Source of the DNA: Acidobacteriota bacterium | GTDB lineage: Bacteria; Acidobacteriota; Terriglobia; Bryobacterales; Bryobacteraceae | Assembly (NCBI GenBank): GCA_016215215.1 | Contig: JACRKW010000088.1 | Span: 1 to 42,152 of the forward strand | Reading direction: 5' to 3' | Length of the DNA stretch: 42,152 nt | Shown here: positions 1 to 42,152 of the stretch, piece by piece | Position numbering within the stretch: the first letter of the stretch is position 1 | Layout: each line of letters opens with the position of its first letter | The notes under the pieces: generated by a model | Told to the model about the DNA's origin: nothing | The model's database searches: none | What the model saw: the letters and a program-made list of their open reading frames with translations, nothing else | Program-made: the position numbers and the translations under genes

Positions 1-272
1 ACCTCGATCGGCACCTGGTAGTTGGCGCCGCCCACACGCCGCGTCTTCACTTCCAGTACCGGCTTGGCGTTCTCCACAGCCTTCTTGAACAGCTTCAAGG
101 GATCGTCGTTCGAACGGTCCCTGATTGTGTCCATCGCGGTGTAGAAAATGCGCTGGGAGGTCGTCTTCTTGCCATCCCACATCATCGAATTGATGAACTT
201 CTCGGCCAGCGTCGAGTTGTAGACGCCGTCGGGCTGAATTTCTCTGATCTCAGCGCGTCTTCTGCGGGGCAT
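1..272 (-). CDS. rpsG: 30S ribosomal protein S7 (partial, C-terminus off the left edge)
   Basis: Small-subunit protein S7 nucleates assembly of the 30S head by binding the 3' domain of 16S rRNA and contacts the exit-site tRNA. The visible 90 residues start MPRRRRAEI and carry the S7 pattern ([18 protein letters not shown], then [19 protein letters not shown]), covering rather more than half of the usual ~156 residues. The ATG at 272 follows an AGAGG-type ribosome binding site. The gene lies 18 bp downstream of rpsL on the same strand, the normal str-operon order, so the two are almost certainly cotranscribed; fusA and tuf would be expected beyond the edge. Nothing is odd in the visible part. 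Confidence 0.97.
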
Positions 273-290
273 ACGTTCCTCTCCCGGTCC

Positions 291-689
291 TTACTTCTTC
301 TTCGCCGCGGCCTGGCCGGCCTTCGGACGCTTGGCGCCGTACTTCGAGCGGCTCTGCATCCGCCCCGATACGCCCGCCGTGTCCAGCGTTCCGCGCACAA
401 TGTGATAGCGCACGCCGGGCAGATCCTTTACGCGGCCCCCGCGGATCAGCACAATCGAGTGCTCCTGCAGGTTGTGACCCACGCCAGGAATGTAAGTCGT
501 CACTTCGATGCCGTTGGTCAGGCGCACGCGCGCCACCTTGCGAAGCGCCGAGTTCGGCTTCTTCGGCGTCGTCGTGTACACGCGGGTGCAAACGCCCCGG
601 CGTTGCGGGCAGGACTGGAGAGCCGGGCTCGCCGTCTTGTATCGGGTCGGCTTCCGTCCCTTGCGAACAAGCTGATTGAAAGTGGGCAC
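291..689 (-). CDS. rpsL: 30S ribosomal protein S12
   Basis: S12 sits at the decoding centre and takes part in accuracy and tRNA selection. The 132-residue product is full length and contains the conserved loop [10 protein letters not shown] and the segment [13 protein letters not shown]. The lysines and proline at the classical streptomycin-resistance positions are present in wild-type form, so a sensitive-type S12 is expected. The start is GTG at 689, giving [11 protein letters not shown], preceded by AGAGGA at a normal distance. rpsG follows after 18 bp. No rpoC lies upstream: the next gene beyond the leader is a divergent TonB receptor, so this str operon is not joined to rpoBC here. Confidence 0.98.
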
Positions 690-1018
690 GAACTATCCTC
701 TTTAGAGCAGCTTCCTGAATCGTCGTCTCTACCGGTCAACACACCAACAAGCCGCACACGAGCGTTTCTTCAACACAGCTCGCACGCAGCTTGAGGCCAA
801 CCGGCGAAAACCTCGAAGTCGATCAAAAACGTTGCGGCGGGCACGCTGCCCGGCCGAACCAAACAGAGGGTCCTTCTGACACGCCCTTACTCCGGTCAGC
901 GCTTTGTCTGGCGGAACAGCGGGGCGGCCCCCCGGCCGGCTTCCCGCCGTTTAGCCCAGACTTGCCAGGCACAGGAAGGGTAGCCAAGGGATGAAGAGCT
1001 AACTCCTCAAACCTTCCT

Positions 1019-1048
1019 AGGATACACAAGCTCATGAAACGCTGTCAA
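1019..1048 (-). promoter_or_regulatory. Candidate sigma-70 type promoter of rpsL-rpsG
   Basis: Reading the minus strand, a perfect TTGACA (complement of 1043-1048) is followed after 18 bases by TATCCT (complement of 1019-1024), a 4-of-6 match to the -10 consensus. Transcription would begin near 1012 and run into rpsL. A perfect -35 box facing a ribosomal operon supports the call; the weak -10 and long leader limit it. Confidence 0.45.
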
Positions 1049-1100
1049 CATGGGACGGAAAATCTTCAAAACACAGCCCTTCCCCCTTCCCTACGCCTCC

Positions 1101-1136
1101 GCTCGGCCGGCCCGAGCCCGAATACCGGCTTCGGGC
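1101..1136. repeat. Two adjacent short inverted repeats upstream of the TonB receptor
   Basis: GCTCGG (1101-1106) pairs with CCGAGC (1112-1117), and GCCCGAA (1116-1122) pairs with TTCGGGC (1130-1136) across a 7-base loop. The two share two bases, so they cannot both form fully. They could be a structured 5' leader or an operator. In sequence this GC-rich, short stems may also arise by chance. Confidence 0.3.
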
Positions 1137-1215
1137 AGCGCCAGCTCCCGCCGGATTCACCAAACATTCATGCTTGAGTGACGGGCCCGTAACCGGATGT
1201 TGTCACGCTGGAACC

Positions 1216-4200
1216 ATGAAGTCATTGCTCGCTTTGGCGCTGTGCGCCTGCTCCGTCTTCGCCCAGGGAGATGCCGCCCGGCTTACCGGCACCGTTACCG
1301 ACGGTTCTGGCGCGTTCATCCCCGGGGCTGTCGTCACCATTAAGAATGAAAGAACCGGAGCCGTCCGCGAGGTCACCTCCAACGCCCAGGGCGTCTTCGC
1401 CGCCTCCAGCCTCGCCCCCTCCTCTTACAGCGTTTCCGCCGTTTCCCCCGGCATGGCCCCCACCGAATACGTCAACATCCACATGGCTGTCGGCCAGGAA
1501 CGCAACCTCGCCATCATCCTCGCCCCGGCCCAGATGCAGCAATCCGTCACCGTCGCCAGCGGCGAACTTGTCGTCATCGACACCAGTTCCGCCCGCATCG
1601 GCGCCAATGTGAACGAGCGTGAAGTCGCCAATATGCCCCTCAACGGCCGCCAACTCTCCCAGCTTTACCTCCTCGCCCCCGGCGCCCAGACCGCCGGCGG
1701 CGGCAGCTACGACAATATCCGGTTCTCCGGGCGCGCCAACCAGCAAAACGCCGTTCGTTTCGACGGCATCGAGGCCTCCTCTGTCATCGACGCCTCCCCC
1801 GGCAACTTGAACGGCGAAACCTCCACCGGTTTCCGGCTCCAGTCCAGTCTCGAGAACGTCCAGGAGTTCCGCGTCGAGTCCTCCAACTACCCCGCCGAGT
1901 ACGGCACCGGCACAGGCGGCCAGATCTCGGTCGTGACCAAGTCCGGCTCCAACAACTTCCACGGCTCCGCCTTCGAGTACCTCCGCAACAACGCCCTCGA
2001 CGCCCGCAACTTCTTTGATTCCAACAAGTCCCCACTCCGCCTGAACCAGTTCGGCGCCTCCCTCGGCGGCCCCGTCAGGCGCGATAAGGCCTTCTTCTTC
2101 GCCAATGTCGAGTCGCTCCGCCAACGCGCTAGCATCAACCTGATCTCAACCGTCCCCAGCCTCTCGGCCCGCTCCCGCGCCGTCTCCTCCATCCGCCCCT
2201 TGCTCGATGCCTACCCGGTCGGCCAGCAGTCCTCTTCCAACCCCGACCTCGACATCGCTACCCTTAACGCCAGCACCTCTCTCGACGAGTACTTCGGCTC
2301 TATCCGCCTGGACTACGCCCTCAGCTCCCGGTTTAGTCTCAGTACCCGCTATAACCGCGATCAGGGCGCCATTATCAGCCCCATGGACGTCTCCGGCAGC
2401 ACCCAGCGAGTCACCGCCGTCCCCCAGAATGCCATGGTCAGCCTCCAGCAGGTTTACAGCGGCAGCATCATCAACGAGACGAAGTTCGGCTTCAACGGCT
2501 CCAAGACCCGCATCAACGGCGTCGCCCCCTCCGTCAACGGCATCGACATGTCCGCTCTCGCCGTCAGCTACACCGGCTCGGTCGCCATCCCCGGAATCGG
2601 AGGCCAGGGCGCCAGCGCCGGAGCCTCCTCCCTCGGCGGCCTCGTCCGCTCCAACAGTTCTCAAAACGGCCGCGCCCAGCCGTACACCAACTACACCCTC
2701 TCGTTCATCGACAACCTCTCCGTTCTGAAGGGCAACCACACCCTTAAGTTTGGTGGCGAATTCAGACCCGTCCAGCTCTACACCGACCGCCTTGGCGGTA
2801 CAACCTACACCTTCGGCAACATTGCCGCCCTAATCGCCAACACCCCCTCTCAGATCCAAATCCTCGGCGACGTCAGCGCCCCCAATCCGCTCCACAACGG
2901 CATCGCCACCAACCGCTCGCTCCGCCAGAGCTACTCCATCTTCTACGCCCAGGACGAGTGGCATATCCGCCCGAATATCACCCTGAACTACGGCCTGCGA
3001 TACGAGTACTACTCCGTCCTCCATGAGGCGAATGACCTCTATACCCTCTTCCAGGTCGGCAAGGGCCTCACTACCGGCCCCTGGTACAACAGTTCCAAGA
3101 CGAACTTCGGCCCCCGTCTCGGCCTCTCCTGGTCGCCCACCCGCTTCAACAACAAGACGGTACTCCGCATCGGCGGCGGCTACTTCTACGGCCCCGGCCA
3201 GACCGAGGACCAGGTCCAGCCCATCGACTCTGACCGCGTCACCGTCACTCTGACCAATACCCCCTTCCCGGTCAACAGCCAGCAGATCATCGCCGGTGTC
3301 AATCCCAACAATCTCACTGGCTTCTCGCCGCGCGCCTATGCCCCCGGCTACACCCTGCCGGAGAAGGTTCTCTCCTACACGGCTTCCCTCCAGCAGCAAC
3401 TCCCCGGCGGGACGGTTCTTACCCTCGCCTACGTTGGCAGCCAGGGCCGCAACCTCTTCCTCCGATCCTGGACCAACGGCATCGTCGGCGTCACCATGAA
3501 CCCCACCACCGGCGCGGCTAGCCCGGTGCTCGAGCTCGGCAGCAAGTTCGGCCAGATGGACTACAAGACCAGCGGCGGCACCGACCACTACGACTCACTC
3601 CAGACCTCCCTCCAGCGCCGCTTCGCCCAGGGCCTTACCCTCGGCGCCCAGTGGACCTACGGCCACTCCATCGGCAATACCGGCGGCTCCAATGAAGCCC
3701 AGACCGCCCAGAATCCCTTCGACTTCCGCGTGGACCACGGCAACAACGCCTTCGACGTCCGCCACAGCATGAACGCCACAGCCCTTTACGAGCTTCCCTT
3801 CGCCAAAGCCCATAAGTACTTCGGCGGCTGGCAGGTCGGGGGCGTGGTGAACGCCCGGACGGGCCTCCCCATCGACGTCACCATCGCACGCAACGACATC
3901 GTCTATCGCGACACCCGCACCGGCGCTTTCGTCAACTCCCCCATCGTTGCCGGAGCCCAGGTGGTCACCGTACCCGTCATCAATAACCCCTACGGCGGAG
4001 CATTCCGCAATAACCGCCGCCCCGATGTCGTCCCCGGCGTCAACCCCTTCCTCCAGTCCGCCGACCGCCGCTACTTCCTCAACCCCACGGCCTTCGCAAC
4101 CCCTGCTCCCGGCCAGTTCGGCAACCTCGGCCGCTGGGCCCTCCACGGCCCCGGTCTCTCCCAGTTCGACCTCACCCTCCAGAAGAAGTTCCGCCTCACC

Positions 4201-4443
4201 GAGCGCATGAACCTGGAGTTCCGCTCCGAGCTCTATAACCTGCTCAACCGCGCCAACTTCGCCAATCCTCCGGCGCGCTTCAACAACTCCCTGGGCACCG
4301 CCGCCGGCAACCTCCAACCGGGCCAGCCCTACACCCTCTCCGCCGCCGGAGGAGCCTTCGGCATCGCCAACTCCACCGTGACCAAAGATGTCGGTCTCGG
4401 CGCCAGCCGCCAGATCCAGCTCTCACTCCGCCTGAACTTCTGA
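1216..4443 (+). CDS. Oar-like TonB-dependent receptor with carboxypeptidase-regulatory-like domain
   Basis: Outer-membrane receptor expected to import a large substrate, probably an oligosaccharide, using TonB energy. The product is about 1075 residues. It has a signal peptide (MKSLLALALCACSVFAQ), then a carboxypeptidase-regulatory-like beta domain (GTVTDGSGAFIPGAVVTI, roughly 25-105). A plug follows with NMPLNGR, VRFDGIEAS and EYGTGTGGQISVVTKSGSN, then FEYLRNNALDARNFFD and a long beta barrel ending in Phe, as outer-membrane proteins do. An in-frame TTG at 1174 would add 14 residues in front of the signal peptide, so ATG 1216 is preferred. The stop is 64 bp before a GH106 rhamnosidase, which hints at a rhamnose-containing glycan as substrate; that is inference. 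The gene is strongly C-biased at wobble positions, like this side of the window. Confidence 0.9.
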   Translation: MKSLLALALCACSVFAQGDAARLTGTVTDGSGAFIPGAVVTIKNERTGAVREVTSNAQGVFAASSLAPSSYSVSAVSPGMAPTEYVNIHMAVGQERNLAIILAPAQMQQSVTVASGELVVIDTSSARIGANVNEREVANMPLNGRQLSQLYLLAPGAQTAGGGSYDNIRFSGRANQQNAVRFDGIEASSVIDASPGNLNGETSTGFRLQSSLENVQEFRVESSNYPAEYGTGTGGQISVVTKSGSNNFHGSAFEYLRNNALDARNFFDSNKSPLRLNQFGASLGGPVRRDKAFFFANVESLRQRASINLISTVPSLSARSRAVSSIRPLLDAYPVGQQSSSNPDLDIATLNASTSLDEYFGSIRLDYALSSRFSLSTRYNRDQGAIISPMDVSGSTQRVTAVPQNAMVSLQQVYSGSIINETKFGFNGSKTRINGVAPSVNGIDMSALAVSYTGSVAIPGIGGQGASAGASSLGGLVRSNSSQNGRAQPYTNYTLSFIDNLSVLKGNHTLKFGGEFRPVQLYTDRLGGTTYTFGNIAALIANTPSQIQILGDVSAPNPLHNGIATNRSLRQSYSIFYAQDEWHIRPNITLNYGLRYEYYSVLHEANDLYTLFQVGKGLTTGPWYNSSKTNFGPRLGLSWSPTRFNNKTVLRIGGGYFYGPGQTEDQVQPIDSDRVTVTLTNTPFPVNSQQIIAGVNPNNLTGFSPRAYAPGYTLPEKVLSYTASLQQQLPGGTVLTLAYVGSQGRNLFLRSWTNGIVGVTMNPTTGAASPVLELGSKFGQMDYKTSGGTDHYDSLQTSLQRRFAQGLTLGAQWTYGHSIGNTGGSNEAQTAQNPFDFRVDHGNNAFDVRHSMNATALYELPFAKAHKYFGGWQVGGVVNARTGLPIDVTIARNDIVYRDTRTGAFVNSPIVAGAQVVTVPVINNPYGGAFRNNRRPDVVPGVNPFLQSADRRYFLNPTAFATPAPGQFGNLGRWALHGPGLSQFDLTLQKKFRLTERMNLEFRSELYNLLNRANFANPPARFNNSLGTAAGNLQPGQPYTLSAAGGAFGIANSTVTKDVGLGASRQIQLSLRLNF

Positions 4444-4465
4444 TTCAGGCTCACGCAGCCCAACG

Positions 4466-4503
4466 GCTGGTCTCCTCGCCTATGATCGGTTGAGGAGACC
4501 AGC
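4466..4503 (+). promoter_or_regulatory. Perfect 12-bp inverted repeat over the GH106 ribosome binding site
   Basis: GCTGGTCTCCTC (4466-4477) is exactly complementary to GAGGAGACCAGC (4492-4503), with a 14-base loop. The right arm contains GAGGAG, the likely Shine-Dalgarno for the ATG at 4508, so an RNA hairpin would hide it. The loop contains TATGAT (4481-4486), a 5-of-6 match to a -10 box, so on DNA the arms could instead be an operator flanking a promoter. There is no T-tract, so a simple terminator is less likely. Which role is real cannot be told from sequence. Confidence 0.55.
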
Positions 4504-4507
4504 ACCA

Positions 4508-7500
4508 ATGCGACCACTTGGCCGGTTGCTATTTCTTTGCACTCTGCTTGTGGCATCCGTGCCGGCCGGCGACCCAGCGCTCGAAAGCGCGTTCCTGAAA
4601 CCGCCCGACTCGGCCTGGCCGTGGGTTTACTGGATCTGGCCCAACGGCAACCTCACCCGCGAGGGGATCACAGCGGACCTGGAGGCGATGCACCGTGTGG
4701 GAATCCGGGGCGCGTTGATCCTGGAAGTGGAATTGGAGGTCCCCGCCGGCCCCGTTCGATTCCTCAGCCCGCAGTGGCGGGATCTGTTCCGCCATACCAT
4801 CGCCGAAGCCACCCGCCTGGGCATCGTCATCGCCACCAACAACGACGGCGGCTGGTCCGGCAGTGGCGGGCCGTGGATCACGCCGGAGCTTTCCATGCAG
4901 GTGGTCTCCTGGAGCGAAACTCCCGTCCGAGGTTCGCGCCGCTTCGACGGAGTGCTTGCCCGTCCCAAGGCAGTGCGCGACTACTATCGCGACATCGCCG
5001 TGCTCGCCATTCCGGCCAAGCCCGGCTCAATGACGGCTGCCGCTCCCAAGATCACATGCGGAGCCGATCACCTGCCGTTCGACGCATCGAAATTGCTCGA
5101 CGGCAATCCCGCGACAGTGGCCGCCCTTCCGGCGCTCCCGAAAGGCGCGCCTCACACCATCAATCTCGAGTTCGCGAGACCCTTTGAAGCCCGCTCGCTC
5201 ACCGTCGCTTTGGATGCCTGGTACACCCGGATTGACGCCACCGTCGAAGCCTCCACCGACGGAGTCACCTTCCGCCCGCTCGCCAAGTTCCTCGCCGGTT
5301 GGCCGTCTACCTCTGTCAGCTTCGACGCCGCCACCGCCCGGCACTTCCGCCTCTCGTTCGATCCGGGCCGGCCGATGCCCGTGCTCGGCGAACTCGATCT
5401 CAACGCCAATCGCCGTCTCGAGGGCCTCGCGTTCAAGGCGCTGTTCATCCACCACCGCCAGTTGCCTGCTTCTTCCGGCGCGGGCACGCCCGTCGAGACC
5501 ATCACCTCTCGCCAGGGCGTGTTGGATCTGACCTCCCATCTCAAGCCGGACGGACGTTTCACCTGGGCTGCCCCGCCCGGCGATTGGGTCCTTCTCCGCG
5601 TCGGCTACACCACCACCGGCAAGTCGAATCACCCGGCGCCGCCGGAGAGCGTCGGCTTGGAGTGCGACAAGCTCAGCAAGCATGCGGTGGAGGTGCACTT
5701 CGCCGGGCTCATGGAAAAGCTGATTGAGGATCAGCGGGCCGTCGGCGGCAATGCTCTACGCTACGCCCACATCGATAGCTGGGAAGCCGGTTCGCAGAAC
5801 TGGACTCCCGCATTCCGCGAGGAGTTCCAACGCCGCCGCGGTTACGATCCTCTTCCCTTCCTGGTTTCGCTCACCGGCCGCGCCGTCGAGAGTGAGGCCA
5901 TCACCGAGCGCTTCCTTTGGGATTGGCGCCGGACCATCTCCGACCTGATCCAGGAGAACTACGCCGGCCATATGGCCAAACTGTGCCACGACCGCGGCCT
6001 GCAGCTCTCCATCGAAGGCTACGGCGGAGGACCCCTGGACGACGTCCCGTTCGGCGGCCGCGCCGATATGCCAATCAGCGAGTTCTGGACCGGCAAGGAA
6101 CTCTACGAATCCTGGGTCGGCGAAGAGCCCCACCCGGTCAACAAGGAGATGGTGTCGGCCGCCCACGCCTACGGCCGTCCGGTGATTGCTGCCGAGGCCT
6201 TCACCGCCGTCCCGCGCAACGCCAAGTGGATGAACTTCCCCTTCCGCATGAAGGCGCTGGGCGACACCATGTTCGCCCTCGGCGTCAACCGCTTCATCTT
6301 CCACCGGTATGCCGCGCAGCCCTGGACCAACCGCCTGCCCGGCATGACCATGGGCCAGTACGGCGTGCACTTTGAGCGCACCAATACCTGGTGGGAGATG
6401 AGCACCGCCTACCTCACCTATCTCGCTCGCTGCCAGTACCTCCTGCAGCAGGGCCGTTTCGTCGCCGACGTGGCCTACCTCAGCGGCGAGAAGGCGCCCA
6501 ACCTGTACCCCGGACGCGAGGCGCTGACTCCTTCGATGCCCGACGGCTACGACTACGACATCGTGCCGCCCGAAGTTCTCCTGACCGGGGCCCGCGTCGA
6601 GCACGGCCAACTCGTCCTTCAAAGCGGCATGAAGTACCGCGTGCTGGTGCTGCCTACAGGCGAGACCATGCGGCCCGCATTGCTGGAGAAGCTCAAACAA
6701 CTGGTCGCGGACGGCGCCACCGTCATCGGTCCGCCGCCGCGCCGCTCGCCCAGCCTCTCCGGCTATCCGAATGCCGACACCGAAGTCATCCGCCTGGCAG
6801 GCGAGTTGTGGAGCGCCTTGGACGGCGCCAGTCTCACTGAGCGCCGTTACGGCAAGGGCAGGGTGATCTGGGGCAAGCCCATCGGCGATGTCCTGCGCGA
6901 TTTCAATCCCATGCCCGACTTCACCGTTATCGGCCCGCGCACCGCCCAGACCGTGAACTACATCCACCGCGAAATCGATGGCGCCGACGTCTACTTCGTT
7001 GCCAGCCCGCAGGCCGGCGAGACTACTTACCTTTGTTCGTTCCGCGCCTCGGGCCGTCGGCCCGAGTTGTGGTGGCCGGACACGGGCCGCATTGAACGCA
7101 CCGCCGTCTACGACACGGTTCCGGGCGCCACGCGCATCCCCATCGGTCTCGGCCCCTATGGCAGCGTGTTCGTGGTCTTCCCCAAGTCCAGCGCCTCCTC
7201 TGACCAGGTGGTCGCCGCCACGCGCGACAACCTCGAAATCACCGGAATGCAGGCTACTTCGCCTGTCGATCTGCGCGACTCGCAGAGTGAGATCCGCATC
7301 GAGCGCGGCCAGCGCGACGGCTTCTCTCTGGAAGTGGCACGAGGCGGCGTCTATGAGTTGCGGACAGCCGCCGGCCGCCGGCTCCGCACCGAGGTTCCCC
7401 CGCTGCCCGCTCCCGTCGAGATCGCAGGCCCCTGGACCGTCGATTTCCCCAAGGATTGGGGCGCCCCTCCGCGGGTCACCCTGGACCGGCTCGTCTCCTG

Positions 7501-7996
7501 GACCGCGCATCCGGATCCGGGTGTGAAGTACTTCTCCGGCACGGCCAGCTACCGTCGCCAAGTGCAGATCCCAGAAACCCAGCAAGGGCGCAAACTCTAT
7601 CTCGACCTGGGGCGGGTGGAGGTGATGGCCGAAGTGATGCTGAACGGTCAGAACCTGGGCATCGTCTGGAAGCCCCCCTATCGTGTCGACATCACCCCGG
7701 CCGCACGTCCCGGCGCCAACGACCTGGAAATCCGCGTCGTGAACCTCTGGCCCAACCGCTTGATCGGCGACGCTCACCTACCCGAGGACGCCGAGTGGAA
7801 CGGCCCCAGCCTGATCCGCTGGCCGCAATGGCTGCTCGATGGCAAACCAAGCCCCACCGGACGCCTTACCTTCGCCACCTGGAAGCACTGGAACAAGGAC
7901 GACCCTTTGCTGGAATCCGGTCTCCTTGGCCCGGTGGTTCTGGAAACCTGGCAGCAGGTCACCGTCGTGGCGCCCGTGCTCCCTGCCGCGCGTTAG
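4508..7996 (+). CDS. GH106-family alpha-L-rhamnosidase-like glycoside hydrolase
   Basis: Predicted secreted enzyme releasing terminal alpha-L-rhamnose from plant or microbial glycans. The 1162-residue product starts with a signal peptide (MRPLGRLLFLCTLLVASVPAG). It then shows the GH106 opening PPDSAWPWVYWIWPNGN and the (beta/alpha)8-barrel phrase TREGITADLEAMHRVGIRGA. Mid-protein there is RYAHIDSWEAGSQNWTPAF and a segment around IEGYGGGPLDDVPFGGRADM. The C-terminus holds a GH2-type jelly-roll sugar-binding module (VMLNGQNLGIVWKPPYRVDI). ATG 4508 is chosen over an upstream in-frame TTG because it starts the signal peptide and has GAGGAG ten bases upstream. Its position after a TonB receptor suggests a glycan-uptake pair. 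Substrate specificity within the superfamily is inference. Confidence 0.85.
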   Translation: MRPLGRLLFLCTLLVASVPAGDPALESAFLKPPDSAWPWVYWIWPNGNLTREGITADLEAMHRVGIRGALILEVELEVPAGPVRFLSPQWRDLFRHTIAEATRLGIVIATNNDGGWSGSGGPWITPELSMQVVSWSETPVRGSRRFDGVLARPKAVRDYYRDIAVLAIPAKPGSMTAAAPKITCGADHLPFDASKLLDGNPATVAALPALPKGAPHTINLEFARPFEARSLTVALDAWYTRIDATVEASTDGVTFRPLAKFLAGWPSTSVSFDAATARHFRLSFDPGRPMPVLGELDLNANRRLEGLAFKALFIHHRQLPASSGAGTPVETITSRQGVLDLTSHLKPDGRFTWAAPPGDWVLLRVGYTTTGKSNHPAPPESVGLECDKLSKHAVEVHFAGLMEKLIEDQRAVGGNALRYAHIDSWEAGSQNWTPAFREEFQRRRGYDPLPFLVSLTGRAVESEAITERFLWDWRRTISDLIQENYAGHMAKLCHDRGLQLSIEGYGGGPLDDVPFGGRADMPISEFWTGKELYESWVGEEPHPVNKEMVSAAHAYGRPVIAAEAFTAVPRNAKWMNFPFRMKALGDTMFALGVNRFIFHRYAAQPWTNRLPGMTMGQYGVHFERTNTWWEMSTAYLTYLARCQYLLQQGRFVADVAYLSGEKAPNLYPGREALTPSMPDGYDYDIVPPEVLLTGARVEHGQLVLQSGMKYRVLVLPTGETMRPALLEKLKQLVADGATVIGPPPRRSPSLSGYPNADTEVIRLAGELWSALDGASLTERRYGKGRVIWGKPIGDVLRDFNPMPDFTVIGPRTAQTVNYIHREIDGADVYFVASPQAGETTYLCSFRASGRRPELWWPDTGRIERTAVYDTVPGATRIPIGLGPYGSVFVVFPKSSASSDQVVAATRDNLEITGMQATSPVDLRDSQSEIRIERGQRDGFSLEVARGGVYELRTAAGRRLRTEVPPLPAPVEIAGPWTVDFPKDWGAPPRVTLDRLVSWTAHPDPGVKYFSGTASYRRQVQIPETQQGRKLYLDLGRVEVMAEVMLNGQNLGIVWKPPYRVDITPAARPGANDLEIRVVNLWPNRLIGDAHLPEDAEWNGPSLIRWPQWLLDGKPSPTGRLTFATWKHWNKDDPLLESGLLGPVVLETWQQVTVVAPVLPAAR

Positions 7997-8154
7997 AAAG
8001 CGCAGCAGTCCCGGCGACTCGTCCCTGTTCCAGACAAGTCCCCGCGGGGTGGCCGCATTAGTGAACGTGTGTTAGCCTAAGTCTTTGGGCCCCAGGATTC
8101 CCCCGCCTGGCGGCTGCCTCACGGCTGGTATTACGGTCCGCCGGACCCTCGCGC

Positions 8155-8604
8155 ATGCAACAGATCTTCAACGCCTTGCCGGGCATCATCGTTCGAGCCC
8201 TGCCCACATTCTTCCTGGTCATCCTCCTTCACTGGTATCTGAAGAAGGTCCTATTCCAGCCCATGGAACGCGTCCTGGCAGAGCGCCGCCGCCGCACCCA
8301 GGGCGCCGTCGAGGCCAGCGAGGCCGCCATCGCCCAGGTCAACCAGAAGCTGGCCGACTACGAAAACCGCCTGGCCGAGGCGCGCGCCGCCATCTACCAC
8401 CAGCAGGAAGCCTCCCACAAGAAACTGCTCGATCGTCAGGCCGCCCTTATCGCCGAGGCACGCAACACCAACGCCGAAGCCGTCGCCCAGGCGCGTGCCG
8501 TCATCGCCGCCGAAGCGGACGCCGCCAAGACCTCACTTGAATCGCAGGCCGGCCTCCTCGCCGGCCAGATCACCGACGCCATCTTCGCCGGAGGCGCGAA
8601 CTAA
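8155..8604 (+). CDS. atpF: ATP synthase F0 subunit b' (peripheral stalk)
   Basis: One of two b-type subunits that form the peripheral stalk holding the F1 head against the rotor. The 149-residue product has one N-terminal membrane helix (about residues 10-28, ALPTFFLVILLHWYL), the family phrase VLFQPMERVLAERRRRTQGAVE, and then a long charged, alanine-rich coiled coil. It is the first gene of the atp cluster and lies 2 bp before the second b gene. The presence of two non-identical b subunits implies a b/b' heterodimer, as in cyanobacteria. Which copy should be called b' is a guess based on order. Confidence 0.9.
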   Translation: MQQIFNALPGIIVRALPTFFLVILLHWYLKKVLFQPMERVLAERRRRTQGAVEASEAAIAQVNQKLADYENRLAEARAAIYHQQEASHKKLLDRQAALIAEARNTNAEAVAQARAVIAAEADAAKTSLESQAGLLAGQITDAIFAGGAN

Positions 8605-8606
8605 CC

Positions 8607-9185
8607 ATGCAACGCCTCCTTGTCCTGCTCACCTTCGCCGCCTTCTCCCTATTCGCTCAGGAACATGCCCAGGAGCACGCCGCCCAGGCAGGCCAAAGCC
8701 ATGAGACGGCCGGCGAGAACCTCACCGCCAAGTGGGTCAACTTCGCCATCCTCGCCGCCGGTCTCGGCTTCCTGGCCGTCAAGTTCGGTGGACCTGCGCT
8801 CAAGTCCCAGCAGAAAGAGATCCTCGACGGCCTCAGTGAGGCCGCACAGCGCGCCGAAGCCGCCGCCGCCCAGGCCGCTGAAATCGACCGCAAGGTCGCC
8901 GGCTTGCAGGGCGAGGTGGACAAGGTCCGCGCCAAGGCGGAAGCCGAGCTCGCCGCCGAAAGCGTGCGCATCGAGGCGGAAACCGCCCAGGCGATCGCCA
9001 AGCTTGCCGAAACCGCCCGCCAGGAGATCGCCTCCGCCGCCAAGTTCGCCGCCCACGACCTCAAGGCCCAGGCCGCGCAACTCGCTCTCCAGTTGGCTGA
9101 ACAGAAGATCCAGGCGCGCATGGATTCCGCCGCGCAGGGCCGGTTGGTGGACTCCTTCGTCACCCGGCTCGGAGAGAGGCAGTAG
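8607..9185 (+). CDS. atpF: ATP synthase F0 subunit b, with extra N-terminal hydrophobic segment
   Basis: Second peripheral-stalk b subunit, 192 residues. It has two hydrophobic stretches: a signal-peptide-like segment at 1-17 (MQRLLVLLTFAAFSLFA) followed by a His/Gln/Glu-rich spacer, then the real membrane anchor near 45-60 (WVNFAILAAGLGFLAVKFG). A long coiled coil rich in Ala, Glu and Lys follows. The extra front segment may be a cleaved signal or a second helix. It sits 2 bp after b' and 9 bp before delta, so the genes are translated from one message. Confidence 0.9.
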   Translation: MQRLLVLLTFAAFSLFAQEHAQEHAAQAGQSHETAGENLTAKWVNFAILAAGLGFLAVKFGGPALKSQQKEILDGLSEAAQRAEAAAAQAAEIDRKVAGLQGEVDKVRAKAEAELAAESVRIEAETAQAIAKLAETARQEIASAAKFAAHDLKAQAAQLALQLAEQKIQARMDSAAQGRLVDSFVTRLGERQ

Positions 9186-9194
9186 GAGCAGGCC

Positions 9195-9746
9195 ATGTCG
9201 AACCTTGCAGTCGCCAACCAGTACGCCAAGGCGCTCCTCGACGCCGTCTCCGCGCCGGCCACCAAAACCAATCCCGAAGAGGCCCTCGCGCAGCTCGACC
9301 AGTTCGCCGAGGTCCTCAAGTCCTCACACGAGTTGCACAACGCCCTGCTCTCGCCGGCCGTCAGCCACGATCAGAAGCAGCGCGTGCTCGACAGGCTCGC
9401 CTCCATGCTCGGCCTTGCCGGGCTGGTCAAGAATTTCCTGATGGTGGTCACACGCCACCGCCGCCTCAATTTGATGACCGATGTGCGCCTCCGTTTCCAG
9501 GCGCTTCTCGATGAAAGCGCCGGGCTCGTCCGTGCGCGCGTCGCCGCCGCCCAGCCGCTGTCGGACAACCAAAAAGCGGCCTTGGAAGGCGTGCTCGCCA
9601 GCGTCACCGGCAAACAGGTGCGCTGTGGTTATGAAGTGGACGGTGCGCTGCTCGGCGGCGTCTCCGTTCGTGTCGGTTCTACCATGTACGACGGTTCGGT
9701 CCGCGGCCAGCTCGATGGCCTCCGCCGCCGTCTCACCAGTAAGTAA
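9195..9746 (+). CDS. atpH: ATP synthase F1 subunit delta
   Basis: Delta joins the top of the alpha3beta3 head to the b stalk. The 183-residue product is of normal family length (~177). The N-terminal helical domain begins [17 protein letters not shown]. The C-terminal domain shows the conserved pattern [21 protein letters not shown] and then [25 protein letters not shown]. The start is ATG 9195 nine bases after the b stop, and atpA follows after 28 bp. Confidence 0.95.
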
Positions 9747-9774
9747 AGGGTTCCCGAGAGAGAGCGAATATCGT

Positions 9775-11274
<1,500 letters not shown>

Positions 11275-11292
11275 GGGGCCAGCCAGCACGCC

Positions 11293-13639
<2,347 letters not shown>

Positions 13640-13642
13640 GCC

Positions 13643-14053
13643 ATGGCCGGCATGCTGCAGCTTGAAGTGGCCACTCCGGAACGGATGCTGCTCAAGGAGC
13701 AGGTCCGCGAGGTGGAAGTCCCCGGCGCCGGCGGCGCTCTCGGCATCCTGCCCGAGCACGCGCCGCTGCTCTCGGAGATCGGCAATGGCCGCCTCGGCTA
13801 CGTCCTGGCCGACGGCCGGCGTAAGTGGATGGCTGTGTGCGGTGGATACGTCGAGGTCCAGCCCGACCGCGTCCGCATCCTCGCTGACCGCGCTGAAAAC
13901 GCCGACGAAATCGATGTCAACCGCGCAGCCGCCGCCCTCAAGCGCGCCGAAGAACGCGTCCTCCATCCCCTCCCTGGCGTCGATGTCGCCCGCGCCCTCA
14001 ACGCCGCCGCCCGCGCCCAGGCCCGCCTCACCGCCGCCAAGAGCGCCAAGTAG
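13643..14053 (+). CDS. atpC: ATP synthase F1 subunit epsilon
   Basis: Epsilon sits at the foot of the rotor and can inhibit ATP hydrolysis. The 136-residue product has the N-terminal beta-sandwich (LQLEVATPERMLLKEQVREV, then GALGILPEHAPLLSEIGNG) and a C-terminal Ala/Arg-rich helical hairpin. It is the last gene of the cluster. Its stop is only 9 bp from the end of a convergent gene on the other strand, and no clear hairpin terminator was seen between them. Confidence 0.95.
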   Translation: MAGMLQLEVATPERMLLKEQVREVEVPGAGGALGILPEHAPLLSEIGNGRLGYVLADGRRKWMAVCGGYVEVQPDRVRILADRAENADEIDVNRAAAALKRAEERVLHPLPGVDVARALNAAARAQARLTAAKSAK

Positions 14054-14062
14054 CTTCAGCCG

Positions 14063-16141
14063 CTACCGCGCCACCATCACCAGCGGCGCCCTGGAGATTG
14101 CGAACTTCTGGCCCACTTGGTCCACCACGTTCAATTGCGCGGTGTATTCCCCGGCCGGCAACTCCTTCAGCGGAATCTCCAGGTACACCCCCGCTGTCTG
14201 ATTGCGCCCCTCCTTGAGCGCGCTCACCTGCACCGGCGCCGACTGCAGCACCATCTTCTTATCTCTGTACACCGTCACTGCCGCCGCCACGGCCGGCCGG
14301 CTCTGCTCCTCTGGCGCCGCCGGATCGTAGACCTCCGCATACACGTAAAGCGTCTGCCCCGCATGGAACACGTGCGTCACGCTCGGCAGTAGTTTCTGCT
14401 TGTCCCGCACCAGCGGATGGCTCTCCTGTTTCTTCGCCGCTTTCTTGTCCGCCACTCCCACCGCCTCTGTTACCGGCGTCCGCTGGCTGCTCCAGACCAC
14501 CGTGCTCAGCCGCGCCTTGTTCTTCACGTCGCCCAACTCAGGAATGGTGAAGCCGGTTTCGAACGTCCCCATCTTCCCCGTCTGGTTCTCACGCACCAGC
14601 ATCTTGATGCTGTACTTGCCCGGCGATAGCGTGAACCCCGTATCGTAGATCAGGTTCCGCGACGCCAATTGCCCCGCCTTCTCCTCCCGCAACTGGATCT
14701 TGATGCTGTCCCGTACCGCGGCCAGTTGAATTCCCTTGCTGTCTTTCACCTGTCCGATGAAATCGAACGTCGTCGTCTCCGCGCTGCCCTGCTTCTTCAG
14801 GGGTATCGCCGAGCCGGGTATCTTCACGGCTACCGGAATGAAATACCTCTCCCGGTTCATCCGGAACCAGTTCACCTCCAGCGCCAGCCGCAGATCCGTC
14901 ACCGGATCCCCCAGCAGGAGCGCATCCTGCAACTGCTTCTCCTTGTCCGAGCTATCGAAGCTCTTCCATTCCTTCTGCGCGAAGTACCCGCGCCGGAACT
15001 CCAGCTTTGCCTGCAGCCGCTTTCCCGTCTCCGGCGCCAGCTTCACGTCCACGCGCCGGAACTGCCCGTCCTTTCGTTCATCGTTGGAGTAGTAGCCCAG
15101 GATGTAGTAGCTCTGCATGTCCTCCTGCGCCTGCTGGATGCCCAGCGTCAGCTCGTTGTTGTCCAGCAGCGCCTTCCCTCCGGTGTCCTCGGCCAGCATC
15201 ACCAGCGTGTCCTCGCTGCTCAACTTGCTCTGCCGCTGCCGGTTCTGGGTCTGCCCGGAGAACATCCCCGTGCCTCGCCCGCTCCCGCCTCCGCCCGACG
15301 CCGCCCCGCCCGGAGGCTCCGCTTGCAAGCCCCGCACATCAATCGGGTAGAAACTCACGTTCGCGCGCACCGCCGCGTTCACCGTCGCCCGAAGCTGCGC
15401 CTGGTTGTCGTCCCCAGTCCGGCTGATGCCGCTCGAAAAGTACACAACTGCCTTCTTCTCCGGCAACGCCGCCAGCTTCTTTGCCATGTCCTCCAGAGCG
15501 CCCAGCTTCCGGTCCGTGTTGAAGATATTGAACTCCGTCTCGTCCGCCGCGTACGCCGAGCTGTCATCGCTCTCCGTATCCGTGTTGCCCTCCCCCGCCA
15601 GTTCGCTCATCTCGCCGGCCTGGTACTTCTTGATCAGCGCCAGCAGCGCCTCTTTGTCCGATGTGAACTCCTGGTCCACCTTCAGCCTCGACCCAAAGCT
15701 CACCACCTGCACCCGGTCCACCGGCGACATCTGCTCTTTGAGGAACTTCTCCGCCGCGTCTTTCGCCCGCACCTGTTCGGCCGGCTGCAGCGACGTCCAA
15801 TCGAAGAACAGGGTCAACAGCCGCCGGTCCCGGTACCGCGTGCTGCCCGCCGGAGGCGCGGCCGCAACCGGTGCTGCCGCCGCGCCCTCCAGCGACGCCG
15901 TGGCTACTCGCGGCGTCTCCTCCAGTTCCTGGAAATCGAAAACGCTCACCACCTGCGCCTTGCCGTTCTCCGTCACTGTGAAGTCCGTCTTCTGCAACCC
16001 CTTTACCGGACGGCCGTCCTTCCCTTTCACCGACACCGTGACGATCACCAGGTTCGCCGACGCCTTGAAGACCGGAGTCTCCTCCTGCCTCTGCGCTACC
16101 AGCGCGCCACATAGGACCATGGTCACAATCGCGCGCTTCAT
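14063..16141 (-). CDS. Secreted VWFA-domain protein (acidobacterial type)
   Basis: Predicted exported protein of 692 residues with a von Willebrand factor A-like domain. A signal peptide (MKRAIVTMVLCGALVAQ) is followed by a beta domain with VSVKGKDGRPVKGLQKTDF and TVTENGKAQ, typical of the VWFA-related proteins common in Acidobacteria. The VWA region runs from LLTLFFDWTSLQPAEQVRA to about residue 350. The metal-site motif reads DWTS and not DxSxS, so metal binding is uncertain. A Gly/Ser-rich loop, a line YYILGYYSNDERKDGQFRR, and C-terminal beta domains follow. The ATG overlaps the stop of the upstream receptor gene by one base (TGATG), so the two are translationally coupled. The function is unknown; a role in surface complexes is inference. 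Confidence 0.85.
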   Translation of the reverse strand: MKRAIVTMVLCGALVAQRQEETPVFKASANLVIVTVSVKGKDGRPVKGLQKTDFTVTENGKAQVVSVFDFQELEETPRVATASLEGAAAAPVAAAPPAGSTRYRDRRLLTLFFDWTSLQPAEQVRAKDAAEKFLKEQMSPVDRVQVVSFGSRLKVDQEFTSDKEALLALIKKYQAGEMSELAGEGNTDTESDDSSAYAADETEFNIFNTDRKLGALEDMAKKLAALPEKKAVVYFSSGISRTGDDNQAQLRATVNAAVRANVSFYPIDVRGLQAEPPGGAASGGGGSGRGTGMFSGQTQNRQRQSKLSSEDTLVMLAEDTGGKALLDNNELTLGIQQAQEDMQSYYILGYYSNDERKDGQFRRVDVKLAPETGKRLQAKLEFRRGYFAQKEWKSFDSSDKEKQLQDALLLGDPVTDLRLALEVNWFRMNRERYFIPVAVKIPGSAIPLKKQGSAETTTFDFIGQVKDSKGIQLAAVRDSIKIQLREEKAGQLASRNLIYDTGFTLSPGKYSIKMLVRENQTGKMGTFETGFTIPELGDVKNKARLSTVVWSSQRTPVTEAVGVADKKAAKKQESHPLVRDKQKLLPSVTHVFHAGQTLYVYAEVYDPAAPEEQSRPAVAAAVTVYRDKKMVLQSAPVQVSALKEGRNQTAGVYLEIPLKELPAGEYTAQLNVVDQVGQKFAISRAPLVMVAR

Positions 16142-19100
16142 CAGAACCTCATCCTGAGCACAAGCTGCAGGCTCCGCATCTGCCCGGCCGACGTCGCCAG
16201 CCCGTAATTGGCCGCGTTCACCACCGTTCCGTACCCCGTGATGTTCACGTGGTTGAGCGTGTTCTCCGTCTCCACCCGGCCCTCCAGCCTCCGGCGCGAG
16301 TTCTCGCCGATCTGCCACGACCTGCCGAAAGATGCGCTCAAGCTGAACATGCCCGGCCCCGGGATCGTGTTCCGGCCCGCGTTGCCAAACCGGTTGCCCG
16401 GCGGAATCGAAAACGCCAGCGTGTTGAAGTAACCGCTCCCGGACGTCACGCCCAAGCCTGTCGCATCTGCCCGCGCGCTGCCCGTCGCTCCGGTACCCGC
16501 ATCCGCCACCGCCCCCAGCACCCGCGCCGTCAGCGGACCGCCCGAGTTCATATTGATGTTCCCGTTCAGTGACCAGTCCTTCAGCACCGCCGTCAGCTTG
16601 TTGCGCTCCTTCATCCAGATTCCCTGCGGCCCGAAGGGAGACGATAGCGAGCCGTTGAAGTTCAACTGGTGCCTCCGGTCGAATCCCGACAGCCCGCGCT
16701 CCGCGCGGATATCTTTATCGTTCTGCACCACCGTGTTGCCCGTTCCTCCGATCGAAGATGCATTGTCGATCGACTTCGAGAACGTGTACAACGCGCTCCA
16801 CGCCACCCCTCGCCGCATCCGCCGGACCACCCTCAACTGCCCGGCATGAAAGATCGAGTTCCCCTCCGGGCTGTCGAACGTGAATCCCACGGCGTACGGA
16901 ATCGGCCTCCGGTCCTCGGCTGTTGCCGGTGACCCCGGCGGCGCCTGGTTGGGCATCCTCTGGATCACAAGCCTCGTCCCCTTCGTGCCCAGATAGCCGA
17001 ACTCGAACACGAATCCCTTCACATCCTGCTGCACGGAGACGTTCCACGTCTGCGCGTACGGCGCGTGGTACTCCGGATTCACCGCGTACGTGTTCTTTAT
17101 CGTCGTGTCCGCCGGCCCTACAAATGGACTAGTGATCAGCAGCGGCGCGCTCGCCGTCGTGTTGAACGTCGACGACGTAGCAAACGGCGGCTGCGAAATC
17201 AGGCGCGCCGGAATCCGGCTGAACACGGAGCCGTCGTAGAACAAACCGTATCCCACCCTCACAATCGTCTTCTTCTTCGGCCGCGGCTTCCAGCTCATCG
17301 CCACCCTCGGCGAGAAGTTGTTGCGGTCCGGCCTCACCATTCCCTGCGGCGCGACGCCTCCGTACGGCCCAGTCTGCCCCGCTGTCACGATCGCCGCCTG
17401 CGCGAATCCCGGCGCCAGGTCATAGTTCGATAGCCGTCCGTACTTCTCCTGGAACGGCTCCCAGTCGTCGTACCTCAGCCCGAGGTTCAAGGTCAGGTTC
17501 GGGCGCGCCCGCCACTCGTCCTGCACAAACGCCCCGTACTGCGATTGCCGCAGGTAACTGTCCGGCGCACCGTAACGAATGCTGCTCTGTTGCGGGTACC
17601 CCAGGAGGAAGTCCGCCAGGTCGTTGCCTGTCCTGGCCAGCGGCAACCCCGCCGCGTCCATGCCGCTCGTCGCCAGGCCGCCCCAGAACAGAGTCCCGCG
17701 GGCGTTGGCGTCAGCCAGCGTGTTCTGCTGCGTACGGTTGAATTCAAACCCGGCCGTCAGTGTGTGCTGCTTTCTCACCACGGACCACCCATCGCCGAAA
17801 TTGAAGGTGTTGACCACGCGTCGCGACCTTCCCCCGTCCGTCAGGTCGCCGTAATTCGTGAAGTTCAAGTTCGGCGGCCCATAGTTGGCCGGATCCCGCG
17901 ATGTGCCCAGAATCCCCAACATTCCCGCCACGTCCGCACCGAAACCGAAGTACGGCAGCGTCTGGTTGTAGTTGCGATTGAACCGCGCGTGCACGTTGTG
18001 GATCAGCCGCGGCGCGAACGTATGGCTCCAGTTCAGGTTGTAGTTCATCCCAGACCCGTCGCTGGAGTCGCGCCAGCCGTATAGCTGCACGTTCTCGCTC
18101 ACCCGCCGCTGCCAGCTCATGTCGTACGCCAGACGGTCCTTCTTCGTCAATGTCCGGTTCAGCCGCAGGCTCAGCGTGTCCGTCTTCTGCGGCACAGTGG
18201 TCGTATACCTGTAGTTCTGCAGCGTGCCCGTGCCTTCGGTTGGCAGAGGGATATATCCCAGCAAGCCCCGCGACACGCTATTGATCCGCGCCCCAGGAAT
18301 CACGTTGCCCGCAAATGGAGCCCCCGAAAGCGGGTCGTAGATCGTCGTACTCTTCGTGCCCAGGTTGTTGAAATCCCCGGCCCGCATCGCCTCAGTTGGC
18401 ATCAGCGCGTAGCCGTTGTACACGTTGCTGCCCCGCTGGCCCATGTAGTTGATGAAGAAGAAGCTCTGGTTCGGCTTGAACAGCTTCCCCAGAGATAGCG
18501 GTCCTCCCAGCGATACGCCGAACCGTTCCTGCGCATACGAGGGCTTCTCCACGCTCCTTCCATTCAGCGCATACGGCGACGCATCGAACAGCCCGTTCCG
18601 CAGACTCAAGTTCGCCATTCCCCGGATCTGGTCTCTAGTCCTCCTCGACCGGTTCCCGAATCCTTCAGTGTTCCGCTGCCGCATCCGGGCCTCAAACTCC
18701 TTGCGGAACTTCTCCCGGTCCTCCGGACTCATGCTCGCCATGTCAGGCGGCCCACCCATTCCCGGTCTGCCGCCGAACTGCCCCGGTCCTCCGGGTCCTC
18801 CCGGACCCCGCATCCCCCCTCCTCCGGGACCTCCCGGGCCGCCCGGCCCCCCCCGGCCACCGCCGCCTCCACCGCCACCGAATCCGCCCGCTGCGCCGCC
18901 AAATCCAGGGGCGCCTCCTCCGCCACCCATCCCTCCTATGCCACCCTCGCCCATCCCCCCGGGCCGCATCCCAAAGTCCATCATCATCGGCCGCTCCGGC
19001 TCTTGCAGCCCCCGGCTCATCGATCCTTGCACCAGGAAGGCCTCGCTGCTCTCTCCCGATTCGGCGGCTGGCGGCGCCGAAGGGACTTGCGCCAGCGCGC

Positions 19101-19509
19101 GCGCTACCTGCGTCTCCACCGTCTCCCCGTTCTCCGCCGCTTGCCCGTTCTGCACCTGTGCGGCCTGTCCCGATCCCGGCCTCATCGCCGCCCGGTACGG
19201 CCTCAGTGTGAGCGCCAATTCGGCCTTGCCCGCCCGCTCCTCCTCCTTCACTTCCCTCGCCAGAGGCTGGAAGCCGAACAACCGCACCTCCGCCCGCAGC
19301 GGCCCCGCCGGCAAACCATTGAGAGAGAAGCCACCCTCGTCGTCGGTCACCGTCGTCCAGCTTTGCCCGCCTAGACGCACCGTGACCTCTGCTCCAGGCA
19401 CCCCCGCCCCCCCCGACACCACCCGGCCCGACCACGCCGTCTGCGCTTCCAGTCCGGTCGCCAGCAGCCCCCACAACGCCACCATCGACAGATTGAAAAT
19501 CGCCTTCAC
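16141..19509 (-). CDS. TonB-dependent receptor-like outer-membrane protein with Gly/Pro-rich segment and reduced plug
   Basis: Predicted outer-membrane barrel protein of 1122 residues. It has a signal peptide (about 1-22), a carboxypeptidase-regulatory-like domain (24-105), a linker, and then a Gly/Pro/Met-rich low-complexity stretch (about 180-254). Barrel patterns follow: SPYALNGRSVEKPSYAQ, RFGVSLGGPLSLGKLF, VQDEWRARPNLTLNLGLRYD, and the C-terminus LQLVLRMRF ending in Phe. The usual Oar plug phrases (LPLNGR, DG-x-xN, GTGGQI-x-VVTKSGSN) are not found; only AFLVQGSMSRGLQ is left at that place. The start is GTG 19509, because the nearby ATG is out of frame. It overlaps the VWFA gene by one base. 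The substrate is unknown. Confidence 0.85.
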   Translation of the reverse strand: MKAIFNLSMVALWGLLATGLEAQTAWSGRVVSGGAGVPGAEVTVRLGGQSWTTVTDDEGGFSLNGLPAGPLRAEVRLFGFQPLAREVKEEERAGKAELALTLRPYRAAMRPGSGQAAQVQNGQAAENGETVETQVARALAQVPSAPPAAESGESSEAFLVQGSMSRGLQEPERPMMMDFGMRPGGMGEGGIGGMGGGGGAPGFGGAAGGFGGGGGGGGRGGPGGPGGPGGGGMRGPGGPGGPGQFGGRPGMGGPPDMASMSPEDREKFRKEFEARMRQRNTEGFGNRSRRTRDQIRGMANLSLRNGLFDASPYALNGRSVEKPSYAQERFGVSLGGPLSLGKLFKPNQSFFFINYMGQRGSNVYNGYALMPTEAMRAGDFNNLGTKSTTIYDPLSGAPFAGNVIPGARINSVSRGLLGYIPLPTEGTGTLQNYRYTTTVPQKTDTLSLRLNRTLTKKDRLAYDMSWQRRVSENVQLYGWRDSSDGSGMNYNLNWSHTFAPRLIHNVHARFNRNYNQTLPYFGFGADVAGMLGILGTSRDPANYGPPNLNFTNYGDLTDGGRSRRVVNTFNFGDGWSVVRKQHTLTAGFEFNRTQQNTLADANARGTLFWGGLATSGMDAAGLPLARTGNDLADFLLGYPQQSSIRYGAPDSYLRQSQYGAFVQDEWRARPNLTLNLGLRYDDWEPFQEKYGRLSNYDLAPGFAQAAIVTAGQTGPYGGVAPQGMVRPDRNNFSPRVAMSWKPRPKKKTIVRVGYGLFYDGSVFSRIPARLISQPPFATSSTFNTTASAPLLITSPFVGPADTTIKNTYAVNPEYHAPYAQTWNVSVQQDVKGFVFEFGYLGTKGTRLVIQRMPNQAPPGSPATAEDRRPIPYAVGFTFDSPEGNSIFHAGQLRVVRRMRRGVAWSALYTFSKSIDNASSIGGTGNTVVQNDKDIRAERGLSGFDRRHQLNFNGSLSSPFGPQGIWMKERNKLTAVLKDWSLNGNINMNSGGPLTARVLGAVADAGTGATGSARADATGLGVTSGSGYFNTLAFSIPPGNRFGNAGRNTIPGPGMFSLSASFGRSWQIGENSRRRLEGRVETENTLNHVNITGYGTVVNAANYGLATSAGQMRSLQLVLRMRF
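18748..18972 (-). repeat. Gly/Pro-rich low-complexity coding segment (GPGGPGG type)
   Basis: Residues 180-254 of the receptor are mostly Gly with Pro, Met, Phe and Arg. They include runs of eight Gly and tandem GPG triplets. The DNA is a degenerate run of GGN codons, seen as CCN on the + strand. Such stretches are flexible and prone to slippage during replication, so length differences between strains are expected. Confidence 0.85.
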
Positions 19510-19617
19510 ACTGATGCAAGACGCCGTCTGAGGGGCCGCAGATTACACCACGCCTACCACCGTCTGTAATGTTTCGTAATCCCTACCCCCCGCCCATCAA
19601 CCTTCCGATAGCCCCTT

Positions 19618-20205
19618 GTGAGAATGCCGCTGGCGCCCTGCGCTCTCTTCATCCTGAATATCCTGCCGGCGACGTCCCAAACTCCACAACAGAACGCCGC
19701 CGCCCGCCAGGCCGCGTCGGTTGCCCGCCAGTTGCGTTCAGTCCAGCGCCAGATGGCCCGGCCCCTATCCGTACCCCTCGAAACCTCACATCCTGTCGCC
19801 GATTGCTCTCCTCTCAACCCTGCTGGACTCGACTCCAGCCTCCGTAAGTCCGCCGTCGAGAACGGCCTCACCCCGGATCTGCTCCGTGCCGTCATCCAGC
19901 GTGAATCCGCCTTCGACCCCTGCGCCGTCAGCCGCTCCGGCGCCCTCGGACTCATGCAGTTGATGCCCGGTACTGCCTTCGACCTAGGCGTGGAAGACCC
20001 CTTCAACCCCGAGCAGAACATCGCCGCCGGTAGCCGCTTTCTCCGCCTCCTGCTCGACCGCTTCGGCGGCGACCTGCCCCTCGCCCTCGGAGCCTACAAC
20101 GCCGGGCCGGCGCGTGTTGCCGCCGCCGGCGGCATCCCGCCCATCCGCGAAACCCGCGATTACGTCGACGGCATCATGCGCCGCCTCAACCCGCCCTCAC
20201 ATTGA
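19618..20205 (+). CDS. Lytic transglycosylase (SLT domain) family protein
   Basis: Predicted exported murein lyase that cuts the MurNAc-GlcNAc bond in peptidoglycan. The 195-residue product has an N-terminal hydrophobic segment, a basic/Gln-rich linker, and a C-terminal SLT domain. In that domain AVIQRESAFDPCAVSRSGA holds the catalytic Glu, GLMQLMPGTA is the second motif, and ALGAYNAGPARV is the third. The start may be GTG 19618 or ATG 19624; no good ribosome binding site decides. It is divergent from the minus-strand TonB receptor, with about 108 bp between. Confidence 0.85.
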   Translation: MRMPLAPCALFILNILPATSQTPQQNAAARQAASVARQLRSVQRQMARPLSVPLETSHPVADCSPLNPAGLDSSLRKSAVENGLTPDLLRAVIQRESAFDPCAVSRSGALGLMQLMPGTAFDLGVEDPFNPEQNIAAGSRFLRLLLDRFGGDLPLALGAYNAGPARVAAAGGIPPIRETRDYVDGIMRRLNPPSH

Positions 20206-20397
20206 CCTGAGTCGCCCGTCTCGCTCTGACGCTCCGGATTCTCCCACCCGCCCGTGCGCAACCTGAGTTTCTCCTTAACTAAGGTGATCGCCGTATTCCT
20301 ACTCTATTACTTTTCTTCGCCTAATCCTGACTCGGGAAACCTGTTCCCAGACATCGGTATCTCTACCTACTAGGTTGATTCCTGAAAGGCGGCCCCC

Positions 20398-21117
20398 ATG
20401 GCTAGCAGACAAGCGCTCTTCCTGGCGGCGTACTTGACTTGCACCTGCGGACTCTTTCACCTGAAGTCCGAGGATCGCAAGAAAGACGCCGTCTCCCGCC
20501 CCGACGATGTGCAACGAGACTTCTTCCAGTCCATCAATGCGCGCATCCCGCGGGCTCCTGTCCGGGAACTTGAGTTTTGGGCCATCCCAGACGCGGCTCT
20601 CGTCGTCTTCGCTTTGCGCCGATCTAAGTGCGCCGCGAAGGTCGGAGGTGAATTCCGCGACTACGTCAAGACCCGTCTGGAGACCACCAAGTACCTGCGC
20701 TTTTCCTTCTCGGCGGCCCGAAAAGTCGCCGAGAACCGCATACTGGGCCTGCTAGCCATCTCCAACGTAACCGAGCGCCGGATCGGACTCATGCAGCCCT
20801 TCTTCTCCCCCTCCGCCGCGAGAACCGAAATCGGCGCCACCGGCGTTCTTGAGGTCACCAACCTGCTTCCTCAGATCGAGCTGACTCATGGATTCCGAAC
20901 CGGCAGCTTGACCGAGCGAATTCTTCGGGCGCTGATGGTATTGCATGAACAGGGTCACTTGAATCACGCAATCCCTGTCGACGACGGGTGCCTCCCTCAG
21001 TCCATGCACAATACACGCGACATCGCCGAGGCCTGCTTCGAGGAAATCGTCGAGCCCCTCTCCGAACACCTGCTGACCGCGTTCAGCACCTCCGGTTGCG
21101 TCGGCGGCAGGCGTTAG
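20398..21117 (+). CDS. Hypothetical protein with N-terminal hydrophobic segment and HExxH motif
   Basis: Not recognised as a named family. The 239-residue product has a hydrophobic N-terminus (about 5-20, with CTCGL) that could be a signal peptide. A mixed region follows, then VLHEQGHLNH with HEQGH at 183-187, which fits the zinc-metallopeptidase HExxH pattern. Downstream come SMHNTRDIAEACFEEI (202-217), with glutamates that might be a third ligand. The chance occurrence of HExxH cannot be excluded, but its place inside an amphipathic helix (ILRALMVLHEQGHL) supports it. The stop is 9 bp from the end of the convergent winged-helix gene. Codon use is less C-biased than in its neighbours. Activity as a protease is inference. 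Confidence 0.6.
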   Translation: MASRQALFLAAYLTCTCGLFHLKSEDRKKDAVSRPDDVQRDFFQSINARIPRAPVRELEFWAIPDAALVVFALRRSKCAAKVGGEFRDYVKTRLETTKYLRFSFSAARKVAENRILGLLAISNVTERRIGLMQPFFSPSAARTEIGATGVLEVTNLLPQIELTHGFRTGSLTERILRALMVLHEQGHLNHAIPVDDGCLPQSMHNTRDIAEACFEEIVEPLSEHLLTAFSTSGCVGGRR

Positions 21118-21126
21118 CGGTCGCCG

Positions 21127-22275
21127 TCAACGCGCTGCCGCGGCCTGCCTGTCGCCTGCGGCGGGTCCTGGCCACACGGCGATCACTTCGACGTTGGTCA
21201 CCAGTTCTCTCGTCCTGCGGGCTGGCAGGGTCACCCTGAACAACGCTTGAAACTTGTCGGGAAGCTCGCCCGTGCCTGCAAGCCGCTCCACTAGGTCCAC
21301 CAAGTCGCGGCCCGTCGTCAGGTACTCGGCTACCCCTTCCGCCGCTCGACCGTGATTGGCAGCAATCAGCGTCACCGCGATCCCGTCGTGATAGCTCGGC
21401 CGTCGCGTGAGGACCGCGTGCTTGATCAACCGCCCGTGCACATCAGAACCGTCCGAATACGTGATCGTTGAGCCTTCCACTTCGACGTGTGTCTGATTCA
21501 CGATGAAGTGCAGTCCCGCTTGTTGATCGTCCAGGTACCAGTTCGTTCGCCCGGAGCCTATCGCAATCAGGTGGTTGTCGTGGCGTTCCGGCAGTTGGTC
21601 TTCAGAGTCAATCGCCCGGCAACGTACGTGCGCACCCTCCTCGTGCAGGCAGCTCAGGATCTTCAGAACCGACTCCACTTCTCCCGCCGAATAGTAATGC
21701 CGCGAAGGAGCCCACTCGGCTATGTTATCGGCGCCAAGCACCGCCCCAAGCTTATCTTTCTGCTGCTCGTTGTTCACGTGGATGTCGCGCACATACCGGT
21801 ACTGTGCGTCCCGGAAAAACAGCGGCGATGTGAAAACAATCGTAGTTTCAGCGCCATTCTGCAGGTAAGGCGACCAGAACTTCTGGAACGCCTCTCTTCC
21901 CTCAGCGCTCTCTGCCTCCTGCCGCCTTCCCGTCACTTCCAGACGGTACGGCGACTTGGACACCGATACGTGTATTCCGGAGTCGTTCGCGGCCGACTCG
22001 GAAAACTCGCGCAGGGTCCGGTTCACCTTGTGCCGCAGCGGGTAGATGTTCGTCGCATCGCGCCTCTGCTTCGCCCCTCCATCTCCGTAAATGGCCTCCA
22101 CCAGTTCCTGCGGTTGGCACTCAGCCTTGCCTTTGAGATAACGCTCGCTCAACTGTTGGATCAGCTTGAGCTCCGCATCCCTCCGCATGCTCCGCAGTTC
22201 CTCCTCCAAACCGCACATGAACACGCGCAATTCCCGGCTGAACGGTGCAGCCTTTTCACCATGCTCCATTTCCAC
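21127..22275 (-). CDS. Winged-helix-like protein with C-terminal domain of unknown function
   Basis: 382 residues with no signal peptide. The front half (about 30-115) has AELKLIQQLSERYLKGK, then YPLRHKVNRTLREFSES and HVSVSKSPYRLEV. This resembles the winged-helix modules at the front of many acidobacterial regulators. The back half begins FWSPYLQNGAETTIVFTSPL and contains LIAIGSGRTNWYLDD (236-250) and VTLIAANHGRAAEGVAEYLT (311-330). That looks like an alpha/beta fold with a ligand pocket, but I cannot name the family. The start is GTG 22275; ATG 22269 is an alternative two codons later. It converges on the HExxH gene. A DNA-binding sensor is the most natural reading, held as inference. Confidence 0.65.
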   Translation of the reverse strand: MEMEHGEKAAPFSRELRVFMCGLEEELRSMRRDAELKLIQQLSERYLKGKAECQPQELVEAIYGDGGAKQRRDATNIYPLRHKVNRTLREFSESAANDSGIHVSVSKSPYRLEVTGRRQEAESAEGREAFQKFWSPYLQNGAETTIVFTSPLFFRDAQYRYVRDIHVNNEQQKDKLGAVLGADNIAEWAPSRHYYSAGEVESVLKILSCLHEEGAHVRCRAIDSEDQLPERHDNHLIAIGSGRTNWYLDDQQAGLHFIVNQTHVEVEGSTITYSDGSDVHGRLIKHAVLTRRPSYHDGIAVTLIAANHGRAAEGVAEYLTTGRDLVDLVERLAGTGELPDKFQALFRVTLPARRTRELVTNVEVIAVWPGPAAGDRQAAAAR

Positions 22276-22392
22276 TGGTCTTCTCGTCCTTCAGTGATTG
22301 CCCCATCCATGTGTGCCGAACCTGCAATCCTATATTCACAAGACGTGGCGTGTCCACTCTTCCCGCACGGCGTTGCGCTAAACTCCCCCTGA

Positions 22393-23091
22393 ATGCTCCC
22401 CCTCCTGCTCGCCTTCCAACTCGCGCCCGCTGCCTCCCCCATGGTCGAAAACACCCGCGCCCACCTTCGCATCGAGCGCAAGTCCATCCCCGGCGATCGC
22501 ATCCCCACTCCTTACGGCGAAATCCTCCTGCCGCCTCGCGCCCGCCCCAACCGCCCCCTCCCCCTCGTCATCCACTTCCACGGCGCCCCCTGGCTGGCCG
22601 AGCAGTCCATCCGGCATGCCATGCCTCATGCCGCCGCCCTCGCCGTCCAACTCGGCGCCGGTTCGCGCGTCTACGCGCAACCCTTCCTTGAGCCGTCGGC
22701 TTTCCAGTCCATCCTCAACGCCCTCAACCGCCCCCGCGGCCCGATCTACCTCTCCGGGTTCAGCGCCGGATATGGCGCCATTCGCGAGATCCTCCGCCAG
22801 CCCGAGAACTCGCCGCTCATCACCGGCGTGCTTCTGCTCGATGGCATCCACGCCGGCTACGAACAACCCGAGGAGCAACGCCATCCCCTGCCCGCCGACA
22901 TCGAACCCTACCTCGAATACGCCCGCAAAGCCGCCTCCCGTCAAACCCGCTTCTCCATCCTCCACTCCGAGATCTTCCCCGGCTCATATGCGTCCACCAC
23001 CGAAACCACGGACTGGCTGCTCTCCCAACTCGGACTCCGCCGCAAACCGGTCCTCCGTTGGGGCCCCCTGGGCATGCAGATCCTGCCCTGA
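22393..23091 (+). CDS. Alpha/beta-hydrolase-fold protein, possibly C-terminally truncated
   Basis: Predicted exported esterase-like protein of 232 residues. The N-terminus is hydrophobic (MLPLLLAFQLAPAASP). VIHFHGAPWL looks like an oxyanion-hole strand, and YLSGFSAGYGAI holds the nucleophile elbow GxSxG with Ser124. LLLDGIHAGY offers a candidate acid, Asp150. A catalytic His near the C-terminus, expected after the last strand, is not visible: no His follows LHSEIFPG, and the protein stops at GMQILP. The stop is 19 bp from the end of the convergent DinB gene. Either the His is supplied elsewhere or the gene has lost its tail. There is no Shine-Dalgarno; TAAACT lies 8 bases before the ATG. Confidence 0.65.
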   Translation: MLPLLLAFQLAPAASPMVENTRAHLRIERKSIPGDRIPTPYGEILLPPRARPNRPLPLVIHFHGAPWLAEQSIRHAMPHAAALAVQLGAGSRVYAQPFLEPSAFQSILNALNRPRGPIYLSGFSAGYGAIREILRQPENSPLITGVLLLDGIHAGYEQPEEQRHPLPADIEPYLEYARKAASRQTRFSILHSEIFPGSYASTTETTDWLLSQLGLRRKPVLRWGPLGMQILP

Positions 23092-23110
23092 AAACGCTCC
23101 GGTAGCCGCC

Positions 23111-23710
23111 CTACTTCTTCGGGAAGCCCGCCTCTGCCATCACTTCCTTGATCTGGTTCACGTGCCGTTCCGTGTGCCCGCCGATCAGCACATACCACTG
23201 CAGCCCGTCCAGATCCCCAAACACCGGATGCGGCGCAAAGTGCACTCGCAAGTCGTCGCCCGTCTCCCTCACATAAGCGATGTTTTTGTCCCGCGCCGAC
23301 TTGAAGGCCTCCGCTAACTCTTTGATGTTCTTGTACTTGCCCACGGGACGGATGCTCTCCGGAGCCTGGAACTTCTGCTCCCGAACCGGCAGCATCTTCA
23401 CCAGCATCATGTCCGTCTCGCGAGGGTTCGCCTTCTTCTTCTCCGGCGTCGCCGGAGCCTGCATCGCCTTCTGCACCAGTTGAGGAATCATCAACTCGGT
23501 CGCGGCAATGTGCTCGGCCACTTCCATCACGGACCAGCCGGTGGCCGGCTTCCACTTCAACTGCGCCTCGCTTAGCCCGGTAACGGTGTCCAGGAACAGT
23601 TTTCTGGTGGCATGCAGTTCGCTCATGCAGTAATCCCTGTCTCCCTGGGAGAGGGTCTGCGCGCTCAGTGCGGCCCCGAGAATCAGATAGCAAATTGCAG
23701 TTCGAGTCAT
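23111..23710 (-). CDS. Exported DinB-like (DinB_2) four-helix protein
   Basis: 199 residues with a short signal peptide (MTRTAICYLILGAALSAQ) and a DinB-like four-helix bundle. The metal triad of the family is visible: His67 in EVAEHIAATE, and His179 and His183 in GGHTERHVNQI. TGWSVMEVAEHI is the typical family phrase. Cytoplasmic relatives include thiol-dependent transferases (the DinB/YfiT group); an exported form suggests a periplasmic metal-dependent role, not defined here. The ATG is at 23710, with no strong ribosome binding site. Confidence 0.8.
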   Translation of the reverse strand: MTRTAICYLILGAALSAQTLSQGDRDYCMSELHATRKLFLDTVTGLSEAQLKWKPATGWSVMEVAEHIAATELMIPQLVQKAMQAPATPEKKKANPRETDMMLVKMLPVREQKFQAPESIRPVGKYKNIKELAEAFKSARDKNIAYVRETGDDLRVHFAPHPVFGDLDGLQWYVLIGGHTERHVNQIKEVMAEAGFPKK

Positions 23711-23808
23711 TGTCTCAAGCTACCATCCCCGCCGCGCCTTCGCACTCACGCCCTCCGGCGAGGGGCTAAAGTCTTCGCCTGACCTCGCCGATAAGACATT
23801 AGGTTCAC

Positions 23809-24990
23809 ATGGAACCCCCTGAGACTATGTCTGCTCGCGAGGAGACGCTGGTAGCTCAACGAGCTCCCAGTCTGAGTGCACCCGCATCTCCGCTGGTCAG
23901 CGAGCCTCTGGGCCGTGCCACCATCCTCCTGGTCGACAGCGTCGAGATCAATCGCCAGCTCCTGAAGGGCATCCTCAAGGCCGGGCCCTTCCGCCTCCTG
24001 GAGGCCCGCCAACCTTCCGACGCCTTCGCCATCCTTGATCGCGAGCCCGTGGACCTGATCATCGCCGACCTGATGCTGCCCGAAGTAGGCGGCTCCATGG
24101 ACGGCGGTCTGGACTTCTGCCGGCGGCTCAAAGCCCATCGCCGCACCAGGTTGATCCCCATCCTGATCCTCACCAGCGTCCAAGGCATCGACAACGAAGT
24201 CGCCGGTCTCGAATCCGGCGCCGATGAATTCCTCATCAAGCCCCTTCAGCCCGCTGTCGTCCGCACCCGCGTCCGCACCATGCTGCGCAACAAGCGCACC
24301 ATCGACTCTCTCGAGGAGGCCGAAACCATCCTGTTCGCCCTCGCCCAGACCGTCGAACAGCGCGACCAGGAGACCGGCAACCACTGCCAGCGCCTCGCCG
24401 CATTGAGCGTCGCCCTCGGCACGGCCCTGGGCCTCCCCGAGGAAGATCTCGTCGCCCTCTACCGCGGCGGCTACCTGCATGACATCGGCAAGATCGCCGT
24501 CCCTGACGCCATCCTCTTCAAACGCGGCGTGCTCAACGAGGAAGAGTGGACCATCATGCGCTCCCACACCTGGAAGGGTGAGGAGATCTGCCACCGCATG
24601 CGTTCGCTCGCGCCCGTCCTGCCCATCATCCGCAACCATCACGAGAAGTGGGACGGCTCCGGCTACCCCGATTCGCTCGCCGGCGAGCAGATCCCCCTCC
24701 TGTCCCGCATCCTTCAACTCGCCGACATCTACGACGCTCTCACCTCGCGCCGCAGCTACAAGTCGGCTTACACCCCCGAGGAGGCCGTGGCGATGATCCA
24801 GCAGGAGGCCGCCATGGGCTGGCGCGACCCTGAACTCGTCTCCGTATTTGTTGAAATGGTTCGCGAACCGAACTTCGTCGCCCGCTCCGCCGCCCTCTTC
24901 GCTCCCAGCACCGGCGACCCTGCCGAGGACGCCGAACTCCAGTCCATGCGCGAATCCCTCGCCCGCATGTCCCGCGAAGTCCTCAAGTAG
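23809..24990 (+). CDS. Response regulator with HD-GYP cyclic-di-GMP phosphodiesterase domain
   Basis: 393-residue signalling protein. The receiver domain (about 36-150) has the phosphoacceptor Asp87 in IIADLMLPE and Lys134 in FLIKP. The first acidic pocket reads LLVDSVEINR, with one Asp and a Ser in place of the usual second acid. The HD-GYP domain (about 165-350) shows GGYLHDIGKIAVPD with H214 and D215, NHHEKWDGSGYP, and SLAGEQIPLLSRILQLADIYDA, so the catalytic metal site and GYP motif are complete. It should hydrolyse cyclic-di-GMP when its receiver is activated. No histidine kinase is adjacent. The start is ATG 23809, or ATG 23827 six codons later. The stop abuts the feoB stop with no base between. 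Confidence 0.93.
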   Translation: MEPPETMSAREETLVAQRAPSLSAPASPLVSEPLGRATILLVDSVEINRQLLKGILKAGPFRLLEARQPSDAFAILDREPVDLIIADLMLPEVGGSMDGGLDFCRRLKAHRRTRLIPILILTSVQGIDNEVAGLESGADEFLIKPLQPAVVRTRVRTMLRNKRTIDSLEEAETILFALAQTVEQRDQETGNHCQRLAALSVALGTALGLPEEDLVALYRGGYLHDIGKIAVPDAILFKRGVLNEEEWTIMRSHTWKGEEICHRMRSLAPVLPIIRNHHEKWDGSGYPDSLAGEQIPLLSRILQLADIYDALTSRRSYKSAYTPEEAVAMIQQEAAMGWRDPELVSVFVEMVREPNFVARSAALFAPSTGDPAEDAELQSMRESLARMSREVLK

Positions 24991-26871
24991 CTAGCTGAAC
25001 ACCCTGTACGCCGCCAGCGCGCACAGCCACGCCAGCGCCCCCATATACGCAAACTGCACCGCCGGCCACTTCCATCCACCCGTCTCCCGCCGCACCACCG
25101 CCAGCGTCGACATGCACTGCATCGCAAATGCGAAGAACACCAGCAGCGCTACCGCGCCCGCAAATGTCAGGTCCTTCTGCAACGCTGCCTGCAACCCTGC
25201 CGAGTCTTTATCCGGCTCCATTCCGTAAATCGTCCCTAGCGTCCCCACGATTACTTCCCGCGCCGCCAGCGACGTCACCAGCCCGATGCCGATCTTCCAG
25301 TTGAATCCCAAGGGTGCAATCAGCGGCTCGATCGCCCGCCCCAGCGTCCCCGCCAGGCTCTGCTCGATCGGCGGAGCCTTCCCGTCCACCAGCGGAATGC
25401 TCGCCAGCGCCCACAACACCACCGACACCCCAAGGATCACCGTTCCCGCCCGCTTCAGAAAGGCTAGCGCCCGGTCGTACAACCGCAAGCCCACCGTCCG
25501 CCACGACGGCACCCGGTAGGGCGGCATCTCCAGTACGAACGGCGTCCGCTCGCTCTTCAATATCGACGATTTCAAAACCTTCGCCGTCAGCACCGCCGCC
25601 GCGAATCCCAGCACGTACAACCCCATCAGCGCCGCCGCCCGCGTATGCACGAACGGCCCGATGAACTGCCGGTCCGGAATGAACGCCGCGATAATCAACG
25701 TGTACACCGGCAGCCGCGCCGAGCACGTCATGAACGGCGCGATCAGGATCGTCGCAATCCGGTCCCGCTTGTTTTCGATCGTGCGCGTCGCCATGATCGC
25801 CGGCACCGCGCACGCGTAGGCCGATAGCAGCGGAATGAAGCTCTTGCCCTGCAGTCCCACCCGCGCCATGGTACGGTCTGCGATCAGCGCCGCCCGCGCC
25901 AGGTAGCCCGAATCCTCCAGCACCGTGATGAACAGGAACAGCAGCAGGATCTGCGGCATGAACACCAGCACGGCGCCCACGCCGCTCCACACGCCGTCCA
26001 CAAGCAGGGAGCGCAGTACGCCCTCCGGCAGTACCGCCCGCATCAAACCACCGGCCGCCGCCACCGCCCACTCCACGCCGTCCATCAGCGGGCGCGCCCC
26101 TGTGAAGATCGTCTGAAACACCGCCCCCACCACCAGCACGAAGCTCAGCGGCCCCCACACCGCGTGCAGGAACACGGCGTCCAGCCGCCGCGTCCACACC
26201 GGAGGCGCCGGATGTGTGTAGCCCGCCTCCCGGCTCACCTCGCGCGCCCACTGCCTGCACGCCGGGACGTCCTGCAACACCGGCAGTTCCACCGGCTTGG
26301 GCACGCCGATGCCCCCGGTGAGGAACCGCGCCACTTCCTCCACACCCTCGCCGGTTGACGCGCTCGCCAGCACCACCGGCGCTCCCAACTCGTCCGCCAA
26401 TGCCCCCGTGTCCACCGCGCCGCCCCGCTGCCTCATGTCGTCCGCCATGTTCAGCACAACCAGCGTCGGGATCCGCAGGCTCAGCACCGATGCCGCAAGC
26501 GGCAGGTGCCGGCTGAGGTTGGTGGCGTCCAGGATCAGGATCACGCCGTCGGGCCGCTTCAACCCAGGCATCTTCCCATGCAGCACGTCGTGCGATACGC
26601 GCTCGTCCTCGGAACGCGCGTGCAGGCTGTAGACGCCCGGCAGGTCCACCAGTTCCACATCGTGGCCCCCCGGGAGATCCGCCTTCCCCGTGTGGTGCTC
26701 CACCGTCACGCCGGGGAAATTCGCCACCTTCTGCCGCAGGCCCGTCAGCCTGTTGAACAGCGTGGACTTGCCCGCGTTCGGCGGGCCGATGATCGCCACC
26801 AGTTTGTGCGTTGCCGCTGTGCCCGCACTGGCGGGCGCGCACGAACCGGCGCACTCGTGGCAGTCGCCCAT
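24991..26871 (-). CDS. feoB: Ferrous iron transport protein B
   Basis: Inner-membrane Fe2+ transporter with a GTPase head. The 626-residue protein is at the short end of the family. It begins with a Cys/His motif (MGDCHECAGSC). The GTPase domain follows with G1 GPPNAGKST, G3 DLPGVY and G4 NMAD, then membrane helices with the gate segments (LLSAYACAVPAIMATRTI and FMTCSARLPVYTLI). MQCMSTLAVVRRETGGWKW marks the last part. feoA lies 3 bp upstream on the same strand. Its last codon abuts the convergent HD-GYP gene. No feoC is seen. Confidence 0.96.
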   Translation of the reverse strand: MGDCHECAGSCAPASAGTAATHKLVAIIGPPNAGKSTLFNRLTGLRQKVANFPGVTVEHHTGKADLPGGHDVELVDLPGVYSLHARSEDERVSHDVLHGKMPGLKRPDGVILILDATNLSRHLPLAASVLSLRIPTLVVLNMADDMRQRGGAVDTGALADELGAPVVLASASTGEGVEEVARFLTGGIGVPKPVELPVLQDVPACRQWAREVSREAGYTHPAPPVWTRRLDAVFLHAVWGPLSFVLVVGAVFQTIFTGARPLMDGVEWAVAAAGGLMRAVLPEGVLRSLLVDGVWSGVGAVLVFMPQILLLFLFITVLEDSGYLARAALIADRTMARVGLQGKSFIPLLSAYACAVPAIMATRTIENKRDRIATILIAPFMTCSARLPVYTLIIAAFIPDRQFIGPFVHTRAAALMGLYVLGFAAAVLTAKVLKSSILKSERTPFVLEMPPYRVPSWRTVGLRLYDRALAFLKRAGTVILGVSVVLWALASIPLVDGKAPPIEQSLAGTLGRAIEPLIAPLGFNWKIGIGLVTSLAAREVIVGTLGTIYGMEPDKDSAGLQAALQKDLTFAGAVALLVFFAFAMQCMSTLAVVRRETGGWKWPAVQFAYMGALAWLCALAAYRVFS

Positions 26872-26874
26872 CGC

Positions 26875-27141
26875 CTATTGCTTTCTGAGTAGAATGTGCC
26901 GCGCCGTCTCGCGCCGCAGCGCGATCTCCGAGCCATCCACCCGGAACACCCGCGGGTCGCCTCCCGGTGCGCTGTGCGCCACCGTGATCGCGTGCCCCGG
27001 CACGAATCCAAGCTCCATCAGGCGGTGCGCAAAGTCCGCCGGCAGGTCGATCCGCTCCAGCGTCCCTTCTTCGTTCTCGCCCAGATCCGCCAGGCTCGCC
27101 GGTCCGTTTGCCCGCGCTCCGTTCTTGAAACTCAGTTGCAT
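26875..27141 (-). CDS. feoA: Ferrous iron transport protein A (FeoA, SH3-like)
   Basis: Small cytoplasmic partner of FeoB, 88 residues. It has the FeoA pattern SLADLGENEEGTLERIDL, then HRLMELGFVPGHAITVAH and GSEIALRRETARHILL. The frame is open much further upstream, but homology begins only near MQLSFKNG, so ATG 27141 is chosen. The purine-rich GGAG is only one base from that ATG, too close for normal use; a CTG two codons later would have standard spacing, so the true start is uncertain by a few residues. The stop is 3 bp before feoB. Divergent from the MerR-TPR gene, with 73 bp between. Confidence 0.9.
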   Translation of the reverse strand: MQLSFKNGARANGPASLADLGENEEGTLERIDLPADFAHRLMELGFVPGHAITVAHSAPGGDPRVFRVDGSEIALRRETARHILLRKQ

Positions 27142-27210
27142 TCTCCTTTTTCTATCGTCCTCCTCGCCCGCCCCGGAGTCAAGCCCCGCAAGCCCCCTGT
27201 TCGCGGATGC

Positions 27211-27216
27211 TACAAT
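27211..27216 (+). promoter_or_regulatory. -10-like TACAAT at the start of the MerR-TPR gene
   Basis: TACAAT overlaps the first possible ATG (27215) and ends 7 bases before an in-frame GTG (27224). If it is the -10 box, transcription would begin at or next to that GTG and the message would be leaderless. No good -35 box was seen. Confidence 0.3.
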
Positions 27217-28141
27217 GAGCCCCGTGCCCGATCCGGCAACCAAGCGCTCATACTCACGCGACGAAGTTTGCCGCCTCCTCGGCCTCCGCGAAGCTACCAT
27301 CGAGCAGTGGGAGTCCCACGGTTTCGTGCCGCGCGCCGAAACCTACGCCTTCCGCGACCTTGTGGCTCTCAAAGCCTTGCGCGAATTGAAGCACAAGCGC
27401 ATCCCCCCGCAACGCATCTGCCTCATCCTCAAGTCTCTCCGCAACAAGCTCACCCACATCGTCGATCCCCTCAGCGAGTTGAAGATCTTCTCCGACGGCC
27501 GGCGCCTCGCCGTTCAGGTGGATGGCGCGAAGATGGAACCCATCAGCGGCCAGTTGCTGCTGGATTTCGACCGTGAGGAACTGCGCCGCCTCTTGCAATT
27601 CCCTGGCAAGAGAGCCGACGACACCCTGGCCCAGGCCGTCGCATCCCGTCTACTCGAATCCGCCAAGTGGTTCGATCGCGGCGTCGAACTCGAGCAGACC
27701 GGCGCGCCCCCGGACCACATCATCGCCGCTTACCGCAAGGCCCTCGAGCACGACCCCAACTCCGCCGCTCCCCATGTCAACCTCGGCACCGTCTTCTTCC
27801 ACCAGAAGAACTGGCGCGAGGCCGAAGCCCACTACCGCGCCGCCATCCAGATCAACCCCGGCTACGCCCTCGCTCATTTCAACCTCGGCAATCTGCAGGA
27901 CGAGATGAACGACACCGCCGCCGCCCTCGCCTCCTACCTCCGTGCCCTCGAGATTCAGCCCACTTACGCCGACGCTCACTACAATGTCGCCCTCATTTAT
28001 CAGGGCAAGGGCGACACCATGCGCGCCGTCCGCCACTGGCGCTCCTACCTCAAGCTCGACCCCTCCGGCTACTGGGCCTCCATCGCCCGCCGCGAACTCT
28101 CCCGCCTCCGCCAGGAGACCATCGTCGGCGGTGCCCACTAG
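27215..28141 (+). CDS. MerR-type HTH regulator fused to TPR repeats
   Basis: 308 residues from ATG 27215, or three fewer from GTG 27224. The N-terminal MerR-like helix-turn-helix reads YSRDEVCRLLGLREATIEQW and then ALKALRELKHKRIPPQRI. A middle domain without clear family follows. At least three tetratricopeptide repeats come after about residue 150 (AYRKALEHDPNSAAPHVNLG, HYRAAIQINPGYALAHFNLG, YLRALEIQPTYADAHYNVAL). It probably binds DNA and a protein partner. It is divergent from feoA, so regulation of feoAB is possible but unproven. It is the last C-rich gene before the base-composition flip at its 3' end. Confidence 0.85.
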   Translation: MSPVPDPATKRSYSRDEVCRLLGLREATIEQWESHGFVPRAETYAFRDLVALKALRELKHKRIPPQRICLILKSLRNKLTHIVDPLSELKIFSDGRRLAVQVDGAKMEPISGQLLLDFDREELRRLLQFPGKRADDTLAQAVASRLLESAKWFDRGVELEQTGAPPDHIIAAYRKALEHDPNSAAPHVNLGTVFFHQKNWREAEAHYRAAIQINPGYALAHFNLGNLQDEMNDTAAALASYLRALEIQPTYADAHYNVALIYQGKGDTMRAVRHWRSYLKLDPSGYWASIARRELSRLRQETIVGGAH

Positions 28142-28180
28142 ACCCCCGCGCTCTAAAGACGAGCCAGCCGGCGGCGGGCC

Positions 28181-28186
28181 TACAAT
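28181..28186 (+). promoter_or_regulatory. -10-like TACAAT before the adenosyltransferase gene
   Basis: TACAAT lies 8 bases before ATG 28195, placing a start of transcription within about two bases of the start codon. It recurs in the same context as at 27211. No clear -35 was found; GGAAG next to it could act as a weak ribosome binding site in a longer message. Confidence 0.35.
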
Positions 28187-28194
28187 GGAAGCGC

Positions 28195-28815
28195 ATGGCG
28201 GAACGACCATTTGACGAACCGCGTCTGAAGCTGAACCGGATCTACACAAAGACCGGCGATGAGGGAGAGACGCAACTCGCGAGCGGGGAGCGCGTGAGGA
28301 AAGACACGGCACGCCTGGAATGTTACGGGACGGTGGACGAGCTGAACTCACTGGTGGGGCTTGCGGCGGTCTCGGCGGGAGAGAGGCCGGAACTGGCGGA
28401 GCTGGCGGCGATTCTCGAGCGGGTGCAGCACGAACTGTTCAACCTCGGGTCGACTCTGGCCACCTCTCCGGGTAAGGCGCGCGCGCGCCAGGCGCGGATC
28501 ACGGAGGAGGACGTCGCGCAACTGGAAACCGGGATGGACCGGATCACGGCCGCGCTGCCGCCGCTGACCAGCTTTGTGCTGCCGGGCGGGGCGCGGATCA
28601 ACGCCGAGCTGCACGTCTGCCGGACTGTGTGCCGGCGGGCGGAGCGCCGTCTGGTGGCGGCAGCGCGCGAGGAGGAGATGGACGGGGTGAGCCTGCGTTA
28701 CTTGAACCGGCTCAGTGACGCGTTCTTCGTCTGGAGCCGCTGGACGAACCTGCTGCTGGGCGTGGAGGAGCGGCTGTGGTCGCCGAACAAAGCGGCGGGC
28801 GGACGGGAGTCCTGA
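28195..28815 (+). CDS. PduO-type cob(I)alamin adenosyltransferase
   Basis: Transfers the adenosyl group of ATP to cob(I)alamin, making the B12 coenzyme for enzymes such as methylmalonyl-CoA mutase. The 206-residue product shows the N-terminal ATP loop IYTKTGDEGETQL, the helix RLECYGTVDELNSLVG, the phrase SFVLPGGARINAELHVCRT and the conserved VCRRAERRLV, then LSDAFFVWSRW. All main PduO-family motifs are present. It is the first gene right of the base-composition flip and uses mainly G-ending codons, unlike the gene 53 bp upstream on the same strand. No other cobalamin genes are nearby. Confidence 0.93.
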   Translation: MAERPFDEPRLKLNRIYTKTGDEGETQLASGERVRKDTARLECYGTVDELNSLVGLAAVSAGERPELAELAAILERVQHELFNLGSTLATSPGKARARQARITEEDVAQLETGMDRITAALPPLTSFVLPGGARINAELHVCRTVCRRAERRLVAAAREEEMDGVSLRYLNRLSDAFFVWSRWTNLLLGVEERLWSPNKAAGGRES

Positions 28816-29061
28816 GCGGCGCGGCGGCGCATGTGGTCGGCTCCCCGGGTATCGTCCTTGAACAGGCGGTCGAAGACGCCGAAGCTGCGGACGGGTGCGT
28901 AGTTGGTCGCCCCGGCCGAAGTTGGCGGCGCTGGATTCGTCGAAGCGGCGGGTGTGGAGCAGGACCCGCTCGACGCGATGTGCGGCCGCCTGCCGGTGGA
29001 AGCGGGTGAGGCGCTGGAGAGCGAGCTCAGAGCCGGGCAGCTGTATTCTGTCTGCGACTTC

Positions 29062-29083
29062 GCTCTGGCGCTCCCGCCAGGGC
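29062..29083. terminator. GC-rich hairpin between convergent adenosyltransferase and kgd genes
   Basis: GCTCTGGCG (29062-29070) pairs with CGCCAGGGC (29075-29083) across the 4-base loop CTCC, with one G-T wobble. It lies directly after the kgd stop codon on the minus strand. There is no T-tract on either side, so it would be a stem without the classic tail. It could also stabilise 3' ends. The 28816-29061 stretch before it holds no recognisable gene. Confidence 0.4.
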
Positions 29084-29084
29084 G

Positions 29085-32000
29085 TTACTGTTCGATCTGA
29101 GCGGGGCGTTGCTTCTCGACGACGCGGTAGCGGCGGGGGCGCGTGGGGCTGCCGCCGGAGAAGGCGTCATCGATCACAGCAGCCTGTTCCTGAGCGTGGC
29201 GTTTACCTGAGCCGGTGGACGTAGCCGCGGCTTCGGGGCGGCCGGCATAGCGGAGGCTGCGCCGCGTTGCAGCGAGCATGGGTTCCAACTTATCGCGAAC
29301 AAAAAGGAAGGGGCCTTGGTTGCGGGGCTCTTCCTGAACCCAGACGATTTCGGCGGTGGACGGGTATCGCCACAAGGCGTTTTCAATCTCCCCGGCGGGC
29401 CAGGGGTAAAGCTGCTCCAGGCGCACAATGGCGGCGTTGGAGGCTTCGCGTTGCTGGCGGGCGGCCAGCACTTCGTAGTAGATCTTGCCGGAGCAAAAGA
29501 TGACCTTGGACACGCGATCGGTGGCGACGGGGCCGGTATCGCCGATGACGGGTTGGAATCCGCCCTGGGTGAAATCAGAGAGCGGGCTGACAGCCTTGGC
29601 GTGGCGCAGGAGGCTCTTGGGAGTGAAAAGGACCAGAGGCTTGCGGACACCGCGGCGATCGTGACCGCTGTACATCTGCCGGCGGAGGAGGTGGAAGTAC
29701 TGGGCGGGGGTGGTGACGTTGGCCACCTGAATATTCTCCTCGGCGCAGAGCTGGAGGAAACGTTCGATGCGGGCGCTGGAGTGTTCCGGACCCTGGCCCT
29801 CATATCCGTGGGGAAGGAGCAGGACGAGGCCGCTGGGCTGGCCCCACTTGACCTCGCAGGAGGAGATGAACTGGTCGATCATGATCTGGGCGCCGTTGGC
29901 GAAGTCCCCGAACTGCGCCTCCCACAGGGTGAGCGTGAGGGGGTCGCCGAGGGAGTAGCCGAACTCGAAGCCCATGACGGCGTATTCGGAGAGAGAGCTG
30001 TCGACGACTTCGAAACGGGCCTGTTTGGGGTCCAGGTTCATCATGGGGGTGTAGACCTGGCCGGTCGAGTTGTCGAAATACTCGAGGTGGCGCTGGGAGA
30101 AGGTCCCGCGGCCGCTATCCTGGCCGCTGAGGCGGACGGGAGTGCCTTCCAGGGCCAGGGTGCCGAACGCGAGTGCTTCGCCCATGGCCCAGTCGGCGGG
30201 AGCGCCTTTGAGGATGTCCTTGCGCTTATCGATGAAGCTCTTGAGCTTGGGGTGTAGGGTGAAGGTCTCAGGGAAAGTGGTGAGCCCGTCGACGACGCGG
30301 CCGATGAGGGCTTCCTCGACAGCGGTGCGCGGGCAGACCAGAGGCAGCGCGTCGTCTTCGTAGGAGGTCACCTCCTGGAGCTCCCATTTTTCGCCCTTGG
30401 CCTGGGCCTCCTCGTGGGCGGCGTTGAGGGCGTCCTGAATCTGACGGCGGATGCGCTCCACGGCTTCCTTGTCCACCGCGCCCTCGGCCAGAAGACGGGC
30501 CGAGTACTGCGAGCCGACGGTCTTCTGCGACTTGATGACGCGGTACATCAAGGGCTGGGTGTAGCTGGGGTCGTCGCCCTCGTTGTGGCCGTAGCGCCGG
30601 TAGCAGATCATGTCGATCACGACATCCTTCTTGAACCGCTGGCGGTAGTCGATGGCAATCTGGGTGGCGCGGGCGCAGGCCTCGGGGTCGTCGCCGTTGA
30701 CGTGCAGGATGGGGGCTTGGACGGTGCGGGCGACGTCGGTGCAGTAGGTGGAGGAGCGGCGTTCGTCAGGGGTGGACGTGAATCCGATCTGGTTGTTGAT
30801 GACCAGGTGGAGCGTGCCGCCGGTGGCGTAGCCGCGCAGCAGGGAGAGGTTGAGGGTCTCGGTGACGACGCCCTGCCCGGCGAAGGCGGCGTCGCCGTGG
30901 ACCAGCACGGGCATGACTCTTTCGCGTCGCGCGTCGCCCATCCACGTCTGCTTGGCGCGGACGATGCCTTCGACGACGGGGTCGGCCGCCTCGAGGTGGC
31001 TGGGGTTTGGCGACAGCGAAACTTTGATCTCGCGGCCGTTGGCGGTGCGCTGGATGCCGGAGGCCCCAAGGTGGTACTTGACGTCGCCGGACCCCTGGGT
31101 GGCCTCGGGGTCGACGTTGCCCTCGAACTCGCCGAAGACCTGCGACATGGACTTGCCGATCAGGTTGGCCAGAACCGTGAGGCGGCCGCGATGGGCCATG
31201 CCGACCACCACTTCCTGGACGCCCGAGTCGGCGGAGCGGTTCAGGCACTCGTCGAGGATCACCATGGCGCTCTCGCCGCCTTCGAGCGAAAAGCGCTTCT
31301 GGCCGACGAAGCGTGTATGGAGGAAATTCTCGAAGCTCTCGGCCTGGAGGAGGCGGAGGAGGATGCGGCGGCGGGCGGTCTCCTCGAGGGGCCAGTTGTT
31401 GGCCTGGGGCTCCATGCGCTCCTGAAGCCAGCGTTTCTCCTCGGGGTGCTGGATGTGCATGTACTCGCAGCCAATCCGGCCGCAGTAGGTCTGGCGGAGG
31501 GTCTCCAGGATCTGGCGCAGTGTGGCGACCGTCGCCGGACCGGAGGTGGCCAGGTTTCCGATGATGAACTCGCGATCGAAGTCCCAGATCGTGAGGCCGT
31601 AGGAGGCGGGATCGAGCTCGGGGTGGTAGCCCGGCTGCACGCCCAGGGGGTTGAGGTCGGCAATGAGATGGCCGCGGACGCGGTAGGCGTTGATGAGCTG
31701 GAGAACGGCGGCCTGCTTGGCGATCTCGTCCATGCGCTTCTCATCGCTCGAGCGGGGGCTTGCTCCGGAGCGGGAGCCCGCGCCGCGGCGGTCTACCTCC
31801 CAGCGGAAGGGCTGGTAGGGCATGCCGGTCTGCTCGAAGATCTCGTCGTAGAAGCCTTCGCCGCCTTCGAGCAGGGATTGGAGCTTGCCGAGGAAGGCGC
31901 CGGACTCGGCGCCCTGGATGATGCGATGGTCGTATGTACACGACATGGTCATCACCTTGCAGATGCCGAGCTGGGCGCGGAGGTCTTCACTGACGCCCTG

Positions 32001-32795
32001 GAATTCGGCGGGGAAGTCGATGGAGCCGGTGGCGATGATGGCGCCCTGACCGGGCATGAGGCGCGGGACGCTGGCGAGCGTACCCACGGTGCCGGGGTTG
32101 GTGAGGGAGACGCTGGTGAGCTGGAAGTCAGCCGGGGTGAGCTTGGCTGTGCGGGAGCGGGCGACAATGTCGTCGAAGGCGGTGAGGAACTCGTAGAAAC
32201 CCATCGCGCCGGCGTTCTTGATGCTGGGGACGAGCAGGGATCGGTGCCCGTCCTTGCCGGCGACGTCGACTGCGATACCAATGTTGATTTCGGGGCGAAC
32301 GAGGCGATGGGGTTGGCCGTCAACTTCGGCATAGGCGTGGTTGATGCCGGGAACGTGCTTGATGGCCTTGACCACGGCCCAGGCGATGAGGTGTGTGTAG
32401 CTGATCTTGCTCTTGCCGTGGAGATCGCGCCAGTGGTTGAGCAGGCGGCGGTTCTCGTCGATGACTTTGACCGGAATTGTACGTTGGGAAGTGGCCGTGG
32501 GGACCGCCAGAGAGGCGGTCATGTTGTCGGCGATGCGGGCCGGGGCGCCCTTGAGCGGCACAAGCTGCTCGGCTGGACTCAGGGTGAGGGCCGGAGTCAA
32601 CGCGGGAGCAGCGGCGGGCTGCACAGCGACGGCTGCCGAAACGGGAGGAGGCGTGACCTCTTCGACGGGGGCCTCGCTCTCAAAGACCTCCTTCCAGCTT
32701 TCGTCCACACTGCGGCGGTTGTTGACGAACTCCTGATAGAGCTCTTCCTCGAGCCAGGAATTGACGGTAACGCGGGGTCGGGAATCGGTTGACAT
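29085..32795 (-). CDS. kgd: Kgd-type multifunctional 2-oxoglutarate dehydrogenase E1/decarboxylase with fused E2 domain
   Basis: TCA-cycle enzyme acting on 2-oxoglutarate with thiamine diphosphate. The 1236-residue length and layout match the mycobacterial Kgd protein. A short N-terminal segment (VNSWLEEELYQEFVNN) and a Pro/Ala linker precede an E2-type acyltransferase domain (about 80-320). There TYDHRIIQGAESGAFL supplies the catalytic His290 motif. The E1 part has GMAHRGRLTVLANLIGKSM, DVKYHLGASGIQR, GHNEGDDPSYTQPLMYR and a C-terminal transketolase-like domain. No lipoyl domain is present, so separate E2/E3 partners would be needed for dehydrogenase activity. The start is ATG 32795 without a Shine-Dalgarno. 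It is G-rich on the + strand, so its own codons end mostly in C. Confidence 0.93.
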   Translation of the reverse strand: MSTDSRPRVTVNSWLEEELYQEFVNNRRSVDESWKEVFESEAPVEEVTPPPVSAAVAVQPAAAPALTPALTLSPAEQLVPLKGAPARIADNMTASLAVPTATSQRTIPVKVIDENRRLLNHWRDLHGKSKISYTHLIAWAVVKAIKHVPGINHAYAEVDGQPHRLVRPEINIGIAVDVAGKDGHRSLLVPSIKNAGAMGFYEFLTAFDDIVARSRTAKLTPADFQLTSVSLTNPGTVGTLASVPRLMPGQGAIIATGSIDFPAEFQGVSEDLRAQLGICKVMTMSCTYDHRIIQGAESGAFLGKLQSLLEGGEGFYDEIFEQTGMPYQPFRWEVDRRGAGSRSGASPRSSDEKRMDEIAKQAAVLQLINAYRVRGHLIADLNPLGVQPGYHPELDPASYGLTIWDFDREFIIGNLATSGPATVATLRQILETLRQTYCGRIGCEYMHIQHPEEKRWLQERMEPQANNWPLEETARRRILLRLLQAESFENFLHTRFVGQKRFSLEGGESAMVILDECLNRSADSGVQEVVVGMAHRGRLTVLANLIGKSMSQVFGEFEGNVDPEATQGSGDVKYHLGASGIQRTANGREIKVSLSPNPSHLEAADPVVEGIVRAKQTWMGDARRERVMPVLVHGDAAFAGQGVVTETLNLSLLRGYATGGTLHLVINNQIGFTSTPDERRSSTYCTDVARTVQAPILHVNGDDPEACARATQIAIDYRQRFKKDVVIDMICYRRYGHNEGDDPSYTQPLMYRVIKSQKTVGSQYSARLLAEGAVDKEAVERIRRQIQDALNAAHEEAQAKGEKWELQEVTSYEDDALPLVCPRTAVEEALIGRVVDGLTTFPETFTLHPKLKSFIDKRKDILKGAPADWAMGEALAFGTLALEGTPVRLSGQDSGRGTFSQRHLEYFDNSTGQVYTPMMNLDPKQARFEVVDSSLSEYAVMGFEFGYSLGDPLTLTLWEAQFGDFANGAQIMIDQFISSCEVKWGQPSGLVLLLPHGYEGQGPEHSSARIERFLQLCAEENIQVANVTTPAQYFHLLRRQMYSGHDRRGVRKPLVLFTPKSLLRHAKAVSPLSDFTQGGFQPVIGDTGPVATDRVSKVIFCSGKIYYEVLAARQQREASNAAIVRLEQLYPWPAGEIENALWRYPSTAEIVWVQEEPRNQGPFLFVRDKLEPMLAATRRSLRYAGRPEAAATSTGSGKRHAQEQAAVIDDAFSGGSPTRPRRYRVVEKQRPAQIEQ

Positions 32796-32888
32796 GGTAA
32801 TGCGGACGGCGGGGTGGCTTCGGGCTGCGCCCTGTCTAGTCTTTAGTTTATCTCCGTTTGTTGGATGCGCCGGGGGGACTGAGGGAGG

Positions 32889-32912
32889 CAGGAGACAGTA
32901 GTCAGGAGTCAG
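32889..32912. repeat. Short direct repeat CAGGAG(A/T)CAG
   Basis: CAGGAGACAG (32889-32898) and CAGGAGTCAG (32903-32912) are near-identical decamers four bases apart, just upstream of the phosphoesterase ATG at 32922. They could be a small dispersed repeat family or a binding site. Only this copy was noticed. Confidence 0.4.
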
Positions 32913-32921
32913 AATAGGAAC

Positions 32922-33518
32922 ATGCGACTGCTGGTGTTTTCAGACATCCATGGCGACCTGCGGGCGCTGCAGCGGCTGATGGAGATGGAAGCCGACGCCT
33001 ATGTCGCTGCGGGGGACATGGTGACGTGGTCGCGGGGACTGGACGCGGTGGGTCCGCTACTGGCTCAGCGCGCGGCTCAGATGTGGGTGCTGCCGGGCAA
33101 CCATGAGCACGCCAGCCAATCGGCGCGGTTCTGCGAGCGATACGGTCTCCACGACCTGCACGGCAAGTGGTTTGATTTCAACGGCTGGCGGGTGGCCGGG
33201 TTGGGACATTCGAATCCCACGCCGTTCAACACGCCAGGCGAATACAGTGAGGAAGAGATGGCGGAGCGGCTGGCGCCGTTCGCCGGGTTGGAGACGCTGG
33301 TGCTGATCTGCCATTGCCCCCCGTGGGGGACGGCGCTGGACGAGGCGGCCCCGGGGCGGCACTTCGGCAGCAGGGCCGTGCTGGAGTTCATCGAGAAGAA
33401 CCAACCGCAGTGGTTCCTGTGCGGGCACATTCACGAGGCGGCCGGACGGGAGGCGCTGATCGGAGCGACGCGGGCGGTGAACGTGGGGAAAGAGGGCTAT
33501 CTGCTGGAGGTGGGGTAG
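32922..33518 (+). CDS. Calcineurin-like metallophosphoesterase
   Basis: 198-residue cytoplasmic protein with the metallophosphoesterase motifs in order: FSDIHGDLRAL, AAGDMVTWS, VLPGNHEHAS, LICHCPPWGT and CGHIHEAAGR. These are the metal ligands of a dinuclear centre, so it should hydrolyse a phosphomonoester or diester; the substrate is not told by sequence. It is short and lacks extra domains. AGGA lies close to ATG 32922. The next gene starts 39 bp later, on the same strand. Confidence 0.9.
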   Translation: MRLLVFSDIHGDLRALQRLMEMEADAYVAAGDMVTWSRGLDAVGPLLAQRAAQMWVLPGNHEHASQSARFCERYGLHDLHGKWFDFNGWRVAGLGHSNPTPFNTPGEYSEEEMAERLAPFAGLETLVLICHCPPWGTALDEAAPGRHFGSRAVLEFIEKNQPQWFLCGHIHEAAGREALIGATRAVNVGKEGYLLEVG

Positions 33519-33557
33519 AAATACATCGACGGTAACTCGACTTGGACGTATACTGTC

Positions 33558-34751
33558 ATGGAACTGGACAAGACTATGAAGATTCACCACCACCATCATG
33601 GGTCGCGGCTGACGCGGCGAGGGCTGTTTGCGTCGGTGATTCCGGGGGCGCTGCTGGCGCCGGGGGCGTTTCCGCAGGGCGTGGAGGAGACGGCGGCACG
33701 ATTCCGGCAGAGGTCGGCTGAGTTCGAGGCCAAGGGCCTGGCCGATCCATTCAAGGGGATCACGGCGGACGGGAATGTGGAGACGGGGTTGTACGGGATT
33801 CACTCGACGGGTGTCTCCACCGAGCCCGTGCGAGTTGCGGTGGAGCGATTCCTGGAGAGCTTGAGCGTGGAGCAGCGGGGACGAACGATGTTCGGGGTGG
33901 AGAGCCTGGCGGAGATGACGGATGCGCAGCGGCGGGCTGCGTTCGGGGTGCTGGGAGCGGCGCTGAGCGCGAAGGGGTTGAAGCTGACCCGGGACATCAT
34001 GCGGCTGAACGAAACGCTTGCGGAATTGACCGGCGATCACGATTTTCTGGGCGAGTGGTTGTACCACTTTACGGTGATGGGGAAGCCGTCGGCGAGGGAG
34101 CCGTGGGGGTTCCAGTTGGACGGGCATCACGTGATCATCAACTACTTCGTGTTGGGGGACCAGGTGGTGATGACGCCGTTTTTCGCCGGGTCGGAGCCGG
34201 TGACGGCGCCTTCGGGCAAGTACAAGGGGGTTTCGATTCTGCAGGAAGAGCAGGAGCGGGGCTTTCAGATGTTGCAGGGGCTGAACCGGGGCCAGCGGGT
34301 GAAAGCGATACTGAATCCGGAGAAGACAAAGAACTACAACTTGACCGAGGCGTTCAAGGACAACGTAGTGTTGGACTACGCCGGAGTGCGGGGCGCCGAG
34401 CTGGCGGAGCGGGAGAAAAAGCAGCTGCTGGACTTGGTGGCGTTGTACGTGGGCAACATGGACGAAGGACATGCCCGGGTGAAGATGGACGAGGTGAAGA
34501 GGCACATCGGCCGGACGTGCTTTGCGTGGGTGGGCGGCGAAGAGGCAGGCGGGACTTTCTACTACCGCATTCACAGCCCGGTGATCCTGATCGAGTTCGA
34601 CCACCAGTCGCCGGCGAACCTGGGACGGTTTGCGAAGGATCCCAAGGCCCCGACGAGACAGCACATTCACACAGTGGTACGGACTCCGAACGGAAACGAC
34701 TACGGAAAGGATCTGCTCCGGCAGCACTACCTGGCGCACGCCCACGCGTAA
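33558..34751 (+). CDS. DUF3500 family protein with Tat-like signal and native pentahistidine
   Basis: 397 residues from ATG 33558. Family features of DUF3500 are visible: EPWGFQLDGHHVIINYFVLG, VMTPFFAGSEPV, IHSPVILIEFDHQSPAN and HIHTVVRTPNGNDYG near the C-terminus. The N-terminus has LTRRGLFASVIPGALLAPGA, a twin-arginine-like signal, so export in folded form is possible. Five His residues (10-14) sit just before it. The second ATG at 33576 would begin MKIHHHHHG and would make a more normal signal length; TATACT ends 3 bases before the first ATG, which favours the second. The function of the family is unknown; the many conserved His and Asp hint at metal binding. Confidence 0.85.
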   Translation: MELDKTMKIHHHHHGSRLTRRGLFASVIPGALLAPGAFPQGVEETAARFRQRSAEFEAKGLADPFKGITADGNVETGLYGIHSTGVSTEPVRVAVERFLESLSVEQRGRTMFGVESLAEMTDAQRRAAFGVLGAALSAKGLKLTRDIMRLNETLAELTGDHDFLGEWLYHFTVMGKPSAREPWGFQLDGHHVIINYFVLGDQVVMTPFFAGSEPVTAPSGKYKGVSILQEEQERGFQMLQGLNRGQRVKAILNPEKTKNYNLTEAFKDNVVLDYAGVRGAELAEREKKQLLDLVALYVGNMDEGHARVKMDEVKRHIGRTCFAWVGGEEAGGTFYYRIHSPVILIEFDHQSPANLGRFAKDPKAPTRQHIHTVVRTPNGNDYGKDLLRQHYLAHAHA

Positions 34752-34801
34752 CGGGGGGGTGATGCCCGGTTGCTGGCGTGCGGGAAAGTCGGGCGGGCGG
34801 G

Positions 34802-35485
34802 TTAGTTGTTGGAGGTAGCGTCGACGGTGACGGTGGACGTATCGCTCACGGCTGGTTCAGTGAGAAGGATGCGGCGGGCGCCGACATAGTTGGCGCGCCA
34901 GTAGGGGTCGGTGAAGAGCGGGCTGATGGAGACCGGGCGGCGGCGGTTGGGAGCGTGGAGGAAGGACCCGTCGCCCACGTAGAGGCCGACGTGCCAGCCG
35001 CGCCGCCTGTTATTGAAGAAGACGAGGTCGCCGGGTTGGAGTTCGTCGCGTTCCACTTTGAGGCCCAGGTTGAACTGGGCGGGGGCGGAGGTGGGCAGGG
35101 AAACGGGGAATGAGGACTGGAAGACGTAGCGGGTGAGGCCGCTGCAGTCGAAACCGACCTGGGGGTTGGAGCCGCCGCGCACGTAGCGTTTGCCGAGCTG
35201 CTCGTAGGCCACCGAAAGGAGGGTTTCGGCGCAAGGAGCACACTGGGAGGCGGCGCGGGGCGGGGGCTGAGTGGGCGGAAACGGCGGCAGTAGGTAGGAA
35301 GGTAGAGATGGAACGGCGGCCAGGAGGGGGTTGACTGCGGGCGGCTTCGCGGGCGGGCGGCGTACGGCGGCGCGCCGCACGGGCGCCTTCTTCAAGGCCG
35401 GACGCGCTGCAGGCCTGACGGGCGCGATGGCGCAGAGCGATGGCGCGGCCAGGAGCGCAAGAGCACAGATTGATGCGACCTTCAC
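34802..35485 (-). CDS. NlpC/P60 family cell-wall endopeptidase
   Basis: Predicted exported peptidase cutting peptidoglycan stem peptides. The 227-residue product has a signal peptide (MKVASICALALLAAPSLCA), a basic Pro/Ala/Arg-rich linker (20-80), then the NlpC/P60 domain. The catalytic Cys114 is in GFDCSGLTRYVF, His165 in GWHVGLYVGDG and His177 in SFLHAPN, a complete Cys-His-His set. The frame stays open far upstream into prfB antisense, but the signal peptide fixes the start at GTG 35485. It is divergent from prfB, with 69 bp between. Confidence 0.9.
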   Translation of the reverse strand: MKVASICALALLAAPSLCAIAPVRPAARPALKKAPVRRAAVRRPPAKPPAVNPLLAAVPSLPSYLLPPFPPTQPPPRAASQCAPCAETLLSVAYEQLGKRYVRGGSNPQVGFDCSGLTRYVFQSSFPVSLPTSAPAQFNLGLKVERDELQPGDLVFFNNRRRGWHVGLYVGDGSFLHAPNRRRPVSISPLFTDPYWRANYVGARRILLTEPAVSDTSTVTVDATSNN

Positions 35486-35554
35486 CAAACTTCCATAGTC
35501 TATACAAACTTGGCCCGCTCGTGGGAAGCGGGGTCGGGTTGGTAGGATAGAGAT

Positions 35555-36689
35555 ATGACCCTCGACGAACTCGACCGGGCCTACTCTGCGCTCCGCCAGC
35601 AATCGGAAGCTGTGCGGAGCTATCTTTGACACGGCCAGCAAGCGCAAGCAGTTGGCGGAGATAGAAGAGCAGATCTCGGCCCCCGATTTCTGGAACAACC
35701 AGGAAGCCAGCCAGAAGGTAATGCAGGAACGGAAGCGCCTGGAAGGGGCGCTGGCGCAGGAGTCCTCCGTCACCTCGCTGGTGAGCGACATCGACACCCT
35801 GTTCGAACTGGGCCGGGAGGGCGAGGACATCGGCGCAGAGCTGTCGAAGGAGATCGACAAGCTGCGCAAGATGGTGGACCACCTGGAGACGGCCATGTTG
35901 CTCTCCGGGGAGAACGACCACTGTGGGGCGATCATCACGATCCACCCTGGAGCCGGCGGTACCGAGAGCCAGGACTGGGCGGAGATGCTGCTGCGGATGT
36001 ACCTGCGGTGGGCGGAGCGCAACGGCTTCCAGGCGGTCGTGACGGACCGGCAGGAGGGTGAGGGAGCCGGCATCAAGTCGGCCACGGTGGAAATCGACGG
36101 CGAGGGCGTGTTCGGGTTGCTGCAGAGCGAGATCGGGGTGCACCGGCTGGTGCGGATCTCGCCGTTTGACGCCAACGCGCGGCGGCACACGTCGTTTGCC
36201 AGCGTGTTTGTAATCCCGTTGATCGACGACACGGTAAACATCGACGTCAAGACGGAAGACCTGCGGGTGGACGTCTTCCGGGCAAGTGGCGCGGGCGGGC
36301 AACACGTGAACCGGACGGAGTCCGCTGTGCGGTTCACGCACATTCCCACGGGCATCGTGGTGCAGTGCCAGAACGAGCGTAGCCAGCACAAGAATCGCGC
36401 GGCGGCGTTGAAACAACTGCGCGCGCGGTTGTACGAGCACGAGATGGAGAAGCGCCGGGCGGTGGAGAAGAAGCTGGAGGACTCCAAGGCGGACATCAAC
36501 TTCGGCAGCCAGATCAGAAACTACGTGCTGGCGCCGTACCGCCTAGTGAAGGACCTGCGGACCAAGCTGCCCATCGGGGATGTGGACCGGGTGCTGGACG
36601 GCGACATCGACGAGCTGATCCACGCCTGGCTGGTATGGCGGAAGACCGGGCGGATCTTCAGCGACGGCAAGGACGAGCCGTCCGAATAA
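35555..36689 (+). CDS. prfB: Peptide chain release factor 2 with programmed +1 frameshift
   Basis: Terminates translation at UGA and UAA. The first 24 codons from ATG 35555 (MTLDELDRAYSALRQQ...) end in an in-frame TGA at 35627-35629. A +1 shift at CTTTGAC joins them to the long second frame, giving about 377 residues, close to usual RF2. The second part has the RF2 recognition motif SPF in RISPFDANARRHTS and the catalytic GGQ in SGAGGQHVNRTESAVRF. TAGGAT lies 6 bases before the ATG and no strong ribosome binding site is seen. The stop TAA overlaps the ATG of sua5 by one base (TAATG). Automated calls that begin after the TGA miss the first exon-like part. Confidence 0.96.
35612..35630 (+). promoter_or_regulatory. 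RF2 autoregulatory +1 frameshift site
   Basis: The sequence TATCTTTGAC at 35621-35630 is identical to the classic RF2 slip site: CTT then the stop TGA followed by C. A Shine-Dalgarno-like GCGGAGC lies directly before it, where the canonical site has AGGGGG. When RF2 is scarce the ribosome slips forward by one base at CTT and reads GAC. This sets RF2 level by feedback. Confidence 0.94.
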
Positions 36690-37594
36690 TGGCCTCCGAA
36701 CTGGAGCGCGCGGCGGCACTGATCCGCGAGGGGCGGCTGGTGGCGTTCCCCACCGAGACGGTGTACGGGCTGGGGGCGAACGCCCTCGACGCCGCGGCTG
36801 TGGCACGGATCTTTCTGGTCAAAGGGCGGCCCTCCACCAGCCCGCTGATCGTGCACGTTGCATCCGTCGAGATGGCGCGCGAACTGACCTCGGAGTGGCC
36901 TGAGGCGGCCGAAAGACTTGCCGGGAGGCACTGGCCGGGACCGCTCACTCTGGTGGTGCCGAAGCGTGAGCACGTGCCCGAAGCCGTGACGGCTGGGCTG
37001 AAGACGGTGGGGCTGAGGATGCCTGCGCACCCGATGGCGCTGGAACTGATCCGGCTGAGCGGCGTGCCGATCGCCGCGCCGAGCGCGAACCTGTTCATGC
37101 AGTTATCGCCAACCTCGGCCGAACACGTACGGGCTGGACTGGGCCAGGCGGTGGACATGATCCTCGATGGCGGCTCGACGCCGGTGGGGATCGAGTCGAC
37201 CGTGGTCTCGCTCGTTGGAGAGCGGCCGCTGCTTCTGCGAACTGGAATGATCTCGCGCGAGGAAATCGAGGAACTGGTTGGTCCTGTGGAGGTGGCGGGC
37301 GGCCCGGGCGAGGGCGGGCACGCTGCGCCGGGGATGCATGCGCGGCACTACAGCCCGCGCACGAGGCTGGTGTTGGTGCGAGGCGCGGCGGTGCCGGCGG
37401 AGGGCCGGGGCGTCTATCTGGCTCCAGGCGGGCGGATGCCGGCCGATGCGCAGAGCTACGCGGCGGCCCTCTACGCCACGCTGCACCAACTCGACGGCCA
37501 GGGTCTGGATTGGATCGCGGTGGAGGAGCCCCCTGCCCAGCCGGCATGGGAGGGCATCCGGGACCGGCTGCGGCGGGCGAGCGTACGGGCTTAG
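36689..37594 (+). CDS. sua5: L-threonylcarbamoyladenylate synthase (Sua5/YrdC/YwlC)
   Basis: Makes threonylcarbamoyl-AMP from threonine, bicarbonate and ATP for the t6A37 modification of ANN-decoding tRNAs. The 301-residue product has a YrdC domain with VAFPTETVYGLGANALD, VKGRPSTSPLIVHV, PGPLTLVVP and AAPSANLFMQLSPTSA. A C-terminal Sua5-type extension with APGMHARHYSPRTRLVLV follows, so it is a Sua5 and not a short TsaC. The ATG at 36689 overlaps the prfB stop, which implies translational coupling of two translation-fidelity genes. Confidence 0.94.
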   Translation: MASELERAAALIREGRLVAFPTETVYGLGANALDAAAVARIFLVKGRPSTSPLIVHVASVEMARELTSEWPEAAERLAGRHWPGPLTLVVPKREHVPEAVTAGLKTVGLRMPAHPMALELIRLSGVPIAAPSANLFMQLSPTSAEHVRAGLGQAVDMILDGGSTPVGIESTVVSLVGERPLLLRTGMISREEIEELVGPVEVAGGPGEGGHAAPGMHARHYSPRTRLVLVRGAAVPAEGRGVYLAPGGRMPADAQSYAAALYATLHQLDGQGLDWIAVEEPPAQPAWEGIRDRLRRASVRA

Positions 37595-37657
37595 GGGGAC
37601 AATTCTCCCTGACCTGACCCTCGTGAGCTCTACCAGGAATAATTGAGAAGCTCCGGA

Positions 37658-38485
37658 TCACTGGCGGACAGGCCCCTCCAGTTTCACCCGGACACAACGG
37701 AAGCCAAAGCTGTAGATCTTGGCGCCGGGATTGAAGCTGAAGCGACTATTGATGCGCAGGTACTTCACGCTGTCGCAATACGAGCCGCCGCGAAGCACTC
37801 TGAAAACCCCGGACGAAGGCCCCTGCGGATCAACTGCCGGGCCGCTCGATGAGACGATCGAGTAGTAGTCCGAACTGTACCAATCCTGGACCCATTCCCA
37901 CACGTTCCCCTGGATGTCATGCAATCCCCACGCATTCGGCAACTTCCGCCCCACCGGGTGGAGTGCCCCCCATCCCATATTGGCGGAGTACCACGCAGTG
38001 TCCCCCGGCTTGCTTTCGCCCGTCTCGCCACCTGCTGAGGCGGCGAATTCCCATTCCGCCTCCGTCGGTAAGCGGTAGTGAAAGCCGTCATGGAGAGCGT
38101 TCATCCTTGCCATGAAAGTCCGGATATCATCCCATGACACCCCTCCCACCGGACGGTCGATGGATCTTCCGCGATTTGGTTTGCTTCCCATCACGGCCGT
38201 CCACTGCGCTTGTGTCACTTCGAACTTCCCCATCTGAAAGCTCGTCGAGATGATCACTTTGTGCCGAGGTGATTCCCCGACCCGGCACGCCGCATCCTCT
38301 GGTGCGCACCCCATCATGAATTCGCCGGCGGGGATGTTCACAAATTCCATCGACGTCGGACTAGGGGGAACGCCCGGCGAGGATGGCCCGTCCCGCTGTT
38401 TCCAGGTCCATGAGCCGGCGGCGAGACCGGTCGCTGCAAGGAGTAACCCCGCGAGAGTAGTCGCCCGCACAGGGCGGTCTTTCAT
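37658..38485 (-). CDS. Formylglycine-generating-enzyme-like (SUMF1) protein
   Basis: 275-residue predicted exported or membrane-anchored protein with an N-terminal hydrophobic segment (TTLAGLLLAATGLAAG). The FGE-sulfatase fold is seen in VNIPAGEFMMGCAPED, KFEVTQAQWTAVMG, RPVGGVSWDDIRTFMARMN, YRLPTEAEWEFAA, DIQGNVWEWVQDWY and FRVLRGGSYCDSVKYLRINSR. True FGE has two catalytic cysteines spaced as in GGS-x-x-C-x4-C. Here only one Cys follows GGSY, and the second position is not Cys. Sulfatase activation is therefore unlikely; another oxygenase or a binding role is more likely. ATG 38485 is preferred over an in-frame ATG at 38509. The DUF2846-like gene ends 28 bp away, upstream on the same strand. 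Confidence 0.85.
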   Translation of the reverse strand: MKDRPVRATTLAGLLLAATGLAAGSWTWKQRDGPSSPGVPPSPTSMEFVNIPAGEFMMGCAPEDAACRVGESPRHKVIISTSFQMGKFEVTQAQWTAVMGSKPNRGRSIDRPVGGVSWDDIRTFMARMNALHDGFHYRLPTEAEWEFAASAGGETGESKPGDTAWYSANMGWGALHPVGRKLPNAWGLHDIQGNVWEWVQDWYSSDYYSIVSSSGPAVDPQGPSSGVFRVLRGGSYCDSVKYLRINSRFSFNPGAKIYSFGFRCVRVKLEGPVRQ

Positions 38486-38513
38486 GTGATGCCCCACCTG
38501 CCCGCACATCGTG

Positions 38514-39497
38514 TCACTTGGACTTGTTGGGCTTGCGAGTCCAGATACTGAGATAGGCCTCGCCCAGCTTGTGCATCACCAATTCCGGACTGTGCTGGGA
38601 TAGTTGGACTTCGAAGCCCGGATTAAACGAGCCGCTGTAGTCATCCTCGAGAAAGTAGTATGCTTTCCCCGACTCGAGTTTGGTTTGAAGCACGCTCGCC
38701 TGAATTCCTGAGGCCTGCACGGCAAGCTGGTAGTCGCCAGGTGCGAGATAAGCGAAGCCGTAGGTTCCCACCTTGTTGACCAGGACGACCTCGTCGTTGG
38801 CGTGGATCTTGGCTTGAGAGGCGAACGTCTCTCCGGCTTTATGCGTCTTGATCTTGCTGAACAGAAGCGACCCATCGCCCGCCTTGTAGAGCGGATACAC
38901 AACCACAATAAGGGCCTTGTCCGGCTTTAGTTCGGGAAGCGGGTGGTTCTTCTGCTCCGCCAGTTGGAAAGTGTGCTTGGAGCCGATGTCCTTGAGCGTC
39001 TTCTGGTTGACGAGTACGCCGACTCGCACATCGGTCACCACGACCCGGTCCGCAAAGATCTTCTTCGTCTTCTCCAAAACCTCGGTGGCGCACTCGCGAG
39101 GGATCTGCAACATCACCTTGGCCAACGTCCCGCCTGGCCCGGCGTGTTCCATGTACATCCAATAGTCGCCGTGTACGCGCTTCACCTGTTCTCCGATCTG
39201 CGACAAGCCCATGCGCCGCGGGCGCATGTGAGTGGCCTCGTCCAGGACAATCCGGCGCACTTCGTCATAGCTCGTTTCGAACGATTGCTTGCCCGAAGCG
39301 AAGCTGAGTTTCTTCGCCGCATCGTCGTAGGTCAAGTCGCCCTTATGGTCATCGAGTGAGGGGTTCTTGGGGCCTTTGCTGGCCCATTTGATTACGTCCT
39401 TTGCGACCAGCGGCTGCTGGGCCATCGTGGTTGTGGATGCTCCCGTGAAGAGCAACAGGAGAACCGGCGGAGTGCCGTACCAGCGATTGTTTTTCAT
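38514..39497 (-). CDS. Hypothetical exported protein with DUF2846-like C-terminus
   Basis: 327 residues with a signal peptide (PPVLLLLFTGASTTTMAQ). The first half is of unknown family. From about residue 190, KPDKALIVVVYPLYKAGDGS, then NKVGTYGFAYLAPGDYQLAV and LESGKAYYFLEDDY resemble DUF2846-type domains, which occur in exported lipoproteins. The start is ATG 39497, with a good AGAGGA seven or eight bases upstream, much stronger than most in the window. The FGE-like gene follows 28 bp downstream, so the two form an operon. GC is lower here than in the flanking genes. Confidence 0.7.
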   Translation of the reverse strand: MKNNRWYGTPPVLLLLFTGASTTTMAQQPLVAKDVIKWASKGPKNPSLDDHKGDLTYDDAAKKLSFASGKQSFETSYDEVRRIVLDEATHMRPRRMGLSQIGEQVKRVHGDYWMYMEHAGPGGTLAKVMLQIPRECATEVLEKTKKIFADRVVVTDVRVGVLVNQKTLKDIGSKHTFQLAEQKNHPLPELKPDKALIVVVYPLYKAGDGSLLFSKIKTHKAGETFASQAKIHANDEVVLVNKVGTYGFAYLAPGDYQLAVQASGIQASVLQTKLESGKAYYFLEDDYSGSFNPGFEVQLSQHSPELVMHKLGEAYLSIWTRKPNKSK

Positions 39498-39611
39498 GCG
39501 TTGATCCTCTTTCCGTTCTGACTGGACTTACCCGAGCGCAGTTCGTCAAAGCGGCCGGCACCTGACGGGCCTGCACTTTGCCCGCTCGACTGGCCTCGGG
39601 ACCGCTGCCGC

Positions 39612-39815
39612 CGCCCCCCAGCGCAAGGCTGTAAGAGATACCCCGGCCAGACTAGCAGCACCACTTAGCGCGCTCCCCTGCACCGGGGTGCTGCGGTGAG
39701 TCGTTGTCCCGTCGCCTAATTCACCCTTGGCGTTTGAACCCCTGGCCCACACCCTGCCGCCCACGGCAGCGGCAAGTGCGTGGGTGCCTCCAAATGCCAC
39801 CTTCATAGCCGCGAC
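39612..39815 (-). pseudogene. RCC1-repeat gene remnant
   Basis: Translation of the minus strand gives AFGGTHALAAAVGGRVWARG, then SNAKGELGDGTTTHRSTPVQ and SGAASLAGVSLTALRWG. This is one RCC1 repeat and the start of a second: G-x-x-H-x-L, G-x-VWA-x-GSN, G-x-LGDGTT, TPV. RCC1 proteins normally carry about seven such blades, so this is a fragment. The surrounding open frame of 124 codons shows no other RCC1 units. Confidence 0.6.
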
Positions 39816-39989
39816 GGCAAACCATGTGCCCGTACTTTCCTCTCCCTGCACGTGGTGCGCGTGGAGGCATCCCGCCGTCAGGAGAGGTGCGAAGATCCGA
39901 AGGCCATTGCAGGTAGGCATCCGCGGTGGAACCTCGTATTGCGATTAGGCTGGCTCACAGTATATATCAGATCTGTTTGTCCCAAAGCG

Positions 39990-40217
39990 GCACCCGCTGA
40001 TTTGCTGCACTTGGTCCTTGTCCACCATCCATCCAGCGCGTTCCAGCGAGGCTGTAAACCGCCGGTAGCCACAGCGGTTGTGTTCGCTGGCCACGGTAAG
40101 GACCGTTCTCGTCAGATCCTCTTCGTCGTTTCGTTGCGTGGGCCCATGCCACTGGGTCCGACTCGGAGGACACGTCAGCCGGCACTCCCGCCGTCTACCG
40201 CTAACCGCCTCAGAAAC
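39990..40217 (-). pseudogene. IS3-family transposase (OrfB) N-terminal remnant
   Basis: Translating the minus strand from 40217 gives a run without stops in which RRRECRLTCPPSRTQWHG, RNDEEDLTRTVLTVASEH and NRCGYRRFTASLERAGWMVD match the front of IS3-family OrfB. That family has R-A-C-x-x-L-x-x-x-R-S-T, then E-x-L-x-x-x-I, and GYRRI-x-x-L-x-x-x-GW-x-V-N. The DDE catalytic domain is absent: similarity fades after DQVQQI. No start codon or terminal inverted repeats were found. This is a decayed fragment next to the nucleotidyltransferase stop. Confidence 0.6.
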
Positions 40218-40252
40218 CGGCTTTTTGGCAGTGGGCTCGTGAGAAAGGCAGC

Positions 40253-40972
40253 TTAGGGGAGCCGCGATCCGGTGAGCTGTGCCGCGGCCTCGACGTCTTC
40301 AGGCCGGCCGACGTCGCGCCACTCGCCCTGGAGGGGGTGGACCAGGATGCGCCGCCCCTGCTCGATCCACTTCACCAGGGCGGTGGTGAGCTCGTATTCT
40401 CCGCGCGGAGATCTCTCCAGACGGGCGAGTTCGTCGAAGATGGCCGGGCGGAAGGCGTAAATGCCGGCGCTGTTCCAGTTGGTCTTGCTTGTGCCGAGTG
40501 GGGGCTTTTCGACGATGCGGGTGAGGAGGCCGGAGTCCTCATAGACGGCTGCGCCCTGGAAGGGATCGTCGACATGCTGAACGGCGAGGACGCCTTCGGC
40601 CGTGGAGTCGTCCCCGAGCTGCTGCCAGAGCGCGAGGATGTCGTCCGGCGAGGCCAGGATGTCACCGAAGGTCAAGAGGAACGGCTCATCTGCAGAGAAA
40701 CCGCGGGCCAGCAGGGCGGCCGAACCGGTACCGTCGACGGGGTCCTGCAACGCGTAGTGCACGGTGGTATCGGCGGCATAGCGGCCGTAGAACAGCTCAT
40801 GGCGATAGCCGACCACCAGCAGGAAGCGATCAAAGCCGGCATGGCGCAAGTTGGATAGAACATAGTCCAGCAACGGTCTGCCATGCAGGTGAAGCAAGGG
40901 CTTCGGAAGATCGCCGGTCACGGACTTGAGCCTGGTACCGCGGCCGGCGGCGAGAATCACCGCGTTGGGCAT
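40253..40972 (-). CDS. Nucleotidyltransferase (sugar-1-phosphate NTP transferase family)
   Basis: 239-residue cytoplasmic enzyme expected to join a sugar-1-phosphate or alditol phosphate to an NTP. It has the family signature AVILAAGRGTRLKSVTGDLPKPLLHL, given here as two parts: the loop AAGRGTRL and the PKPLL motif. FLLTFGDILAS contains a metal-site Asp, and EKPPLGTSKTNWNSAGIYAF is the substrate-side motif. ATG 40972 (MPNAVILAAG) is preferred; an in-frame ATG at 41002 would overlap the divergent MFS start. Which nucleotide is used is not determined. Confidence 0.88.
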   Translation of the reverse strand: MPNAVILAAGRGTRLKSVTGDLPKPLLHLHGRPLLDYVLSNLRHAGFDRFLLVVGYRHELFYGRYAADTTVHYALQDPVDGTGSAALLARGFSADEPFLLTFGDILASPDDILALWQQLGDDSTAEGVLAVQHVDDPFQGAAVYEDSGLLTRIVEKPPLGTSKTNWNSAGIYAFRPAIFDELARLERSPRGEYELTTALVKWIEQGRRILVHPLQGEWRDVGRPEDVEAAAQLTGSRLP

Positions 40973-40981
40973 CGATACTTC

Positions 40982-40990
40982 ACTATAATC
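40982..40990. promoter_or_regulatory. Overlapping divergent -10 elements
   Basis: On the + strand TATAAT (40984-40989), a perfect -10 hexamer, ends 7 bases before GTG 40997 of the MFS gene. On the minus strand the complement of 40982-40987 reads TATAGT, 9 bases before ATG 40972 of the nucleotidyltransferase. Both genes could thus be started from one short AT-rich patch, with little or no leader, and would compete for polymerase. No clear -35 boxes were seen. Confidence 0.45.
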
Positions 40991-40996
40991 GGACAC

Positions 40997-42152
40997 GTGC
41001 ATCCGCGTCCCACAAGAATGCGCTGGTGGATCCTGGCGCTGCTATTCCTCATCACCACCAACAATTACCTGGACCGCATTGTGCTGGGCATCCTGAGCCC
41101 GGTGATTCTCGAAGACCTGCACTTCACCAAGCAGGAGTACGGGTACGTGAGCGGCGCGTTTCAGTTCGCGTACGCGATCGGGTTCCTGATGATGGGCAAG
41201 GTCATCGACTGGCGGGGGACGCGCTTCGGCTACGCGCTGGCCATCACGTTCTGGAGCGTGGCGGCGGGGCTGCATTCACTGTCGCGAAGCTGGCTGCAAC
41301 TGGGCTTCTGGCGGGCGATGCTGGGGCTGGGCGAAAGCGGCAACTTCCCGGCGGCCATCAAGGCGGTGTCGGAGTGGTTCCCGAAGAAGGATCGCGCCTT
41401 CGCCACGGGGATCTTCAACGCAGGCACCAACGTTGCGACCATGATCGGGCCGCCTCTGTTTGTCTGGATGAACGCCCACCTGGGTTGGCGGACCTGCTTC
41501 TTCATCACGGCTACGACGGGGCTCGTCTGCCTGGCCCTGTGGTGGACGGTGTACCGGCTGCCGCGCGAGCACAGCCGGGTGAACGCGGCGGAGTTGGCCA
41601 TCATCGAAAGCGACCCTGAAGAGGCGAAAACGGCGGATGTGAGCTGGATCCAGGCGCTGGGCATCCGCGCCACCTACGGCTTCGCGCTGGGCAAGTTCTT
41701 TAGCGACCCGGTGTGGTGGTTCTACCTGACGTGGCTGACGCTCTACTTCAAGGAGGCCCGCGGGTTGAGCCTGGTGGAGATCGGCTGGGCTCTGCCGGTG
41801 ATCTACCTGATGGCCGACTTCGGAAGCGTGGCGGGCGGCTGGGTCAGCGGCTACCTGATCCGTCGCGGCTGGCCGTCGGGCAAGGCTCGCAAGGTGACCA
41901 TGGCCGGATTTGCCCTGTGCATGCCCCTGGCGGCGACGGCCGTGGCGGTGCCGAAGACGTGGATGGCCATCGCGCTGATTTCGCTGGCCACGGCGGCGCA
42001 CCAGGGCTGGTCAGCCAACCTGTACACGACGGTGAGCGACGTCTTCCCCAAGAGCGCGGTGGCCAGCGTGATCGGCATCGGCGGCTTCATGGGGGGCATC
42101 GGTGGGACCATCTTCACGGCGCTGCTGCCGGGGTACCTGGTAATGCACTTCG
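40997..42152 (+). CDS. MFS transporter, anion:cation symporter (hexuronate ExuT-like) type, partial
   Basis: Inner-membrane permease. The 385 visible residues begin RWWILALLFLITTNNYLDRI (first helix) and show GAFQFAYAIGFLMMGKVID (the loop 2-3 motif region). ERRs of the ACS branch are seen in GLGESGNFPAAIKAVSEWF and RAFATGIFNAGTNVATMIGP. Later helices include DPVWWFYLTWLTLYF and GIGGFMGGIGGTIFTALLPG. This branch usually carries hexuronates or other sugar acids with protons. The start is GTG 40997 directly after a perfect -10 box, or ATG 41018 seven codons later. The frame runs off the right edge, about 50 residues short of a usual ~430-residue protein. Confidence 0.9.
   Translation, partial: MHPRPTRMRWWILALLFLITTNNYLDRIVLGILSPVILEDLHFTKQEYGYVSGAFQFAYAIGFLMMGKVIDWRGTRFGYALAITFWSVAAGLHSLSRSWLQLGFWRAMLGLGESGNFPAAIKAVSEWFPKKDRAFATGIFNAGTNVATMIGPPLFVWMNAHLGWRTCFFITATTGLVCLALWWTVYRLPREHSRVNAAELAIIESDPEEAKTADVSWIQALGIRATYGFALGKFFSDPVWWFYLTWLTLYFKEARGLSLVEIGWALPVIYLMADFGSVAGGWVSGYLIRRGWPSGKARKVTMAGFALCMPLAATAVAVPKTWMAIALISLATAAHQGWSANLYTTVSDVFPKSAVASVIGIGGFMGGIGGTIFTALLPGYLVMHF

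Follow-up and report, generated by a model that had tools for sequence, protein, structure and literature searches.

Why does the plus strand of this DNA turn from C-rich to G-rich within the 53-bp gap between two neighboring genes that are both encoded on it? The window, by which we mean the whole of contig C79 (JACRKW010000088.1, 42,152 bases) of the draft genome G000 (4.71 Mb, 392 contigs, completeness 84.9%), has a GC skew of -0.196 across 8700-28141 and of +0.185 across 28195-37594. The cumulative skew reaches its minimum at 28169, at the gap. A maximum-likelihood change-point fitted on 20001-37000 falls at the same base, with a 95% support interval of 28145-28258, and the log-likelihood ratio over the whole window is 310, whereas 1000 shuffles of 300-bp blocks give at most 60. 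Near 37.4 kb the plus strand ceases to be G-rich, and the skew is about 0 over 37595-42152.

A sequence-only reading of this DNA had placed an abrupt flip in the gap between the MerR-TPR gene and the adenosyltransferase gene and had held that gene direction could not explain it. Both statements hold, and the hand counts behind them are exact (35 C and 12 G at 19381-19440; 31 G and 17 C at 29101-29160); the description of the plus strand as G-rich to the right of the gap is correct up to about 37.4 kb and fails beyond. The statement on gene direction is borne out by the fourfold-degenerate sites of 23 hand-chosen genes, doubtful ORFs being excluded. At these sites the plus strand is C-rich in all 14 left genes (11 on the plus and 3 on the minus strand; skew -0.38 to -0.79) and G-rich in all six genes from pduO to sua5 (five on plus, one on minus; +0.36 to +0.64), and the three genes tested beyond sua5 are mixed (-0.20, +0.12, and +0.41). 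A gene-strand or codon-usage cause of the flip is ruled out by this agreement between genes of both strands.

The left block (1-28136; skew -0.19), defined from Pfam domains and DNA alignment with contig C37 of the sister genome G001, carries an outer-membrane protein gene, ATP synthase genes, VWA and OMP genes, an HD response regulator, feoB-feoA, and, as its last gene, MerR-TPR (27215-28141, plus strand; MerR_1 and TPR domains). It is followed by a junction of 43 bp (28137-28179) that is unaligned to G001 on either side and holds the change-point, and then by the pduO leader (28180-28194, plus strand), at the first base of which the G001 alignment resumes. The leader contains a TACAAT box, which precedes pduO in seven of the eight genus sequences compared (G000 and six of seven relatives), G003 having only ACAAT. 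The first gene of the right block encodes a pduO-type cob(I)alamin adenosyltransferase (28195-28815, plus strand; Cob_adeno_trans, 1.4e-61). It is whole, as is MerR-TPR, and the cut falls between genes. The right block (28180-37594; skew +0.185), recognized from Pfam domains and a gene order shared with genus relatives, continues with a fused 2-oxoacid acyltransferase/2-oxoglutarate dehydrogenase E1 gene (kgd), a phosphoesterase, DUF3500, NlpC/P60, prfA, and sua5. Beyond it lie a weak-skew stretch (37595-40252) with FGE-sulfatase-like, DUF2846-like, and RCC1-like ORFs, none of which was found in the sua5-ntt interval of G003 and G004, and a nucleotidyltransferase gene with a neighboring ORF (40253-42001, minus strand), collinear with the same two genomes.

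The fused protein encoded at 29085-32795 is 1236 aa long and carries its 2-oxoacid acyltransferase domain ahead of the 2-oxoglutarate dehydrogenase E1; relatives of similar length occur in Gemmatimonadetes and other records, and an acyltransferase-2-oxoglutarate dehydrogenase E1 fusion is known from actinobacterial Kgd.

Comparison with relatives shows that gene order breaks where the skew flips. The left block matches G001:C37 in one order at 87-90% DNA identity (8763-20196 and 22362-28136), the alignment stops at 28136, and it restarts at 28180 on another G001 contig (C57). A join of two species is unlikely, because both sides match this same sister genome at about 85-90% DNA identity. Neither continuation in G001 contains a flip: past MerR-TPR the skew is still -0.37 and -0.29 in two 1-kb windows and then nears zero, and before pduO it remains positive. 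In all eight genus relatives (G001-G008) the next gene after MerR-TPR encodes an MFS sugar porter (in G003 with about 3 kb between), and in none of them is it pduO, which follows MerR-TPR in G000 alone. Synteny with the genus relatives is thus lost between 28136 and 28180, at the very place of the flip, and the relatives do not keep one order across 28.1-28.2 kb with the same skew.

On the other side, pduO adjoins kgd in the genus relatives too (again with about 3 kb between in G003). To the left of pduO, G002, G003, G005, and G006 carry an ABC-F gene and two methylmalonyl-CoA mutase genes, names that we read off the sequences. These neighbors are missing beside pduO in both G000 and G001, where mcmA1 lies on C247 and C54, respectively, and neither genome yielded a close ABC-F relative. 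Since pduO is without its mutase neighbors in both, the left edge of the right block probably broke before these two genomes split, and the break between MerR-TPR and MFS is probably special to G000.

The flip is real, and it is where two blocks of opposite polarity meet, not an origin. A switch from C-rich to G-rich is of the origin type, and in G002 and G006 the distance between kgd and dnaA is 41-42 kb, both of which would suit bidirectional replication starting at 28.17 kb, from an origin or otherwise; we nevertheless give this explanation almost no credence. The window contains no DnaA box (TTWTNCACA; none in 42,152 bases, 0.47 expected), as the sequence-only reading had noted in arguing against an origin; stretches around dnaA contain six (L100), three (L107), and one each (L101, L053, and L092). 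The dnaA gene of G000 is on contig C98, with positive skew throughout across it, and in G005 and G016 the two genes, kgd and dnaA, are as much as 0.92 Mb and 0.53 Mb apart, respectively. The missing boxes, the location of dnaA, and the relatives, where the two halves adjoin in none of eight and no such flip is seen, together rule out an origin at the gap.

The rule that a C-to-G change marks an origin-type switch, which had also been invoked, does not carry over to this genus. Chromosome-wide skew was sampled in one relative, G006, as forty-one 20-kb stretches of its 9.5-Mb contig C1, unevenly spaced and denser near 6 Mb (L048-L067, L152, L153, L161, and L313-L330). An absolute skew of at least 0.05 was found in 27 of the 41 samples, 13 positive and 14 negative, arranged in 16 runs; the best two-arc split fits 18 of these 27, with a mean of 19.0 for shuffled signs. 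G006 is therefore a mosaic of skew blocks with no two-arm pattern, so that the origin rule cannot be applied here and an interpolated cumulative skew minimum and maximum are not meaningful.

We consider it reasonably probable that the seam arose when the chromosome was recently rearranged, an inversion within one arm being the simplest case. The coincidence of the change-point at 28169 with the synteny break at 28136/28180 supports such an event. The two blocks would have gained opposite strand composition before being brought together, the base cause of the skew being assumed to be asymmetric replication. Third codon positions in the genus carry a strong strand bias that goes with the stretch of DNA rather than with gene direction; if a stretch is turned round its skew turns too, leaving an edge that stays sharp until mutation erases it, as shown by one inversion in G006 described below. 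Comparison with the relatives shows that the left block of G000 (ATP synthase to MerR-TPR) has lost its MFS neighbor and the right block (pduO, kgd, prfA, and sua5) its methylmalonyl-CoA mutase neighbors, and in this assembly the gap is where the two are joined. The simplest event joining blocks of opposite polarity would be a recent inversion of one of them inside a chromosome arm. One point counted against this account is that G000 shares the upstream break at pduO with G001, which lacks the mutase neighbors there as well. The earlier preference for an inversion or translocation breakpoint is accordingly upheld in part: it is the best supported explanation, on the strength of the gene-order break at the flip, and its caution about an assembly join stands, the MFS gene that normally follows MerR-TPR being at the very end of another contig.

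An assembly misjoin is possible and in our judgment rather unlikely, yet it is the rival to take seriously: in the cell MerR-TPR would still be followed by MFS, and C79 would wrongly link two pieces from one species that are each assembled correctly but lie far apart. It is favored by the 392 contigs and 84.9% completeness of the draft and by the adjacency broken in C79 being kept in eight of eight relatives. The end of contig C161 (C161:26671) truncates the MFS gene at codon 204, and the part that remains is oriented as though it carried on from MerR-TPR across a gap of some 0.8 kb. Skew disruption of this kind is what SkewIT uses to flag misassembly, according to passages of its paper (PMC7717575). 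Against a misjoin, its usual cause is missing: the window is free of Ns, and the matches listed for 28100-28225 in the G000 draft include no exact repeat above 16 bp. The best match of this interval in the draft, besides itself, is 31 bp at 87%; no seam repeat was found in 20 other G000 stretches, and the matches within the window, 13-17 bp long, do not rise above chance level. A repeat common to both true loci at the seam was not found in the draft, from which a copy may be absent. Both seam genes are intact with the cut between them, and C161 ends inside the MFS gene, not at a shared repeat, in the stretches examined. No inverted repeats or mobile element, which are common at inversion breakpoints and not required for inversion, were found at the seam.

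Behind its MFS gene, C161 carries genes collinear with G003, and mcmA1 of G000 lies 150 bp from the end of C247 (C247:150). The predicted partners of a reciprocal junction are thus both at contig ends (C161:26671 and C247:150); the reciprocal junction itself was not found in the G000 draft, which was counted against the rearrangement. The cut MFS gene at the C161 end fits both a real event whose other end is unassembled and a misjoin. Separately, C161 of G000 (L176/L177; 20128-20326 and 25900-26671) contains a second, partial MFS 3' end, separated from the main copy by about 5.6 kb, which suggests a local duplication or insertion.

A third route, the insertion or translocation of one block beside the other, for example through several successive events in place of a simple two-break inversion, seems improbable to us. 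It would accommodate the absence of ABC-F and mutase neighbors beside pduO in both G000 and G001, the left side having broken before the event confined to G000, and also the fact that the G000 MFS gene keeps its downstream genes as in G003. However, it takes more steps than one inversion, and one block must still be turned round.

Inversion, the explanation that we prefer, has a counterpart elsewhere in the genus. The main contig of G006 (9.48 Mb) shows two flips within 120 kb around kgd, with change-points at 17496 (17405-17667) and 43860 (43795-44294), given as offsets from 5950001. A 265-bp inverted repeat, 90.6% identical, has copies at 17376-17640 and 44058-44301 (L048 17376-17640 and L050 4058-4301), and both change-point support intervals overlap these copies; the repeat resembles a small HicAB-type gene pair. 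The 26-kb segment between the flips is inverted relative to G002, and G002 and G005 agree with each other and have no flip, which makes this an inversion of G006 only. A young inversion does, then, produce such a skew picture in this genus, as shown for this one case with flips at both ends.

Synteny was followed for four of the 12 flips called outside the window, two in G006 and two in G005. One of the G005 flips, L078:4205, sits where collinearity with G002 and G006 ends, and the fourth flip followed, L154, is repeat-rich and weak. At the very sharp flip in L078, repeats around CTGGGCATCGCCCAG occupy 3950-4800, parts of which match many places in G002 and G006. Between MerR-TPR and MFS in G001 (L148, 17295-17450) there are three tandem 42-bp units with a GGGACACACTTCAGTGTGTCCC palindrome. 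Dispersed palindromic repeats were rejected as a cause of the flip, since the GGGACACACTTCAGTGTGTCCC-type pattern is absent from the window and from 38 G006, 20 G005, and 19 G000 stretches (one of them, L183, being all N).

The skew of each block also has a history. In the frame of the window, the right block has a skew of +0.26 in G001, +0.19 in G000, +0.07 in G003, and 0.00 in G004, and of -0.09 to -0.14 in G002, G005, G006, and G007; the ATP-synthase part ranges from -0.19 (G001) to +0.19 (G007). Skew travels with the sequence and reverses over time, and orthologous blocks are opposite in different species. Substitutions polarized with unanimous outgroups show that in G001 the bias still strengthens the existing skew of each block (right block, C>G 35 versus G>C 7; two left parts, G>C 33 versus C>G 5; p 3e-10). 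The corresponding counts in G000 are C>G 9 versus G>C 7 and G>C 6 versus C>G 4, and Fisher p values for G001 versus G000 are 0.043 and 0.075 on these small counts. A third left part of G000 shows loss of C, with G>C 14 versus C>G 29, and the OMP part, with only two outgroups, gives a Fisher p of 0.004 for G001 versus G000. A variant with one or two distant outgroups was not relied on because the outgroups' own composition biases the result. On the G-rich strand, the skew of G001 has been raised mainly by C-to-G transversions (35 versus 7) and not by C-to-T changes, an excess that would be unusual if it holds on such small numbers and parsimony polarization.

The polarized substitutions give no sign that either G000 block is being rewritten in reverse, which was counted against an inversion. 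Because the push in G000 is weak on both sides, the polarity test does not show long reverse replication and fits a junction that is either very young or false. With such small counts, substitution polarity is not decisive between a real and a false join. In the comparison of G002 with G006, the inverted segment likewise carries no reversed bias, the skew of G006 being stronger in the inverted and the neighboring collinear parts alike; either the replication model is incomplete, or the G006 inversion happened too recently to put it to the test.

More broadly, we put forward, as a doubtful proposition, that strand composition in this genus is strong and local, without a single origin and a single terminus to organize it. 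The chromosome might be covered by blocks of opposite skew, each tens to a few hundred kb long, the sign of an orthologous block differing by species. Within-arm inversions may be tolerated faster than skew erodes, or fork directions may be locally fixed and globally irregular through several or shifting start sites. If so, the seam would be just one of many block boundaries, and a recently formed one. In the open-licence literature, no description of a skew mosaic like this was found for the group; passages of the Solibacter genome paper mention cumulative skew only with regard to GC content and treat rearrangements by mobile elements in general (PMC3174227), and the word Acidobacteria is absent from passages of an inversion-landscape paper (PMC5850607). 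A genus with strong skew, and with no two-arm pattern in the relative sampled, is one in which rearrangements can be dated by skew decay, and in which relaxed selection against within-arm inversions can be tested against replication that is not single-origin.

The window offers a well-resolved skew jump at a gene-order break, of a kind that in drafts can be an assembly error. Its skew is about 0.19; the SkewDB abstract puts a typical skew at 2.5%. It has in common with a chromosome replication origin the switch from C-rich to G-rich, but here there are no DnaA boxes and no dnaA, and the switch is not conserved in relatives. Wrong inversions or translocations in assemblies, as described in parts of the SkewIT paper, look the same, and the seam here is known from the assembly alone; in that paper, read coverage decided the case of E. 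coli O121 (PMC7717575). Merrikh and Merrikh (2018; PMC6220195) inferred gene inversions from GC skew, an inference criticized in PMC9098844. Both their approach and ours call inverted DNA by GC skew, whereas here the gene order of relatives is used as well and the unit is a block, not single genes. Compared with the skew jumps at recent bacterial inversions, the G006 example has inverted repeats at both ends. Inversion jumps are usually seen against a clear two-arm background; unlike these, the present one lies, as judged from the sampled relative, in a mosaic, and the predicted partners for the second end of the event in G000 fall at contig ends. What the seam shares with them is a sharp change of sign, independent of gene direction, at a break in gene order.
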